A DNA stretch of 64,000 bases from Haloactinopolyspora alba (GCF_003014555.1 NZ_PYGE01000001.1:62001-126000); one strand, 5' to 3'; positions 1-64,000 are shown, counted from the first letter of the stretch. A program made the numbers and translations. Notes: generated from the letters alone by a model not told the origin.

Positions 1-2
1 GC

Positions 3-113
3 TTCCCCGATACGTCCGGTAAGGAGGTGCTGCGCTCGGTCGACGAGGCCGCAGTAGTCGCGTGGGTCGAGGATCGGCACTACTACGCCGCCAGCCAGGA
101 ACGGAACCTCTGA
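3..113 (+). CDS. C-terminal end of an unidentified protein (cut by window edge)
   Basis: An open frame runs in from the left edge and stops at TGA 111-113, giving the last 36 residues of a protein (ends ...ASQERNL). The residues are charged and soluble in character with no recognisable motif. About 120 bases separate it from the next gene on the same strand, so it could belong to the same transcription unit, but nothing in the fragment shows its function. Confidence 0.5.
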   Translation, partial: FPDTSGKEVLRSVDEAAVVAWVEDRHYYAASQERNL

Positions 114-238
114 TCGAGCCCGGTTCCACGGACCACACAGGCTTAGAGCGTTCTCATCACTTGATCACAGCGGTCTCATGACGCGGCGACACGGTGGTCA
201 CCGGTTGTCCACCACGAACCCCACCGCCAGGAGACATG

Positions 239-1369
239 ATGACCGCCACTCTCACCACGATCACGACAGTCGCCACCGCCGAGACCGAGCAGGCCGCGGG
301 CTCGTCGCTGGAGCCACGCAGACTCGCACGGGCGAAGCGGGCGTTCACCACACGCAACGTGGTGCCGCTGCACTCCGGTGACGACGCCGGATGGTCCCTG
401 CTCTCCGGCGTCGACGTCTGCCCACGGCCGGGTGATCTCGTCCTGGCCGAGGTGACCGAGCTGGGCCAGCACGCCCGGCTCGAGCGCCCCGACGGCAGGC
501 GGGCCAGGCTCTACGCGGGAGACGAGATCGTCGTCGCCTACGGCGCCCGGTATGCACCTGACCAGTTCGAGGGGCTGGTCCCCGCGGACCTGGGACCCTG
601 TGACCTGCTCGCCGCGGGCGGGGTCGCGGGCACGTACACGGCCAAGTCGGAGGCCGTCGACGAGCCGACCCGGCTGCAGCCGCGCGGGATCGTCGCGTAC
701 CGGGACCGTCGGGTGTCGCTTCGCGATTGGGCGCCGCTCGGTGCGGCCGTGCCTCCGCGCCCCGGGGTCCGGCGGGCGACCGTGCTCGGCGTGGCGGGCA
801 GCGCGATGAACGCCGGGAAGACGACAGCGATGGCCGCGCTGATCCATGGTCTGACCGGCGCCGGCCTGCGGGTGGGCGCTGTGAAGGTGACCGGCACCGG
901 CGCGGGCGGCGACCTGTGGCACTACCGCGACGCGGGCGCGGCAAGCGTGCGGGACTTCACCGACGCCGGGTACGCCACGACGTACCGGGTGCCGTTGGCG
1001 GAGTTGGAACGGATCACGACCCAGCTCCTCGCCGACGTCGCCCACGAGGTCGACGTGGTGCTCGTGGAGGTGGCGGACGGTCTGTTCCAACCGGAGACGT
1101 CGGCGTTGCTGGCCTCCCCCGCACTGCGGGAGCACCTCGACGGCGTACTCTTCGCCGCCGCGGACGTGCTCGGCGCGTACGCAGGGGTGAGCTGGCTGGG
1201 CAGCCACGGCCACGACGTACGCGCCGTCACTGGCGCCTTCACCGCCTCGCCGTTGGCGCTGCGGGAGGCACGGCACCACCTGAGCGAGTCCGTCATGGAC
1301 TGTGGCCAGCTGTGCGAGCCCGCCCGAGCCACCGGACTTCTACCCCGCAGTGTGCGGGAGTCGCTGTGA
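239..1369 (+). CDS. P-loop NTPase, MobB/DUF1611-like
   Basis: The 376-residue product has a Walker A motif (GSAMNAGKTT) near residues 187-196, followed by a MobB-like segment (GLRVGAVKVTGTG) and a hydrophobic strand ending in Glu (VDVVLVEVADG) that could serve as Walker B. The N-terminal half has no motif I know. The layout, an N-terminal domain plus a C-terminal P-loop domain acting on a small molecule, recalls DUF1611 proteins. Start: AGGAG at 229-233 fits ATG 239 (5-base spacer) better than ATG 236. Its last bases overlap the GTG of the next gene (GTGA, 1366-1369), so it is translationally coupled to an ABC exporter, suggesting modification and export of one compound. Substrate unknown; the family call is tentative. 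Confidence 0.6.
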   Translation: MTATLTTITTVATAETEQAAGSSLEPRRLARAKRAFTTRNVVPLHSGDDAGWSLLSGVDVCPRPGDLVLAEVTELGQHARLERPDGRRARLYAGDEIVVAYGARYAPDQFEGLVPADLGPCDLLAAGGVAGTYTAKSEAVDEPTRLQPRGIVAYRDRRVSLRDWAPLGAAVPPRPGVRRATVLGVAGSAMNAGKTTAMAALIHGLTGAGLRVGAVKVTGTGAGGDLWHYRDAGAASVRDFTDAGYATTYRVPLAELERITTQLLADVAHEVDVVLVEVADGLFQPETSALLASPALREHLDGVLFAAADVLGAYAGVSWLGSHGHDVRAVTGAFTASPLALREARHHLSESVMDCGQLCEPARATGLLPRSVRESL

Positions 1370-3009
1370 CGGATCGGCAGCTGCCCCGTGTTCTGGCGCC
1401 GGGCCGGACGTCGGCGATGCTCGCCCTGGTCGGCGACGGGCTCGGACAAGCTGCGTTGGCCGTGGTCAGCGGCCTCGCGGTGGGTAGGGCGTTCACGGCG
1501 CTGCAGAGGCCGGCGCCGCCGGTGGGTGAGGTGATGCTGCTCGCCGCGGCCGTGGCGCTCGCCGGTCTCGCGGTGGCGGGACTGCGCGCAGCGGAGAAGG
1601 TGCTGGCCGAACGTGTCGGGCAAAGCTACGTCCACGACCTGCGGCTGCGGCTGTTCGATCACGTGCTCGCCTCTCCGCCGCGGGAGGTCGCCCGGCGCAG
1701 CACCGGGGGCACCGCGCTGCGCTTCACATCCGACCTGACGGCGTTCCGCCGGTGGGTGAGCCTGGGGCTGGCGCGCCTGGTCGTGGCGGTGCCGCTCCTT
1801 GCAGCCGTGCTGGGGTTCCTGGCCTGGATGGCCTGGCCGCTCGCCGTCGGCACGGCGGCAGGTGTGACGATCGGCGTGGCGGCCTACGCCGCGATCAGTG
1901 TCCCCCTGCGGCGCTCGTCCCGCAACGCGCGCCGCCAGCGTGGACGGATGGCCGCCGACGTCACCGAGCGGATCGCGCACCTGCCCACCATCGCCGCGAA
2001 CGGCGCCCAACGACGCGAACGGCATCGCATCGAACGGCGCAGCTCCCGCCTGCAGCGCGCCGAGGTGATCCGCAGCCGCCACGTCGGCGCCCTGTGGGCG
2101 GCTGCCGAGGGCGCTGCCGGGCTGGCGATCGCGTCGTGTGTCGTCGCCGCCGCCCTGGGCGAGGTGCCGGCCGCCACCGTCGCCAGCGCCCTGGTCGTGT
2201 TGACCGTGATCCTGGTCCCGCTGCGGGACCTGGGGCGCGTGCACGAATACCGCGCCACCTACCGCGTGGCCCGTGACCGCGTGAACGAGATCCTGTCCCG
2301 CCCGACGCAGCCCGCACCCAGCGGCCACCTCCCCGGCGAGGGTGGACAGCTCCGTCTGGACGGCGTGTCGGCCGGCTGCCTGCACGACGTTTCGGTCACC
2401 GCCGAGCCCGGGCAGGTGATCGCGGTTCACGGCCCGAACGCGGCGGGCAAGTCCACCCTGGTGCAGCTCCTGTGCGGCTTGCTGCCCCCGGACCGTGGCA
2501 CCGTCCGTCTCGACGGCGTGGAGGTCTCCAGCGTGCCGCCGCGGGAGCTGCGCGCGGCGGTGGGGGTGGTCGGTCCCGACTATCCGCTGCTGCGCGGCAG
2601 CGTGGATCGCAACCTGCGCTACCGGGTTCCGGACGCCTCGCCGGTCGAAGTCGCGCGGATACGCCGGCTTGTCCGGCTCGACGATGTGCTCGCCGAGCTC
2701 GACCAGCGTGAACACACCCGTGTCGGCGAGCAGGGCGCCGGACTGTCCAGTGGCCAGCGGGTCCGGCTGGCTCTCGGCAGGGCGCTGCTGGGCCGGCCCC
2801 GGCTGCTCCTGCTGGACGAAGCCGACGCGCACCTGGACGCCGACACCGTGGCGGTGCTGCGCGAGGCCGTCGACACCTTCGACGGGACCGTGGTGTACGT
2901 GTCGCACTCACAGCAATCGCATGACGCCGCCGACGTGGTGTGGCGCGTCGCCAACGGCACCGTGACCGTCAGCGCACCGCGGGTTCCGCCAGCTGCGCTG
3001 AGCCGCTAG
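1366..3009 (+). CDS. ABC exporter, fused membrane and ATPase domains
   Basis: A 547-residue half-transporter. The first ~300 residues contain the hydrophobic helices of a type-I exporter membrane domain; the C-terminal domain carries Walker A (GPNAAGKST, near 356), the signature LSSGQ (near 460) and Walker B (LLLLDEADAH, near 480). The signature is LSSGQ rather than LSGGQ. It should work as a homodimer or with a partner not seen here. The GTG start overlaps the stop of the P-loop NTPase gene, so the two are co-translated. The gene converges on the LysR gene with a 4-base overlap of ends. The substrate cannot be inferred; export of a small molecule or peptide is most likely. Confidence 0.85.
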   Translation: MTDRQLPRVLAPGRTSAMLALVGDGLGQAALAVVSGLAVGRAFTALQRPAPPVGEVMLLAAAVALAGLAVAGLRAAEKVLAERVGQSYVHDLRLRLFDHVLASPPREVARRSTGGTALRFTSDLTAFRRWVSLGLARLVVAVPLLAAVLGFLAWMAWPLAVGTAAGVTIGVAAYAAISVPLRRSSRNARRQRGRMAADVTERIAHLPTIAANGAQRRERHRIERRSSRLQRAEVIRSRHVGALWAAAEGAAGLAIASCVVAAALGEVPAATVASALVVLTVILVPLRDLGRVHEYRATYRVARDRVNEILSRPTQPAPSGHLPGEGGQLRLDGVSAGCLHDVSVTAEPGQVIAVHGPNAAGKSTLVQLLCGLLPPDRGTVRLDGVEVSSVPPRELRAAVGVVGPDYPLLRGSVDRNLRYRVPDASPVEVARIRRLVRLDDVLAELDQREHTRVGEQGAGLSSGQRVRLALGRALLGRPRLLLLDEADAHLDADTVAVLREAVDTFDGTVVYVSHSQQSHDAADVVWRVANGTVTVSAPRVPPAALSR

Positions 3010-3977
3010 TCCGTTCCACCGTCTGGTCCGCCACCGGCACGTGCGGCGCCGGCTCGTGCGGCGCCGGGCAGGCGTCGACGGTGCGTCCGGGCAGAACCGG
3101 CGCAACCCGCGTCGGGATGGCTGTGCGGCCGTAACCCGGCCGCTGTACGGACCAGTGCGGCAACCGCAGCGGTGTGACGTCGTGGCGGCCAGGCGATCAC
3201 CGTGGTGACGTCCGGCGCGTCCGTGACGGGCACCGCGACGTGTTCGGGCCACTGCCAGGCACGACTCGAGGCTGGGATCACGAGCAGGGTCTTGCCGAGC
3301 GCCACCAGCTGAGCGAGCTGCGACTGCGTGTGCACCTCCGGCCCGGGGCCGTCCGGATACGAGCCGTCGAGCCGGGGCCACCGGGCGATCGGCAGGTCCG
3401 GAACGTCTTGGACCTCGGCGAGCGTGAGCTGGTCGCGTGCGGCGAGAGGATGCGATGCGGGCAGGATCGCGACCTGGCCCTCGACGCAGAGGTCCTCCGT
3501 GTCGAACCCGGCAAGGTCGTCGAAGGGGCGGTGCATCAACGCCACGTCGGCCCGGCCCTCACGGAGCAGCCCAGCCTGCTCACCGACCTCGCACAGGAGC
3601 ACCTCGACCGGTGTCGCCCCTGGCTCGCCGGCATGCGTGTCGAGAAGCTCTTGCAGCAGTTCGTGTGAGGCACCGGCCTTCGTCACGAGCACCAGCGGCC
3701 GCGTCGGACTTCCAGCACGCCGCGTCCGGCGCGCCGCGGCCGCCACCGCGTCGAGCGCCGTGCCGGCCTCCCGAACCAGCACCCTGCCGGCATCGGTGAG
3801 CGCCACGCCGCGCCGGTCCCGATCGAAGAGCCGGACACCGAGACGATGCTCCAGTTGGCGGATCGCGCGCGACAGCGGCGGCTGGGCGATCCCGAGCCGG
3901 TCAGCGGCACGCCCGAAGTGCAGTTCCTCGGCAACAGCGAGAAAGTACCGCAGCTCGCGGGTTTCGAGATCGGCCAT
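3006..3977 (-). CDS. LysR-family transcriptional regulator
   Basis: A 323-residue protein with the LysR winged HTH at residues 5-65 (LRYFLAVAEELHFGRAA; PPLSRAIRQLEHRLG) and a substrate-binding domain from about 90 to 295. The last ~30 residues are Ala/Arg/Gly-rich and poorly ordered. It diverges from a short-chain dehydrogenase gene, and a perfect inverted repeat lies between them (3996-4014), the usual arrangement for a LysR regulator controlling its neighbour and itself. The effector is unknown. Confidence 0.9.
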   Translation of the reverse strand: MADLETRELRYFLAVAEELHFGRAADRLGIAQPPLSRAIRQLEHRLGVRLFDRDRRGVALTDAGRVLVREAGTALDAVAAAARRTRRAGSPTRPLVLVTKAGASHELLQELLDTHAGEPGATPVEVLLCEVGEQAGLLREGRADVALMHRPFDDLAGFDTEDLCVEGQVAILPASHPLAARDQLTLAEVQDVPDLPIARWPRLDGSYPDGPGPEVHTQSQLAQLVALGKTLLVIPASSRAWQWPEHVAVPVTDAPDVTTVIAWPPRRHTAAVAALVRTAAGLRPHSHPDAGCAGSARTHRRRLPGAARAGAARAGGGPDGGTD

Positions 3978-3995
3978 GAGCCCACTCTACGACGC

Positions 3996-4014
3996 TGATA
4001 CCTGTCGTGTATCA
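3996..4014. promoter_or_regulatory. LysR-type operator (perfect inverted repeat)
   Basis: TGATAC at 3996-4001 and its exact complement GTATCA at 4009-4014 are separated by 7 bases. The site lies in the 93-base gap between the divergent LysR and SDR genes and contains the T-N11-A core expected of a LysR box. It probably controls both promoters. Confidence 0.6.
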
Positions 4015-4070
4015 CAGCGCACCGGATCGGTCTTGGACGACCAGCACGCGGCTCGCCGAGCATTGATCAC

Positions 4071-4787
4071 GTGAACGACACAAAGACCGCGCTCGTGACG
4101 GGCGCGAACAAGGGAATCGGTTTCGCCATTGCGCAAGACCTCGGGACGGCCGGCTTCAGAGTGGCCGTGGGCGCCCGTGACGACGCACGCCGCGAGGACG
4201 CCGTCCAGCGCCTGCGCGCCGACGGTGTCGACGCGTTCGGGGTCGCGCTCGACGTCACCTCCGACGACAGCGTCGCCGCGGCGGCAACGGCCATCGAGCA
4301 GGCGGCCGGACGGCTCGACGTGCTCGTCAACAACGCGGGCATCGGTGGCCGGACCGACGACGGCGCGCAGGATCCGACGACACTCGACCTGGACGTCGTC
4401 CGCGCCGTACTCGACACGAACGTGTTCGGGGTCGTCCGGGTCACGAACGCGATGCTCCCGCTGTTGCGCCGCTCGGACTCGCCGCGGATCGTCAACATGT
4501 CGAGCGACATGGGCTCGCTGACACTGCAGACGGGGCCGCAGCTGGCGGCATACGCGCCGTCGAAATCGATGCTCAACAGCCTCACGGCACAGTACGCCCG
4601 CCGACTCGCCGACACGAACATCATCGTGAACGCGGCCTGCCCCGGCTACGTCTCGACCGACTTCACCGGCCACAACGGGTCCAGGACGCCCGAGCAGGGG
4701 GCCGCGATCGCCACCCGGCTCGCCAGCCTGCCCGACGACGGCCCGCGGGGAGGCTTCTTCAACGACGAGGGCCGCATCCCCTGGTGA
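4071..4787 (+). CDS. Short-chain dehydrogenase/reductase (SDR)
   Basis: A 238-residue classical SDR. The nucleotide-binding motif TGANKGIG is near residues 9-16, NNAG is present, and the catalytic YxxxK (YAPSK) is near 161-165, preceded by the Ser-rich strand (VNMSSDMGS). The start is GTG 4071. It is divergent from the LysR regulator, its likely controller. NAD(P)-dependent oxidation or reduction of a small carbonyl or alcohol is expected; the substrate is unknown. The closest described SDRs with TGANKGIG are carbonyl-reductase-like. Confidence 0.9.
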   Translation: MNDTKTALVTGANKGIGFAIAQDLGTAGFRVAVGARDDARREDAVQRLRADGVDAFGVALDVTSDDSVAAAATAIEQAAGRLDVLVNNAGIGGRTDDGAQDPTTLDLDVVRAVLDTNVFGVVRVTNAMLPLLRRSDSPRIVNMSSDMGSLTLQTGPQLAAYAPSKSMLNSLTAQYARRLADTNIIVNAACPGYVSTDFTGHNGSRTPEQGAAIATRLASLPDDGPRGGFFNDEGRIPW

Positions 4788-4890
4788 CCTCGACGGACGG
4801 AGGGTCGCCCCAGGCCGAACGCCGTTCTCGACCGACCGGGCCGGCCGTTATAGCGACCGGTGATCCACCCCGGCGGACAACCCCTGCTGT

Positions 4891-4913
4891 GTACGTTCTG
4901 GCACGATACGTAC
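4891..4913. promoter_or_regulatory. Inverted repeat upstream of hydrolase-fold gene
   Basis: GTACGT (4891-4896) and ACGTAC (4908-4913) form an inverted repeat with an 11-base centre, about 70 bases upstream of the ATG at 4985. The form and position suit a repressor operator, for example TetR-type, but no such regulator is adjacent. Confidence 0.35.
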
Positions 4914-4984
4914 GAGCGGCGGGGACGCATCGCTTGCGCCGTCGTCCGCGCCACTGCACCACGACACCGCCCCGGAGGTTCACG

Positions 4985-5866
4985 ATGCACCCGACGGATC
5001 ACTCGTCGCGCACGTCCGCGGGCGTGCTGACGACGCTCGAGGCGGACGGCGTCACGTTCGGGGTGCAGCACTTCGGCGACACGGCAGCCCCGCTCGTGCT
5101 GCTCGCAGGCGGCACGACGATGCTCTCCTGGCCGGACGAGCTCTGCGAGGCGCTCGCTCGCGGCGGACGCCACGTCGTGCGCTACGACCTGCGCGACTCC
5201 GGCGCGTCGACGACGGTCGCCCCCGACGCTCCGACGTACACGCTGCGCGACCTCGCCGCCGACGCCGCCGCGCTCGCCCGTCGTCTCGACGACCGGCCGG
5301 CACACCTGGCGGGTATCGGCGTCGGCGGAATGGTCGCCCAGGTCGCCACGCTCGACCATCCGGACGCGTTCTCGGCACTCACGCTCGCCGGCACACGCCC
5401 CGTCGCGCCGGGCCCGGTCGACGACGACCTGCCCGACCACGACGCGGCGACGATGGACCGGCGGTTCTCGGTCCCGCTGCCCGACTGGTCCGACCGCGCC
5501 GCCGTGGCCGAGTTCGCCGCCGCCGGCGCGGAAACCCTCGGCAACGACCCCGCCGCGGCACGCGCGACCGCCGAGCGCGTCTTCGACCGCACCCCGGGCA
5601 CGGAGCCCGCGGTCCACATGGCCAACCAGCTGGGCATGGTGTTCGCCACGCTCGACTGCACACCGCGCTGGCGCGAGCGCCTCCCCGAACTCGCGATCCC
5701 GGCGCTCGTGGTGCACGGCCGCCGCGACCCGTTCTTCCCTGTCGGCAACGGCGAGGCGCTCGCGCGCGAGATCCCCGGGGCACGGCTGCTCGTGCTCGAA
5801 GACGCCGCGACGGCGATCCCCGGCACGGCGTGCGACGAGGTCGCCGCGGCGATGCTCACGCTCTGA
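4985..5866 (+). CDS. Alpha/beta-hydrolase-fold protein with degenerate catalytic triad
   Basis: A 293-residue protein matching the RdmC/haloalkane-dehalogenase-like alpha/beta hydrolase fold: oxyanion segment (LVLLAGGTTMLSW), DLRDSGAS strand, nucleophile elbow, and acid strand (VVHGRRDPFFP). The elbow reads GIGVGG, so Gly stands where Ser is expected in GxSxG. The segment that normally holds the catalytic His (GMGH type) reads EDAATAIPG, with no His. It may therefore be a non-catalytic or altered-function member. Start: GGAGG at 4974-4978, 6 bases before ATG 4985. The preceding SDR ends 197 bases upstream. Confidence 0.8.
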   Translation: MHPTDHSSRTSAGVLTTLEADGVTFGVQHFGDTAAPLVLLAGGTTMLSWPDELCEALARGGRHVVRYDLRDSGASTTVAPDAPTYTLRDLAADAAALARRLDDRPAHLAGIGVGGMVAQVATLDHPDAFSALTLAGTRPVAPGPVDDDLPDHDAATMDRRFSVPLPDWSDRAAVAEFAAAGAETLGNDPAAARATAERVFDRTPGTEPAVHMANQLGMVFATLDCTPRWRERLPELAIPALVVHGRRDPFFPVGNGEALAREIPGARLLVLEDAATAIPGTACDEVAAAMLTL

Positions 5867-5957
5867 ACGCTCACGATTGCGGTAGCCACAGCAGGGACGA
5901 GCGCCGTCCTGTCCGGCCCGCCGGCGAGGATGCCGTCGCGCGGCTTGCATCGACCAG

Positions 5958-5998
5958 ACTGCTGATCGAGTTTACGCTGAAGCGATCAAACGAGCAGT
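5958..5998. promoter_or_regulatory. Imperfect inverted repeat before DeoR/LacI regulator gene
   Basis: ACTGCT (5958-5963) and AGCAGT (5993-5998) flank an AT-richer centre containing GATCG and CGATC arms, just upstream of the regulator start at 6011. Its position suggests an autoregulatory operator overlapping the promoter. The spacing of the inner arms is asymmetric, so this is a weak call. Confidence 0.35.
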
Positions 5999-6010
5999 CG
6001 AGGTGGACAT

Positions 6011-7090
6011 ATGCGGGAGTCGGGCGCGGACCGGCGGCAGCGAATCCTGGCCATGGTGGAAGCGCGGGGCGAGGTACGGGTCACCGAGCTCGCCACCGAG
6101 CTGGACGTCTCGGTCATCACCGCGCGCCGCGACGTCGAGGACCTCGCGAGCATAGGCAGGCTCCGCCGGGGCCACGGTGTGGCGCGGTCGCTCGTGCCGG
6201 TGCGGCAGGCGCCGGTGGAGCCGAGCAGGGGCGTGGTCGCCCTGATCGTCCCCGAGCGCCATGCCTACCTCAACGAGGTCGTGCACGGGGCGCGTGTCGC
6301 GCTGGAGGCGGCATCCGTGCGGGTTGTACTCCACCCGGCGCCGCAGGTCGCGGGTGCCGAGCGGCCCATCGTGCAACGCGTGCTCTCCGGCGAGGACGTG
6401 AGCGGGCTGTTGATCGCACCGCGCTGGCGCACCGCGGCGGACGAGGAGGCCGACGATCACTGGCTGGCCGAGACCAACGGGCCGCTGGTGCTGCTGGAAC
6501 GCGAACCACAGACAGGCAGTGCCCTGCGCTCGAGGGATTCGGTGTACACAGATCACTGGTATGGCGCGGATCTGGCGGTGGAGCATCTGGCATCGCTCGG
6601 GCACCAGCGGCTGGTGCTGGCCGCGCGGGACGACAGTCCGACCGCCCGGGCTCTGCGCGCCGCGTTCGCCAAGGCGTGCCAGGCGCGGCCCCAGATCCAG
6701 GACTGGGCCGTGGTGCTCAGCGCGCCGGACGCCGCGGCCGATCCGGCCAACACCCCGCACGAGCCGCCGCTGGCCCACACGATGCGCGATCGCGGTGCCA
6801 CGGGCGTGATCATGCACGGCGACATCGACGCACTGATCCTCGTTCAGCAGCTGGCCGAAGCCGGGCTCGCCGCGCCCCGGGACTACTCGGTCGTCGCCTA
6901 CGACGACGTCGTGTCGTCGCTCGGCAGCCCGCCGCTGACCGCGGTCGCGCCGGCCAAGGCGGAGGTGGGGCGGCTCGCAGCCGACCTCCTGCTCGAACGT
7001 CTCGGCCGCGGCCCGGCGGCCGGTCCCGCGCGACGGGTGGCGGTTCTCCCCGAGTTGAAGGTGCGCGCCTCCGCAGACATGAACGTTTGA
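6011..7090 (+). CDS. Transcriptional regulator, DeoR-type HTH with LacI-type sensor
   Basis: A 359-residue hybrid. Residues 8-55 form a DeoR helix-turn-helix (RRQRILAMVEARGEVRVTEL, SVITARRDVEDLA). From about 75 to 355 a LacI/periplasmic-binding-protein-like sensor follows (VALIVPERHAYLNEVVHGAR, GLLIAPRW, AVEHLASLGHQRLVLAAR, SVVAYDDVVSSLG). DeoR HTHs usually pair with sugar-phosphate sensors, whereas this sensor type binds free sugars. It precedes a hydroxyacid dehydrogenase and a DUF2264 gene on the same strand, suggesting local control of a glycan-derived sugar pathway. Confidence 0.88.
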   Translation: MRESGADRRQRILAMVEARGEVRVTELATELDVSVITARRDVEDLASIGRLRRGHGVARSLVPVRQAPVEPSRGVVALIVPERHAYLNEVVHGARVALEAASVRVVLHPAPQVAGAERPIVQRVLSGEDVSGLLIAPRWRTAADEEADDHWLAETNGPLVLLEREPQTGSALRSRDSVYTDHWYGADLAVEHLASLGHQRLVLAARDDSPTARALRAAFAKACQARPQIQDWAVVLSAPDAAADPANTPHEPPLAHTMRDRGATGVIMHGDIDALILVQQLAEAGLAAPRDYSVVAYDDVVSSLGSPPLTAVAPAKAEVGRLAADLLLERLGRGPAAGPARRVAVLPELKVRASADMNV

Positions 7091-7175
7091 CCGAGTTAAC
7101 CGAGGCCATTGACCGTAATTCGTTCAGTTGATCAGACTATGGGGTATTCGCTTGTGAACCGCAGGAGGCGACGGA

Positions 7176-8231
7176 TTGCCCGCAACGAGCCGCTCCGTGC
7201 TCACGACGAGCCTGGCCGGACGTCACGTGAGCCGTCCACGCGCTGCGCTCGCGATGACCACCGACGCGGCATCGGCCGTCCTCGACGAGGCCGCCATGCA
7301 GGCACTGCGCCAGGTGTGCGACCTCGCCGACAGCGTGCTCGACGACTTCAGCGTCCCCGACGCCCGCGAGACGCTGCGCGACGTCCAACTGCTGATCACA
7401 GGCTGGGGCTGCCCGCCCCTGGACGTCGCGGTACTCGCCGGTGCACCCCGGCTGCGTGCCGTGGTCCATACAGCCGGGTCGGTCCGCGCGCACGTGACCG
7501 CGGCGTGCTGGGATCGGGGCATCGAGGTGAGTTCCGCAGCTGCCGCCAACGCGGCGCCGGTGGCCGAGTACACCGTGGCGATGATCCTGATGTCGGGTAA
7601 GCGGATGCTCGATCGTGCCCGCGAGTACCGGGCTGGTCGCGTCCGTGACGACTGGCTGGCTGTGCCCCGGCATGTCGGCAACTTCCGGCGGACGGTCGGC
7701 ATCCTGTCCGCCTCGATGATCGGCCGCCGGGTGATCGAGCTGTTACGCCCGTACGATCTGCGGGTTCTGGTGCACGATCCCTATGTCAACGCTGCGGAGA
7801 TGGCGCGGCTCGGGGCCGAGGTGGTCAGCCTGACCGACCTGTTCGCACGCAGCGACGTCGTCAGTGTCCACACACCCCTGCTCCCGGAAACGCGTGGGCT
7901 GGTCGGGCGCGAGCTGATCGCATCGATGCGTCCGGACGCCGTGCTGATCAACAGCGCGCGTGGCGCCGTACTCGATCAGGACGCCCTCAGCGAGGCGACG
8001 GCGGCTGGGCGAATCCGCGCGATCCTCGACGTCACCGAACCGGAGGTCCTGCCACCCGGCCACCCGCTGTGGGACGACGACAACGTCCTGATCACCCCGC
8101 ACCTGGCGGGTTCGCAGGGCAATGAATGGGGCCGGCTCGCGGAGATGGCCATCGCCGAGGTCACCAGGTGGTCATCGGGCGAGGGATTCGCTCATCCGGT
8201 CCGGCGTGAGCAGATGCGGACGATCGCGTGA
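7176..8231 (+). CDS. D-2-hydroxyacid dehydrogenase, NAD-dependent
   Basis: A 351-residue member of the D-2-hydroxyacid dehydrogenase family (SerA-like). The NAD-binding loop is an unusual GILSASMIGR (residues ~170-180); the catalytic Arg is in NSARGAVLD, the Glu in DVTEPEVLP and the His in ITPHLAG. The start is TTG 7176, fixed by AGGAGG at 7163-7168 with a 7-base spacer; no ATG or GTG fits as well. Its TGA overlaps the GTG of the DUF2264 gene (8228-8231), so the two are coupled. It may oxidise or reduce a sugar acid released by the partner enzyme. The substrate is inferred from context only. Confidence 0.85.
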   Translation: MPATSRSVLTTSLAGRHVSRPRAALAMTTDAASAVLDEAAMQALRQVCDLADSVLDDFSVPDARETLRDVQLLITGWGCPPLDVAVLAGAPRLRAVVHTAGSVRAHVTAACWDRGIEVSSAAAANAAPVAEYTVAMILMSGKRMLDRAREYRAGRVRDDWLAVPRHVGNFRRTVGILSASMIGRRVIELLRPYDLRVLVHDPYVNAAEMARLGAEVVSLTDLFARSDVVSVHTPLLPETRGLVGRELIASMRPDAVLINSARGAVLDQDALSEATAAGRIRAILDVTEPEVLPPGHPLWDDDNVLITPHLAGSQGNEWGRLAEMAIAEVTRWSSGEGFAHPVRREQMRTIA

Positions 8232-10060
8232 AGCCGCCGTACGAGGACCGGGCGCTGAGTCCGTACACCGGCTACACCAGAGACCACTGGGTCGCCGCCG
8301 CAGACGGACTCCTGGAGGCCGCATGGCGGTGGTCCACCTCAGGCGGGGCACTGCTCGACCTGCCGGGGCCCACCTCCGCCAACGGTGCCCGCTCGGACGG
8401 CCTCGAAAGCTTCGCTCGGACGTTTCTCGCCGCCGGGTTCCGCGTTGCCGGGGAAGCCGGCGCGGACCCCCACGGTTGGCTGGACCGCTACGCACGGGGC
8501 CTCGACGCGGGTACCCGCACACCGGGGCGAGACGACACCGAGTCGTGGCCACTGATCCTCGACCACCACGTCGCCGGGCAGCCGATGGTGGAGTCGGCCT
8601 CCGTGGCGCTCGGGCTCCGGCTGACCCGTCCCTGGCTCTGGGACGCCCTCGACGAGCGCGTACGGGACCGAATCGAGGGCTGGCTCCGGGGTGCGCTGCG
8701 GCACATACCCTCGCCGAACAACTGGTACCTGTTCCCCTACACCGTGGCCGGGTTCCTGGAATCGGTGGGCCGCGGCGACGCCGAGACCGCGCGGGCACGT
8801 GACCGGGCGCTGGAACTGCTCGAAGGCTGGTACCGCGGGGACGGCTGGTATGCCGACGGCGACGGTCGCTCCTTCGATCTCTACAACGGCTGGGCGCTGC
8901 ACCTGTACCCGGTGCTGGACGCCCATCTCGCCGGAGTGCCCACGGCACTGGGGCCGCGGTTGCGCGAGCACCTGAAAACGTTCGCGCTGTGGTTCGGTAG
9001 CGACGGCAGTCCCATCCATTTCGGACGATCGTTGACCTACCGATTCGCCGCGGCAGCTGCCGTCGGGCTGGGCGCGATCACCGCGGACACCCCGCTGCGA
9101 CCAGGTGTCTCCCGACGTCTGCTCAGCGGCGCACTGCGGTACTTCGTCGACCGCGGCGCCGTCGACGAAGACGGGCTGCTGAGCCTGGGCTGGCACGGTC
9201 CACACAGACCAACCGTGCAGTTCTACTCCGGGCCGGGATCGCCGTACTGGGCGTCGAAGGCGTTCGTGTGCCTGCTCGCACCACCCCAGCACCCGCTGTG
9301 GACGGCGAGGGAGGAACCCGCGCCCAGCGAAGTCGCCGACACGGCGCTCGCGCTGCCCGCGCCAGGACTGTTGCTGCAGTCCACCGCCTCCGACGGTGTG
9401 GTCCGGCTGCACAACCACGGCAGCGACCACGTCCGGCCGCACGAAGCCGAGGCGGCCGATGGTGACGACCCGCACTACGGCCGCTTCGCCTACTCCACCC
9501 ACACGGGCCCCACCACCCGGGACAACGTGGCGGACAACCACTTCGCGATCGTCGTCGGGGCAGTGCGCAGTGTGCGCCGGCGGATCCATCCGCTCGGCGC
9601 GGGCCAGGGTGATGGCTGGGGATGGGGCGCGTCCTGGCATCGTCCGATCTTCGGGCGCGGTCCGGTGACCGTACCGAGCCTGCGTGTCGAGAGTGTCACC
9701 GTGGCTCGCGGGCACGACGAGGTGCGGGTGCATCGTGTGGTCGGCGCTCCGCCAGGTGCACGCGCCGAGCAGACGGGCTGGGCGAGCGGCCCCGGTGAGT
9801 CGGTGCTCCGCCCCCTGGCTGGCTGGAGCCAGCAGGATGAGGTACGTGCTCCGCACGGCACCGCCTATGTTCCGTGGGCCGTGCTCCCGCGTCTCAGCGC
9901 GGACGTTGTTGGCACAGAGGTACTGGCCGCGCTGGCTGTGCTGGGTGCCGAGCCCGGCGATCCGGTGGCCTCGGTCACCATCGACGGGCTCGAGATCCGC
10001 TGGCCGGATGGCTTTGCGGTCGCGATCCGGTTCGACCCGCTCGATGTGGTCCCCGGGTGA
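8228..10060 (+). CDS. DUF2264 protein, probable exo-acting glycoside hydrolase
   Basis: A 610-residue protein of the DUF2264 family: an (alpha/alpha)-toroid-like N-terminal two thirds (TGYTRDHWVAAADGLL, NNWYLFPYTVAGFL, DGWYADGDGRSFDLYNGWA, LYPVLDAH) and a beta-rich C-terminal third. No signal peptide is present, so it acts in the cytoplasm. From memory, DUF2264 enzymes have been assigned to a CAZy family that includes beta-glucuronidase activity; this should be confirmed. It is coupled to an upstream hydroxyacid dehydrogenase, which would fit processing of an oxidised sugar. The downstream LacI gene converges on it. Confidence 0.8.
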   Translation: MKPPYEDRALSPYTGYTRDHWVAAADGLLEAAWRWSTSGGALLDLPGPTSANGARSDGLESFARTFLAAGFRVAGEAGADPHGWLDRYARGLDAGTRTPGRDDTESWPLILDHHVAGQPMVESASVALGLRLTRPWLWDALDERVRDRIEGWLRGALRHIPSPNNWYLFPYTVAGFLESVGRGDAETARARDRALELLEGWYRGDGWYADGDGRSFDLYNGWALHLYPVLDAHLAGVPTALGPRLREHLKTFALWFGSDGSPIHFGRSLTYRFAAAAAVGLGAITADTPLRPGVSRRLLSGALRYFVDRGAVDEDGLLSLGWHGPHRPTVQFYSGPGSPYWASKAFVCLLAPPQHPLWTAREEPAPSEVADTALALPAPGLLLQSTASDGVVRLHNHGSDHVRPHEAEAADGDDPHYGRFAYSTHTGPTTRDNVADNHFAIVVGAVRSVRRRIHPLGAGQGDGWGWGASWHRPIFGRGPVTVPSLRVESVTVARGHDEVRVHRVVGAPPGARAEQTGWASGPGESVLRPLAGWSQQDEVRAPHGTAYVPWAVLPRLSADVVGTEVLAALAVLGAEPGDPVASVTIDGLEIRWPDGFAVAIRFDPLDVVPG

Positions 10061-10156
10061 GCCGTAGGGCCGCCCGTGCCGGAGCACATCCACGGAAGGG
10101 CGACCCCGGCACTGGCCCCGTGGACGCTGAACGTGCTGTGCCTCATCGGACAGCCG

Positions 10157-11164
10157 TCAGGCCGAGTCCCGGATGACGAGCTCGGTGGGGAGAATCAGCG
10201 GGGTCGGCCGCTCGCCGTCGATGAGCCGGACGAGCACCCGGGTCATCTCTTGCCCGAGTGCCTCGATGGGCTGGCGGACCGTGGTGAGCGCCGGTTGGGT
10301 GTGTTGCGCCGTCACGATGTCGTTGAACCCGACGACCGCGATCTCGCCGGGCACCTCGTGACCACGGTCGCGCAGCACGGTCAGCGCGCCGGCTGCCATG
10401 GCGTCGGAGGCGACGAAGACCGCGTCCAGGTCGGGATGCTCGTCGAGCAGCTGCGCCATCCCCTTCGCTCCGCTGCCTTCGCTGAAATCGCCGTTCGCCA
10501 CCCGGGTGTCGGAAAGACTGGCCAGCGCCATCGCCTCACGAAAGCCGAGGTAGCGGGAGACACCGACATGCATGTCCAGCGGGCCCGTCACGGTTCCGAT
10601 GTTCCGCCTGCCCTGCGCGATCAGGTACTCCACGGCCTGGCGCGCACCGCCCCGGTTGTCCGCGTCCACGTACCACTGCGGCGTCCGGTCCAGCGGACGC
10701 CCGCCGTGCACGACCGGAACACCGGCGTCCTCGGCCATCGTGGACAGCGGATCGTTCTCTCGCAAGGCCAGCAGCATGACCCCGTCGGCACCCCGGGACT
10801 GCAGGATGCGGGTGAGCCGCTCGCGGCCGCGCTCGGAGGCCGCCAGCACCAGCAGCAATTCGAGGTCGGTCTCCTCGATCACGGCGTTCACGCCGGTGAT
10901 CACCTCGGCGAAGAACAGGTTGGCGAACAGCGCCGGATCATCGCTGGAGATCGCGAGTACGACCGCGCCCCTACGCTGGGTGGCCAGTGAGCGAGCCGAT
11001 GTGTTCGGAATATAGCCGAGTTCGTCGATCGCCCGCTCGACCGCCTGCCGCGCCTTCTTGCTGACGTGCTGGGCGTTGTTGATCACCCGGGAGACGGTGC
11101 CGGTGGAGAGTCCGGCACGTTGGGCTACCTCCTCGAGTGTGGGTGGCCGGTCACTCTTCGTCAT
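10157..11164 (-). CDS. cebR: LacI-family repressor of the cellobiose locus (CebR/CelR-like)
   Basis: A 335-residue LacI regulator: HTH at residues 8-30 (TLEEVAQRAGLSTGTVSRVIN), hinge (YIPNTSARSLATQRR) and a sugar-sensor domain from about 60. It lies directly downstream of cebEFG-bglC on the same strand, as in actinobacterial cellobiose loci. The AAGCGCT-centred LacI operator sits 46 bases upstream of its start and another lies in the cebE/GH9 divergent region, which indicates autoregulation and control of the whole locus. By analogy with Streptomyces CebR and Thermobifida CelR, cellobiose should release it; this is inferred. Confidence 0.85.
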   Translation of the reverse strand: MTKSDRPPTLEEVAQRAGLSTGTVSRVINNAQHVSKKARQAVERAIDELGYIPNTSARSLATQRRGAVVLAISSDDPALFANLFFAEVITGVNAVIEETDLELLLVLAASERGRERLTRILQSRGADGVMLLALRENDPLSTMAEDAGVPVVHGGRPLDRTPQWYVDADNRGGARQAVEYLIAQGRRNIGTVTGPLDMHVGVSRYLGFREAMALASLSDTRVANGDFSEGSGAKGMAQLLDEHPDLDAVFVASDAMAAGALTVLRDRGHEVPGEIAVVGFNDIVTAQHTQPALTTVRQPIEALGQEMTRVLVRLIDGERPTPLILPTELVIRDSA

Positions 11165-11209
11165 TACCGACCCCCTGTTTCGCAGCGTACCCGTCCGAGC
11201 ATAGCAACT

Positions 11210-11223
11210 TGTAAGCGCTCACA
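11210..11223. promoter_or_regulatory. CebR-type operator upstream of the repressor gene
   Basis: TGTAAGCGCTCACA is a near-palindrome around the central CG of AGCGCT, like LacI-family operators (CebR sites in Streptomyces are TGGGAGCGCTCCCA). It overlaps the stop codon of bglC (11219-11221) and lies in the 54-base gap before the repressor gene, suggesting autoregulation. Confidence 0.7.
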
Positions 11224-12550
11224 GTCCGCCCCTGGCGATCATGTCCGCATACCACCGGGCGCTGTCCTTCAACGTGCGCCGCTGCGTGGCGTAGTCGACG
11301 TGCACGATCCCGAACCGCTGCGCGTAACCGAAGGCCCACTCGAAGTTGTCCAGCAGGGACCAGACGAAGTACCCGTGTAACGGAACACCCCGGTGGATCG
11401 CCTCGGCGCAGGCTCGCAGATGACCCTCCAGGTACGAGATCCGCCCTGCGTCGTGCACCGGCTCGTCGAAGGCCGCGCCGTTCTCGGTCACGTACAACGA
11501 TTGCGCCGGGTAGTCGCGGCGCAGCCGAAGCAGCAGTTCCAGCAGCCCGTGCTCGTCGATCTCCCAACCCATGGTGGTCCGTGGCCGTCCCTTGTCTCGC
11601 ATGGCCACGTGCGGCGAGCCGACGTACGGCGAGGCCTTGGGCCCGCCGGGTTCGCTCTCGCTGGTGACCACCATGGGCGAGTAGTAGTTGACGCCCAGGA
11701 AGTCCAGCGGCGCGGCGATGGTCTTCAGGTCGCCATCCCGGACGTGCTCCAGGGCGGAGACACCGGCCAGGTCCGCCCGCACGTCCTCGGGGTAGGCGGC
11801 GTGCAGCAGCGGGTCGAGGAAGAACCGGTTCTGCATGCCGTCGATGCGCCGCACGGCGTCCCGGTCGGCCAAGGATTCGGTGTGCGGGGATACCTGGGTG
11901 AGGTTGAGCGTGATACCGACCGGAGTCTCGCGCATCGCCTGCGCGGCGAGCCCGTGGCCCAGGAGCAAATGGTGCGCGGCGCGCAGAGCCGCGACGGGTT
12001 CCCTGCGCCCGGGGGCGTGCCTGCCGCTCGCGTAGCCGAGGAAGGCCGAGCACCACGGTTCGTTCAGGGTGGTCCATCGGCTGACCCGGTCGGCGAGGGC
12101 TTCGTGCACGGCAGCCGCATACTCGGCGAACCGGGCGGCGGTGTCCCGCGCGGGCCACCCACCCGCGTCCTCGAGTGGTTGCGGGAGATCCCAGTGGTAG
12201 AGCGTCGGCCACGGCTGAATTCCGTGTTCCAGCAGGGCATCGGCCAATCGTCGGTAGAAGTCGAGTCCGCGCTGGTTGATCGGCCCGGAACCGGCCGGCT
12301 GGACCCGAGGCCAGGCGATCGAGAAGCGGTACGCTTCCAGCCCGAGATCGGCCATCAGCGCCACGTCCTCGCGGTAGCGGTGGTAGTGGTCGGCCGCGAC
12401 CGCACCGGTGTCGCCGTTGTCCACTGCTCCCGGTGTGGCGGCGAAGGTGTCCCAGATGGACGGTCCACGCCCGTCCTCGGCGACCGCACCCTCGATCTGG
12501 TAGCTCGACGTCGCCGCGCCCCAGAGAATGCCGGGCTCGAAGGTGGTCAC
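11219..12550 (-). CDS. bglC: GH1 beta-glucosidase (cytoplasmic)
   Basis: A 443-residue GH1 enzyme. The substrate pocket starts with [14 protein letters not shown]-like residues ([14 protein letters not shown]), the acid/base Glu is in TLNEPW and the nucleophile Glu in YVTENGAAF. No signal peptide, so it cleaves imported cellobiose or cello-oligosaccharides inside the cell. The GTG start at 12550 overlaps the TGA of the upstream permease gene (GTGA, 12547-12550), placing it last in the cebEFG-bglC unit. Confidence 0.93.
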
Positions 12551-13368
12551 GCTTTGACAGCTCCTTCCATGATGCCTCCGACGATCTGCTTGCCGAACAT
12601 GATGAAGACGAGCAGCAGCGGCAGAGTGGCGACGAGTGCTCCGGTGAACATCAGCGTGTAGTCGGTGTAGTAGGTGGTGGACAGCTGCCTGAGGGAGAAC
12701 TGCACGGTCGGGTTGTCCGCCTCGAGCACAGCCAGCGGCCACAGGAACTCGTTCCAGGTGGCCATGAAGGTGAACAGGCCGAGGACCGCGGCGCCCGGCC
12801 GCAGTGCGGGCAGCACCACGGTCCAGTAGATCCGGAAGGTGTTGCAGCCGTCCACTCGCGCGGCCTCGAGCAACTCGTCCGGAACCGCACGCTCGGCGTA
12901 CTGCCGCATCAGGAACACCCCGAACGCGGAGACCAGGAACGGCACGATGACCGCTTGCAGTTCGTTCTGCCAGCCGAGTTCCACCATGATCATGTACAGC
13001 GGGATGATCCCCATCTGGACCGGGATCATCATGGTGGCCAGGATGATCACCAGCAGGGCGTTGCGGCCGCGGAACTTCAGCTTGGCGAAGGCGAACCCGG
13101 CGAGCGAGCTGAAGAACACCACCGAAACCGTGACGACCACCGAGGCGATCGACGAATTGATCAACCCGGTGAGGAAGTTGGCCTGCTCGGCCGCGAACAA
13201 CCGGGCGATGTTGTCACCAAGGTTGTCGCCCGGCAGCAGCGGTGGTGGCCAGTCGCCGACCACGTCGTTGGTCCGGGTGGCCACCACGAACAGCCAGTAC
13301 AGCGGGAAGGCCGAGAATGCGATCGCTGCGATCAGGGTGCAGTAGACCAGCACGGGGGATCTGCGCAC
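12547..13368 (-). CDS. cebG: Sugar ABC transporter permease, MalG type
   Basis: A 273-residue permease with about six transmembrane helices and the EAA loop ([20 protein letters not shown]) typical of MalG-type subunits. The GTG start at 13368 follows the MalF-type gene stop by 2 bases, with an AAAGGGG ribosome site inside the end of that gene. It forms the channel for cello-oligosaccharide uptake together with the preceding gene. No ATPase is encoded nearby; actinobacterial cellobiose systems commonly share the MsiK ATPase encoded elsewhere. Confidence 0.88.
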
Positions 13369-13370
13369 GG

Positions 13371-14339
13371 CTATTTCCCCTTTCGCATGATGAGGAAGTT
13401 GATCAGGGCGAGGAGCATGATCAGGACGAAGATCATCCACGCCACGGCCGAGCCGTACCCGTATTCGAAGTCTCGGAAGGCCTTCTCGAACATGTACATC
13501 GACAGGGTCTGGAACTGGCGCAGGCTGCCGCCGGAGATGGCGTAGCTGCCCTGGCCGAAGATCAGTGGTTCGGTGAACAGCTGCATCCCCGCGATGGTGG
13601 ACATGATGACCGTGAAAATGATCGCCGGCCGGATCATCGGGACGGTGATATTCCAGAACTGCCTGATCCGGGAAGCACCGTCGACGGTGGCCGCCTCGTA
13701 CAGGTCCCGGGGAATCGACTGCATGGCGGCCAGATAGATCAAGGCGTTGTAGCCGGTCCAGCGCCAGTTGACCATGGTGGAGATCGCGATCCACGAGGAC
13801 CATTTGTCCGCGCGCCAATCCACCGCGTCCACGCCGATCAGGCCGAGCATTCCGTTGACCATGCCGACGTCCCGGGCGTAGATCTGGCTGAACACGATGC
13901 CGACCGCGGCGACCGAGGTCACGATCGGGAGCAGCACGCCCACCCGGAGGATGGTGAGCCCGCGCAGCCCGTGGTTCAGCAGGCTGGCCAGGACCAGCGC
14001 GATCAGCAGCTGCGGGACCGTGGCCAGTACGAGCATGCCCAGCGTGTTGATCGTCGCGTTCCAGAAGTCGGGATCGTCGAACAACTCGACGTAGTTCTCG
14101 AAGCCGATGAACGTGCCCGATCCACCCATGCTCCACTTGTGCAGGGAGACCCATGCGGTGTAGCCGAGTGGGAAGAGTCCGAATATTCCGAAGATCACGA
14201 AGAAGGGAGCGACGAAGAGGTACGGCGACCACTTCGCGTCCATCCTGCCGAGGAAGTCACCGAGCCGGCGCCGTGGCGGCGGCGTGACATCGCTGTTCTT
14301 CCCGGTACGTTCGGCCGTTCTAGGCCGCAGATCAGTCAC
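13371..14339 (-). CDS. cebF: Sugar ABC transporter permease, MalF type
   Basis: About 322 residues with six predicted helices and an EAA loop (EAATVDGASRIRQFWNITVP). An N-terminal ~40-residue polar leader precedes the first helix. The most likely start is GTG 14339; TTG 14342, one codon earlier, is closer to the AAAGGAC ribosome site (14348-14354). It lies between the binding-protein gene and cebG in one operon. The partner of the MalG-type permease in cellobiose/cellotriose import is inferred from the locus. Confidence 0.86.
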   Translation of the reverse strand: MTDLRPRTAERTGKNSDVTPPPRRRLGDFLGRMDAKWSPYLFVAPFFVIFGIFGLFPLGYTAWVSLHKWSMGGSGTFIGFENYVELFDDPDFWNATINTLGMLVLATVPQLLIALVLASLLNHGLRGLTILRVGVLLPIVTSVAAVGIVFSQIYARDVGMVNGMLGLIGVDAVDWRADKWSSWIAISTMVNWRWTGYNALIYLAAMQSIPRDLYEAATVDGASRIRQFWNITVPMIRPAIIFTVIMSTIAGMQLFTEPLIFGQGSYAISGGSLRQFQTLSMYMFEKAFRDFEYGYGSAVAWMIFVLIMLLALINFLIMRKGK

Positions 14340-14409
14340 CAACGTATGTCCTTTGTGAATATCAGATGGGGCGCGGCTTCTCGGTGCGCCGCGCCCCACC
14401 GGCCCCCAG

Positions 14410-15696
14410 TCAGTTCACCAGGCGTTTGGCGTCCTCGACCGCCTTCTTCCATGCCTCGTCCGGGCTGAGCTTGTCCTGCTCCACAGCGACCAGTGCGTTG
14501 CTGACCCTGTCACCGATCGGATTGTTGTCCGGGCCGAGGTACACGGGCTGGAGCGCCTTCGCACTCTCTCCGAAGATCTTCCCGACCGGCGCATCGTTGA
14601 AGTAGTCGTTGGTGAAGTTCTGCACTGCCGGGTCGTCGATGGCTTGTGGCGAGGAAGGGAAGTTGTTCTTCGACTTGAATGCCGCGATCTGACCCTCGGG
14701 GCTGGTCAGGAACTTCACCAGCTCGGCCGCCTCCGCCTGGTGCTCGCTCTGCGTGGGCACGGCGAGGAACGACCCACCACGTACGGCACCGTCACCGGGT
14801 ACCCGAGCGACGTCCCACTTGTCGGCGTTCTCCGGACCGGACTGCTCCTCGATCGTGCCGAGCATCCACGAAGGGCACGGGATCGTCGCGAACGTACCGT
14901 TCTTGAACCCCGCGTTCCACTGCGGACTCCATGGTTCGATGTTGGCTGAGAGTCCGGCTTCGACCATGTCGACAGTCATGTCCCATGCGGTGCGGACGGC
15001 CGGGTTGCTGTCGATCACCAGATTGTTACTGGTGTCGTAGTAGGTGTGGTCGCCCTGCTGCATCAGGATGTTCTGGTAGATGCCGTTCGAGGAGTCGAAG
15101 AAGTGGGCGCCGGTGTCCGCGGCGAGGAAGCGTTCGCCAGTGGCGAGATACTCCTCCCACGTCGGCCAGAGCTCGCCGACCGCCTTCCGATCGGTTGGCA
15201 GCCCGGCCTCGGCGAACAAGTCGGTTCGATAACACATGCCCTGAGCCCCGATGTCGGTACCCAGGCCGATGAGCTTGTTGCCGTCCGAGGTCAGTGCCTG
15301 CCGCCACTTCCAGTCCAGGAAGTTGGTTTCCAGTTCGGCGGCCCCGTGGTCGAACAGGTTCACGAAGTGCTGCGGGTTGGCCATGAACTGGCTGAGGATG
15401 CCCTCCTCCAGTGCGACCACGTCGCCCGCGCCCTCGCCGGTCGCGATCCACTGCTGCAGTTTGGGCAGGTAATCGCCCAAACTGCCGATGTTCTCCTCCT
15501 CGATCGAAATGTTCGGATGTGACGCCTCATACTCCGCGAAGAGCTGCTCGTAGCCGAACTGGCTGAAAGTCTTGATGACCAGGGTTGTCTTCCCTGACCC
15601 CGCCGAGTCTCCGGTTTCCCCGCCGCAGGCGCTGGTTGCCGCCAGCGCTCCGGCGAGCGCGGTCGCGAGCAGCGTCCGCCTCAGTCGGACAGGCAT
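14410..15696 (-). CDS. cebE: Sugar ABC transporter substrate-binding lipoprotein
   Basis: A 428-residue extracellular binding protein. The N-terminus has a charged start (MPVRLRRTL), a hydrophobic stretch and a lipobox-like TSAC at about residues 20-23, so it is probably lipid-anchored to the membrane. The mature part matches family-1 solute-binding proteins. ATG 15696 is chosen because GGAGG lies just before it. It heads the cebEFG-bglC operon and diverges from the GH9 cellulase gene across a region with a CebR-type operator. Cello-oligosaccharide specificity is inferred from the neighbours. Confidence 0.88.
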   Translation of the reverse strand: MPVRLRRTLLATALAGALAATSACGGETGDSAGSGKTTLVIKTFSQFGYEQLFAEYEASHPNISIEEENIGSLGDYLPKLQQWIATGEGAGDVVALEEGILSQFMANPQHFVNLFDHGAAELETNFLDWKWRQALTSDGNKLIGLGTDIGAQGMCYRTDLFAEAGLPTDRKAVGELWPTWEEYLATGERFLAADTGAHFFDSSNGIYQNILMQQGDHTYYDTSNNLVIDSNPAVRTAWDMTVDMVEAGLSANIEPWSPQWNAGFKNGTFATIPCPSWMLGTIEEQSGPENADKWDVARVPGDGAVRGGSFLAVPTQSEHQAEAAELVKFLTSPEGQIAAFKSKNNFPSSPQAIDDPAVQNFTNDYFNDAPVGKIFGESAKALQPVYLGPDNNPIGDRVSNALVAVEQDKLSPDEAWKKAVEDAKRLVN

Positions 15697-15829
15697 GTAG
15701 TACCTCCAGTCTCGCCGTCCCGGAAGCGATAACAAGGCAAGATCGCAGGTCGGGACTACCTAAAACACCGTTCACCTGCTGCGACGCTGCGGCGAGTGCC
15801 GGTGTTGGCACACTTCGTTCACAAGGAAT

Positions 15830-15843
15830 TGGAAGCGCTTACA
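15830..15843. promoter_or_regulatory. CebR-type operator between cebE and the cellulase operon
   Basis: TGGAAGCGCTTACA is almost perfectly palindromic about AAGCGCTT and resembles the site at 11210-11223. It lies roughly midway in the 300-base divergent region (cebE start 15696; GH9 start 15996), so one bound repressor could shut off both transporter and secreted cellulases. Confidence 0.75.
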
Positions 15844-15995
15844 GCGCACACTAACCCGTCGCCCCTGTCCTGTGAAGAGGACAACCCCAAGGGAGTTGGA
15901 TCGAGTGAAACCATTGACACGCCGAGCCAGCGCTGTGACTATGTCGGACCACTGACGCTGCGGCAGGCCGGAACCTGCTACCAGAGAGGCCCGGT

Positions 15996-18296
15996 ATGTC
16001 CGTCCCCCTCAGGCTGGCGTCGGCCGGCCTTTCCCTCGTACTTGTGGCCGGACTGGCCATTCCCGCGCATGCTGACGGCTACGAGCGGGTACTCAACGGC
16101 ACCTTCGACGGTGCGAAGAGTCCATGGTGGAGTAGCGGCAACACGCCGTCCCGGGTCGAGGACGGGCAGCTTTGCGCCGACGTCCCCGCCGGAACCGTGA
16201 ACCCCTGGGACTCGATGATTGGCCAGAACGACATCCCGTTGGAGGCCGACCAGCCCTACACTCTGCGCTTCACCGCCTCTGCCTCGGTGAACGTCACCAT
16301 CCGCACGGCCGTCCAGCTTGCGCACGAGCCGCACACCGGCACGCTCGACGGGCAGGTGACGCTGACCGACAAACCGCGGACCTTCGAGTTCACCGGCACC
16401 TCGACCGTCGCGACCAGGCACGCCCAGCTGTCCTTTCAGATGGGCGGTGCGCCGCAGCCGTACACCTTCTGCGTGGACGACGTGTCACTGACCGGTGGGG
16501 TGATCCCACCCGGCGGTGGCAGGGACTTCGGCACCCCCGTGCGGGTCAACCAGCACGGTTACCTCACCTCGGGGCCGAAGCGGGCGTCCATTGTCGACTC
16601 GTCGACGCGGCCGGTGCCGTGGAACGTGCGGGACGGTGACGGGACGATCGTCGCGAGGGGCCGTACCCGAGTGCATGGGGACGACTCCATGTCCGGCGAC
16701 CACGTGCACATCGCCGACTTCTCCCGGATCCGCGAGGCTGGAAGCGATTACACGCTGTGGGTTGATGGCGAGGTGAGCACGCCCTTCGACATCCTGGACA
16801 ATCCGTACGACACGCTACGCCGGGACGCGCTGGCGTACTTCTACCACAGCCGTAGCGGGGTGCCGATCGAGTCGAAGTACGTCGGCACTGACTACGCACG
16901 GCCCGCGGGACATCTCGGGGTCGCACCCAACACGGGCGACACCGACGTCCCCTGCCTTCCCGGAACCTGCGACTACACCCTCGACGTGCGCGGCGGCTGG
17001 TACGACGCGGGCGACCACGGCAAGTACGTGGTGAATGGTGCGCTGGCCGCGTGGCAACTGATGGACCTCTACGAGCGTTCCCTCCGGAACCGTGACTTCG
17101 AGGGAGTGCGCGACGGCCTGCTGCGGATTCCCGAGCAGGACAACAGCGTCCCCGACATCCTCGACGAGGCGCGCTGGGAGGTGGAATTCCTGCTGCGTAT
17201 GCAAGTACCCGAGGGGGAACCGCTGGCCGGCATGGTGCACCACAAGATCCACGACGCGGACTGGACCCCGCTCCCGACCCTGCCCCACGAGGACCCCCAG
17301 CCGCGCTACCTCCACCCGCCGTCCACCGCCGCCACGCTGAACCTGGCCGCCGTAGGCGCCCAGTGCGCACGGATCTGGCGGTTCCGAGACCGGGAGTTCG
17401 CCGATCGCTGCCACGCTGCGGCCGAGACAGCGTGGAACGCGGCACTCGAGCACCCTGATCGCCATGCTCCCCCGGAGAGCGACGGCGGCGGCCCCTACGA
17501 CGACACCGACATCCGCGACGAAACGTCCTGGGCCGCCGCGGAGCTGTACGCCACTACCAGCGAGCGTGACTATCTGCGTTTCGTCGACACCGAACTCACG
17601 AAGGAAGGCTTCTTCTGGAAGGAGACCGGTGGCCTGGCCGACCTGACCATCGTCCGGCTGCCGTCCCGCTTCCCGCTGCGGGATTACCTCGCCGCGCGCA
17701 AGCGGGTCCTCGGGGTCGCCGACGAGTACGTGCGTAACCTGCGGGCCCAGGGCTACCCCAATCCCTCGATGCCGGAGGACGGCGCCTACGCGTGGGGCTC
17801 GAACAGTGCCACCACGACCAGCATGGTGATCATGGCGACGGCCTACGACCTGACCCGCAAGCGTTCTTACCGCAACGCCGTGCTGGAGTCGATGGACTAC
17901 CTGCTCGGCCGGAACGCCCTGAACCAGTCGTTCATCAGTGGCTACGGCGAGCGGGCCAGCCACAACCAGCACCACCGGTACTGGGCCAACCAGATCGACC
18001 CCTCACTTCCCACCCCGCCGCCCGGCGCCATGGCGGGCGGGCCCAACTCGGGCCTGCAGGATCCGGTGGCGCAGCAGAACCTACGCGGCTGCGCCCCGGC
18101 CACCTGCTACATCGACGACATCGGTTCGTGGTCGACCAACGAAGTGGCCATCAACTGGAACTCGTCCCTCGCCTGGGTGGCGGCGTTCGCCGACTCCGTT
18201 GCGAACCGCCCGCCGTGGCGCCCCACGGGAGACGAACGGGCGGCACAGCGCCGGGGCCCGCGGAACCCAGCAGTGAAGAAAGGTGAATCCACATGA
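15996..18296 (+). CDS. Secreted GH9 cellulase with N-terminal CBM4-like module
   Basis: A 766-residue enzyme. Order of parts: signal peptide (about 1-26, ending AHA), CBM4/9-like beta-sandwich (about 27-165), CelD-type Ig-like module (about 178-270) and a GH9 catalytic domain (about 275-735). The catalytic base Asp is in GGWYDAGDHGKY (near 337-340) and the acid Glu in STNEVAINWN (near 716). A short Pro/Arg-rich tail follows; no second CBM or CBM2 is visible. Its stop overlaps the ATG of the GH6 gene (18293-18296). It probably degrades cellulose outside the cell and feeds the adjacent cello-oligosaccharide transporter. Confidence 0.93.
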   Translation: MSVPLRLASAGLSLVLVAGLAIPAHADGYERVLNGTFDGAKSPWWSSGNTPSRVEDGQLCADVPAGTVNPWDSMIGQNDIPLEADQPYTLRFTASASVNVTIRTAVQLAHEPHTGTLDGQVTLTDKPRTFEFTGTSTVATRHAQLSFQMGGAPQPYTFCVDDVSLTGGVIPPGGGRDFGTPVRVNQHGYLTSGPKRASIVDSSTRPVPWNVRDGDGTIVARGRTRVHGDDSMSGDHVHIADFSRIREAGSDYTLWVDGEVSTPFDILDNPYDTLRRDALAYFYHSRSGVPIESKYVGTDYARPAGHLGVAPNTGDTDVPCLPGTCDYTLDVRGGWYDAGDHGKYVVNGALAAWQLMDLYERSLRNRDFEGVRDGLLRIPEQDNSVPDILDEARWEVEFLLRMQVPEGEPLAGMVHHKIHDADWTPLPTLPHEDPQPRYLHPPSTAATLNLAAVGAQCARIWRFRDREFADRCHAAAETAWNAALEHPDRHAPPESDGGGPYDDTDIRDETSWAAAELYATTSERDYLRFVDTELTKEGFFWKETGGLADLTIVRLPSRFPLRDYLAARKRVLGVADEYVRNLRAQGYPNPSMPEDGAYAWGSNSATTTSMVIMATAYDLTRKRSYRNAVLESMDYLLGRNALNQSFISGYGERASHNQHHRYWANQIDPSLPTPPPGAMAGGPNSGLQDPVAQQNLRGCAPATCYIDDIGSWSTNEVAINWNSSLAWVAAFADSVANRPPWRPTGDERAAQRRGPRNPAVKKGEST

Positions 18297-19243
18297 AGCG
18301 GATGATTCGTCGTGCGACGATTGTGTTCCCCCTACTCACCTTGTTGACGGTTTCGGTCACCCCGATCGCTGCTGCCAGCCCGATCGACCAGACGGACGGC
18401 TTCTACGTCGATCCCGACTCCTCACCCGCCACATGGGCCCGGAACAACCCAGACGACTCGCGTGCCGCGCGCATCCAGGAGGAGATCGGTTCCCGGCCGA
18501 TCGCACGCTGGTTCGGGAACTCCAGCGACATCGGTGGCGTCGTCGCCGACCACGTCGGCAAGGCCCACAGTCACGACAAGCTGCCGGTACTGGTCGCCTA
18601 CAACCTCCCCGGCCGGGATGCGTGCGGTGGGCATTCGGGTGGCGGTGCGGGCAGCGTCGGTGCCTACCGGGTGTGGATCGCGAGCTTCGCGGCCGGGATC
18701 GGCGACCGGCCCGCCGTGGTCATCGTCGAACCGGATGCGCTCGGCGACTTCGCCTGCATGGACGATACGGCCATTCAGGAACGCCTCGACATGCTCAGGT
18801 ACGCCACCGAGAAGTTCGCGGAGAAGGCACCCAACACGTGGGTGTATCTCGACGGCGGCAACGCCGGATGGGTGGCGCCCTCGACGATGGCGGACAGGCT
18901 GGACGCCGCGGGTGTGCACAACGCTCGTGGATTCTCGGTCAACGTGTCGAACTACTACACGACCGATTCGTCGGTGAGCTACGCGAACTCGGTCAACGCC
19001 GCCCTCGGCCACTCGGCCCGGTTCGTGGTGGACACCAGTCGCAACGGCAACGGGTCGAACGGTGAATGGTGTAATCCCGCAGGACGCAAGCTCGGCGTCC
19101 CGCCGCAAGTCGGCGGAGGAGCCGAGATGCTGCTGTGGATCAAGACACCCGGTAACTCGGACGGCGAGTGCGGCATCGCCCCGAACACACCCGCAGGGCA
19201 GTTCGATCCTGAGCTCGCCATCCGGCTGATCGAAAACACCTGA
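18293..19243 (+). CDS. Secreted GH6 endoglucanase (single catalytic domain)
   Basis: A 316-residue GH6 enzyme with a signal peptide (about 1-28, AAAS) and only the catalytic domain; no cellulose-binding module. Catalytic acid Asp148 lies in VIVEPDALGD, and the other conserved acidic site is Asp109 in PGRDACG. Four Cys residues could form two disulphides. The size matches short endoglucanases such as the Thermobifida Cel6A catalytic domain. It is coupled to the GH9 gene by an ATGA overlap, and a strong hairpin follows, so the two secreted cellulases form one operon. Confidence 0.93.
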   Translation: MKRMIRRATIVFPLLTLLTVSVTPIAAASPIDQTDGFYVDPDSSPATWARNNPDDSRAARIQEEIGSRPIARWFGNSSDIGGVVADHVGKAHSHDKLPVLVAYNLPGRDACGGHSGGGAGSVGAYRVWIASFAAGIGDRPAVVIVEPDALGDFACMDDTAIQERLDMLRYATEKFAEKAPNTWVYLDGGNAGWVAPSTMADRLDAAGVHNARGFSVNVSNYYTTDSSVSYANSVNAALGHSARFVVDTSRNGNGSNGEWCNPAGRKLGVPPQVGGGAEMLLWIKTPGNSDGECGIAPNTPAGQFDPELAIRLIENT

Positions 19244-19246
19244 TCC

Positions 19247-19290
19247 ACTGGGCCGGGTCCCCGGGTCCCTGCCGGGTGACCCGGCCCAGT
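19247..19290 (+). terminator. Hairpin terminator after the GH9-GH6 operon
   Basis: A perfect 12-base stem (ACTGGGCCGGGT at 19247-19258 and its complement at 19279-19290) begins 3 bases after the GH6 stop codon. No T-tract follows, as is common in GC-rich actinobacteria. Confidence 0.75.
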
Positions 19291-19346
19291 CGTCAGCATG
19301 GCCCGCCCACCTTCGAGGACCGGCGCGGTCTGGCCCGGGTACCCGG

Positions 19347-19928
19347 TCACGGTTGAGGATGGTTGCCAGGTGGTGGATCAGCGCTGACACGTTCGGCCTT
19401 CCGGACAGCCGTGCGGTCGGCGAGCGCGATTGTTGCGGTGGCCAAGAGGACGGCGAGGGCGGCGCCGACAGTGTTCATCGTCCAGTCGTTGGTGTCGCAG
19501 GCACGTCCGATAGCGGGCACCACCGCCTGGAGCGCTTCGATCGCACCGGACAGTACAGCACCGGCTGCAAGCATCAGCAGTCGTCGCCGGGTGGCCAGCG
19601 TGGCGAAGAAGACCGGGGGAAGGAACAGGGCTGCGTTGGCCAGAAGTTCGACGCTACCCGGTGTGGGCATGTGGAACTGGATCGTACAGGTGATGCCGTC
19701 TCCCCCGGTCGAGGTCGGGACAAGGGGCAGCACGGCGACCGGCAGCACGGACAGCAACACGAGAATCCACAGGGCCCGGTTCCCGTGCCGGCGGGTGCGC
19801 AGGATGAGGTAGCCGACTCCGACGCAGGCAACGGCGATCAGGACGAATACCACCGGCACCAGCGTCGAGTTTTCGATCAGGACGTTGGTGATCACGAGGC
19901 ACATGATCCCACTGCCCTCGACACGCAT
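19347..19928 (-). CDS. VanZ-like membrane protein
   Basis: A 193-residue protein with about four to five hydrophobic helices. The helix pair LFLPPVFFATLA / AGAVLSGAIEALQAVVP and the segment ACDTNDWTMNTVGAALA match the VanZ family (E-x-x-Q and DxxDxxxNxxG signatures). VanZ is known from glycopeptide-resistance loci, but most actinobacterial members are of unknown role. It may start at ATG 19928 or, eight codons in, at 19904. It stands alone, converging on the GH6 operon terminator. Confidence 0.8.
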   Translation of the reverse strand: MRVEGSGIMCLVITNVLIENSTLVPVVFVLIAVACVGVGYLILRTRRHGNRALWILVLLSVLPVAVLPLVPTSTGGDGITCTIQFHMPTPGSVELLANAALFLPPVFFATLATRRRLLMLAAGAVLSGAIEALQAVVPAIGRACDTNDWTMNTVGAALAVLLATATIALADRTAVRKAERVSADPPPGNHPQP

Positions 19929-20041
19929 CAGCCGACATCGAGCCGATCCGATCCCTGAAGATGCTCACCTTGCCCCTGACGCCAACGTCAGGGGATAGCG
20001 TGCACAACAGGCTCGACGGGCTCTGCACCAGGACACCCAGG

Positions 20042-20413
20042 ATGAGAACGAACATGGATCTACCTCAGGATGAGGCGGCCACCGCCGCCGACACGCAACC
20101 GTCTGTGCGGACAGCACTCATCGTTGCCGGCAGGGTCTCCGTCCCCGCCAGCGACGTCGAGACGTTCGTCGCCGAGGCACAGGCGACGTACCCGATCGCT
20201 GCGGCGAACCCGGGCAACGTGCTGATCTCGTTCTGCGTGGAAGACGCGGCGGCCGGAACCGTCACGGTCCTCGAGCAATGGGCGTCCCAGGAGGCGCTCG
20301 ACCGACACCTCGCCGAACCGGAGGTCCAGGCGCTCTTCGCCAAGTGGGGCCCGCACATGCGAAACGAAGTGCGCAAGTTCGACGCGCTCAATGAGAGAGA
20401 CCCCCGAGCCTGA
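20042..20413 (+). CDS. Antibiotic biosynthesis monooxygenase-like (ABM) dimeric ferredoxin-fold protein
   Basis: A 123-residue protein with the ABM fold signature: a beta strand (ALIVAGRVSVPAS), a helix, ISFCVEDAAAGTVTVLEQWASQEALDRHLAEPEVQAL and a final helix. These small proteins act as cofactor-free monooxygenases or aldehyde-modifying enzymes. The most likely start is ATG 20042, with AGGA at 20030-20033 and an 8-base spacer; ATG 20054 is an alternative. It diverges from the VanZ-like gene and is otherwise isolated. Confidence 0.75.
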   Translation: MRTNMDLPQDEAATAADTQPSVRTALIVAGRVSVPASDVETFVAEAQATYPIAAANPGNVLISFCVEDAAAGTVTVLEQWASQEALDRHLAEPEVQALFAKWGPHMRNEVRKFDALNERDPRA

Positions 20414-20512
20414 ACACCCATCGTCCGGGCTGGACTGCGTCGACGCCGCCCCTGCCAGCCCGGCCCGGAATATCCGTCCGCTGCTGATCCTGCCCGGATC
20501 AGCGGTAATCGT

Positions 20513-21709
20513 CTAGGAACATTCCAGACGCATGCCGGCACGCCAGATGCCGCGAAGATCGAGGGTGTCGGAGACGTGCGCGGTGGGATCGCCTCCGACG
20601 AGGAGGATGTCGGCTCGTTTGCCGGCCTCGATACGCCCACGGTCCGCGAGACCGAACCGTTCCGCAGGGATCTGCGTCGCGGAGCGCAGGGCGTCTGTGG
20701 GGCTGAGGCCGGCCTCGACGAGCAGCTGCAACTCGTGATGAACGCTCGCTCCGTGGACGATTCCGCCGTGCTTCAACGGGGATGCGTCCGTACCGGCCAG
20801 GATCGGAACTCCGGCTTCGTGGAGCGCGGCCACGCTTTCGAAGACGTCGGCAAGCCGGCCTTCGGGGTAGGAGTTGAAGCTGCTGCCGAGCGCGTCGAGC
20901 CACTCATGGTTGAGCCGTGACCGGACTCGAGAATCCGCGGCCAGCGCGGAAGCGTCGTATCCCACCGTCGATGAGTTCATCACCAGGCAGGGGGTGACGA
21001 ATACACCGGCATCGACCAATGAACTCACGACTCGTGAGGTGGCCGCCTGATCGACGAAGAGGTGGGCCAATCCGTCGACGCCGATCTCGAGCGCTTGCTC
21101 TGTGGCCCTGACGGTCATCGCGTGCGCGATGACCTTCTTGTTCAGATGGTGGGCCTGGTCGACGCCAGCACGGAGCGTGTCGGTCGTCATCACCGGAAGA
21201 CCTGGGTGACCCAGAACCGTGCCCTCTTCGATCATGACTTTGATGTAGTCCGCACCGTCGGCCACCTGTGCCGCGACCAGCGCCGCGGCCTCGTCGGGTG
21301 TGGACGCCGAGGGCATCGACCACCCGTCGCCGGCAAGGTTGTTGTGAGCCTTGATGAGCTGACTGGGGTGCCCATCCTTCGCCATGAGTCCGGTGAGAGC
21401 GACTCTGAGGTCGGCGACCCGAGGGTCGGCGGCGACGGCAGCGCGCTCCTCGGCGGTCCAGAACCCCTGCATCTCGAGCGCGGTAGTGACCCCGAACCGC
21501 AGCGCGGTGCCCAACTCCGCAACGGTGGTGTGGACGTGGCTGTCGATCAAACCGGGCAGCACTGTTCCCCCACCGGCGTCGACGACCGTGTCGAGCGCTG
21601 CCGCCTCGGCCCCGATCGCTGTGATCACTCCGTCGTCCATGGTGAGTGATCGTTCTCGCCGCACCGCGCTGCCATCGAAAATTCGGGCGTTGACCAGCGT
21701 TGTCGGCAT
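20513..21709 (-). CDS. Metal-dependent amidohydrolase (imidazolonepropionase-like)
   Basis: A 398-residue amidohydrolase: a beta-sandwich N-terminus (LVNARIFDGS), metal ligands HVH in GLIDSHVHT, a Lys in DYIKVMIEEG, later His residues (VIAHAMT, DGLAHLF) and Asp in ILAGTDAS. The usual C-terminal return to the sandwich is present (GRIEAGKRADILLVGGDP). ATG 21709 is preceded by GGGAG at a 5-base spacer. It hydrolyses a cyclic or amide-like substrate, probably in the cytoplasm; the substrate is unknown. The XRE regulator upstream on the same strand may control it. Confidence 0.88.
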   Translation of the reverse strand: MPTTLVNARIFDGSAVRRERSLTMDDGVITAIGAEAAALDTVVDAGGGTVLPGLIDSHVHTTVAELGTALRFGVTTALEMQGFWTAEERAAVAADPRVADLRVALTGLMAKDGHPSQLIKAHNNLAGDGWSMPSASTPDEAAALVAAQVADGADYIKVMIEEGTVLGHPGLPVMTTDTLRAGVDQAHHLNKKVIAHAMTVRATEQALEIGVDGLAHLFVDQAATSRVVSSLVDAGVFVTPCLVMNSSTVGYDASALAADSRVRSRLNHEWLDALGSSFNSYPEGRLADVFESVAALHEAGVPILAGTDASPLKHGGIVHGASVHHELQLLVEAGLSPTDALRSATQIPAERFGLADRGRIEAGKRADILLVGGDPTAHVSDTLDLRGIWRAGMRLECS

Positions 21710-21791
21710 CTTCACTCCCAGCGCGTTCGTGGCCGTCTCGAGGGCTGTCTCCCGCACGCTAGGCGGTCGCGACGCCGCCAGGCAGGGTCTG

Positions 21792-22667
21792 TCAGGACCC
21801 GGCTGGGCAGAACCCCGCAGGGCTCGAAGCGCTCCAGTTTGCCAGGATCTGCAGCGCATCAGCGCTGGGCGAGCCCGGCTGGACCGAGTAGACCAGCATG
21901 ACCAACCCAGGCTCGCCGGCCAGGTCGAACGACGCGAGATCGAAATCGATCTCGCCCACCAGCGGGTGCCGGTACCTCTTGACACCCCTGCGGAAACCCA
22001 GCACGTCATGCGAGGAGGCCCACAGCTGCCGGAAACGCTCGCTGTGGGTGGACAATTCGCCGACGAGCTGGCTGATGCTCTCGTCCTCGGGGTCGCGTCC
22101 CGCCGCGGCCCGCAACAAGGCGACCGCGTTCTTCGTGGTCAGTTCCCAGTCCCGGTAGAAGTTCCGTGCCCGCGGGTCCAGTAGCTGGAACTTCAGGTGG
22201 TTGAACGTGCCGGACCCGACCTCCCTTGCGTACGGGTAGACCGCCCACCCGATCCGGTTGGCGGCCAGGATGTCCAAGCGGGCGTTCTGGATCAGCGCAG
22301 GCAGCGCGATGGAGTCCAGCACACGTTGCGTCTCCGGCCGGACTTGCGGCTCGGCTCGGTGCGAGCGTCGGACGACGTGGCTGCCGCGCATCGAGCGCAC
22401 CAGGTGCAGTAGATGATCGTGTTCGATGTCATCCAACCGCAGTGCCCGGGCGACCGACTCGAGAACCTCTTCGGAGACCCCGGCGATCTTTCCCCTTTCC
22501 ACACGCGTGTAGTAGTCCACGCTGATTCCGGCAAGATGAGCGACTTCTTCGCGGCGCAACCCGGGTACCCGCCGGGACCCGGTGAACACCGGCACGCCGG
22601 CTTCGTCCGGAGACAGCCGAGCCCGCCGCGACGACAGGAACCCACGCAACTCAGCCCGATGATCCAT
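21792..22667 (-). CDS. XRE-family regulator with MmyB-like ligand domain
   Basis: A 291-residue protein. Residues 5-85 form an XRE HTH (RRARLSPDEAGVP, PGLRREEVAHLAGISVDYYT) and 100-275 form the MmyB-like ligand-binding domain (DSIALPALIQNARLDILAAN; NHLKFQLLDPRARNFYRDWE). Such regulators are abundant in actinobacteria and often control an adjacent oxidoreductase or hydrolase. It lies 82 bases upstream of the amidohydrolase gene on the same strand. Confidence 0.88.
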   Translation of the reverse strand: MDHRAELRGFLSSRRARLSPDEAGVPVFTGSRRVPGLRREEVAHLAGISVDYYTRVERGKIAGVSEEVLESVARALRLDDIEHDHLLHLVRSMRGSHVVRRSHRAEPQVRPETQRVLDSIALPALIQNARLDILAANRIGWAVYPYAREVGSGTFNHLKFQLLDPRARNFYRDWELTTKNAVALLRAAAGRDPEDESISQLVGELSTHSERFRQLWASSHDVLGFRRGVKRYRHPLVGEIDFDLASFDLAGEPGLVMLVYSVQPGSPSADALQILANWSASSPAGFCPAGS

Positions 22668-22903
22668 GCACTCGACGGTAGTTCCCGCTCGCGCGCGTCA
22701 CGAGGGGCGTTGGCGAGTCCCCCAGGCTTCACGGCGGTCCGCTGCCGCAAATATCGCGTCACAGGCAGTGTCTTGACGGACGAACGGATACCTACCCAGG
22801 CACGTCACGCTCACGTCCACCGGCATGTCCCGGATTGTCCGAGAACGACGATTCTGCTGCCAAAAGCCTCCAGCCACGCTACCGCGGCGCATGCCGTTGT
22901 GTC

Positions 22904-23170
22904 TCAGCCGTGCATCAGGGGCACATCGACGCGCGCGCATATCTCGGCGTACGAAATTCCCCAGGTCTCACGGACGATGATCGCCTGCTCGGTGAGTTCG
23001 AATTTCGCGACGTCGGTGTAAATCCGGTTCACACAGCGTAACGCCGTGAGTGGGTACGTACACGCTTCGACGAGCTTTGCCTCGCCCCCTTTGTGAACAG
23101 CGACATCGTCACGAAGACCTGCTTAGCGCCGACCGCCAAATCCATCGCACCGCCCACCGCGGGTATCGCG
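22904..23170 (-). pseudogene. 3-oxoacid CoA-transferase subunit B, C-terminal remnant (frameshifted)
   Basis: Reading the minus strand gives GGAMDLAVGAKQVFVTMSLF, then, after a one-base frameshift in the G-run near 23095, EAKLVEACTYPLTALRCVNR, IYTDVAKFELTEQAIIVRET and WGISYAEICARVDVPL before a stop at 22904. These match the C-terminal half of subunit B of 3-oxoacid/3-oxoadipate CoA-transferases (PcaJ/ScoB family). The N-terminal half is absent and sequence upstream of about 23170 no longer matches, so it is a dead fragment. It marks the left edge of the accessory island. Confidence 0.7.
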
Positions 23171-23249
23171 TCCGGAGGAGCCGGCGACTCCGCCGTCGAC
23201 GCCGGATTCACACTGATCCACTTCCACCGCCGAGCACGCCGGAACGCCC

Positions 23250-23555
23250 ACTGAGAATCATGTGAACCTGCCGGATAGTCGACTCACCGAGCGGACGACA
23301 CTGATGCGCCCGGCAACGACGCATCTCGTAGTACAGCGAGTCGAGGATCTCCGCGTCGATCTTGCCGACCTTCTCCTTGCCGATGAACGGCAGCACATGC
23401 TTCGTCAGATAACCCCGGTACGTCCCCTCCGTGCTCGGCTCGAGTTTGTTCTCCCGCACGTGACGTTCGAGCAGCTGATCCACAGTCGCGTTTGTTCGTG
23501 GATGCCGCCGCTCGTACACCTCTGCAAGTACACGCGTGCAGACCCGCTCGACGGT
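23250..23555 (-). pseudogene. Tyrosine recombinase (phage integrase) N-terminal fragment
   Basis: The minus strand encodes a SAM-like core-binding segment of a phage-type integrase: RVLAEVYERRHPRTN, LEPSTEGTYRGYLTKHVLPF, IGKEKVGKIDAEILDSLYYE and STIRQVHMILSG. The catalytic C-terminal domain is missing; sequence past 23250 runs into unrelated DNA next to the CoA-transferase remnant. A second copy of the same N-terminal segment lies at 37314-37475. It is the debris of an integrated element. Confidence 0.75.
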
Positions 23556-23578
23556 GGCCACACAGCGCAATGACCCGC

Positions 23579-24550
23579 TTAGCGCAACGGTCGCCAGCCC
23601 GTCGTGTGGACCGGGCAGCGACCTGGAGCGTGCACGCGTACCTGCGAGCGACCACCAACTGCGACGCGGATCAGCCACCTCAGGCGCCGCCTCCAAATCA
23701 GCACGGCCAGGGCGACGAGTCCCGCTGTCTGCGGCCACAGCGGGGCGGGCCAGTTGTCGTCAACCGGTGCGTATCCACCGCGGAGCAGACCGGCGTGCCG
23801 TTCGAAGTGGTTCCGTGAGCCTGGAAAGAACGTGCCATCGATGAAGTACGCCGGCGGGAACGCGAACGGTCCCGCCACTAGAGTGCCCACGGCCCACTGA
23901 TCCACGTGCCGTGATTCGTGGAAGCCGAGCTCGGCCTCGTTCACCCGGTCCTCGGAGATGTTCGGCCCGTAGCGAAAGTACCAACCCTCGTCCGTGATGC
24001 CATAGACATCCTCACTCAGGTACCCATGCGTCGGACCATTGGGAGGCATCCACGCCACGAAAACGTCCCCGAGCGTCGTCCCCCCGCCGCTGATGCGCGG
24101 CGGCGGCCAGAACATCACCAGCAGAGTTGGGCCCGAGCACGACTCCATGCCCTGCGCCCACCCGGCCAGAACGCCCACGCCACTGATAGGAGCAACCAGG
24201 AAACTCCGCGTGGCCGCCCACCACGGCGGAGGCGAGATGTTCAGCTTGGGTTCCGGACGCACGTCGCCCTCCGCAGTGACGTGGCTGTGGCACCTGATCT
24301 GGGGCGCCAGCACGGTCTGCAGCCGGGCCAGGGACCCCGCCACCAACAGCGCCGCGACCGCGAATACCGCAACGTTACGCACGCGCTGATGAGTCCAACA
24401 TGTCCGGCATCTCGCGGCTCGACGCAGGCGACGGATCCGCAGCCGTGGCAGCGACCAGATCAGCCCTGCCAGGCCGAAACAGATGACGCAGGCGAACAGT
24501 CGCAAGCCGGGACGCGCGTGATGGAACACGCCGAAAACAGTTCTGCCCAT
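23579..24550 (-). CDS. Membrane protein with HExxH motif (unknown family)
   Basis: A 323-residue protein with two N-terminal hydrophobic helices (about 15-35 and 58-80), an extracytoplasmic central part and a C-terminal helix (about 275-295). Near residue 210 it reads ELGFHESRHVDQWAVG, an HExxH zinc-protease-type motif, followed by AGPFAFPPAYF and then NHFERHAGL, where the Glu could be a third ligand. I do not recognise a named family; similar HE--H...Q(W) plus N-F-E patterns occur in bacterial zincin-like membrane proteins of unknown role. The start ATG 24550 has AGGGG six bases upstream. The C-terminal tail is basic and may extend into remnant DNA. Confidence 0.65.
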   Translation of the reverse strand: MGRTVFGVFHHARPGLRLFACVICFGLAGLIWSLPRLRIRRLRRAARCRTCWTHQRVRNVAVFAVAALLVAGSLARLQTVLAPQIRCHSHVTAEGDVRPEPKLNISPPPWWAATRSFLVAPISGVGVLAGWAQGMESCSGPTLLVMFWPPPRISGGGTTLGDVFVAWMPPNGPTHGYLSEDVYGITDEGWYFRYGPNISEDRVNEAELGFHESRHVDQWAVGTLVAGPFAFPPAYFIDGTFFPGSRNHFERHAGLLRGGYAPVDDNWPAPLWPQTAGLVALAVLIWRRRLRWLIRVAVGGRSQVRVHAPGRCPVHTTGWRPLR

Positions 24551-24894
24551 ACTGTGCCCCTGCGATCAGTTGAACAACGGCACTACGTCAGGTCGAGGGC
24601 TCGAGACCAGCGTGAGCGTCGACCTGCTGGAACTGGACGCGTCGTGCACGGCCGGACGCAGCGGGCTCGTCCTGCGACGGTACCAGTATCGCCCGCGGGC
24701 GGGCTGATGTCGGCTGCATCGGCCGTGCCCGGCCACACCTGCGTGCGGGTCACCCGCTTCGAGCCGTTGGCAACCGTTCGCGTCGACGTTTACCGAGGGG
24801 TCCCGCGCCGTGTCAAGAACGTTCGCCAGGCAGGAGTCCGACGTTCGCCAGGCATTGGTGGAATCACACGAATCACGCCGACCGTGGAGGAACC
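24551..24894. other. Intergenic region (divergent promoters)
   Basis: No gene is visible here. It separates the divergent HExxH membrane protein and the secreted propeller-like protein and presumably holds both promoters. A short direct repeat, ACGTTCGCCAGGCA, occurs at about 24817-24830 and again at 24840-24854, close to the start at 24895. Confidence 0.5.
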
Positions 24895-25902
24895 GTGCGT
24901 CTCACCCGTACTCTCTGGCCACTGGCCGCCGGACTCGCCCTGACGGCCGCCACAACCATGACGTCTATCGCCACGACGGCCTCGCCCGGCAACGCTGCGC
25001 CGGGAAGCGAGGGCTGCTGTGACATCGTCGTCACGGATCAGGCCCGCGACCAGATTCTGGTGCTGGACGCGGGCAAGCAGGACTGGGACGCCGAGCATGG
25101 CTCCCGGGCCGTGAAGTGGGCCTGGCAACCGACACTCGACGAAGGCTTCGACGGTCTGGTCGACAACTGGGGACTGCCTGACGAGGCGAAGCTGCGCCAT
25201 TTCCAGGGTCGGCGTTACCTGCTGACCACCGACTCGTACGGCCTGGCGGCGATGGTGCCGTACCCGTCAGGCAACGGCTCGTATTGGGCCGCGGACGTCG
25301 GGCGAGGGGCGAACGCGCACAGCATGGAGGTCCTGCCCGACGGCAACGTCGCGGTGGCGGCGAGCACCGGCGCCTGGGTACGGGTCTACACCGCGTCGCA
25401 GGGGGCTCGGTCCACGACGTACACGCAGTTCGACTTCCCGGGGGCGCACGGTGTCGTCTGGGACGCAGATCGGGAGCTGCTGTGGGCCGTCGGCGACTAC
25501 GAGGTCGTCGGCCTCACCGTGGGCGGCCCGCCTGCGGAGCCGACGCTGACCGCGACCACCCGCTACGAGCTGCCCACGCCGTGGGGCCACGACCTGCAGC
25601 CCGTGCCGGGCGACGACAACCGGCTGTGGGTCAGCAGCGGCAGCCACGTTTATCAGCTCGACGTCCGCACCGGGGTGTTCCACGACGACTACCCAGGTGC
25701 CGAGACGATCGACAGCTACGGCGTCAAGTCGGTGACCACCAACCCGGCCACGGGCCAGGTGCTGACCGCAGCGCCGGAGGAGGGCACCGGCTGCAGCTGG
25801 TGCACTGCGACCGTACGGATGCACCAGCCGACCGAGTCGCGGACGCTGCCGGACTCGCAGATCTACAAGGCGCGTTGGTGGGTCGATCCGGCTCGCTCAT
25901 AA
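24895..25902 (+). CDS. Secreted beta-propeller-like protein (DUF6528-like)
   Basis: A 335-residue protein with a Sec signal peptide (about 1-35, cleavage after NAAPG region) and then repeated beta-sheet units: DIVVTDQARDQILVLDAG, NAHSMEVLPDGNVAVAAST, GAHGVVWDADRELLWAVG, WGHDLQPVPGDDNRLWVSSG, YGVKSVTTNPATGQVLTA. The spacing of the blades suggests a six-bladed propeller as in DUF6528-type proteins. Five Cys residues (two as CC near the N-terminus) may form disulphides. GGAGG lies 4 bases before GTG 24895. A binding or carbohydrate/ester-processing role outside the cell is possible, but the function is unknown. Confidence 0.75.
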   Translation: MRLTRTLWPLAAGLALTAATTMTSIATTASPGNAAPGSEGCCDIVVTDQARDQILVLDAGKQDWDAEHGSRAVKWAWQPTLDEGFDGLVDNWGLPDEAKLRHFQGRRYLLTTDSYGLAAMVPYPSGNGSYWAADVGRGANAHSMEVLPDGNVAVAASTGAWVRVYTASQGARSTTYTQFDFPGAHGVVWDADRELLWAVGDYEVVGLTVGGPPAEPTLTATTRYELPTPWGHDLQPVPGDDNRLWVSSGSHVYQLDVRTGVFHDDYPGAETIDSYGVKSVTTNPATGQVLTAAPEEGTGCSWCTATVRMHQPTESRTLPDSQIYKARWWVDPARS

Positions 25903-26151
25903 CTGGATGCTGCGCAGCATCGATCGGTCGAAGAACACGTCGTCCCACGCTTCGCAGTGCTCGCGGTACCGATCGGCGTCAAGTCTCCGACAGTGCTCAG
26001 CCGGTCACGGATGCCGGGCCGTACGTGACCGCGAGCATCGATCTCCGCCGGCCCGGGCCAGCACGAGCCCGGCCGGCTTGGCTCGACATGATCCGAGGCC
26101 GCCCCAAGAGGGCCCTGAAGATCCGGCTCCCGAGGCCCAGCGCAGGGCCGA

Positions 26152-26760
26152 TCAGTCCGTTTTGTGCTGCGTACGGCGGGTGTAGGCGCGGGCGGCGCGG
26201 GCGCGGTCACCACAGCGGGTGGAGCACCAGTGTCGGCGGCCGCGCCGGAGAAAGAACCGGTTGCAGGGGCTCGATCCGCAAGCGGTGAGACGTTCGGAGT
26301 CGGGTCCGACGACCAGGTCGGCGGCGTCGGCGGCAAGCGTTGCCAGGGCGTGGTCGACGACCTGTGAGGTGGGGTGCGGCACCGCACGGTAGGGACCCGT
26401 CTTTTCGTCCCAGTGCAGCAGCGGGGCGGTCGGCACCCTCGTCAGCGCGTCGTTGATCGCGGACAGAGCAGCGGGCAGCGCGGGCAGACCGGCCACACGT
26501 GCGGAGAACAGCGCTCTGACCTGCTCCCGCAGGGACCGGAGCTGGCTCGCGCACATCTCCTGCATGTCGCTTTCGACCGGCGCGAGGTCGCGTTCGGACA
26601 ACCATTCGTTCGATGCGCCGGGGCTGCCAAGCAGGTCGATGGAGTACCCGCCGGGCAGCGCGAGGGAGCTGTTGGCCAGCGCCAGGGAGAGGTACTGATC
26701 CTCTCCTGGCGCGGGCGGCAGGCCACGCTCAACAGACACGAACTCCTCCATAGAACTCAT
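26152..26760 (-). CDS. CGNR zinc-finger transcriptional regulator
   Basis: A 202-residue ABATE/CGNR-type protein. The N-terminal stress-sensing ABATE part (LANSSLALPGGYSIDLLGSP; ERDLAPVESDMQEM) is followed by the C-terminal zinc finger CGSSPCNRFFLRR...HWCSTRCGDRARAARAYTRR. The name-giving CGNR reads CGDR here. The gene diverges from an MBL-fold hydrolase gene, and two inverted repeats lie between them, so it probably controls that hydrolase and itself. Confidence 0.85.
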   Translation of the reverse strand: MSSMEEFVSVERGLPPAPGEDQYLSLALANSSLALPGGYSIDLLGSPGASNEWLSERDLAPVESDMQEMCASQLRSLREQVRALFSARVAGLPALPAALSAINDALTRVPTAPLLHWDEKTGPYRAVPHPTSQVVDHALATLAADAADLVVGPDSERLTACGSSPCNRFFLRRGRRHWCSTRCGDRARAARAYTRRTQHKTD

Positions 26761-26778
26761 GGTACACGATCAGATAAG

Positions 26779-26793
26779 CCGTGATGTTCACGG
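26779..26793. promoter_or_regulatory. Inverted repeat in CGNR/MBL divergent promoter (site 1)
   Basis: CCGTGATGTTCACGG: two perfect 6-base arms with a 3-base centre, 19 bases from the CGNR start codon at 26760. Its CGTGA core recurs in site 2, suggesting one regulator binds both. Confidence 0.5.
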
Positions 26794-26811
26794 ATTGATT
26801 TGTGATCATGC

Positions 26812-26836
26812 GTGATGCCACCTATCGTGGTATCAC
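26812..26836. promoter_or_regulatory. Inverted repeat in CGNR/MBL divergent promoter (site 2)
   Basis: GTGATGCCAC (26812-26821) and GTGGTATCAC (26827-26836) pair at 9 of 10 positions around CTATC. It lies 35-59 bases before the GTG start of the MBL-fold gene, where it would overlap the promoter. Likely operator of the adjacent CGNR regulator. Confidence 0.55.
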
Positions 26837-26870
26837 GGTTTGCGACAATCTATCCGTGAGAGGACTTATC

Positions 26871-27662
26871 GTGCCAGCTTCCGCTGCAGCCACCGCGCCC
26901 TTTCCCATCCGGGTCTTCGGCGGCCCGACCGCTCTGTTCGAGTACGGCGGCCTGCGCTTCCTGACCGACCCGACCTTCGACGCCCCCGGCGACTACCAGG
27001 TGCCCAACGGGCCGCTGCTGACCAAGACAACCCCGTCGGAGGGCGACCCGGCCGACCTCGGCCGGGTTGACGTTGTGCTGCTCTCCCACGACGAGCACGC
27101 CGACAACCTCGACGACTCCGGTCGCGCCCTGCTGGCCGACGTGCCGCTCACCCTCACCACCACCGGCGGCGGGCAGCGCCTCGGAGACAAGGCCCGCGGC
27201 TTGGCCGATTGGGAATCGATCGAGCTCGACCGCCCTGCAGGAGGTACGGTCACCGTCACTGCCGTCCCGGCGATCCACGGGCCAGGCTCCCGGGAGGAGG
27301 TCGAACCGTTCGCCGGCCAAGTCGTCGGCTTCGTCCTCACCGGTGACGGCCTGCCCACTGTCTACGTCAGCGGGGACAACGCCTCCTTGGAGCTGGTCCG
27401 CGAGATCGCCGATCGCTTCGCCCCGGTAGACACCGCCATCATGTTCGCCGGTGCGCCCAGTTTCGCCATACTCTTCGACGGCAAGCCCATCGTGTTCGAC
27501 AGCACCCAGGCCGCCAAGGCCAGCCGCATCGTCGATGCCCGCCGAGTGGTGCCGGTGCACTACGACAGCTGGGCCCACTTCACCGAAGGCCGCCAGCACC
27601 TGGAAGCCGCCTTCACCAACGCCGGATTGGCCGACCGCCTCGACTGGGGCCGCGACCACTGA
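26871..27662 (+). CDS. MBL-fold metal-dependent hydrolase (UlaG-like)
   Basis: A 263-residue member of the metallo-beta-lactamase fold, UlaG/beta-lactamase-like subgroup: DPTFDAPGDY, the metal motif LLSHDEHADNLD (H-x-x-E-H-x-D), VPAIHGPG, YVSGDNAS and the closing VVPVHYDSW. GTG 26871 is chosen because AGGA lies 6 bases upstream. It is divergent from and probably regulated by the CGNR protein. It hydrolyses an ester, lactone or phosphoester in the cytoplasm; substrate unknown. Confidence 0.87.
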   Translation: MPASAAATAPFPIRVFGGPTALFEYGGLRFLTDPTFDAPGDYQVPNGPLLTKTTPSEGDPADLGRVDVVLLSHDEHADNLDDSGRALLADVPLTLTTTGGGQRLGDKARGLADWESIELDRPAGGTVTVTAVPAIHGPGSREEVEPFAGQVVGFVLTGDGLPTVYVSGDNASLELVREIADRFAPVDTAIMFAGAPSFAILFDGKPIVFDSTQAAKASRIVDARRVVPVHYDSWAHFTEGRQHLEAAFTNAGLADRLDWGRDH

Positions 27663-27765
27663 GTCCCACTTCCGTGCACGCATCGCTCCGTGGATCCAGT
27701 GCACGCGCCGCGCCCACGGAGCAGACGGACTTGCACCCTGCACGTCGGCCCAGCAAGGAGCCCAC

Positions 27766-27990
27766 ATGTCCAGCGAGAACAACAAGAACCTGGTCTAGCG
27801 CTTCTACGACACTCTCGACTACGGCGACTACAGCGACGGTGACCGGCACGACCCACTACGACTTCATCTTCTACCGCCAGATCGACACTTCCCCCGACCC
27901 GGCGCCGACGGATTCCTCGGCGCTGGCAGAATGATCTATCTGCGCGCGTATCGGACCATCGAAGTCCTGAGGGCATCGCTCATCACGCCC
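27766..27990 (+). pseudogene. SnoaL-like polyketide-cyclase-fold protein, N-terminal remnant
   Basis: The frame from ATG 27766 reads MSSENNKNLV, then an in-frame TAG where Arg or Lys is usual, then RFYDTLDYGDYSDGDRHD. This matches the start of SnoaL-type proteins (ENKxLVRRFYxxL). The reading then becomes unrecognisable, with traces such as GADGFLGAGRMI. It is a decayed gene 100 bases downstream of the MBL-fold gene, possibly once in its operon. Confidence 0.5.
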
Positions 27991-28252
27991 CCACCGGAGC
28001 TGTGTTGGCGCCGTCCGTGTCGGGCACGGACTCATGTGAGTCCTCCGCACCGTAAGTTGGGGTAGCGCGCTAGTACGACACCGTGACGCTTGGGCGCGCG
28101 GAACCTGCCTTGGGCAGGACCGTACCGCCGATACCGGCAGTCTGCCCCGGTCCGGAGCTCCTGGTTGGGCAAGCACACGTCACAAGCCGTGTCACATGCT
28201 GACCTTCAGGCGTGAGACGCTGTGGCGTGCGACGACAGGGCGGAGCGCTGAG

Positions 28253-29074
28253 ATGAGTGACCGGCCGATCGAGGGTGCCGTCGAAGGACTGGCCGAGGTC
28301 CGAGACGCGACCGTGCCGCAAGAGATCGACGGTCTCCTCGACTTTGTGCGCGGCGACATCGAGAACGTGCGCCGATTGGTCGAGCGCGCCACGTACCATG
28401 CGGCCGAGGCCTCGACACTCGAGGAGCTGGACGCTGTCGAGGCTCGCACGCAGCACGAGCTCCGCGGTCTGGGCGACGAGGTGGCCGGAGCAATCTCCGA
28501 GGCGATCGATGAACTCACAGCCCTGAAGCGCCCATCCGACCACACACCCGCCGTGGTTGATCACATCGCGCCCGCAGCCGCGCACCCTCCAGTCGTCCAT
28601 CTCTCCTCCACCGACCCCAAGGACGCGGACCTTCGGGCGAACCCACCCGCAGCAAGCGTGCTCGTGGTGGACGAGACCACGGTCTACACCGCCGACGAAC
28701 ACCGCCGCGTCGTCAGGGTCGATGCGACACTCACGGCCACGCAGCCGGGCCAGCGCAACGAGTACGCCCAGCGCACGCTGGCAGGCAAGCTCGACGGCGA
28801 CGACGCAGGGCACCTGATCGCGCACATGCTTGGTGGCATCGGCGACAAACTCAACCTCACGCCGATGACCCGAGACCTCAACCGCTCGAAGTTCGCCACG
28901 ATCGAGAACACCTGGCGAGAAGCAGTCACCGCCGGCAAACCTGTCGAGGTAGAGATCGCCCTGCACTACCCCGACGAAGGACCAAGATCCAGTGCCATCA
29001 CCGTCACCTACACGATCGATGGGCGGCGCCGCCGCGTGAAGCTGCCCAACACGCCACCCGGAGGTAGCCAATGA
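28253..29074 (+). CDS. Nuclease toxin, DNA/RNA non-specific endonuclease fold (copy T1)
   Basis: A 273-residue protein. Residues 1-95 are a long helical region (EGAVEGLAEVRDAT, DGLLDFVRGDIENVRRLVER, EELDAVEARTQHELRGLGDE), then a linker and a C-terminal nuclease: RNEYAQRTLAGKLDGDDAGH, LIAHMLGGIGDKLNLTPM and TRDLNRSKFATIENTWRE. The D-x-G-H-L-I-A plus later N residues are the beta-beta-alpha-metal core of non-specific endonucleases (Endonuclea_NS_2 type). No signal peptide or LXG/WXG domain is obvious. GGAG 28242-28245 supports ATG 28253; the upstream in-frame ATG at 28196 is not used in the homologue at 38422-39231. It overlaps the immunity gene by ATGA. Confidence 0.8.
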   Translation: MSDRPIEGAVEGLAEVRDATVPQEIDGLLDFVRGDIENVRRLVERATYHAAEASTLEELDAVEARTQHELRGLGDEVAGAISEAIDELTALKRPSDHTPAVVDHIAPAAAHPPVVHLSSTDPKDADLRANPPAASVLVVDETTVYTADEHRRVVRVDATLTATQPGQRNEYAQRTLAGKLDGDDAGHLIAHMLGGIGDKLNLTPMTRDLNRSKFATIENTWREAVTAGKPVEVEIALHYPDEGPRSSAITVTYTIDGRRRRVKLPNTPPGGSQ

Positions 29075-29517
29075 GCATCCCTGATCCCAGCAAGCTCAAC
29101 GCTGTCGGCCAGGCGATGGTCGCCGCCGCACCCGACGGGTGGCGATTCCTCAAACTCGAGGTGATGGCCGCCGGCGAGATGACCGACACCGGCTTGGAGA
29201 TCGAAACACAAGACGGCAGCATCGACACCGACGCCGTGCTCGAACTCGACGGCCTGGACGCCGTCGAAGAACTACGCGCCGACATGTACGAACCGGGCAA
29301 GGGCACCTGGTACCTCGCCACGATCACCATCGACGAGAACGGCGAGATCAAAGCCGACTTCGACTACGAGAACGCACCATTCGGCGGCATCCACGACCAA
29401 ACCCCCAGCAGCGGCAACGCCGACCCAGAACTCCTCCTCGAAGACCACAAGAAGTTCCCACGCGACCCAGAGCTACTACCCGAATGGCACCCCGCCCGGC
29501 AAGCAACCCAACCGTAA
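29071..29517 (+). CDS. YezG-like immunity protein (copy I1)
   Basis: A 148-residue acidic protein resembling the YezG/DUF600 immunity family, which neutralises YeeF-type nuclease toxins in Bacillus. Recognisable parts: MSIPDPSKLNAVGQAMVAAA at the start, GTWYLATITIDENGEIKADFDYENAPFGG-like centre and an ELLLEDHKKFPRDPELLPEW-like tail. The gene overlaps the upstream nuclease gene by ATGA, so toxin and immunity are co-translated. It is nearly identical to the orphan at 40842-41288. Confidence 0.8.
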   Translation: MSIPDPSKLNAVGQAMVAAAPDGWRFLKLEVMAAGEMTDTGLEIETQDGSIDTDAVLELDGLDAVEELRADMYEPGKGTWYLATITIDENGEIKADFDYENAPFGGIHDQTPSSGNADPELLLEDHKKFPRDPELLPEWHPARQATQP

Positions 29518-29639
29518 ACCGGCCCGGACAAGGACCGAAACCGCCGGACGGGCCCGGGGCGGTGCTACACAGACCACCAAGTCCAACTCGGGGCGGGCTT
29601 ACGAGGATCTGGGAGACGCGAACCGGACGCACCGTCAGA

Positions 29640-29692
29640 TCGAACCCCGACCTACTGATCCGTAGGGAGCAGGAAGGCACCTCATAACGCCA
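29640..29692 (-). other. Degenerate tRNA 3'-half before att-like repeat
   Basis: On the minus strand the bases read as an anticodon-arm-like stem (CCTAC/GTAGG around GGATCA) followed by a T-arm (TCGGGGTTCGATC). The anticodon loop has no U33 equivalent and the 5' half and acceptor stem are missing, so it cannot be a working tRNA. The same element, nearly identical, recurs at 41401-41462. Confidence 0.5.
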
Positions 29693-29707
29693 CTACCAGC
29701 AACAACG
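29693..29707 (+). repeat. att-like direct repeat, copy A
   Basis: CTACCAGCAACAACG. First of six copies in one orientation, at cassette boundaries across the island. It is preceded by CACCTCAT and a tRNA 3' remnant, and followed about 40-70 bases on by a conserved GTTGACTCCGTTTCGCACCA segment. It is a candidate core or arm site of a tyrosine recombinase. Confidence 0.7.
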
Positions 29708-30137
29708 GTTGCATCAATGCCCGCACCACAGCACTGGAACCACCCTCGTTGACTCCGTTTCGCACCATGAACCGCACCACAAGCACGACGCGCCGAGCCG
29801 TTGCAACGTGCGTCAGTCGGCCCAGAATGCAGCAACTTTGGCGCTGCATCGATGCGCCGGTTCGTCCCCGGATGTAGGGCACGCTCCTGGCGCGATGTGG
29901 GACGTTCTAGCGAAGGTCTACCGACCTTCAACCGGCTGAAGACGGCGGCGACTCTCGGCCGCCGAGCTCATGTTGGGCGTGTCAACTAGGCGAGCGCTTC
30001 GCGGCGAGCTCCGAAGAGTGTCGGTGGTGCCCGGCATACTCACGGAGCGCGCATCGTTCGTCATCGCTCACCCGGGATGGCATGCACCGGTTTCTCCGGG
30101 CGGCAGCGCGTCCCTGATGGCCAACAAATGGAGCGAC

Positions 30138-30734
30138 ATGACAAACGCCGTGGAATCGATGCCCGATCCCGCTCGGTACCTGCTTGCCCAAGTGCGCGAG
30201 TCGTTCGGCCGTGTGGTGTACAGCCACAAGACGCACGAGAAGCAGGCGGACTTCTGCTTCACGAAGTACCGCTGGCAACAGGTGGCTTTGGTTGGGCTCA
30301 CCGCGATCAGCTCCGGGACCTTCCTCGCCTCCGTCGTTGGCGTCGTCGCGAGCCCCAAGATCGGCAGCCTCGTGACGTCGTTGATCGCACTGCTGGTGAC
30401 CGCAATCAGCCTTGCCACGAAGACCTTCAAGTTCGCCGATGAGGCTGATGCGCACCGCGCCACCGCTGCGCACCTGTGGGACGTCCGCGAGTCGTACCTG
30501 TCGCTGATCGCCGATCTGATGGCGGGAAGGATCGCCGAGTCCGACGCCCGTGCTCGCCGCGATGAGCTCCAAGAGGCCGCCCGCTCTGCCTACTCCGAGG
30601 CACCGCGAACCACGGCCAAGGCCTTCTCCAAGGCGAGCGACGGACTCAAGAACAACGAGGAGATGACCTTCACCTCGCGGGAGATCGATATGTTCCTGCC
30701 TGAGGCACTCCGGCTCAACGAGAGCGAGGCGTGA
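30138..30734 (+). CDS. SLATT-domain membrane effector
   Basis: A 198-residue protein matching the SLATT family: an N-terminal soluble helix (ARYLLAQVRESFGRVVYSHK), THEKQADF, two adjacent transmembrane helices (about 50-75 and 80-100) and a long C-terminal helical region rich in Glu/Arg (HRATAAHLWDVRESYLSLIA, SDARARRDELQEAARSAYSE). SLATT proteins were predicted to be pore-forming effectors linked to nucleotide second messengers. ATG 30138 has GGAG 4 bases upstream; ATG 30117 is possible. Its TGA overlaps the GTG of the CD-NTase gene, giving a two-gene CBASS-like unit. Confidence 0.85.
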   Translation: MTNAVESMPDPARYLLAQVRESFGRVVYSHKTHEKQADFCFTKYRWQQVALVGLTAISSGTFLASVVGVVASPKIGSLVTSLIALLVTAISLATKTFKFADEADAHRATAAHLWDVRESYLSLIADLMAGRIAESDARARRDELQEAARSAYSEAPRTTAKAFSKASDGLKNNEEMTFTSREIDMFLPEALRLNESEA

Positions 30735-32020
30735 GCATGAAGACCTCCGAGATCTTCGATGCCCTGCTGGACAACCTCAAGGTCGGCGACGCCAGCACGA
30801 CCATCGCGGCGCGTCGGGACGAGATCACCAAGGCGCTGAACAAGAACTTCAGGGCCAAGGACGGCTCCACCGACCACAAGCTGATGGTCGGCTCCTATGG
30901 TCGGTACACCGCCATCCGCAGCATCTCCGACCTCGACATGATCTACATCCTCCCGGCGGGTCTCCGGGCCACCTACGACGGTGAAACCGGTCCGATGCGA
31001 GTCCTTGAGAGAGTCCGAGACACCCTCCAGGCGCGGTACCGGACCACCGACATCCGCGTCGATCAGTGCGTCGTCCGCGTCCAGTTCACCAACTTCAAGT
31101 TCGAGGTCCAGCCGACGTTCGAGAACGACGACAGCTTCGACTACCCCGACACTGTCGCCAAGCGTTGGAAGGTGACCAAGCCGCGCGACGAGATCAGCGA
31201 GACGCGGGCCTGCAACCAGCGCACCTCGAACAACATGCGCCGGCTCGCGCGGATGACTCGCGCGTGGAAGAACACCAACGGCGTGAACATGGGTGGCCTT
31301 CTCATCGACACCCTCGTGCACCGCTTCTTCGCGAACAACGACGACTACGACACCGCTGACACCGACTCGTACGACGTGATGGCTCGCGACTTCTTCGAGT
31401 TCCTGGCCACCGAGCCCGACAAGGAGTACTACCTTGCTCTCGGCAGCCACCAGCGAGTGAAGGTGAAGGCCCAGTTCCAGCCGAAGGCGAAGAAGGCCTA
31501 CAACCGGTGCCTCGAAGCGATCGAGAACGAAGGCAAGGCCGCCGCCAACAAGAAATGGCGCGAAGTGTTCGGAACCTCGGTGCCGCTGAAGGCTACCGAA
31601 TCCGCATTCAACTTTAAGGACACCGAGCAGTTCATCGAGAACTGGTTCCCAGTGGACATCGGCGAGACGCTCACGATCAACTGCCAGGTCGCTCAGAGCG
31701 GCTGGCGACCGGCCTCGCTGCGGGACATGCTCCGCACTGGGAGCCTGCTCCTGCCGAACAAAGACCTCGACTTCACCATCACGGAGTGCAGCGTCCCTCG
31801 GCCGTACCAAGTGAAGTGGAAGGTGCTGAACCGCGGCGCGGAGGCCGAGCGCCGCAACAAGATCCGCGGGCAGATCATCGGGTCAAACCGTCCGAACGAG
31901 AGTCTCCACGAGCACACCCAGTTCCGCGGCGATCACCTGGTCGAGTGCTACATCGTGAAGGACGGCATCCTCGTCGCCCGAGACCTCGTCGAGGTGCCGA
32001 TCAGCGCCAACGGTGCGTAG
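30731..32020 (+). CDS. CD-NTase (SMODS nucleotidyltransferase) with C-terminal sensor domain
   Basis: A 429-residue cGAS/DncV-like nucleotidyltransferase. The catalytic signature is GSYGRYTAIRSISDLDMIY (GS at 54-55, D67 and D69), with a third acidic residue E126 in FKFEVQPTF where Asp is more common. The central part is the helical NTase core. The last ~120 residues (LPNKDLDFTITECSVPRPYQ, VKWKVLNRGAEAERRNKIRG, EHTQFRGDHLVECYIVKDG) match the AGS-C sensor domain. It should make a nucleotide signal on phage infection that triggers the adjacent SLATT membrane protein. The GTG start at 30731 overlaps the SLATT stop. Base composition is less GC-rich than the chromosome. Confidence 0.88.
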   Translation: MSMKTSEIFDALLDNLKVGDASTTIAARRDEITKALNKNFRAKDGSTDHKLMVGSYGRYTAIRSISDLDMIYILPAGLRATYDGETGPMRVLERVRDTLQARYRTTDIRVDQCVVRVQFTNFKFEVQPTFENDDSFDYPDTVAKRWKVTKPRDEISETRACNQRTSNNMRRLARMTRAWKNTNGVNMGGLLIDTLVHRFFANNDDYDTADTDSYDVMARDFFEFLATEPDKEYYLALGSHQRVKVKAQFQPKAKKAYNRCLEAIENEGKAAANKKWREVFGTSVPLKATESAFNFKDTEQFIENWFPVDIGETLTINCQVAQSGWRPASLRDMLRTGSLLLPNKDLDFTITECSVPRPYQVKWKVLNRGAEAERRNKIRGQIIGSNRPNESLHEHTQFRGDHLVECYIVKDGILVARDLVEVPISANGA

Positions 32021-32232
32021 GGTTGCCGCGACATATTGGAAGCGAGCCGATCAGTAGATGGCGATGTCAGGACCCGCACCCCTAACCCCGCCTTTCCGTT
32101 GCTCGCGCTCCCGGTCATCAGTTCAACCGTCTCTCATCATCATTCCGCCGCCTGTCACCACGCCCACAGAATCCGAACCGGTCTCTGTTGATCTCCGCTT
32201 CGCGGCGGCCAGAGCACCGAGCTTGTCGTCGT

Positions 32233-32280
32233 CGGGTCATGACCCGCGCCGCCGTGGTTGGCCCTCGCCACGTGAGGGCC
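32233..32280. terminator. Hairpins downstream of the CBASS-like operon
   Basis: A 14-base palindrome CGGGTCATGACCCG (32233-32246) and a second hairpin with 7-base arms GGCCCTC/GAGGGCC (32260-32266 and 32274-32280). They sit in the 338-base gap (32021-32358) between the convergent CD-NTase and DUF5677-like genes and could stop transcription from both sides. Nothing else was seen in that gap. Confidence 0.5.
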
Positions 32281-32358
32281 GCGCCTGTCACGGGCCGAGG
32301 CGACAAACAGTCGTCATCACCGCGGCGACCCACTAGGCATGCTTAAGGAGCGACACGG

Positions 32359-33243
32359 CTAGTGGGCTGGTGGCAGAGGGCCGTCCGGGGTCAGGTTCCA
32401 TTCGTGCGCGTGCACCAAGGACACCTGCCCGAGCGCCGCGATCCTATGTACAACGGCATCGACCTCGGACTCGTCGATTTCCTCGTTGAGGGAAATGCCC
32501 GTGGCGCCGGTGTCGTCGAGAACCGACCAGGTCTCGAAGAAGAGGAGGACGATCTGGTGGAGTGAGAAATCCGCGAGGTGTTCGCGAAACTCGGGCTTGT
32601 TGGTTGTGATCTGGCCGCCCGGCTCACCCCAGGACCGACGCAGGATCTCTCCGGCCGAGAAGTGCACTGAGCGGCTAGAGGCAGAGTGGAGGTAGTCATA
32701 CAGTCGTCGGTGGCCTGCCTGGTCGGCTACCCACTCGCCACTCGGGAGGAGCCCGCCCCATCCGTACGACCTTCCTAAAGCTTTCAGATCATTGCGCACC
32801 TGGCCGGTCGATGCTTCAGCCGCCGCCAGCAACTCGTCGGTAAACCACAGTCCGTGCATGACCTCGTCGCCGACGTATGCACGCTGGGCGTTCAACGACC
32901 TGAGACCGTCCCACTTTGCCAATACCTGAAAGAGTTTGTGCGCATCCTCGCGTTCCAGCTTGGACAGGAACGCGAGGTACATCACCTCCTCAAGCGAGGC
33001 GCGAATGAACCCGACCGCGAGGTGGCCGAGACCCGCGCGGGCGAGGATAAGCGCGGCCCGGATGCATTCGAGTTGCCGGCGAAACGCGGCGTTGACCGCC
33101 AAGAGGCGAAGATCGCGTCCCATCGCCTCCGACCAGTCGACGTCCCCGATCTGGAAGAGTTTGTCGGCGAGGTCGGAGAACTCCTGTACAGCTGTGATGC
33201 GGCGCTGCAGCAAGGACGCTGCGTCTTGGTCGGGCTCGAGCAT
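32359..33243 (-). CDS. DUF5677-like hypothetical protein
   Basis: A 294-residue soluble, mainly helical protein. Recognisable segments are CIRAALILARAGLGHLAVGF, IRASLEEVMYLAFL and YDYLHSASSRSVHFSAGEIL; the R-x-S-x-E near the middle and the Y-x-x-LS-x-x-H-x-S recall DUF5677, a family common in accessory regions. It has no signal peptide. It lies convergent with the CBASS-like pair and inside the same att-like repeat interval (A-B), so a role in that cassette is possible but unproven. Confidence 0.6.
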   Translation of the reverse strand: MLEPDQDAASLLQRRITAVQEFSDLADKLFQIGDVDWSEAMGRDLRLLAVNAAFRRQLECIRAALILARAGLGHLAVGFIRASLEEVMYLAFLSKLEREDAHKLFQVLAKWDGLRSLNAQRAYVGDEVMHGLWFTDELLAAAEASTGQVRNDLKALGRSYGWGGLLPSGEWVADQAGHRRLYDYLHSASSRSVHFSAGEILRRSWGEPGGQITTNKPEFREHLADFSLHQIVLLFFETWSVLDDTGATGISLNEEIDESEVDAVVHRIAALGQVSLVHAHEWNLTPDGPLPPAH

Positions 33244-33529
33244 GCCGCGATGCTATCGGGAACGCTCGACGGTTCGGGCGCCTTGCTCACCCATGCGCAA
33301 GGGAAGCACCGGAGACACATTGTCCCCAGACGCTCCGTGTGCTCCCCAATCGCAGTCCTCCCGACGGTCTCATGCCGTGGAAGGGCCGCCGCCGCGAAGC
33401 GCGAGATGCGGGCGACGTCTCGGATCCGCAACGAGCAGTGTGACCTGCGTCATTCCGCCGCGAAAGACGCCGGCCGTGCACCACGGCCTCAGCCGTGTTG
33501 AGCGACGCCGAATCACACGCTCTATCGGA

Positions 33530-33583
33530 TCGAGCCCTGAACGTGCAGATCACAAGGCCGCGCGAGCGCACCTCATTCAGCCA
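33530..33583 (-). other. Degenerate tRNA 3'-half before att-like repeat B
   Basis: On the minus strand: GGCCTTGTGATCTGCAC then GTTCAGGGCTCGATC, an anticodon-arm and T-arm-like pair similar in layout to the Lys-type remnant at 37739-37790 but with a different anticodon loop. GCACCTCATTCAG separates it from the repeat. No acceptor stem or 5' half, so not a functional tRNA. Confidence 0.4.
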
Positions 33584-33600
33584 ATACCAGCAACGATAGT
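33584..33600 (+). repeat. att-like direct repeat, copy B
   Basis: ATACCAGCAACGATAGT, the most diverged copy at its first base. Fifty bases on, a conserved segment CGTTCCACAAACCGTTCCAC holds two GTTCCAC direct repeats. It ends the CBASS/DUF5677 interval. Confidence 0.65.
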
Positions 33601-33731
33601 GACACCGACGGCCACCCAGACGCCCCAAGAACCACACCTGTTGACACCGCTTCGTTCCACAAACCGTTCCACGCTGCACATGCACCAGCGGCTCGGCGGG
33701 GAACGTACTCCACGCGAGCACGGGCCGCTGA
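33601..33731. other. Short gap after att-like repeat B
   Basis: Holds the GTTCCAC-type direct repeats at about 33652-33672 (possible arm-type recombinase sites); no gene. The stretch 33244-33530 before the repeat also shows nothing recognisable. Confidence 0.4.
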
Positions 33732-34294
33732 CTACTTTGCGCAGGTCTCGTCGTGGACGGGGTGCCTGGTGGGGACGAGATCCGGGCTGCGGGGATACAT
33801 GCGGTGGTCCTCGAGCAGGAGCTCGGGGTCGGCGTCGCCCTCACCGTCTGGGTCGGTCTCGTCGATGACACCGCCGAACGGTGGCGTGTCGTAGTCGAAC
33901 TCGACAGTGACCTGACGCTGCTCGTCGACCGTGATGCGGGCGTTGTACCAGGTGCCGTTGCCGTCCTGGTACATGTCCGCGCGCAGTTGCCCGCACAGCC
34001 GCCCGGTGCCGCTCTCCAGTCGCACTTCCGGTCGATGCTCCTGTCGCCCATCGTCACCACCAGCGCGGTCTCGACCGTGTCCGCCAGCGCCGAGACCTCC
34101 GGGTCCAGCTGCCGCTGCCGCTCCAGACGACGGTAGCGGCCCTGATTGACCCTGCGGCCCTCCATCGGCACGAGATTGATCGCGCCACCGATCCCACCGA
34201 GAATCCGCGCAATGATGTGCCCGGCATGGTCTCCAGGTAGGCGACCCTGCAGAGTGCGCTCGGCCCGCGGGTTCCGCAGCTGCTCCGGCGACAC
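33732..34294 (-). pseudogene. Fused nuclease-toxin/immunity remnant (copy 2)
   Basis: The minus strand first encodes the toxin nuclease core (RTLQGRLPGDHAGHIIARIL, GGIGGAINLVPMEGRRVNQG), then jumps at about 34110 in frame into the middle of an immunity protein (EVSALADTVETALVVTM). After an 11-base insertion near 34025-34045, found by comparison with the copy at 39418-39863, the frame shifts and continues as RLESGTGRLCGQLRADMYQD and FGGVIDETDPDGEGDADPEL to a stop at 33732. So a deletion fused toxin and immunity genes, and an insertion then broke the frame. This is direct evidence of toxin loss. Confidence 0.7.
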
Positions 34295-34769
34295 CTCCGT
34301 CTGGGGGCGCCGCGCCGCACAGTGAAGTGCCCGCGATCACGGCTCCGAACGAACCTGGGCTCCTGGAATGGCCTTCAAGAACGGGGACCAGGTCGACCGG
34401 CACTGTGAGCATCATGGTGCCGATCATGGTCCCGGTCCGCCTGCGCACCTGAGACGCCACACGCCGTGTCACAATCTGCTGCACGGAACTGGCCAGCCGC
34501 GCGAGGCGACATGGCGAGGCGCATGGCCGATGAAGCGTTCCGCATCGAGCAGGACCGTGGCCGGTACTCACCCCATGTTCGGCTTGAAGGATCACGTGAG
34601 GGGGCCACGGGCTTGTCCAACGACGTCCGTGCCGCCGGGAACCGTCGCCGGGCTGGACATCACCGCCGATGCCACTTGTCTGACGCTGTTCGCGACGGTG
34701 CGGCGCGCTGACGAGCCGGGGTGATCCCCGCAGTCGGCTGCGTGTTCGTCGCCGACGCAGCCTCGGTCG
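34295..34769. other. Gap with no convincing gene
   Basis: The stretch carries an 81-codon open frame (34466-34711, plus strand) with a helical start (MARRMADEAFRIEQDRGR) that resembles nothing I know and has no clear ribosome site. The minus strand shows traces similar to the sequence upstream of toxin T1 (GTGTCACA, GGCGTCTCAGG). It is probably remnant DNA. Confidence 0.4.
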
Positions 34770-35066
34770 TCAGTCGAGGCCTTCGACGATGCGGAAGTCG
34801 CGCTCGAAGCCGTCGGGGAGTTCGGCCAGCGCCTCCTGGTAGGCCGCGCTCGCGCGTGCGGCGACCGCCTGCTCGAAGCTGTCGAACTCGATCAGGACGA
34901 CGCGCTCGGCGATTCCGGCTTCGTGTGCGTCGACCCGGCTGCCGATGCTCGCGAGCACCCGCCCGCCCGCGGCCGCGACGGCTAGACCTGCCAGTTCGTT
35001 GTAGACATCAAGCCTCTCGGGGTCCTCGATGGTGGGGTAGACGCTGACCCAGTAGCCCTTGGGCAT
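34770..35066 (-). CDS. DUF1330 protein
   Basis: A 98-residue dimeric ferredoxin-fold protein: MPKGYWVSVYPTIEDPERLD, GGRVLASIGSRVDAHEAGIA, ERVVLIEFDSFEQAVAAR and AAYQEAL are typical of DUF1330. GGAGG lies 7 bases before the ATG. It follows the MFS gene by 33 bases on the same strand and is probably the last gene of the MarR-MFS operon. Biochemical role of the family is unknown. Confidence 0.88.
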   Translation of the reverse strand: MPKGYWVSVYPTIEDPERLDVYNELAGLAVAAAGGRVLASIGSRVDAHEAGIAERVVLIEFDSFEQAVAARASAAYQEALAELPDGFERDFRIVEGLD

Positions 35067-35099
35067 GGAACCTCCAGTGTTGGAATGAGTGCATCTGAC

Positions 35100-36530
35100 T
35101 TACGGGTTGGTCTCGGACGAGCGTCGGCGGGCGAGGGCGAGGCTTGTCAGCGTTGTCATCGTCATCGCGGCGACGCCGATCAGCGCCGCGGTGGTGTAGG
35201 CGTCGTCGTTCGGGAAGAGGCGGCCGGGGCCGGTGCCCGCGGCCAGGACCAGACCGCCGATGGCGCTGCCCAGGGAGTACCCGACGCTGCGGACGACGTA
35301 GTTGAAGCTCATGGCGCTCGACGTCTCGCTCTTGGGGGTGACGGCCAGGATGACGCCGGGCATGGCGGCCGCGAAGCCGCCGACTCCGAAGCCCAGTACG
35401 CCCATGGCCGCGAGCAGTTCGGCCAGGTTGGACCGGGCGGTGGCGAACAGGACGAACCCGCCGCCGACGATGACGGCGCTGCCGGCCAGGAGCAGAGGGC
35501 CGTCGATCCGTTCGCGGACCCGGGGCGTGAGCTTGCCGGCGACGAACCCCAGCACGGAGAACGGGATGAGGACCAGCCCCGCCACGAAGGTGGTCAGTCC
35601 GAAGCCGTAGCCGGCGCTGTGCGGCGTCTGCGCGTAGCGCGTGATGAGCGTGAACAGGAGGTACATGCCGATCCCGCCGACGAACATGGCGAGGTTCGCC
35701 CTGGCGACCGCCGGGTGCCGTACCGCCCGGACGTCGACCAGGGGCGTCTTGGTTCGTAGTTCGGAAACGGTCCAGACGCACAGAAGAATCACGGCGGCGA
35801 CGGCAAGAGTCACCGCCACGACGAGGTGTCGGCTCCACAGGCTCCTCTCGCCGGCGAGGAACAGGACGAGGAGCAGCGCAGCGGTCAGGACGACCGCGCC
35901 TGCCACGTTCACGTGAGCGGAGCGGCCTTCAGGAGCCACGGGCACGGAGCGCCACGCGGTCACGAAGGCGACGGCGCTGACGAGCAGGCCGAGGCCGTAG
36001 GCGGCCGGCAGTCCGCCGAACTCGGCGAGCAGCGCGGCCAGCGGGTAGCCGACGCCGGCTCCGATGATGGAGACAACTGAGATCAGGGCGATCGTGGCCG
36101 CGCTGCGCTCCTCGGGAAGATGGTCGCGGGCCATGCCCATCATCAGCGCTGTGAGACCGAGTCCGACGCCTTGGGCCGCTCTGCCCACGAGCAGCCAGGC
36201 AAACGGCAGCGGCAGCACGGTGAGAGCGCTGCCGACGACGACGATCGCCAGCGTGGCGAGAATCGTGGCCCGCCGGTGCGGACCGGCTCCGAGCCGGCCG
36301 AGGACGGGTGTGGCGACGGCGCCGCTGAGCAGGGCGATGGTCAGCGTCCACTGCGCGCTGTCGAGGGAGACGTGGAACGTGGTCGCCACGCTGGTGATGA
36401 GCGGCGCCCCGAGACTGGCGACCGCCGCCACGACCAGGGCGATGAACATCAGGGCGGGGACCAGCAGACGTGCCTCGGAACGTATCAGGGCAGTGCTCAT
36501 GGGCTGGTCATGAGCCTGGGCCGCGCTCAC
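35100..36530 (-). CDS. MFS transporter, drug-efflux type (14 helices possible)
   Basis: A 476-residue major facilitator. Hydrophobic helices run throughout; motif A appears as GRLGAGPHRRATILATLAI and motif C-like Gly-rich stretch as IIGAGVGYPLAALL, placing it near the DHA2 group. It probably exports a toxic compound by proton antiport. GTG 36530 is preceded by GAGGAG with an 8-base spacer; ATG 36500 is an alternative. The MarR gene ends 12 bases upstream, so the regulator and pump are one operon. Confidence 0.88.
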   Translation of the reverse strand: MSAAQAHDQPMSTALIRSEARLLVPALMFIALVVAAVASLGAPLITSVATTFHVSLDSAQWTLTIALLSGAVATPVLGRLGAGPHRRATILATLAIVVVGSALTVLPLPFAWLLVGRAAQGVGLGLTALMMGMARDHLPEERSAATIALISVVSIIGAGVGYPLAALLAEFGGLPAAYGLGLLVSAVAFVTAWRSVPVAPEGRSAHVNVAGAVVLTAALLLVLFLAGERSLWSRHLVVAVTLAVAAVILLCVWTVSELRTKTPLVDVRAVRHPAVARANLAMFVGGIGMYLLFTLITRYAQTPHSAGYGFGLTTFVAGLVLIPFSVLGFVAGKLTPRVRERIDGPLLLAGSAVIVGGGFVLFATARSNLAELLAAMGVLGFGVGGFAAAMPGVILAVTPKSETSSAMSFNYVVRSVGYSLGSAIGGLVLAAGTGPGRLFPNDDAYTTAALIGVAAMTMTTLTSLALARRRSSETNP

Positions 36531-36542
36531 CGGTCGGACTCC

Positions 36543-36986
36543 TCATCGGGCGTGGCTTTCGAGCTCCGCCAGATGCAGCAGCGCCGGAAGGGCTGCTGCC
36601 AAGGCCTCGACCTCGTCCCCGGTGAGTTCGTCGATCAACCGCGCGTACGCGTCGACGCCCGCCTGGCGGCGCGTCCGGACGTACGACGCGCCGGCCTCGG
36701 TCAGGCACACCAGCGTGACCCGCTTGTCGGACGGATCGCCCTTCCGCTCGACCAGCCCGGATTCCTCCATCACCCGGACCAGGACGGTCATCGCGGGCTG
36801 CGTGACGCCCTCGGCCACCGCCAGATCGGTGATCCGTCGCGGGCCGGTCTTGTCCAGGGCGGCCAAGGTGGCGGCGGACGTCAGGCTCATGTCGCGGGGA
36901 AGGCGTCTCACGGCCCTGGTGGCCAGACCGTAGAGGGCTGACCCGATGGCATCGGAAGCGGCGTGCGTGGCGTCTCGGCGACTCAC
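36543..36986 (-). CDS. MarR-family transcriptional regulator
   Basis: A 147-residue MarR protein with the winged HTH (RITDLAVAEGVTQPAMTVLV) and wing (GLVERKGDPSDKRVTLVCLT). Start is GTG 36986. It heads the MFS-DUF1330 operon and is likely its autorepressor, released by the pump's substrate. An inverted repeat, GCATA/TATGC (36994-36998 and 37019-37023), spans the AT-rich promoter just upstream. Confidence 0.9.
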   Translation of the reverse strand: MSRRDATHAASDAIGSALYGLATRAVRRLPRDMSLTSAATLAALDKTGPRRITDLAVAEGVTQPAMTVLVRVMEESGLVERKGDPSDKRVTLVCLTEAGASYVRTRRQAGVDAYARLIDELTGDEVEALAAALPALLHLAELESHAR

Positions 36987-36993
36987 GCCTGAA

Positions 36994-37023
36994 GCATAGC
37001 AGTCTTATATGAATCCTTTATGC
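36994..37023 (-). promoter_or_regulatory. MarR promoter/operator
   Basis: An AT-rich stretch unusual for this DNA (minus strand CATATAAGAC and TTCATA) sits 8-37 bases upstream of the GTG start and is bounded by GCATA/TATGC inverted arms. It is the likely promoter with an overlapping MarR site. Confidence 0.5.
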
Positions 37024-37313
37024 ATCCCGGGATCAGGGTTCGTCGATACCCTGACAGCGGACCGTGCCCACCGGGCCGGTCAAGTTCGAAGACCCGACAT
37101 GCGCCCGACCGAGCCCAGGCAGGAACCGGCCGACGCGGGTGGTGTAGACGGCGAACGCCGTGCCGTGGACGCGGCGCAGGTACGGGTCCACGACCACCTG
37201 GACCTGATGCTTTCGGACCACGCGCCCGGCGAGTAGCCAAGTGGCGCGATCTCCGGTCATGTGTGACCGTCGCGTGACGCGTCCCAGCGGACGGTCAGGC
37301 GGTGTGCGGGAAG

Positions 37314-37475
37314 ACCGATGAACGGCAGCACATGCTTCTTCAGATAGCCCCGGTACGTCCACTCCGTACTTGGCTCCAGCTTGTTCTCCCGCAGGTGCCG
37401 CTGAAGCAGCTGATCCACGGCCGAGTTCGTTCGTGGATGCCGCCGCTCGTACACCTCTGCGAGAACACGCGCGTG
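37314..37475 (-). pseudogene. Tyrosine recombinase N-terminal fragment (second copy)
   Basis: The minus strand encodes RVLAEVYERRHPRTNSAVDQ, LLQRHLRENKLEPSTEWTYR and GYLKKHVLPFIG, closely matching the fragment at 23250-23555, then diverges (LPAHRLTVRW). The catalytic domain is gone. It lies 260 bases from the tRNA-Lys-like remnant and att-like copy C, the normal neighbourhood for an integrase gene and its attachment site. Confidence 0.7.
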
Positions 37476-37738
37476 CGGACCCGCTCGGCCCCAGCGTCCG
37501 CCTGGGAGCCCAGCGGGCACGGTCTTACGGAAGTTGAAGCGCTTCGTCGACTCGAGCGACGCCCGCGTACCCGGTCTCGCGAGAGGCGCCAGACGGCAAC
37601 TCCTCGAGATGCCCCTACAGTTTCGTCGGACGACGTTCCGCCTCCGGCATGGACCCGTCGAAGCGACAGGGTGTTCCACGGACCGTTCCACGCCGAAGAA
37701 CCAATGCTCACCGTGAGCTGCCGCCGCCCTGGTCAGGA

Positions 37739-37790
37739 GGGTGGACCCCCGGGGGATCGAACCCCGAACCCGCGGATTAAAAGGCCGCGT
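37739..37790 (-). other. tRNA-Lys(TTT)-like 3' half (attachment-site remnant)
   Basis: On the minus strand: CCTTTTAATCCGCG (anticodon loop CTTTTAA), a variable region and the T-arm GGGGTTCGATCCCCC, then GGGGTCCACC resembling the acceptor 3' strand. The bases 5' of the anticodon arm are not a D-arm, so only the 3' half of the tRNA is present. Integrases commonly use this part of a tRNA gene as attB, so this is likely an attL/attR scar. It lies 20 bases before att-like copy C. Confidence 0.65.
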
Positions 37791-37810
37791 GACGGCACCT
37801 CATACAGTCA

Positions 37811-37825
37811 CTACCAGCAACAACG
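37811..37825 (+). repeat. att-like direct repeat, copy C
   Basis: CTACCAGCAACAACG, identical to copies A and D over 15 bases. Preceded by GGCACCTCATACAGTCA and the tRNA-Lys-like half; followed by GTGTCAC direct repeats (37850-37900) and CCCCGTTTCGCGTCACGAAC, counterpart of the segment seen after copies A and E. Confidence 0.75.
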
Positions 37826-37975
37826 CTTACCCAGTCGACCCCTTGAATCGTGTCACACCACTCTGTTCGACCCCGTTTCGCGTCACGAACCGTGTCACGC
37901 CGGCCGGTTCAACGGCTCACCGCGGCGCCAGCGCTGCGAGCGACAGGACAGGTGGAACATCCACCGCCGTCCCGA

Positions 37976-38425
37976 TCAGGGCGACGAGTTGGCGCGGGCG
38001 GGATGCCAGCCGGGGAGGTTCTCCGGGTCGCGGGGGTAGATCTTGTGATCCTTCAGCATCAGCGCGTCGTCGGCGTCGCCCCCGGAGTCCGGGTCGTCGT
38101 CGTCGACCATGCCGCCGAGCGGCGGGGTGTCGTAGTCGAAGTCCGCCGTGATCTTGCCTGTGTCGTCCACGGTGAACGTGGCGTTGTACCAGGTGCCCTT
38201 CCCCGGCTCGTACATCGCCTTGCGCAACTCGGTGACCGTTCGGACTCCGGCCCCAGCCATGACCACGTGGGGCTCGCTACCGTCAGGCATCTGGACGTCT
38301 AAGCCGACATCGGTCAGGTTCCCGGCCGCGGTGACGTCCAGGGTGAGTATCTTCCAGCCCTCGGGGGCGGCATCTACCATCGCCTGTCCGATGGCGTTCA
38401 GAAGAGACGGGTCGGGGATGCTCAC
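37976..38425 (-). CDS. YezG-like immunity protein (copy I3)
   Basis: A 149-residue protein of the same family as the immunity gene at 29071: MSIPDPSLLNAIGQAMVDAA start, GTWYNATFTVDDTGKITADF centre and DALMLKDHKIYPRDPENLPG tail. It overlaps the end of the nuclease toxin gene (38422) by ATGA, so it is the cognate immunity protein. It differs more from I1 than I5 does, consistent with its own toxin partner. Confidence 0.8.
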   Translation of the reverse strand: MSIPDPSLLNAIGQAMVDAAPEGWKILTLDVTAAGNLTDVGLDVQMPDGSEPHVVMAGAGVRTVTELRKAMYEPGKGTWYNATFTVDDTGKITADFDYDTPPLGGMVDDDDPDSGGDADDALMLKDHKIYPRDPENLPGWHPARANSSP

Positions 38426-39231
38426 GGCTCGATCTCCTCAGTTGGGTCGTTGTCGAACGGCACGGTACGCGGTTTCTGGCCAGCGATCTCATAACTGACG
38501 ACGATCGAGATCGGTCGGCGCGCATCAGTGTCATATTCCAGCTCGATCTCCAGGTCGACGGTCTTGCCTTGTTCCACGGCCCTGCGCCACCGGCGCTCCA
38601 TGGCCGCATATTCTTCGCGGTTGACCTTGCGCGTCATCGGCACCAGGTTCAGCTGGTCGCCAAGTCCTCCCAGCACTCTCGCGATGAGATGGCCGGCGTC
38701 GTCGCCGGGGAGCTTGCCCTTCAGGGTGTGCTGTGCATAGTCGTTGCGCTCGCCGGGTTCGCCAGCTGTCAGGGTCGCCTCTGCGCGGACAACACGGCCC
38801 AACTCATCAGTGGTGTACACGAACGCGTCGTCCACCACGATGACGCTGTTCGGCGGCGGGCTGCGCCGCACTCCGGCGTCTTTACGATCAGTTCCGGACA
38901 CACGCAGGAGCACCTGTTCGGCACTCCCGGACAGCTCAGACGGATCCGCGCCTGCTGGACGACTCAGGCCCTCGAGTTCACCAATGACATCGGTCAATGC
39001 CGCGCCGACCTCGTCCCCCAGCCGACGCACGTCACTCCCCATGTGCCGCTCGGCCTCGTCCAGATCAGCAAGCGCATCATCGGCGTGTGGGCCAGCCTCA
39101 GCGACCAAGCGGCGGATGTTCTCCATGTCGCCGCGGACCACGTCGAGAAGACCATCGACTTCACGCGGCGCCGTCTCGTCCCGGACCTGCTCCAACCCCT
39201 CAGCACCATCCCTGATGGGTCGATCGCCCAC
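38422..39231 (-). CDS. Nuclease toxin, DNA/RNA non-specific endonuclease fold (copy T3)
   Basis: A 269-residue homologue of the toxin at 28253: helical N-terminal part (DGAEGLEQVRDETAPREVDG, LLDVVRGDMENIRRLVAEAG) and C-terminal nuclease (HTLKGKLPGDDAGHLIARVL, GGLGDQLNLVPMTRKVNREE). D-x-G-H-L-I-A is intact. GTG 39231 aligns with the start of T1; the frame runs open further upstream to 39399. A variable linker (VVDDAFVYTTDELGRVVRAE) separates the parts. Without a visible secretion signal, it may act inside the cell or leave through an unknown route. Confidence 0.78.
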   Translation of the reverse strand: MGDRPIRDGAEGLEQVRDETAPREVDGLLDVVRGDMENIRRLVAEAGPHADDALADLDEAERHMGSDVRRLGDEVGAALTDVIGELEGLSRPAGADPSELSGSAEQVLLRVSGTDRKDAGVRRSPPPNSVIVVDDAFVYTTDELGRVVRAEATLTAGEPGERNDYAQHTLKGKLPGDDAGHLIARVLGGLGDQLNLVPMTRKVNREEYAAMERRWRRAVEQGKTVDLEIELEYDTDARRPISIVVSYEIAGQKPRTVPFDNDPTEEIEP

Positions 39232-39417
39232 GCAACCACCCGCTCTCTGCACTTCGCAGTCAAGACAGGCTCTCATGGCGCTTGAATCGTCCGCGACGTA
39301 TAGCCGGTCTCCAGACCAGAGAGGACCCTGGGCTGGAGCATACGAGGCGACGACGACATTGCGACACGTCCACTCGCCACTTGGGCGAACCGAAATCACC
39401 GCAGCATGGGCCTACCG

Positions 39418-39863
39418 TTACGGCGCGCTGGTCTCGTCGTGGACGGGGTGCCAGGTGGGGACGAGTCCGGGGCTGCCGGGATACATGCGGTGGTCCTCGA
39501 GCAGGAGCTCGGCGTCGGCGTCTCCCTCACTGTCCGGGTCGGTCTCGTCGATGACACCGCCGAACGGTTGCGTGTCGTGTCGAACTCGACAGTGACCTGA
39601 CCCTGGTCGTCGACCGTGATACGGGCGTCGTACCAGGTGCCCTTGCCGTCCTGGAACATGTCCGCGCGCAACTGCCCACACAGCCGCCCGGTGCCGCTCT
39701 CCAGTCGCACTTTCCCGTCGACCATCGTCACGACCAACGCGGTCTCGACCGTGTCCGCCAGTGCGGAGACCTCCAGGTACAGCCGCCGCCACCCCGTCGG
39801 AGCGGAGCACAGCATCGCCTGACCGATAGCGTGCAGCGTGTCCTGCTGGTTCGGGATACTCAT
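39418..39863 (-). pseudogene. YezG-like immunity gene with one-base deletion (copy I4)
   Basis: From ATG 39863 the frame reads MSIPNQQDTLHAIGQAMLCS, then EVSALADTVETALVVTMVDG and LRADMFQDGKGTWYDARITV, DDQGQVTVEFD. Compared with the copy at 33732, one T is missing in the TAC codon near 39580, and the frame shifts. The proper ending (FGGVIDETDPDSEGDADAEL, LLEDHRMYPGSPGL) continues in the next frame to a stop at 39418. No toxin gene adjoins it upstream, so it is an orphan that has begun to decay. Confidence 0.75.
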
Positions 39864-39962
39864 CGATCGTCCTCGTCCCGCGGCGTGTTCATGATCGTCA
39901 TCGACTTGGTCTCGGTGGCGGTCTCGTAGGCCCCCTGAAGAACGACGGCGCCACACACAGCC

Positions 39963-39977
39963 CTACCAGCAACAACG
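39963..39977 (+). repeat. att-like direct repeat, copy D
   Basis: CTACCAGCAACAACG, identical to copies A and C. No tRNA remnant precedes it. A related GCCAGCAACGACGGT lies 100 bases on (40062-40076), and GTGTCAC/GTGTTAC-type motifs lie between. Confidence 0.7.
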
Positions 39978-40082
39978 TCCACGCGCCGACATCTGAGGAC
40001 TTGTCACACCGCTCCTGCTCGCTCCGTCGCGCGTACGGACCGTGTTACGTGCGACCAGGGCGCCAGCAACGACGGTCATTGC

Positions 40083-40099
40083 GTAGTAGTTTGTAGTAG
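40083..40099. promoter_or_regulatory. Direct repeat in toxin-antitoxin promoter
   Basis: GTAGTAG occurs twice with a 3-base gap (40083-40089, 40093-40099), 11 bases before the GTG start. Ribbon-helix-helix antitoxins bind short repeated sites like this, so autoregulation is likely. Confidence 0.45.
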
Positions 40100-40109
40100 A
40101 CTCGTCTCG

Positions 40110-40421
40110 GTGGAGAACACACCGGACTGGAGCATACGAGGCGACTACATTGCGACCCGTTCCACTCGCCACCCAGGCGACACCAACATCGACCCAGCAT
40201 GGGCCGACCAGGCATTCACCGACACGCTCCGGGTGGTGTTCGACCCCGACTACGCCAGCAAGACCGGACGCAGCACCCGAACCATCGGCTACTCGCCGAC
40301 CGCCGGGTTCATCATCACCGTGATCACCGTCGTCGAGGACGACCACCTGTGGGGCGTCAACGCCTGGCGATCCAACACGAAAGACACCGCCGCATACGAA
40401 CACGACGAAAGGAGCCACTGA
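40110..40421 (+). CDS. Putative BrnT-like toxin
   Basis: A 103-residue protein with the plan of small type II toxins of the BrnT/RelE-like class: DYIATRSTRHPGDTNIDPAW, LRVVFDPDYASKTGRSTRTI, GYSPTAGFIITVITV and WGVNAWRSN. The R-S-x-R-x-I-G followed by hydrophobic strands recalls BrnT, but I did not identify it with certainty. The TGA shares one base with the ATG of the RHH gene (40421), the expected toxin-antitoxin coupling. A decayed copy is at 45781-45890. Confidence 0.6.
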   Translation: MENTPDWSIRGDYIATRSTRHPGDTNIDPAWADQAFTDTLRVVFDPDYASKTGRSTRTIGYSPTAGFIITVITVVEDDHLWGVNAWRSNTKDTAAYEHDERSH

Positions 40422-40726
40422 TGAGCAGGCACATCGTTGACATCGAGGCCGAGGCGTCCGAGGCCAGCCGGGACATGGACATCCCCGCCGGCTCCAAGCC
40501 GACCCGGCCCGGCCGGACGACCGTGCTATCGGTGCGGCTCGGACAGGACGAAGCCGACGCGCTTACCGAACTCGCCGCCACCCGCAGCGTCCCCGTCTCC
40601 ACACTGGCCCGCTCACTCATCGTCGAAGCACTGCAGACCGGCGACCAACAGCCAGAGACCGTGCACGACGAAGTCGTCCGAGCCCTACGCGAAACACTAC
40701 GATCCGACTTCCTCGCCGCAAGCTGA
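40421..40726 (+). CDS. Ribbon-helix-helix antitoxin
   Basis: A 101-residue protein. The RHH core is RTTVLSVRLGQDEADALTEL followed by RSVPVSTLARSLIVEAL (about residues 38-75); the Glu/Ser-rich N-terminus and the C-terminal helix likely contact the toxin. ATG 40421 has AGGAG 6 bases upstream. It should neutralise the upstream toxin and repress the operon. Confidence 0.75.
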   Translation: MSRHIVDIEAEASEASRDMDIPAGSKPTRPGRTTVLSVRLGQDEADALTELAATRSVPVSTLARSLIVEALQTGDQQPETVHDEVVRALRETLRSDFLAAS

Positions 40727-40761
40727 CACCAAGTAGACCTACGCCCCCGCAACACCTAGAT

Positions 40762-40783
40762 CAAGTGCCGTCACCGGCACTTG
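40762..40783 (+). terminator. Hairpin after toxin-antitoxin operon
   Basis: A perfect 9-base stem, CAAGTGCCG/CGGCACTTG, with a TCAC loop, 36 bases after the antitoxin stop and just before the long direct repeat begins at 40796. Confidence 0.6.
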
Positions 40784-40841
40784 CAAGATCGACCAGGCGC
40801 CGCCGCGTGAAGCTGCCCAACACGCCATCCGGAGGTAGCCA

Positions 40842-41288
40842 ATGAGTATCCCTGATCCCAGCAAGCTCAACGCTGTCGGCCAGGCGATGGTCGTCGCCGC
40901 ACCGGACGGGTGGCGATTCCTCAAACTCGAGGTGATGGCCGCCGGCGAGATGACCGACACCGGCTTGGAGATCGAAACGCAAGACGGCAGTATCGACATC
41001 GATGCCGTGCTGGAACTCGACGGCCTGGACGCCGTCGAAGTGCTACGCGCCGCCATGTACGAACAGGGCAAGGGCACCTGGTACCTCGCCACCATCACCA
41101 TCGACGAGAACGGCCAGATCAGAGCTGACTTCGACTACGAGAACCCGCCATTCGGCGGCATCCACGACAAGACACCAGGCAGCGGCCACGCCGATTCAGA
41201 TCTCCTCCTCGAGGACCACAAGAAGTTTCTGCGCGACCAGGAACTACTACCCGAATGGCACCCCGCCCGGCGAGCAGCCCGGCCGTAG
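40842..41288 (+). CDS. Orphan YezG-like immunity protein (copy I5)
   Basis: A 148-residue protein nearly identical to I1 at 29071-29517 (differences such as SIDIDAV for SIDTDAV and ELRADMYEPG replaced by VLRAAMYEQG). About 46 bases of the matching toxin end precede it and nothing more, so it has no toxin of its own. It may protect against the T1 toxin of relatives, a known role for orphan immunity genes, or back up I1. Confidence 0.8.
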   Translation: MSIPDPSKLNAVGQAMVVAAPDGWRFLKLEVMAAGEMTDTGLEIETQDGSIDIDAVLELDGLDAVEVLRAAMYEQGKGTWYLATITIDENGQIRADFDYENPPFGGIHDKTPGSGHADSDLLLEDHKKFLRDQELLPEWHPARRAARP

Positions 41289-41400
41289 ACCGGCCCGAGC
41301 AAGGACCGAAATCACCGGGCGGGCCGAGGGCGGTGTTACAAGACCACCAAGTCCAACTCGGGGCGGGCTCACGAGGACCTGGGAGACGGGAACCGGACGC

Positions 41401-41462
41401 ACCGTCAGATCGAACCCCGACCTACTGATCCGTAGGGAGCAGGAAAACGCCTCATGACGCCG
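41401..41462 (-). other. Degenerate tRNA 3'-half before att-like repeat E
   Basis: Duplicate of the remnant at 29640-29692: on the minus strand CCTACGGATCAGTAGG and GGGGTTCGATC, then CCTCAT and the repeat. It is part of the long direct repeat. Confidence 0.45.
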
Positions 41463-41479
41463 CTACCAGCAACGATAGT
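41463..41479 (+). repeat. att-like direct repeat, copy E
   Basis: CTACCAGCAACGATAGT, identical over 17 bases to copy F at 45972. Both share GATAGT where A, C and D have AACG. Copies E and F bound the kinase-KptA gene interval. Confidence 0.75.
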
Positions 41480-41630
41480 TACAACGCCCGCACCACGCTG
41501 CTGAAACCACCCTCGTTGACTCCATTTCGCACCACGAACCGCACCACAGGAACCGGCGCGCGTCCGGCCGTCGAGTGTGACGGCCGGCGACGGGGTGGCG
41601 ACGCCTATCGAGTATCGACGAGATGGTTTC

Positions 41631-41810
41631 CTACACCGCCTCGCCGTCACGCCGCGCCTGGATGAGCCCGTAGAAGGTCAGCATGGCCTTGCGCTCGTCC
41701 TCGCGCATCCACTTCTGCTGCCAGAGAACACGCTCGACCGCGTCGTCAAAGATGATCTTTGCTGGCTTCAGCGCGACCGGACTTAGGGTCCTTGCTGCCG
41801 GGCCGGTTTC
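41631..41810 (-). pseudogene. C-terminal remnant of an unidentified protein
   Basis: The minus strand reads KPAKIIFDDAVERVLWQQKW and MREDERKAMLTFYGLIQARR before a stop at 41631. The residue pattern looks genuinely coding, with charged helices and no stops, but no start or ribosome site could be fixed and the frame fades above about 41810. Probably the tail of a deleted gene. Not recognised. Confidence 0.35.
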
Positions 41811-41897
41811 GGCATTCCCCCGGCCGACCCTCAGATTTCAAGCATCGCTCCCGAATCCAGTCCCGACACACAGGCCGGATCACGATCTACGCAGTGA

Positions 41898-44888
41898 CTA
41901 ATGGAACGGCACCGGTGGGAGTACGCTCCAGATCATCGTCAGCGGCTCGACCTGTATGTCGTGAACCTTGATCTCGGGAGAGACCAGTGTATTCCCGCCG
42001 CGACTGATCAATGTCGTCGTGCGCTCACCGTCAGTGGACAGGAGCAGCGGGTAACCGTGCCGAAAACCAGACAAGAGCGCCTCCTTTGCAGAGCGTGAGA
42101 GATGGACGAACGTCCGCGATAATGGCCTTAGTCCCTCTCCCTTTTCGATGATCGAGCTGGCGGCATCAATTGTGGTGGCGTGAAACGCCTTCGTAGCATA
42201 CTCAGCTAGACCTTCGCGAACGCCCGCGCCTTCCACGCGACGCGAGTGCCCGTATCGAGCCCTGACCAGACCGTCACGGTACTCGAATCGTGGGTCTGAG
42301 AGAGTCGAGGCCACAATGGCAATCTCTTGCTCGGAAACCCGATGCCCGATCGCAGACGTCAGTTCCTGGATCGACGCCCAGCCGTCTGGATCAAGACTGA
42401 CTACGGGCCCGTGTCTCAGGTGATACGCCATCGACTTACTGATTCTGCGACGACGATGCTCATCGATGACGAGCTCGCTCGACGGGAGCTCCGACAGGCC
42501 CCGGTTTCGCCTCCATGCAGCAAGCACACCAATGACCCAGTCCCGGAGTTCGGCAGCAGCAGCATCGACTGCCAGCCCGTCGAGTGTTGCCTGAGCATGG
42601 GATTGATCCGATGGAGTCGCCTGATCCCACGTCAATCGTCTCAGAGCTCGTGCTGCCACACTGGCCTGATAGGCAATCCAAGCTCTTTGCGGATCGACTT
42701 TGAGGTGCCCCAGCAAACTCGCGACGTACTCATCGAAGACACGGCGTCTCCCACCCCAATCGCCCGGGTCGAAAACCGGAGCGTCATCAGTAATCTGAGC
42801 GAGCTCGTAACCCAATGGACGTGAGCCAGTGGCCTCAAGGTCGATGGCGAATAGCTTGCCATCATCGGCTAGCACCCAGTTGTCCAAGTGTGCGTCCCGA
42901 CGTCGAACAGGCGGGACGTCCGCTACCATCACCCACCAGCCGTCAAATGTCTGAAGCGGTTCGCCGATTCCGATGGCACGGAGCCACCGGTACACCTCCT
43001 TTTCCTTCAACTCCTTCCGGACACCGTCTGAAGTCGCGGCCTCGACACCGTTCAAGAATGCCAGGAAGCCAGCCACACGGGCGAGTAAATGCAGTCGCTT
43101 CTCCGATGACGCGCCGCCAACAACACTAGCGACGGGTAATCCCGGCACGAACCGCCGAACACTTCGCTTCATGCCGTCCTTCAAGTCAGAAGCCACGAAG
43201 TGTTGCGTAACGCCGTATACACCGCCCTTTGCTGCTGCCTCGATCGAAACGTCCAGGTGCGCTAGTCGCTCGGACTCACGCTTGAGAGCGATCGAAGTAA
43301 CCGTTTTGATGACGAAGTTCTGGCTGACGAGCCCATAGTAGTCGCCCACTGTCGTGACTTCGCTTCGACCACCGAGCGGGCTCTCTGCTAGGTCCGGACT
43401 GGAAAGCGCCCGCTCGGCCGCAAGCGCGAGCAGGCTCCTCCAATCACCGGTCTCCAGGAATCGAGCAATTTCGCCAGCCTCTCCTGAGAATGGCCCGAGG
43501 ACCGAAATAGGGCCGTTAGACTCAACGTCCTGAGCAAGCAACAGGAGCGGGGACGCCGACGACGCATTGCGCGTCGCCATGTCGATCAGAGTTTTCAGAT
43601 CGCCCGACCGAGCACCGTCTCGGCCGTCCAAAGATGCGAGCAGCAGGGAGTCCCGGATCCCGAGAAGCACCGATCTTTCATCTGAAAGCCCAGGGCGGAC
43701 TACCGTCCCCCTCCGTAGCTCCACCACTCGTCTGAGTCGCTCAGGGGTTTCGTCCCCTTGGTCGGCGGCCAGCAGGTCGGCGCACACACCTTGGGCGAGC
43801 ATGTCACCGGAGTTCGCTCGGTCAATTATCGACTCAGTTAGTTCGCCCGCAAGCATTGCGAGCAGCCGCGGAGCCTTTCCGCTGCGCGCACCGAATGGCA
43901 GGCGGAGTCCGATCGTGGCACCGTCGTCGAGGATGGCCGGGTCATCTTGCGCCACATTGATCAACATCTCCAGCATCAGGGCACGGACCTCGTCTGAACC
44001 GAGGTGGCGCTCGAACGCAAGTCGGACGCACTCGGCAGCTTTCCTCAGTCCCGCGCTTCTCGCACTTCTTCCGGCGAACGATGCAAGGCGAAGGTACGCA
44101 TCGCATGCCGCAAGTTGAGCTGCTGGATTCTCGTCGTATTCTAAGTCCGATAGGTAGCTCTTGGCTCTCTTCATTAACGCCAACAGCTTTGGCGGATCAG
44201 GCTGAAGATCAAACCTGAGAACACTCGCTTCAAGCAGGTACGGCACGGCGGTCGGGGGGTCGTTACCCTGTTTGAGAGATCGTTCCAGCGCGGCGATGGC
44301 CTCAGTGACGTCGCTGCTGTCGACACTGTCAAACCTGGACATCAACACAGTGGCCACTCCAAGTCGTCCCGTAAACTCCCGCCGTCTTGATTCTGAAGTC
44401 ATCTCCTCGTGTCCGACGACGTCACGCAGAAAGCCGCGTGCGACGCGAAGAGATTGGACGAAAAGGACGGGCCTGCGCCAATTAACGTCTCGCGCATAGT
44501 TATAAACGGACAGAGCAGCTTGCTGACGGGCAATATGAAGCGTCTTTAGGTAGGTCATTCCTCGAGGGAGTTGCCGGGCAACTGCACCGACGCCAACGGC
44601 TAGCTTGGCTTCAAAGAGGAGCGCTTCTGATACCGAGACTTCTTCGGCATTCAAAGCTGCCTGCCAGTCACTTAACAACTCTGACGCCTTCGGCTTAGGG
44701 GCCAGCAAGGAGTTGAAACGCACTTCCCCTTCCTCTGGTTTCACGGTCGGAGCCCGATCTGACTTTGTGGGAGTGATCGCTAGACTCCTGAGGGTCGACA
44801 TGACTTCCACCTCGTCGTCCGGACCGAGTACAACCCGCGACGATAACTGCCTTCGGGCGACATCCGCGGGGCTGACGTTGAGATTCAC
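41898..44888 (-). CDS. Large fusion protein: helical repeats, APH-like kinase domain and KptA/Tpt1-like RNA 2'-phosphotransferase domain
   Basis: A 996-residue protein. Residues ~50-550 are helical, TPR/HEAT-like (EALLFEAKLAVGVGAVARQL, AACDAYLRLASFAGRSARSA). Residues ~555-790 look like an aminoglycoside-phosphotransferase/kinase fold: SQNFVIKTVTSIALKRESER with a candidate Lys, RRRDAHLDNWVLADDGKLFA (catalytic H-x-D-N near 664-667) and IDLEATGSRPLGYELAQI (metal-binding Asp-Leu-Glu). Residues ~810-985 match KptA/Tpt1: ISKSMAYHLRHGPVVSLDPD (R-H pair), DGLVRARYGHS, YATKAFHATT and GLRPLSRTFVHLSRSAKEAL. KptA uses NAD to remove a 2'-phosphate from RNA. GTG 44888 has AAGGA 6 bases upstream. The gene is less GC-rich than its neighbours and stands alone between att-like copies E and F. 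Confidence 0.75.
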   Translation of the reverse strand: MNLNVSPADVARRQLSSRVVLGPDDEVEVMSTLRSLAITPTKSDRAPTVKPEEGEVRFNSLLAPKPKASELLSDWQAALNAEEVSVSEALLFEAKLAVGVGAVARQLPRGMTYLKTLHIARQQAALSVYNYARDVNWRRPVLFVQSLRVARGFLRDVVGHEEMTSESRRREFTGRLGVATVLMSRFDSVDSSDVTEAIAALERSLKQGNDPPTAVPYLLEASVLRFDLQPDPPKLLALMKRAKSYLSDLEYDENPAAQLAACDAYLRLASFAGRSARSAGLRKAAECVRLAFERHLGSDEVRALMLEMLINVAQDDPAILDDGATIGLRLPFGARSGKAPRLLAMLAGELTESIIDRANSGDMLAQGVCADLLAADQGDETPERLRRVVELRRGTVVRPGLSDERSVLLGIRDSLLLASLDGRDGARSGDLKTLIDMATRNASSASPLLLLAQDVESNGPISVLGPFSGEAGEIARFLETGDWRSLLALAAERALSSPDLAESPLGGRSEVTTVGDYYGLVSQNFVIKTVTSIALKRESERLAHLDVSIEAAAKGGVYGVTQHFVASDLKDGMKRSVRRFVPGLPVASVVGGASSEKRLHLLARVAGFLAFLNGVEAATSDGVRKELKEKEVYRWLRAIGIGEPLQTFDGWWVMVADVPPVRRRDAHLDNWVLADDGKLFAIDLEATGSRPLGYELAQITDDAPVFDPGDWGGRRRVFDEYVASLLGHLKVDPQRAWIAYQASVAARALRRLTWDQATPSDQSHAQATLDGLAVDAAAAELRDWVIGVLAAWRRNRGLSELPSSELVIDEHRRRRISKSMAYHLRHGPVVSLDPDGWASIQELTSAIGHRVSEQEIAIVASTLSDPRFEYRDGLVRARYGHSRRVEGAGVREGLAEYATKAFHATTIDAASSIIEKGEGLRPLSRTFVHLSRSAKEALLSGFRHGYPLLLSTDGERTTTLISRGGNTLVSPEIKVHDIQVEPLTMIWSVLPPVPFH

Positions 44889-45086
44889 GCCAATTCCTTG
44901 TGGGTCGCACGAAAGGCCACGCCGCACTGCCAACAGCACTGACTCTCGTGGTCGCTACCTGCCGACGATGTGGCTGAACGAGCCGCCGTTAATAGGCCCA
45001 CCACAAGTCGACGGTGTGGTGTACGCTCGCCAAGCATCGACTTCACCTGCCATTCGCTGGTGACATTCCGGCCACTGTAAAACGCA

Positions 45087-45114
45087 GGTGGTCGCTCATC
45101 CTTGGGCGACCACC
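45087..45114. terminator. Strong hairpin upstream of the fusion gene
   Basis: A perfect 9-base stem GGTGGTCGC/GCGACCACC with a 10-base loop, 200 bases upstream of the start at 44888. It may insulate the fusion gene from transcription coming from the transposase side. Confidence 0.45.
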
Positions 45115-45513
45115 GACGTTGTGCACGGTGCAAGACCAGATTATGGCATGAATTTGCGCCACGTGGCGTCGCTGGCCATCATCCGACGTTGACACACGTT
45201 CCACGCGCCGCTGAGACGATACTCGCTCTTCATAGTTGAGCATACCGGCGCCGCCTTCGGGGCGCACCGTGGTGCGCGAAGATTCGGGTGCTTGGGCGGG
45301 TTGCGACTGGTTGGTCGCGGTTGGATGCTGAGTACGTCCGTCGTGGTTGACCCCGGTCACCCTCTGGTGTCTGTGAGCCTGTAGTTGAGCATGGTGGCGG
45401 AGGACTTCCACGGGAACCGTGGATTGGTGCCGTGAGCCCGAGCGTCAGACTTCCTCTTTCTCCCTGTCCTCCCCACGGCGGGCGCCTGGAAGGTCCACAG
45501 TCGGGAAGGAGCC
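45115..45513. other. Intergenic stretch with GTTGAGCAT direct repeat
   Basis: No gene is visible. TAGTTGAGCAT occurs at about 45231-45244 and again at 45383-45393, both followed by GC-rich sequence, possibly remnants of insertion-sequence ends bounding the IS110 fragment to the right. Confidence 0.4.
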
Positions 45514-45750
45514 GTGGGAATGGAAGTGGTACATGCCCGGTGTGTCGGGCTGGACATCTCGAAGTAGGACGCCAAGGTCTGCGTCCGAGTCGCCGGGGCG
45601 GGTCGGCGCAAGGCTGTCGAGACAGTCACGACGTGGTCGTCGATGACGTCACGGATCTTGGCACTGCGTGAGCACCTGGCCGCCGAGCGGGTCGCCCGGG
45701 CGCTGCTGGAGACCGGCGGCTTCAGACCCCGACTACACCCTCGATTGTGA
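45514..45750 (+). pseudogene. IS110-family transposase, N-terminal remnant with in-frame stop
   Basis: From GTG 45514 (AAGGAG just upstream) the frame reads EVVHARCVGLDISK, TAG at codon 18, then DAKVCVRVAGAGRRKAVETV, TTWSSMTSRILALREHLAAE, RVARALLETGGF, before running out at 45750. GLDxSKxxxxV is the N-terminal signature of IS110 (DEDD) transposases, which end GLDVSKKDAKVCVR in actinobacteria. The stop replaces a Lys codon (AAG to TAG), and most of the protein is deleted. Confidence 0.75.
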
Positions 45751-45780
45751 TGAGCCACGATACTGTCATCGCCCGACGTG

Positions 45781-45890
45781 AGCCGGCCAAGCGCTCACCG
45801 AGGCGCTCAGTGTGGTTGTCGATCCCGACGACGCAGCAAGGCCGGACACAGCATCTGAACCATGGGCTACTCGCTGACAGTCGGACCGTC
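45781..45890 (+). pseudogene. Decayed BrnT-like toxin fragment
   Basis: The sequence matches the middle of the BrnT-like gene at 40190-40310 (GAGGCGCTCAGTGTGGTTGT, GATCCCGACGACGCAGCAAG, CATGGGCTACTCGCTGACAG) with several indels and stops. No antitoxin remnant is visible. It shows that the toxin-antitoxin cassette occurred twice, each copy near an att-like repeat. Confidence 0.6.
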
Positions 45891-45971
45891 GAAGTGTCCA
45901 CAGCACAATCGTAGGCATCCCGGAGTCAAACGCCTGCGAACCAGAGCCGCATGGGGCGCCTGGTCTGGCCG

Positions 45972-45988
45972 CTACCAGCAACGATAGT
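45972..45988 (+). repeat. att-like direct repeat, copy F
   Basis: CTACCAGCAACGATAGT, identical to copy E. It lies at the junction between the remnants to its left and the MADS-like operon to its right, so the whole operon lies outside the last repeat. Confidence 0.72.
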
Positions 45989-45992
45989 GAAA

Positions 45993-46010
45993 GCCGCCCT
46001 CTTGGGCGGC
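45993..46010 (-). terminator. Hairpin downstream of the MADS-like operon
   Basis: A perfect 7-base stem GCCGCCC/GGGCGGC with a TCTT loop, 166 bases past the mad8-like stop on the minus strand and followed on that strand by TTTCACT. It probably ends operon transcription. Confidence 0.5.
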
Positions 46011-46175
46011 CCGAACTTCACCTGTGACGCGGTTTCATGTCGCGCCGAAGGCCAGCCACCAGGACGAGCCAGGCAACTCCAATGGGATGCGACCACCGCA
46101 GCCAACGTCATCGGAACTTGGCGAACTTGTGTGTCGTCGATCGGGTCGGCCATGCCCAATATGGAGCCTGCCTGG

Positions 46176-49100
46176 TCACGACGATGCCATCTTCGTCTCG
46201 CCGCCGTGCCGGGTCACCCGAGGCCGCAGAGACACACGGACGGCGTTTCGGGTGAAGGCATGGTCGTTGGCCTTGCCCGCCCAGGTGTACGCCTCCCCCG
46301 GCTGCAGATGTGCAAGGTTCTCCGGCCGCAGCCCGTTGAGCGCGGAGTTCGCCTTCTGGATGTGCTTGAGCCACGCGGGCGAAGTCATCTTGTGTAGGAC
46401 CACGACGTCGGAGAGTTCGATGAGCGAGACCGGGACCGAGGGCGGATCCTGGCTGGCGACCACGATGCTCATCCCCTTGTGCCGCATCTCTCGGACGGAC
46501 TCGACGAGAACGTCGACCAGATCGAGGCTATCGATGTACTTGTGGGCCTCGTCGAAGACAACGAGTTTGTTAAAGTGGCTGCCGTCGATCTTGGCCTCGG
46601 CGAAGAGCTGCATCAGCACAACGAAAAGACCGAGGCTCTCGTCCTTCTCGATGAACTCGTCGCGCAGATCGACGATGACGAGGCGTCCGGGCCGGACGTA
46701 GTCGGAGATCCGCACGGAGTCGTCGATGTAATTGGAGGCCAGATCGAGGCGCTGACGTGCGAGGTCCTTAAGATTGTCGGCCATTCCGGAGGATTCGACC
46801 CCCTGGCGCACAGTGGTCAGGCTGAGGTTGTTTCGGTTGGCCTTGAGGACCTGCATGAGCTGACGGATGTACATCGCCTGGTTGCCCACCGCGCCGAGCA
46901 GGAATCGCCAGTGGGTAGCCTGCAGTTCAGACGAGGCGAACAGGAGTGGCTGAACGTCGAGGTCAGGGAACTCCTCACGGCGCTCCTCGACCTGGTCCTG
47001 GGGTGCCAGGAGTAGGACGTCCTCCAACGCGGCCGGTTCGGCACCATAGCGGTTACGCAGCAGGTCGATCTGGCTCTCGACGTCGTTGGGATACTTCATT
47101 GAGGTGAACTCTGGTGCGTAGTCCTGGGTGCGGCTGTAGTGGAAGACGACGGTAGCCAGTGGGTTCGGCAGGTCATTCACACCCGGCGCGGGCAGCGTCG
47201 CACCTTCGATGATCGAACCGAGGGTGTAGCTCTTGCCGCCACCCTGGACACCGAAAAGGCTGATGGTGTGACTCTCGTTTAGATCCAGACCGATCTTCCG
47301 GCCTCCGGCGGCCTCACCCAAGATCGCCCGCTGCGGCGTCGTGTACGTGACACCAAGTAGTACCGGTGGGGTGATGGCCCGCTGCGAAGAGGCTGAAGCG
47401 TGCGACCACACGTCCTGGAGCGCGGGGGGATCCTCAACCCCAACATCCGTCGTGGGTGCAACTGACGTCTCCCTATCCTCGCTCGACCGGTCCACTGGCG
47501 GTGCCGAATCGAAGGCTTCGGGCACAGCCGGCTTCGGGCTGAGGTCGACAGGCGGCGGCACCGGTGGTGATTGCCAGTCGGGTTCGGTCTCCTGCGGCTT
47601 GTCCGCCAACGCGTCGAGCGTGGGGGCCCTGAAGGCAGCGTCCTCGCGCCGGGTCCTGGTCAGGGCCGGCACGGTGGTAGCGAACGGCTCGGTGGCATCG
47701 CGGGGCCGGTCGGGTTCGGTCGGCACGTCGGCGAGGAGTTCGTCGATCTCTTCTCGCCCGATGTGGTGGAACTCCACTCCATCAATGACCTCGGGCCGGC
47801 TGCTCTCTCCCGCAAGCTCGAAGATTAGCCCGATCCGTTCGAAAGAGAGGATGAACCCGTCGTCGAGCGTCTCCAACAGTCGGCGAGCATGCGTGCTCAC
47901 CGAACGCCCGACCATCTTGTAGCGTTCGGAACGCTCCAGGTAGAACCGCAACAGCGCGGCGAACTCAACGTTCTTCACCGCCCGGTCGACCCGGTCAGGG
48001 TCTGACAGGTTCGGAGCGAACTGGGCGGCCAGCACTGTCTCAGAGGTCTCGACCTGCTCGGTGATCGACCGCCGCAGCGCCTCGTACTCGGTGACGTTGC
48101 GGATCTTGGAGTATGCCTTGACCTCCACCAGACGGCAGGTGATAGTCCGTGCATTGGCGTCGAAGGAGAACAGGGCGAGGTCGGTACGTCGAAGCGACTT
48201 CTCCGCCCCTGAGCGGCGTCGTGCCTCGACGTAGAGATCCTGGTGAGCGTCGAGGGGCACCACGATCTGGTCGTCGAGCACCCGCTGGCCCTCAAGGTAA
48301 AGTCGCGCCAGGGCGAGGCCAAGCACCTCAGAGCGCTGATTGCGAGCCGCGGAGGAGAGCTTGAAGGCGAGGCTGCCCGAGAGCAGTCGTAACTGCTCAA
48401 AGAAGGTCTGCAGGTGCCGGTCGTCGACCACAAGACCATGGTCGCTGAGCACCGGCGTCAACAAGCCACGGAGCTCCTCGACCTTGCGGGAGCTGACCAG
48501 CACTTGACGGCCGAGACCGACTCGGCCGGCGACATAGTCGATGACGAAGTCGCTGCGGCTGCCACTGTCGGCGGCGCGGTCGAAATACTCCAGGCCGAGG
48601 GTGCGGTCGATGATGACCACCCAGTCGCTCACGTCGTGGGCCTGGTGAAGTAGGGAGCGCTGCTGGCCGTCGAGGTTGAGCGTGGTCGTGGGCACATGCC
48701 CGGTCGCGGTCCCGTCGGTGGCTACGCTGGCCGCCGCGCCGGCAAGGGTCTGGGGCAGTTTGGCGAGCACTTCGCCGAGGCCGCCGCCGGTGGCACCAGG
48801 ACGGGCGCAGACGGGGGTCTTGCGCCAGGTGACGCTGGTTCCGTCTTCGTTGGCGTGGAAGGCCGTAGTTGCCTGCTGGATGAGCCCGTACGCCGGCGGG
48901 TGTGCAACTTCTTGCAGCGGCCCCGTCTCGTGTTGCTCGCCGGAGAAGGCGTCGACAAAGATCGTCAGGTGCGCTTCAAACTCGCCCGGGCGGTCCTCGA
49001 ACTCGTCCATAGACCGGACCGAGTAGGCCAGCTTTGGCACGCCGCTGCCCTGTCGCGCGCCGAATGCCTCGGCCTCATCATTGTTGAAACGGCCGTCGGA

Positions 49101-51620
49101 ACGGGTCAGGTCGGCCAGGGCTTCACCAATGCCCGGCATGGCGGTGTTGGCGGTGCACAGCCGGAGATCGTAGGTCAGCTCCCTGGTCGTCGAGCGCCGC
49201 TGGAGTTCGAGGAGCATCTCCACGATCAGGGCCGCGTCTCCGGGATTGATCACGTTGACGACCAGGGTGCGGACATAACCGTGCTGGCGCACATACCGCT
49301 CCACTCGGTCGGCCAACACGGCAGCAGCCTGGTTGCCACCAGCGGCGCGGGGCGCGTCCGGTACGCCGAGCGCGGCAGACAATTTGTTAAGCAATCCAAC
49401 AGCGTCGTCGGTACGCGGGTGCACCATCGCAGTCCAGAAGGGGGTCAGATTGGCGACCGCGGCGAGCAGGTGGTGGTTGTCCTGTCGCGGCACTGCGAAT
49501 GGGAATCCGAGGGAGTCGAGCCGGTCGAAGAAACTCGCTGCCGCGTCGGCGGCGGCCTCCCTGGTGTGCAGGGCAAGCTCCTTGCGCCAGGCTGCGCCGA
49601 CACTGCTCCACCCTGCGAACCACGCCAACCGAAGTGGGTGGGTTGGACCGGGTAGCAGGACGCGGTGGATGCCACCGAGCGCGTCGAGGTAGCGGACCGC
49701 CACCGCATCGATCTGCTGTAGACCGGCGAGTGCCCGCAGGGCGGCTCCGCGCTCGCTCTTGGCGACCTCGCCTAGATGGGCGGACAGCGCGGCGATCATC
49801 CGCTGGTAGCTGGCCGAATAGGCAACGGTCTCAGCCGAGATAGCGGAGAGATCGGTCGTCTCGATGACACCGATCGGCTCCATGTCTGACGCACTGGCAC
49901 CTGCGATCGCCTCGAACAATGTATCGCGGACGCGGATGAACTCGCCGAAGACCTGCTCTGCCGCAGGGCCGAGCGAGTCGACCCACGGGGTCTCGTCCCG
50001 GACCGGGGCGGAGGGCGCGCCCTCCTGGCTGATCGCCAGCTGCCACATGCCGAGCTCACGCGGGCTGATCAAGGTGTCGCGCTCGATCTGGGTCAGCAGC
50101 CGGGAGAGCCTGACCTCGACGCCGCCACCACCGGCTACGTGCACGTTCGCACTGGCGTACGCCGAGGTGCGCGACCCGTTGACCCAGGAGACCTCGCCAG
50201 GAGTGAGCTCCTTGCCGGGGCGTCCGTCGACGAGGCGGCCGAAGGCCAGCCGCTGGATCGCGTGGGTAAGGCTCTCGTAACGCTGTGCCCGAGTCTCGGG
50301 CGGCTCCTCGCTCTCGTCGGCGTTGACGACATAAAAGAGCTCGCTCATGCCGGAGGAAGGGCCCGTGACGATCCGCCGGTCGGTCTCTGCGATCGGTGTA
50401 ACGATCAGGCGGTGCCAGCCCTCGTCGAGCTGGGCCTTGCGCAGGTTGCGGATCGTGCCCTTGTAGTTACTCTTCGGACGTACTCCGGCGGCCACGTTTA
50501 CCGCCTTGCCGGTGGGCTCACCATCCTCGGCGACCAGCTCGACACGGAGCTTGAGCAGTCCGTCAGCGGTGGTCAGGGCCGGGCCAATGCCGAAGGTTGC
50601 AGCGATGTCCTTGGCACCTGTCGGACCGGCAATCAGGTACGGCTGTCCGGCGAGCGTCTCCAAGACCGGGTAGTTCTTGAGATGCTCCGCGTCGTCCCCG
50701 ACGACTGGCAGGCCGACAATGTGGACGTCGATCTCGACCTGCACCTCGCGCTCATTCGGCGCGGGCCACTTGTCGAAGGTCAGGCCGCGGTTGTCGCGGT
50801 CGGTGATGATCCGCCGGGTCCAGATGCCGCGGTCCTCTAGGCCGATCTTCCCAACGAAGCGGCCAAGCCGGGCGATGAAGCCGGGGTCGGCGAGTCCGAG
50901 GGAGAGCACCCGCTGCCGCTCGGCAAGGTCACTGCGGCTGAGGTCGTCCACATGGACGCGATTGCGACCCACCCGCCCGGACACGTCATCGAGCGTCTTG
51001 AAGAGCGCCAGATCGGGAACCAGGCCGAAACAGAAGATCGCCGCTCCTGCGGCGTCGGGTTCGTAATCATTGGCAGCGATGGTAAGCAGGTAATGTACCC
51101 AGGCCTGGTCGGTGGCGCGGCCGTCCTTCTTCTGGGCGAGAGCGTGCTGCAGACGGTCGATGCCGTCGCGCAGCGAAGTCGGCACCCGGCTCATCAGCTC
51201 CTCGCGTAGCATGCCGTAGGCGTTGCCGACCTCGACTTCCTCGAAGGTGGCCACGCCGAAGGAGTCCTCGGCGCTCGCGCGGAGCCCCGGCGGCACGAAG
51301 GCCAGCAGTGGCCCGGAGGTTTCTTCGACAGGTCGGTTCCGCAGCTCGACGAGCTGGGTGCTGGTCACCAGCATGTCGTCGCCGCTGGCGACCTCCTCAT
51401 CATTCGCCAGCAGGCACACCACGGTCCCAGGCAAGGTGGCAGTACGCAACCGGTGAACCAGGCGGGAGCCGAGCTCGCCGTCGAGTTCGGTGACGCGCAT
51501 GCAGTGGCCCGCCTGCCGGTTGGAGAGCAGGGCGAGCAGGTGGGGGACGAGCACGTCCTCCAGGGCACTGCGCCGGTCGGCCATGGTGGGCTCGGTCAGC
51601 CCGACCGCGGTGGCAGCCAA
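46176..51620 (-). CDS. mad8: MADS-like HerA/FtsK-type ATPase (MAD8-like)
   Basis: An 1814-residue protein, the last gene of the operon. The long N-terminal ~1350 residues have mixed alpha/beta content and no motif I can name; a Pro/Ser-rich linker lies at about 1330-1420. The C-terminal ATPase has Walker A GVQGGGKSYT (near 1457) and Walker B LVVFDEAHKYI (near 1685), the layout of HerA-type DNA translocases. It resembles the large ATPase of methylation-associated defence systems and the DptH proteins of phosphorothioation-linked restriction. Start TTG 51620 is preferred because GAGGAG lies 6 bases upstream; it overlaps the preceding gene by 25 bases. Alternative ATG 51584 lacks a ribosome site. 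Confidence 0.75.
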   Translation of the reverse strand: MAATAVGLTEPTMADRRSALEDVLVPHLLALLSNRQAGHCMRVTELDGELGSRLVHRLRTATLPGTVVCLLANDEEVASGDDMLVTSTQLVELRNRPVEETSGPLLAFVPPGLRASAEDSFGVATFEEVEVGNAYGMLREELMSRVPTSLRDGIDRLQHALAQKKDGRATDQAWVHYLLTIAANDYEPDAAGAAIFCFGLVPDLALFKTLDDVSGRVGRNRVHVDDLSRSDLAERQRVLSLGLADPGFIARLGRFVGKIGLEDRGIWTRRIITDRDNRGLTFDKWPAPNEREVQVEIDVHIVGLPVVGDDAEHLKNYPVLETLAGQPYLIAGPTGAKDIAATFGIGPALTTADGLLKLRVELVAEDGEPTGKAVNVAAGVRPKSNYKGTIRNLRKAQLDEGWHRLIVTPIAETDRRIVTGPSSGMSELFYVVNADESEEPPETRAQRYESLTHAIQRLAFGRLVDGRPGKELTPGEVSWVNGSRTSAYASANVHVAGGGGVEVRLSRLLTQIERDTLISPRELGMWQLAISQEGAPSAPVRDETPWVDSLGPAAEQVFGEFIRVRDTLFEAIAGASASDMEPIGVIETTDLSAISAETVAYSASYQRMIAALSAHLGEVAKSERGAALRALAGLQQIDAVAVRYLDALGGIHRVLLPGPTHPLRLAWFAGWSSVGAAWRKELALHTREAAADAAASFFDRLDSLGFPFAVPRQDNHHLLAAVANLTPFWTAMVHPRTDDAVGLLNKLSAALGVPDAPRAAGGNQAAAVLADRVERYVRQHGYVRTLVVNVINPGDAALIVEMLLELQRRSTTRELTYDLRLCTANTAMPGIGEALADLTRSDGRFNNDEAEAFGARQGSGVPKLAYSVRSMDEFEDRPGEFEAHLTIFVDAFSGEQHETGPLQEVAHPPAYGLIQQATTAFHANEDGTSVTWRKTPVCARPGATGGGLGEVLAKLPQTLAGAAASVATDGTATGHVPTTTLNLDGQQRSLLHQAHDVSDWVVIIDRTLGLEYFDRAADSGSRSDFVIDYVAGRVGLGRQVLVSSRKVEELRGLLTPVLSDHGLVVDDRHLQTFFEQLRLLSGSLAFKLSSAARNQRSEVLGLALARLYLEGQRVLDDQIVVPLDAHQDLYVEARRRSGAEKSLRRTDLALFSFDANARTITCRLVEVKAYSKIRNVTEYEALRRSITEQVETSETVLAAQFAPNLSDPDRVDRAVKNVEFAALLRFYLERSERYKMVGRSVSTHARRLLETLDDGFILSFERIGLIFELAGESSRPEVIDGVEFHHIGREEIDELLADVPTEPDRPRDATEPFATTVPALTRTRREDAAFRAPTLDALADKPQETEPDWQSPPVPPPVDLSPKPAVPEAFDSAPPVDRSSEDRETSVAPTTDVGVEDPPALQDVWSHASASSQRAITPPVLLGVTYTTPQRAILGEAAGGRKIGLDLNESHTISLFGVQGGGKSYTLGSIIEGATLPAPGVNDLPNPLATVVFHYSRTQDYAPEFTSMKYPNDVESQIDLLRNRYGAEPAALEDVLLLAPQDQVEERREEFPDLDVQPLLFASSELQATHWRFLLGAVGNQAMYIRQLMQVLKANRNNLSLTTVRQGVESSGMADNLKDLARQRLDLASNYIDDSVRISDYVRPGRLVIVDLRDEFIEKDESLGLFVVLMQLFAEAKIDGSHFNKLVVFDEAHKYIDSLDLVDVLVESVREMRHKGMSIVVASQDPPSVPVSLIELSDVVVLHKMTSPAWLKHIQKANSALNGLRPENLAHLQPGEAYTWAGKANDHAFTRNAVRVSLRPRVTRHGGETKMASS

Positions 51621-53251
51621 CTCTGGCTCCTCTCCAGGTGAGCGCCGATGGTGAAGCGCGGGGTGACGGTCTGGGCCAGGTAGGCGTCAGAGAGGTCGCG
51701 GTAGTAGCCGATCTCGCGAAGCCGGTCGACGAAGGCAGCGGTGTTGGCGCGCACGGCGGCCTGATCAGGCAGGTCAGGCCCATGGAAGCCGTCTTCCGTC
51801 GGCAAGGTGTCGATGTAGAGACCATAGCGGGTTTGCAGCGTCTCGAGGACCTCGTCGACCCGCATCGGACGCGTCCGCATTTGCCCGGAGGCATCAGGCT
51901 GCACCAAGCAAACCTGCAGTAGCACCTCCAGCAGCCGGGAGTCGAGCACGAATCGACGTACGCCGGTACTGCCCCGCGGCTGGGTGAGCAGCTCGCCGGG
52001 GCGACCCTTGAGGAACATCGAGTCCAGGCAGTCGACGAGGTACTTGCGTTGGAAGGCGCCGCGGTAGTGCATGATCAGCTCGAGGTAAGTGTCGAAGCGG
52101 CTCAGGCCGAGGTCGATGATGGTCTGCAACTCGGGCGCGAGGGGTTCCTCCTCTTCGTCGAGGATCCTGCGTACCCGCATGTCGAAGAAGACCTCCCGGT
52201 CAGCCTCGTACTTCTTGTCGAGCAGCGCGATGGCGTCCGCAGCGGCCAGGTCACCCTTGCCGGGCATCGCGTACTTACCCTGCCGGTGCAGGTCCTTGGC
52301 GAAGTCAGTGAGTTTGAGCACCGCGAATGTGCCACGAACGAACTGCGGCAGCCGGCCGTACCAGGTTGCGGCACTCTTGACCGCGTACTCCGCGGGCAGC
52401 TCGCCCTCCGAGCCGGCGACGTCGACGAAGAGCTGGGGACGAAAGCGGCACTGCTCGTCGTGCTTGTAGCCGCCGACGCAGGCGTTGTCGACAGCGCCGT
52501 CGCGCACGGCGGCGGGCACGAGCTTGAACATCCGAAGGTGGTACAGCGCCAGGTGGAAGGAGAGCAGAATCTTGAGGTGCTCCACGAGGACGGTGCGCGG
52601 CATGAAGTTGCGGTGGAGCAGCAGCCGAAGCACGTCCTCGCCCAGCAGTTCGGCGGGTTGGCGGCACAGTTGCTTCTGCTCACGACGGGAGGAGTTTTCG
52701 GCGCGGTCCTGCGCCTTGCCCTGAGTTGCCTCGACCATGCTGAGCAGTGCCTGGGACTCCACGTCGATGTCGGGGCCGGGCACGGCCTCGCCGGTGGTGG
52801 GGTCGATGTCGGAGAAGAAGAACTCGCGCAACGCCTTGAGGGCGATGTCGTTGACCGCGAGTAGCTCGTAGAGTTGCTCGTCGGCGCCGTAGGGACGTGA
52901 CCTGAAGGTGTTCCGCAGTCGGTAGGCGAACCCGTGCAGCGGACGTGGCCCGGCGACTGCCTCGCTGACCCGGCCGCGGTTCACCAGGTCCAGCAGGTGA
53001 GTGGCGACCCAGCGGCGGGTGACGTCCTCATTGTCGGCGAACCCGTCGAACCGGCCTGTCTTGTCGTCGACCAGTAGTTCCAGGTACGCGTTGACGTCGA
53101 GGTCGGTGGCACGCCGCATCCGGCTGGTCACACCGCCGTGCCACAGCCTGGCCAGGAAGGCAGTGAGGACACGGTCCATGGCGAGCGTTTTGTAGTCGAT
53201 GCGGCTGATCGCGTCGCATCGGAAGGCGCGGTCCTTGCTGTCTAGCGCCAT
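51596..53251 (-). CDS. mad7: MADS-like protein MAD7
   Basis: A 551-residue soluble protein without enzymatic motifs that I can see. It is rich in helices (LDVNAYLELLVDDKTGRFDG, DVLRLLLHRNFMPRTVLVEH, LKILLSFHLALYHLRMFKLV) and has a Cys pair (NACVGGYKHDEQC). The size and its position between the kinase and the HerA-type ATPase match the MAD7/DptG-like subunit that partners the ATPase in these systems. ATG 53251 lies 10 bases inside the end of the kinase gene, so the two are translationally coupled. Confidence 0.65.
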   Translation of the reverse strand: MALDSKDRAFRCDAISRIDYKTLAMDRVLTAFLARLWHGGVTSRMRRATDLDVNAYLELLVDDKTGRFDGFADNEDVTRRWVATHLLDLVNRGRVSEAVAGPRPLHGFAYRLRNTFRSRPYGADEQLYELLAVNDIALKALREFFFSDIDPTTGEAVPGPDIDVESQALLSMVEATQGKAQDRAENSSRREQKQLCRQPAELLGEDVLRLLLHRNFMPRTVLVEHLKILLSFHLALYHLRMFKLVPAAVRDGAVDNACVGGYKHDEQCRFRPQLFVDVAGSEGELPAEYAVKSAATWYGRLPQFVRGTFAVLKLTDFAKDLHRQGKYAMPGKGDLAAADAIALLDKKYEADREVFFDMRVRRILDEEEEPLAPELQTIIDLGLSRFDTYLELIMHYRGAFQRKYLVDCLDSMFLKGRPGELLTQPRGSTGVRRFVLDSRLLEVLLQVCLVQPDASGQMRTRPMRVDEVLETLQTRYGLYIDTLPTEDGFHGPDLPDQAAVRANTAAFVDRLREIGYYRDLSDAYLAQTVTPRFTIGAHLERSQSWLPPRSG

Positions 53252-56200
53252 TCCGCGTCCTCGGTCTCGGGCACCAACGCCTCCTGGGTGATCAGGTGGA
53301 GAACGCCGTCGTCGCTTCGTCGCACCGTGTGCATCGCCGACCCGTCGACGGTCAACAGCACCTCGTCGTAGGGCACCGCGGCGAGCTGGTTCTTGAAGAC
53401 AGTCAATGCCAGCGCGTAGCCCTGGTCGTCGTCGATACTTGCCTGGTAGCCACGCCGGAACCGTTCGATGAGCTCGAAGAGGTCCAACCCGATCCGCAAC
53501 TCCGCTGGAGGGATATTCTGTCTGCCGGGGTCGATGTACGTGAGCCGGAGTGCGGTGGGCCGGGTCTCCAGGTAGGGGTGGGCGTCGGTGCCGACGCGTC
53601 CGGCCCGGAAGCCATCGCCAGGGAAGCGCCGCAGGCTGCGGACGGTGCCGCGGACCACATCTCGGATCCGGATGACGAGCCCACCGGCGGCGAGCTCAGG
53701 GGACACGACGCCCTCGCTGCGGTTGAGCGCCTCGAGAAACAGCTCGGTCGGGACCGGCCGCTTGCCGTCAAGCAGCTCTAGGAACGACTGCACCGAGGCG
53801 TAAGGCAGCATCTTCACCGCCTCGACGGGGTCGCGCATCTCGAAGTACGACAGACGGCGTGCCGCGGAGACGAACTCGATGATCTCATCGGCATTGGCAT
53901 CGGCGCCGTTGACCTCCGGGTGCATCGCCCGAAGCAGGTCCCGCTCTGGGGTGATCCGGTCCGAGGCGCTGACCAGATAGTGCTTCAGCAGGCCCTCGCT
54001 GGCCAGACGCCGGTCGAGCACAGGCTGTGGTGAGCGGGCTACGTCGACCTGGTGGAGCTGGTTAAGCAGCCGGTCTCGCTCGATGACGGTGTCGCCGCCA
54101 CGGTAGGCGTTGAAGTAGTGGCTGGCGAGGATCAGCCTAGACTCCTTGGCCTCGTAAAGGTCGTGGATCTCGGCACAGTCCCGACCCGAGGTCAGGGTGT
54201 AGGCGAGTGCGGAGCGCAGGTCGCGCAGGGTGATGTGCAGCCGGCCGCGAAGCTGGGCTATCTCGTAGATGCGCCGCATGCGCTCCTTGATCTGCGGCCC
54301 GACGACCGGGTGGGCGATCGTGGCCGCGTTCTGCCGGGCGTAGCAGCCCTCGAAGAGGGCGCAGCCCTCACAGGCGGACCAAAACTCGGGGCGGACCAAC
54401 GAGTCCAGCATCCGCTCCAGGATCGAGTTGTTGGAGCCCTCGCCGTTGAGCGTGTCGGCCGGGCGGACGGTCACGTCACGGAGGTTTAGGTTGACCACCG
54501 CGACCGGCCCCGGTTCGTCATCCTCGCCGCGCAACCCGACCTCGACGACCCGAGTGAGCGCAGCGAACTCCTCGGGGTGGTGGCTGAGGAAGTCGACCAA
54601 GCGGCCCTCGTTGACCGCGATCAGCCGGGTCTCGCCGGTCAGCACCCCGACCTCGTCGGCTCCGGCGAACGGCGCAAAGAATTCGGTGAGCACGTCGTCA
54701 CTGACGACGCCGTCCTCGTCCTGACTGCCGTCGTAGTTGGTGTCGAAGCGACGACCGTTCAGCTCGAAGTCGGCGCCGTTTGCCCGCTCGGAGGTGAACG
54801 TCGCGCCACGCTCACGTGCGGTGGCCGCGAGGCTCTCCAGGAAGGCGGTTTTGCCGTCACCAGCGTTGCCGGTGACTATCACCAGCGAGTGTGCGCCGGC
54901 CAGCACGCTCGGGGTGAGGGCCAAGTCGAGCCCTGTGGGCACGTAGACGCGCACATCTGCGGCATCCATGCCACGGGTACCGCGGTTGCTACGCCGGCTC
55001 TGGCTGTAGAGCGTCTGCAGGTAGGCAACGAACGGGTTGTGACCCTGTGCCACGCCGTCACTGCTGGACACAACCACCGGATCAGGTTTGACTGGCTCGG
55101 GCATCGCTGGCTTCGGCGGTTCGGCAGCCGCCTTGAGCGCTGTCAGGAACTCCTCGGCGCCGCTGAACCGACCACCGCGCTCCGGCGAGATCGCCTTGAG
55201 GATCGTCTTGACCAGTTCGGGAGTTACGCCGGGCAGGGCGAATCGCTCGCGCGGGTCCTCGGCAGCCACCGCGAGCGGCGGGGTGCTGGCCCCGTCCCAC
55301 GGGTAGGCGTTGGTTAGGGCCTCGTACAGCGTGATCCCGAGCGCGTAGAGGTCCCGGTCGATGTAGCCGGCCGTGCTGGCCGGCACCTGATCGAGGTCCG
55401 GCGGGGTGTAGCGCGGGGTGCTGGCGGTGTGGCCCTGGGTGGATTCGGGGGTCTTGGCGATGCCGAAGTCGAGGATCTTGACCCCGTCTTCGGTCCATAG
55501 CAGGTTGCCCGGCTTGATGTCGCAATGCCAGACGTCCAGGCCGTGCAGGTACTTCAGCCCTTCGGCGACGTCGATACCGATCCGCCGGACGTCGCCTGGA
55601 GTGAGCGTGCCGCCTCGGATAACCTCGCCGAGATCCTCACCGGTGACGAACTCGAAGACCAGGAACGGATATGGGTGCGGCTTCGGCAGCACGTCGACGT
55701 CGAACATCCGCACCACGTTTGGATGCGCCGTCGCGTCCTGAAGCCGGGACAGCACCATACCCTCACGACGAGCCCGCTCCCGAGTGCCCTCCCCGTCGCG
55801 GAGGATCAGCTTGATGACCCGGTCGACGTTGCGCATGGTGTCGAAGACTCTGTAAGCAACGCCGCTCGCGCCGGGCTTGCCGAGGCGCTGCTGCACGATG
55901 TATTTGGTGCCTAACGCGAAGTCCCGCGGCAAGTTCCGCCAGTACTGCGGATCGCGCCTCTTTTCGTCATTACCCTCAGCCCGCGCATGGTCCGGCGGCG
56001 TCGGCGGTTCTCCTCCATTGCCACCGGTGACCCGGCGCCTAGGTCGGTTGACCTCACCGATCGCTAGGTTGAGGCGGCGGATCGCCTCTCGCGCGTCGGG
56101 CCGGTCTTCCGGCTTTGCGGCGCACAGCAGTGAGAGCCAGTGCCGCAGCGGCGATGGCACGTCGGCCTGCTCCAAGTCCTTCTCCGGAAGTGCTCCGCCG

Positions 56201-57471
56201 GCCTTGACCTGCTCGGTCACTGACTCGAAGGGCAGGTGGCCGGACAGCATCTCGAAGCCGATCACGCCGACCGCGTAGATGTCCGCCTTGTCGGTCATCT
56301 TTGTCGGGATTTCCATCGCCTCGGGCGCCAGATAGGCGTGGTCCGCGGCGGCGTGGGCGTCAAGTGCGACTGTATGGGCCCGCATCTGGGCGGTCTTGGC
56401 GTAGTCGAAGCCGATGATCATTGCCCGGCCGTCCTGGGTAAGCAGAATGGTCGCCGGGTTCAGCGCCCGGTGCACGATCTTGCGGGACTGGGCATGCGCG
56501 AGCCCGGTGAGCACCTGCCGCAGGATCAGCAGCTTCCGGTCCCGAGTGAGCGGCTCGACCGGCTTCTCACCCAAGTGCAGCCGGAGTGCGTGTCCCGGGA
56601 TGTCGTCGTAGACGGTGACGAAGCCACGGTCCTCGGGGTCAGGGAAGAAGTCCTTAACTCCGACGATCGCCGGATGCGGCGGTAGCTTGCCGAGGGCCTC
56701 GTACGCGATGCCGATCTGCTTCTGTTTCTTCTCCCGTTCGCGCGTGGGTGCGTACAGGTCGGGCTGGCGCACCACGAGCCGTACAGTTCCCGAGCCTTGC
56801 ACCGCGTTGGCGTTCTTCGCTCGGTACTCCCCCACCACGTCGATCCCGCCAGCATGGATAGTCTCGCTCAGCGTGTCGAGGACCAGCCAATTGCCGAACT
56901 GCAGCGGCCCGGTGGGCACCTGACCAATCCGCTTGACCTCCTCGACGATCTTCTCGTGGTTGCGCTCGATGTCTGCGTCAACCGAGAAGGAGCCGGTCGG
57001 CACCCGGGAGGCGTCGGAAAGCAAGGTCACCAGGTGCTGCAGGTTGACGGTGGCGGCGGCATCACGCTGTGGAGTGTTGTGGTCGACGAGCCGGGCATCC
57101 CGAGCTGGGAGCACGACGACAGCGTCGACATAGACCCGGGAGAGCTGCGGGTGCGTGTCCTCGAGGAGGCTCTTGAGCCGTTTGGCGTTCTCCCGCAGTT
57201 TCGGTAGCGGCGTATGGAACGGCGAACGCCCCGCTGGCATCCACCGTGACCCCTGCACATCGATCCGGCCGAAGGTGCCCTTCACATCGATCACGTAGAC
57301 CATGTGGCCGGTCACGACCACCAGGTCGACCTCGAAGAGCCGGCCCTGCGAGTCCGGGATCTCCAGGGAGTGCAGGACCGTCCACTCGGCCGGCCCGTGA
57401 TCACGCAGGTGGGCGATGACAGCCCGTTCCGCATCGTTCACGGGCCGGCCGATCGGAACGATCCTCACCAT
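53242..57471 (-). CDS. mad6: MADS-like NERD/double kinase/ATPase protein (MAD6-like, PglW-like)
   Basis: A 1409-residue protein. Order: NERD nuclease-related domain (~1-135; LFEVDLVVVTGHMVYVIDVK, GTFGRIDVQ), a degenerate protein kinase (~185-480) with HRALNPATIL in place of HRDxxxxN and GFDYAK in place of DFG, a second kinase (~520-770) with intact HCDIKPGNLL (near 645) and LDFGIAK (near 666), and a C-terminal P-loop ATPase (Walker A TGNAGDGKTAF near 867) with a Cys cluster (SACEGCALFEGCYARQ). The first kinase is thus probably a pseudokinase. This NERD-kinase plan is that of PglW in phage-growth-limitation systems and of the MADS kinase. It presumably signals infection by phosphorylating partners. 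ATG 57471 overlaps the end of the specificity gene. Confidence 0.8.
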   Translation of the reverse strand: MVRIVPIGRPVNDAERAVIAHLRDHGPAEWTVLHSLEIPDSQGRLFEVDLVVVTGHMVYVIDVKGTFGRIDVQGSRWMPAGRSPFHTPLPKLRENAKRLKSLLEDTHPQLSRVYVDAVVVLPARDARLVDHNTPQRDAAATVNLQHLVTLLSDASRVPTGSFSVDADIERNHEKIVEEVKRIGQVPTGPLQFGNWLVLDTLSETIHAGGIDVVGEYRAKNANAVQGSGTVRLVVRQPDLYAPTREREKKQKQIGIAYEALGKLPPHPAIVGVKDFFPDPEDRGFVTVYDDIPGHALRLHLGEKPVEPLTRDRKLLILRQVLTGLAHAQSRKIVHRALNPATILLTQDGRAMIIGFDYAKTAQMRAHTVALDAHAAADHAYLAPEAMEIPTKMTDKADIYAVGVIGFEMLSGHLPFESVTEQVKAGGALPEKDLEQADVPSPLRHWLSLLCAAKPEDRPDAREAIRRLNLAIGEVNRPRRRVTGGNGGEPPTPPDHARAEGNDEKRRDPQYWRNLPRDFALGTKYIVQQRLGKPGASGVAYRVFDTMRNVDRVIKLILRDGEGTRERARREGMVLSRLQDATAHPNVVRMFDVDVLPKPHPYPFLVFEFVTGEDLGEVIRGGTLTPGDVRRIGIDVAEGLKYLHGLDVWHCDIKPGNLLWTEDGVKILDFGIAKTPESTQGHTASTPRYTPPDLDQVPASTAGYIDRDLYALGITLYEALTNAYPWDGASTPPLAVAAEDPRERFALPGVTPELVKTILKAISPERGGRFSGAEEFLTALKAAAEPPKPAMPEPVKPDPVVVSSSDGVAQGHNPFVAYLQTLYSQSRRSNRGTRGMDAADVRVYVPTGLDLALTPSVLAGAHSLVIVTGNAGDGKTAFLESLAATARERGATFTSERANGADFELNGRRFDTNYDGSQDEDGVVSDDVLTEFFAPFAGADEVGVLTGETRLIAVNEGRLVDFLSHHPEEFAALTRVVEVGLRGEDDEPGPVAVVNLNLRDVTVRPADTLNGEGSNNSILERMLDSLVRPEFWSACEGCALFEGCYARQNAATIAHPVVGPQIKERMRRIYEIAQLRGRLHITLRDLRSALAYTLTSGRDCAEIHDLYEAKESRLILASHYFNAYRGGDTVIERDRLLNQLHQVDVARSPQPVLDRRLASEGLLKHYLVSASDRITPERDLLRAMHPEVNGADANADEIIEFVSAARRLSYFEMRDPVEAVKMLPYASVQSFLELLDGKRPVPTELFLEALNRSEGVVSPELAAGGLVIRIRDVVRGTVRSLRRFPGDGFRAGRVGTDAHPYLETRPTALRLTYIDPGRQNIPPAELRIGLDLFELIERFRRGYQASIDDDQGYALALTVFKNQLAAVPYDEVLLTVDGSAMHTVRRSDDGVLHLITQEALVPETEDAEWR

Positions 57472-58891
57472 CGGGCCTCCGCCTCCTCGATCGCGTCGGT
57501 GAGCAAAGCCAGCGCTTGATCTTCGAGGACGTCCGCGCGGTCACGGTCTCGGTACGCCTTACGGACAGTCTCCGCTATGCGTTCGCGGTCGGCCATAGGT
57601 GCTAGCGGAATCGGCAAGTCGCGAAGGAGCGTCGTGTGATATTCTTGCTGCTTTCCTCCGACGCTGATGGACCGGAAGATCCGGAACATCGCGTTGGTCC
57701 GAAAGAGTGCGAAGAGGTAGGCTCCCGGAACCTCGGCTCTGCCACTCAGCACCCGAAGGAAGTCCTGGCCATACGCATTCTCGAGCAGGCTCCCTGTGAT
57801 GAACACCGACCGGGAGTAAACTTCGTTCTCGCCGAACGTACCGTGCGCCGCCACGAGGATCGTCTCGTCTTCTTGGAGGATGTCGCCCGGTGCCGCAGCA
57901 GCACTGATCCAGCGCCCCTCCGGCCGCCCCCAAAACGCCTGACGCTGCCCCACCAGCCGAACGCCGTGCTCCTCGTCGGTGTCGATCCGTTTGAAGCGGG
58001 CGCCGGTCCGAAGAGTTCCGCCCTCGCACACCTGCCCCAGCGTCGTGCCGGGAACCGACCGAAGCACGTCGGTCAGGCGCTGCGCGCGCGGCCTGAAGTT
58101 CAACGCCCGCAGTGTCACGGGAGTAACGCCATGAACGACGAAACCGAGGTCGGACTCCTCGTCGTGCCAACGGTAGTCGATGAGTTCGGGGAGACCAGCG
58201 CTGCGGAAGAAATCCTCGGAGGCGGCGACGAGTCCTGCCTGGAAGGCGGCCCTCAGACGGGCGCTCTCTTCGACCAGGTCGTGGATCTGTTGCTCCAGCA
58301 CGGAGTCGAACCGCGGAACGGGAAGGTCGACGAGATGGTGCGGCTCGATATGTTTCACCGCCGATCCGTAGACTGAAGCCTTGACGAACGCTTCTCCGAA
58401 CCGGCTAGCGAGGAATGCATACAGGTACCCGGCCCTAATCTTGCCTGGATCGGGCTCGACTTTGAGAACATCCTGCGAGGACCAGATGGTCGCCATGTCG
58501 GGGCGTACGTAGGACCTCCGTCCCGCATGGAATCCCGAACATGAGATTAGCGTCATCCCAGGCTTGAGCCGGAGGTGGGAGAGACTGCCAGACTCGGCGT
58601 CGGATCTCCTCAGCCGCGGCAGTCTCGTAAGGTCGCTGGTCATCATGTCTTTGCTACCAAGGAACGGCACGCTGTGCTCTGGATTGGACAGATAGACTCG
58701 GCGGAACTGCGGCCCGTTGAAGATACCGTCGTTGTAACCAGTCGTGAGGCTGGCGAGACGCACTGTGTTGGGGAGGACTTCAAGGCGCTTGCGCACCTCC
58801 AGTGCACCAGAGAGATACGGCGAGGCATCGAGCCGGAGCCCTTGGTCAGAGAACCAGTCGGCCCGGACAGGGTTGTCCATTCTGGCGATCT

Positions 58892-58895
<4 letters not shown>
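57465..58895 (-). CDS. mad5: Restriction-modification specificity subunit (MAD5-like, HsdS-type)
   Basis: A 476-residue protein resembling HsdS: two target-recognition regions, each with a DxxLPxP-like ending (HHLVDLPVPRFDSVLEQQIH near 215-235; HTTLLRDLPIPLAPMADRER near 435-455) followed by helical spacer segments. It should bind the methyltransferase and define the DNA target, probably a bipartite site. ATG 58895 overlaps the stop of the methyltransferase gene (ATGA, 58892-58895), so the two subunits are made together. Confidence 0.8.
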
Positions 58896-61036
<2,141 letters not shown>

Positions 61037-61196
61037 CACATTCTTGTCTGTTGCGCTCGTCAAAGGAGGTCGGGGCCACGTGTGGGGCTGCGACCGCCAG
61101 CTGGTCGAAGCATATCGGTGGATCTGCCGCACGAACACGGCACGCGTTGACTCATCTCAGGATGGTCCGCGGGTCGATACGTTGCCTCATCTGGAA
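61037..61196. promoter_or_regulatory. Promoter region of the MADS-like operon
   Basis: About 160 bases upstream of mad2, bounded on the right by transposase remnants. No mad1-type regulator gene is present. No clear operator could be picked out; GGTCCGCGGGTCGATACG near 61165 is only a weak candidate. Confidence 0.35.
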
Positions 61197-61560
61197 TGCT
61201 GGTGAGGTGTTGGGCGGTTCTGCGGGCGCCGGCGGGTAAGTGTCTGGCGCCGACGCTGCGCCGCGACGGCGAGTTGGACCTGACCGACGCGCAGGCCGAG
61301 CTGTTGTGTTGGGTGAGCGCGGCCACGATCGATCGCAAGCGCGCCGAGCACCGCGCGGCGATGACGTGCAGGGCCGTTCGCGCACCGAGCCCAGATCGCT
61401 GCTGAAGGATCAGATCACGGTGCGGACCTGGGCGGAGTGGGGACGACGCCGAGCCGGGCTTCGTGGAGATCGACCTGGTCGACCACGACGGCGGTGCTCT
61501 GGCCGGTGAACACAGTACGGTGCCGAGCCGAGGTCGGCTCGGCGATGGATCGTGGTCACG
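61197..61560 (+). pseudogene. DDE transposase/integrase catalytic-domain remnant (IS21/IS481-like), frameshifted
   Basis: Three plus-strand frames together read LRAPAGKCLAP, GELDLTDAQAELLCWVSAAT, IDRKRAEHRAAM, then GRSRTEPRSLLKDQITVRTW, AEWG and EPGFVEIDLVDHDGGALAGE. The final segment (E-I-D-L-V-x-H-D-G) is the first Asp region of an integrase-type DDE domain. At least two frameshifts and loss of both ends show that it is dead. Confidence 0.65.
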
Positions 61561-61679
61561 GGGTTACGCGCTGGCCCCAGCAATGACGTAGGTCATGGCG
61601 ACGATGGACGCAGTCGTGAGCAGCATCATGCCACCCACCAAATCCGCGCTGTAAGAGGCCGGGCCGACCTTCGTCGCGG

Positions 61680-61847
61680 CTACGATGGCCGTCGCCGCTC
61701 CAGGTACGCCAGCAGTCCGGCCACCCGCTGGCCCCGGTGGGCTGGCGAATCACTGCCGGCTGTGCTGAACCAGCACACCACCGCGAGTCCAGCGAGGACT
61801 CCTACCAACATGATCGTTTCGGTCATGCGCGTCATCATCTCGGGCAT
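61680..61847 (-). CDS. Small single-helix membrane protein (55 aa)
   Basis: A 55-residue open frame: MPEMMTRMTETIMLVG leads into a hydrophobic helix (LVGVLAGLAVVCWFS) and a basic tail (HRGQRVAGLLAYLERRRPS). GGGAG lies 9 bases before ATG 61847; ATG 61826 is an alternative. It follows the zinc-ribbon-like gene by 26 bases on the same strand. Immediately downstream a second hydrophobic stretch in another frame (LVGGMMLLTTASIVAMTYVI) lacks a start and may be a further small peptide or a frameshifted continuation. Function unknown. Confidence 0.45.
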   Translation of the reverse strand: MPEMMTRMTETIMLVGVLAGLAVVCWFSTAGSDSPAHRGQRVAGLLAYLERRRPS

Positions 61848-61873
61848 GTCAGGCAACTCCCGGGCGCGGTGAC

Positions 61874-62248
61874 CTACGGCAGCTCACGCAGCAAGTCCGG
61901 CGGTAGCTCGTGTTGGCGTTCCGGTGGCAGCTTGCGCGCCGGGTCCGGGCGATCCTCGAGTGGCTGAATCACGCTGCCGCCGAACCGGGCTTCGTCGGCG
62001 AAGACGGCCTGCCCATCGATGTACACCAGGTTGGTCCGGGTGACCTCGTCGTCGAGCGTCTGCGCCTCGTCAACGAGACGGGCCTCGAACCCACCGGCGA
62101 TATAAGGAGTGTAGAACCGGATTCGCTCGCCGGCGGCGTTGACCGCGCGGCGGTGGCAGGCCCGGCAGGCGATACGGGGGTAGCGCTCCATCGTGCGGGC
62201 CCCTACGCCGCAGATGATGCACTGGCTAGTGATGAACGGGCTAGCCAT
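61874..62248 (-). CDS. Small protein with CxxC pairs (zinc-ribbon-like)
   Basis: A 124-residue protein with CIIC (10-13) and CRAC (29-32), a spacing that suits a zinc ribbon, then an ordered middle (RFYTPYIAGGFEARLVDEAQ, NLVYIDGQAVFADEARF) and a polar, Pro/Glu-rich tail. No family recognised. It lies with small membrane-protein genes and a DUF2637 gene, a grouping seen in actinobacterial plasmids and integrative elements, so a conjugation-related or accessory role is possible. Confidence 0.6.
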   Translation of the reverse strand: MASPFITSQCIICGVGARTMERYPRIACRACHRRAVNAAGERIRFYTPYIAGGFEARLVDEAQTLDDEVTRTNLVYIDGQAVFADEARFGGSVIQPLEDRPDPARKLPPERQHELPPDLLRELP

Positions 62249-62484
62249 AGATCAAGTGTGCCTGCTTGTAACGGCGTGGTGCGGCTGGTTGCCGCCAGCG
62301 ACTCCTTGCTGCCCGAGGTGCTGAATCCGGGCGTCGCGTTGCACCCTGCGGTCGTCGTGCAGCGGCGCGAGACCGTGGAGCTGCGCCGCGGATCGCCGCG
62401 TTTCGCAGGGTCGAAAGCGCCGTGACTGCTGCCGCTGGCTCATGACCCCTCGGTCAGATCGTCGACGCGGCCACCTGCGAGCCC

Positions 62485-62715
62485 TCACCTGATCGACCGA
62501 TATACGGCCACGACGATGACCGCACCGAGAGCGATGGTGAACAGGATGCTGGTGACGCGTAGCCACCAGGTGGCGAGGTGACCCAGTCCGCGGCCTCGTG
62601 ATGTGCCGATGGTCAGCGAGACGTAGAAGAACGCTGCGATCCCGGCACCGCCGAACGTGACGATGGCGACCGCGAGCGCGTAACCAGCCTGTTCAGGATC
62701 GCTCAGCGCGTGCAT
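62485..62715 (-). CDS. Small two-helix membrane protein (76 aa)
   Basis: A 76-residue protein with two hydrophobic helices (VAIVTFGGAGIAAFFYVSL and ILFTIALGAVIVVAVY) separated by a basic loop. GGAGG lies 8 bases before ATG 62715, and the start overlaps the end of the DUF2637 gene by 23 bases, so the two are coupled. Small membrane proteins of this kind accompany SpdB-type spread genes. Function unknown. The 236-base stretch between this gene and the zinc-ribbon-like gene holds no convincing gene. Confidence 0.65.
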   Translation of the reverse strand: MHALSDPEQAGYALAVAIVTFGGAGIAAFFYVSLTIGTSRGRGLGHLATWWLRVTSILFTIALGAVIVVAVYRSIR

Positions 62716-63655
62716 GGCTACCTGCCTCCCCGTGGCTCAAACCTTGGCTGGAGTCGTCTGGAGCGTCTGCGGGCATCTCCTGGCGGAGTGCAGCGAGGCG
62801 TCGGCGTCCCGTGGCTGCGGAGACGTTGAGCCTTGCTGCGACGTCGGCACCGGTCACAGTGCGGCCTGCTGCGTGTTCTCCATGGATCCACGCTCGCAGC
62901 TCGGCATCGACTGTGGCGCGGGTCGGCTTGGTTTCCTTGGCCGTGGTCGATGAAGTCACGTTCAACGAACTTGCCGATGTGGCGGCACTGGAAGGGCGCT
63001 CCACGGCGTGGGCGGTGCCTTCAGCGGGTCGCTCAGAGGTACTTGCGCATTCGTGGCTCGTCCTCGTGGGCTCGTGCCCGGTGGTGTGGTTCGGTGTGCT
63101 GAGTAGGACGACCATGAGGTGGCTGGCGAGCAGCAGTGCGAGGGCGGGTACGGCGCTGACGGCGGCGGCGATGGTGATGCTGACGGCGGTGTGGTGGGCG
63201 TGGTTGCTGGCGTGGAGGGCGTTGCCGGCGACGCTGATGGTGGAGAACAGGATGAGGGTGGCCCATGGATACCAGGTGACGCGGCGGCCACGGTCTCGTA
63301 GTGCGACGGCTGCTGCGGTGGCGATCAGGATGAACCCGTCGACGATCAGTGGCCACAGCCACGCGAGGGTGGGGTTGAGCCCGGAGATGGTGGCGAGCTC
63401 GCGCAGTGCGTCGAAGCTGAGCGTGAACGCTCCGATCGCGAGCGCCGCACCGACGACGGCGATCATGGTAATCAGTCGCCGCAGCGTTGCGCGCGAGGAC
63501 GCCTGCTGCTCGTGAGCGCTCACCGGCTCGGTGCGCGCGGCCGGGGGTTGGTGGTCGCGCTCTGCGCGCACCGACGGCGCGTCGCTCAGGTCCGCGACCT
63601 GGCTGCTGGGCGCGCTCACCGGTCCCGGTGTTGCGCTCGTTGGCTCGGTGCTCAT
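62693..63655 (-). CDS. DUF2637 (SpdB-like) membrane protein
   Basis: A 320-residue protein. After a ~75-residue polar N-terminus come four helices (LITMIAVVGAALAIGAFTLS, LWPLIVDGFILIATAAAVAL, YPWATLILFSTISVAGNALH, ITIAAAVSAVPALALLLASH), the DUF2637 core, with FDALRELA and SNHAHH between them. A disordered linker and a C-terminal winged-helix-like segment (TGADVAARLNVSAATGRRRL) follow. DUF2637 proteins spread actinobacterial plasmids and integrative elements between hyphal compartments. ATG 63655 has GGGAG 9 bases upstream. Confidence 0.8.
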   Translation of the reverse strand: MSTEPTSATPGPVSAPSSQVADLSDAPSVRAERDHQPPAARTEPVSAHEQQASSRATLRRLITMIAVVGAALAIGAFTLSFDALRELATISGLNPTLAWLWPLIVDGFILIATAAAVALRDRGRRVTWYPWATLILFSTISVAGNALHASNHAHHTAVSITIAAAVSAVPALALLLASHLMVVLLSTPNHTTGHEPTRTSHECASTSERPAEGTAHAVERPSSAATSASSLNVTSSTTAKETKPTRATVDAELRAWIHGEHAAGRTVTGADVAARLNVSAATGRRRLAALRQEMPADAPDDSSQGLSHGEAGSHARAERS

Positions 63656-63809
63656 GTGTTCGTCTCCCTGCCGGTGTCGCTGCGCGGCGCTGAGCGTGTG
63701 CGCGCGGGGTCTCATTGACTGGGTGGCGCACCGGCGCGCACGCGCGGGGTGCGGGTCTCGGTCATGACGGTGCTTACGCACCCGACGTAGGTCTCAGTCC
63801 GTCGGCGCC

Positions 63810-63980
63810 GTGCGGCCGTCGGCCGCCGATGTCGCTGTGACGGCCCGTCTATCAGTTGCACCGCCGGAGCCGGCCGACCGCCGCTGTTGTCGCTCTGACG
63901 ACCCCGCCTGCGGCCTTTACGGCACGGCGCGGCTGTCCGCCGCCGATGTCGGTCTGATGACCCCGTCCTGCGGCTGTTAC
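63810..63980. repeat. Three degenerate 58-59 base repeats at the right edge
   Basis: GATGTCGCTGTGACGGCCC (63828 on), TGTTGTCGCTCTGACGACCCC (about 63886 on, cut here for length) and GATGTCGGTCTGATGACCCC (63945 on) recur with a period of 58-59 bases, each followed by a CTGCGGC(C/T)TTTACG-type segment in the last two. The region is outside any gene upstream of the DUF2637 gene. It could be an iteron-like or promoter array of an integrative element. Confidence 0.55.
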
Positions 63981-64000
63981 GAGATCGCCTTACACCTCTG

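Follow-up and report, generated by a model that had tools for sequence, protein, structure and literature searches.

From where does a bacterial Tpt1/KptA enzyme obtain the phosphate on which it acts? The natural substrate of bacterial Tpt1 has been a long-standing puzzle, though the enzymes are widespread, and one source proposed for it is a kinase that phosphorylates an internal RNA 2'-OH (PMC6333775). In archaea, ArkI phosphorylates the 2'-OH of tRNA U47 and KptA removes that phosphate (PMC9095486). The window, i.e. the whole stretch of 64,000 nucleotides of Haloactinopolyspora alba DNA analysed here, contains a gene in which a Tpt1/KptA domain, a kinase and a predicted TPR-like superhelix are joined in one chain (Table 1), and raises the question whether such a protein may make the substrate of its own Tpt1 domain, and to what end.

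The single large fused protein read from this frame in the preliminary description is real and intact. The minus-strand frame runs without interruption from a GTG start at 44888 to the stop codon ending at 41898; it stays open to 44939, but the starts of homologues agree with 44888 and not with the longer ORF. The whole protein was modelled with AlphaFold2 from an 18-sequence family alignment (mean pLDDT 87.6, pTM 0.78), and all three domains (TPR-like, kinase and Tpt1) are backed by confident structure predictions; both enzyme folds named in that description were obtained (kinase Z 12–16.8, Tpt1 Z 13–14.5). No RNA families were found in the 39–47 kb part of the window.

Table 1. Coordinates of the fusion gene, its domains, catalytic residues and bordering repeats in the window
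Feature	Position	Strand	Basis
Whole gene, TPR-like / APH-like kinase / Tpt1-KptA fusion, 996 aa + stop	41898..44888	minus	pLDDT 87.6, pTM 0.78
Shine-Dalgarno-like AAGGA, 6 nt before GTG start	44895..44899	minus	sequence
Predicted TPR-like alpha superhelix, residues 20-496	43401..44831	minus	separate model, pLDDT 91, pTM 0.88
APH/choline-kinase-fold kinase, residues ~497-806	42471..43400	minus	fold matches; PF01636 in 2/18 members
Lys528, beta-3 ATP lysine, invariant	43305..43307	minus	family alignment
Catalytic loop D665-A-H-L-D-N670, Asp and Asn invariant	42879..42896	minus	family alignment
Asp683, metal-binding Asp of IDLE, invariant	42840..42842	minus	family alignment
Tpt1/KptA domain, residues 809-982	41943..42464	minus	PF01885; Tpt1 folds, Z 13-14.5
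Tetrad R825-H826	42411..42416	minus	20/20 fused, 25/25 standalone
D865 and tetrad R867	42288..42296	minus	alignment, mapping from PMC6333775
NAD motif H903-A-T905 (HGT in standalone Tpt1)	42174..42182	minus	alignment
Tetrad R925	42114..42116	minus	20/20 fused
Att-like direct repeat CGCTACCAGCAACGATAGT, downstream border of single-gene cassette	41461..41479	plus	repeat search
Identical att-like direct repeat, upstream border of cassette	45970..45988	plus	repeat search

The helical repeats proposed for the N-terminal part are borne out by the predicted structure, an antiparallel helix-pair superhelix whose best solved match is the TPR domain of LGN (Z 17.9, rmsd 7.7 over 308 residues). Among the family members examined no Pfam TPR match was obtained, so that the sequence signature of TPR is absent.

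For the kinase-like module with HLDN and IDLE, an APH-type fold was found. The model matches aminoglycoside phosphotransferases (APH), corramycin phosphotransferase and choline kinases (Z 12–16.8), the closest being the putative APH 3csv (Z 16.8, rmsd 4.1 over 288 residues) and corramycin phosphotransferase 8agy (Z 16.6, rmsd 4.0 over 288 residues). At the sequence level, PF01636 (APH) matches two of 18 homologues (best E 4.4e-7) and not the window protein itself, and a kinase-profile search of the PDB returned a single weak chain, again 8agy (E 0.4). With members of the APH/choline-kinase superfamily (3csv, corramycin phosphotransferase, glucosamine kinase, choline kinase) the fused kinase shares the fold and the Lys / Asp-x4-Asn / Asp set; it differs in being only about 10–15 % identical, in a substrate-binding part not recognisable from sequence and in being flanked by TPR and Tpt1 domains. 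The four catalytic residues (K528, D665, N670 and D683) are invariant in the 18-sequence alignment and remain so when a Tpt1-less homologue is added. Their spacing, Asp-x4-Asn followed by Asp 13 residues on, equals that of APH(3')-IIIa (D190, N195, D208). Enzymes of the APH fold usually phosphorylate small molecules or peptides, and we know of no RNA-phosphorylating kinase among them.

The identity of the C-terminal Tpt1/KptA domain, likewise part of the preliminary description, is certain. PF01885 matches the window protein with E=1.5e-18 (68 bits against a cut-off of 26), as well as 18 of 18 family members, and scores above cut-off in all 20 carrier genomes; sequence matches to solved Tpt1 chains reach E about 1e-14, and structures of TkoKptA fit the model with Z 14.5 (rmsd 7.0 over 169 residues) or Z 14.4 (rmsd 2.7 over 168). 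Common to the fused and the standalone enzymes (PF01885; CthTpt1, TkoKptA, ApeTpt1) are the fold (Z 13–14.5), the catalytic tetrad, the His/Thr and Arg of the NAD site, and the SerLys and GHS motifs. In CthTpt1 the tetrad is formed by R18, H19, R68 and R121, the NAD lobe by H101, T103 and R139, and Lys66 contacts the phosphate (PMC6333775). Residues R18, H19, K66, R68, Y80, H101, T103, R121 and R139 map onto R825, H826, D865, R867, Y879, H903, T905, R925 and R943, respectively (mapping from PMC6333775). The Arg-His-Arg-Arg tetrad (R825, H826, R867, R925), which is essential in these enzymes, is invariant in 20/20 fused proteins. The R-H pair had been correctly recognised beforehand; the Arg of VRARYGHS is likewise invariant but is not the third Arg of the tetrad, a place taken instead by R867 in 'DPRFEY' because of the residue spacing of CthTpt1 (PMC6333775). 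In the NAD lobe, H903 and the caging Arg R943 are kept in all 20 fused proteins and T905 in 16 (Ser in three), while the middle Gly of the HGT motif is mostly Ala.

The fused form departs from standalone Tpt1 at the phosphate-contacting Lys: position 865 is acidic in all 20 fused proteins (Glu in 18, Asp in two), whereas each of 25 standalone Tpt1s from actinobacteria has Lys there, for which reason the substrate or the second-step chemistry may differ. This Lys is not essential in RslTpt1 or SceTpt1, and RslTpt1 K62A is near wild type at 1 mM NAD, where the reaction was completed, and weaker at 0.1 mM (PMC6333775). Judged from this mutant, activity is to be expected of the fused enzymes, possibly with a change in affinity or substrate. 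They also form a clade of their own, the fused Tpt1 domains grouping apart from standalone Tpt1s in 98 % of bootstrap trees, and the Tpt1 of the fused family is always joined to the TPR and kinase parts.

The genomic complement of the carriers bears on the source of the phosphate. In 21 genomes searched with PF01885 (the 20 carriers plus G034, see below), the fused protein is the sole Tpt1 in 15 of the 20 carriers. A T4-type RNA ligase (T4 Rnl1/fungal), the ligase family to which the search referred, is absent from 19 of the 20 carriers; fungal relatives of this family leave a 2'-phosphate at the junction. Taken together, these counts make a phosphate source in cis the economical one, and the kinase of the same chain would be the remaining obvious source of the Tpt1 phosphate. 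The proposed arrangement resembles ArkI/KptA in pairing an RNA 2'-OH kinase with an NAD+-using Tpt1/KptA phosphate remover, but the archaeal enzymes are two separate housekeeping proteins lacking a TPR part and a defence context. ArkI itself (AQ578) was considered as the identity of the fused kinase and ruled out: ArkI is a eukaryotic-type kinase with an HGQ catalytic triplet and a DFE metal loop (motifs from PMC9095486), whereas the fused kinase has the APH fold with (R/K)DAHxxNW and DLE. At the ArkI motif sites the fused family carries (R/K)(R/K)DAH and (I/V)D(L/W)E, so that both the catalytic and the metal loops differ, and the fold matches lie on the APH side.

Whether the fusion recurs, as raised in the preliminary description, is answered by 21 other loci (L037–L053, G224, G214, G522 and G1056), collected by a six-frame genome search, a kinase-pattern scan of the collection and further searches. 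The Tpt1 part was examined in 20 of them, i.e. all except G1056. The patterns of the collection scan were located in the kinase only and did not require Tpt1; all of its full-length matches carry Tpt1, as does every full-length copy examined with the exception of L034. This copy has a kinase and the helical part but lacks Tpt1, and its genome (G034) has no Tpt1 anywhere; it indicates that the two activities are separable. Both activities are under selection in the fused proteins, as the alignments show by the invariance of the kinase residues (18 sequences) and of the Tpt1 residues (20/20). The family extends over two actinobacterial classes and one Chloroflexota-labelled MAG contig; L048 is a 5.8-kb contig labelled as a Thermobaculum MAG, its origin resting on that label. 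Carriers include Promicromonospora, Demequina, Nocardioides, Curtobacterium, Microbacterium and Streptomyces as well as Actinoplanes, Micromonospora, Nocardiopsis, Frigoribacterium and Rathayibacter. The copy of G522, from the other actinobacterial class, sits on a long branch of unsure placement in the Tpt1 tree. Overall the gene is rare, with 2 of 396 genomes across the phylum, 4 of 347 genomes of one order and 5 of 250 of another; marginal fragments account for two of the former and three of the latter. Two copies (L047 and L033) are broken by frameshifts, which represent either decay or sequencing errors.

Several features point to mobility. As described beforehand, the gene stands alone between att-like repeats: two identical 19-mers (chance expectation 0.01) enclose it and no other gene, and the repeat motif occurs in six copies at 29.7, 33.6, 37.8, 40.0, 41.5 and 46.0 kb, all on the plus strand. 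The repeat was not found in the same-genus genome that was searched. In a related genome (G210), the 3' end of a tRNA-Met gene is overlapped by the core CTACCAGCAA, and two more copies follow at distances of 0.5 and 5.7 kb, a layout as would be expected of attachment sites at a tRNA, to which no integrase was assigned. The lower GC content noted at the outset also holds (0.593 against about 0.66 in the surroundings), and in 18 of 19 loci the gene is poorer in GC than its flanks, with a difference of up to 0.19 (L052); streptomycete loci such as L041, L042 and L053 are close to host GC and have ordinary neighbours. Among the loci compared there is neither a recurrent partner gene nor conserved flanking DNA, even between closest relatives, which argues for a one-gene unit and rules out a toxin-antitoxin pair or an operon.

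In the window the gene lies beside anti-phage systems. A cassette at 29.7–33.6 kb holds a CBASS-like pair (SMODS/AGS_C and SLATT_4), and the last repeat is followed by an operon that matches mad5–mad8 of the methylation-associated defence system (MADS), with an N6 methylase upstream. Membership in MADS was considered for the fusion gene and rejected since no MADS model matches its protein; the operon is adjacent and on the same strand and has its own kinase-containing protein (mad6-like), but the fusion gene is cut off from it by an att-like repeat and elsewhere occurs without MADS. Elsewhere in the family, L037 lies beside type I restriction, AbiU and a mad8-like ATPase, L040 beside McrBC and an AriA-like ATPase, L050 beside a type II restriction enzyme and its accompanying C5 methylase, and L047 beside a Druantia/type II-like C5 methylase. 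The copies of the window, L037 and L047 are 55–57 % identical and lie in three different defence neighbourhoods. In all, restriction-modification or defence genes are nearby in five of about 20 loci (the window and four more), no gene recognised as a defence gene lies near roughly three quarters of the loci, and streptomycete copies mostly have ordinary neighbours. The defence island proposed in the preliminary description thus stands for the window, with CBASS and MADS genes beside the gene, but does not extend to most other loci, and the link of the gene to defence is suggestive.

The reading that we favour, tentatively and with somewhat less than even confidence, is that of a one-gene mobile conflict enzyme, probably anti-phage, whose two catalytic domains share a substrate. 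The TPR part would sense an infection signal or a partner and control the enzymes; the kinase would place a phosphate on a nucleic-acid hydroxyl, most simply the ribose 2'-OH of tRNA or other RNA, and Tpt1 would then process this phosphate with NAD, making the protein a single-chain analogue of ArkI (writer) and KptA (eraser). The outcome might be a switchable, reversible mark in the form of an RNA 2'-phosphate; once triggered, the enzyme might instead run a cycle that spends ATP and NAD+ and halts the cell, or leave ADP-ribosylated ends behind. To the architecture, the intact catalytic sets, the co-retention of the domains and the signs of mobility, all of which are evident from sequences and models, this reading adds that the TPR part senses, that the kinase acts on nucleic acid, that both enzyme domains share a substrate, that NAD is consumed and phosphate removed, and that the protein serves defence, all of which we infer. 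A self-contained pathway of phosphate addition and removal had been suggested before; domains, residues, recurrence and the sole-Tpt1 counts fit it, but the kinase is separable (L034) and has a small-molecule-kinase fold rather than that of ArkI. The APH fold, the different kinase family of ArkI, the acidic position 865, the Tpt1-less L034 and the ordinary streptomycete neighbours all speak against the favoured reading.

Some of these observations lend weight to two effectors on one sensor that do not share a substrate, the kinase inactivating a small molecule or protein while Tpt1 caps host or phage nucleic acid with ADP-ribose at its phosphate ends, killing the cell or blocking replication. 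The APH fold suits small-molecule substrates, L034 has the kinase without Tpt1, and Tpt1-like enzymes including S. coelicolor SCO3953 can ADP-ribosylate 5'-phosphate RNA and DNA ends (PMC11833690). With an acidic residue in place of the phosphate-contacting Lys, as in 20/20 fused proteins, the reaction could tend to halt at the ADP-ribosylated stage, yet the tetrad retains its second-step Arg residues and RslTpt1 K62A still completes the reaction at 1 mM NAD (PMC6333775). Near-strict co-retention of both domains moreover suggests joint work, and we consider independent effectors rather unlikely.

A role in defence is not needed if the protein is an accessory metabolic or regulatory enzyme spread horizontally among actinobacteria, acting e.g. 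in the control of tRNA modification under stress or in natural-product resistance. Antibiotic kinases are among the closest folds of the kinase, and streptomycete loci with ordinary neighbours and near-host GC agree with such a role; it appears improbable in view of MADS, CBASS, type I/II restriction-modification, McrBC and AbiU beside several unrelated loci, of the different defence neighbourhood in which each of three closely related copies lies, and of a patchy, low-GC, cassette-like mobility. A kinase and Tpt1 are also two of the activities of fungal and plant tRNA healing. The fusion might accordingly be read as an RNA repair enzyme whose kinase would restore a 5'-phosphate and whose Tpt1 would take off the 2'-phosphate after sealing, affording protection from anticodon nucleases, and RNA repair is a known theme of phage-host conflict (PMC9503650). 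Against it, no ligase or end-healing gene recurs next to the fusion, and 19 of 20 carrier genomes have no T4-type RNA ligase. To our knowledge, the known 5'-OH polynucleotide kinases are all P-loop enzymes and none has the APH fold. We hold repair to be improbable as well.

The preliminary description knew of no characterised system with this architecture, and this assessment holds: none of the defence models of PADLOC-DB 2.0 matched the fusion protein at E<=0.01, and no description of a TPR-kinase-Tpt1 fusion was found in the literature, as covered by open-licence papers. The domains themselves are already known, and the proposed chemistry would resemble, by analogy, that of the known pair ArkI/KptA. 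If a shared substrate is true, this would be the first bacterial Tpt1 with a substrate made by its own polypeptide, and with the fusion the question of the bacterial Tpt1 substrate can be put to a single purified protein. The fusion could prove categorically new if its defence mechanism is shown to be phosphate-primed NAD chemistry. A single-gene anti-phage system in which the kinase phosphorylates RNA or DNA on infection and the fused Tpt1 spends NAD+ on that phosphate is conceivable, though on balance unlikely; it would end either in phospho-ADP-ribosylated nucleic acid that is stable or in a cycle that drains ATP and NAD and gives off ADP-ribose cyclic phosphate. Were defence confirmed, phosphate-primed, NAD-consuming RNA modification would join the known anti-phage mechanisms and could explain phages carrying their own Tpt1. 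The viral contigs searched contained no relative of the fusion; in phage and plasmid records, matches were to the Tpt1 part only.

Six direct repeats sharing the core CTACCAGCAAC split their part of the window into cassettes, and the CBASS-like pair occupies a separate cassette bounded by these repeats. A tRNA-Met gene in a related genome is overlapped at its 3' end by the same core (locus L067, 1924-1934), which points to the repeats in the window as candidate integrase attachment sites. The YezG-like immunity gene accompanying the nuclease toxin is present in the window as several dispersed copies. In the operon resembling the methylation-associated defence system (MADS), the mad8-like protein is far longer than the corresponding model (1814 aa vs 314 positions) and displays SspH-like similarity.

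Features of the window and of locus L034 in another genome
Feature	Position	Strand
Six direct repeats, core CTACCAGCAAC	window 29691-45988	+
CBASS-like pair: SLATT_4 effector and SMODS/AGS_C nucleotide cyclase	window 29970-32020	
DNA/RNA non-specific endonuclease toxin (Endonuclea_NS_2) with YezG-like immunity gene	window 37976-39399	
Paralogues (see row above)	window 29071, 39396, 40842	
MADS-like operon: mad8, mad7, mad6-like (kinase), mad5 specificity protein, N6 methylase	window 46176-61138	-
Fusion-gene homologue with helical repeats and intact kinase, without Tpt1 domain	L034:9977-13729	

A search of the genome carrying the homologue at L034 revealed no Tpt1 (NAD-dependent RNA 2'-phosphotransferase family) anywhere in it. 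Tpt1 domains were detected in Listeria, Klebsiella/Serratia jumbo and Alcaligenes phages (phage-record matches H16-H27), where they possibly serve as counter-defence against RNA 2'-phosphorylation. Two regions in other genomes, L043:14253-17114 and L039:2150-7327, code for proteins near a copy of the fusion gene, one with a CHAT domain and the other resembling an RHS toxin.
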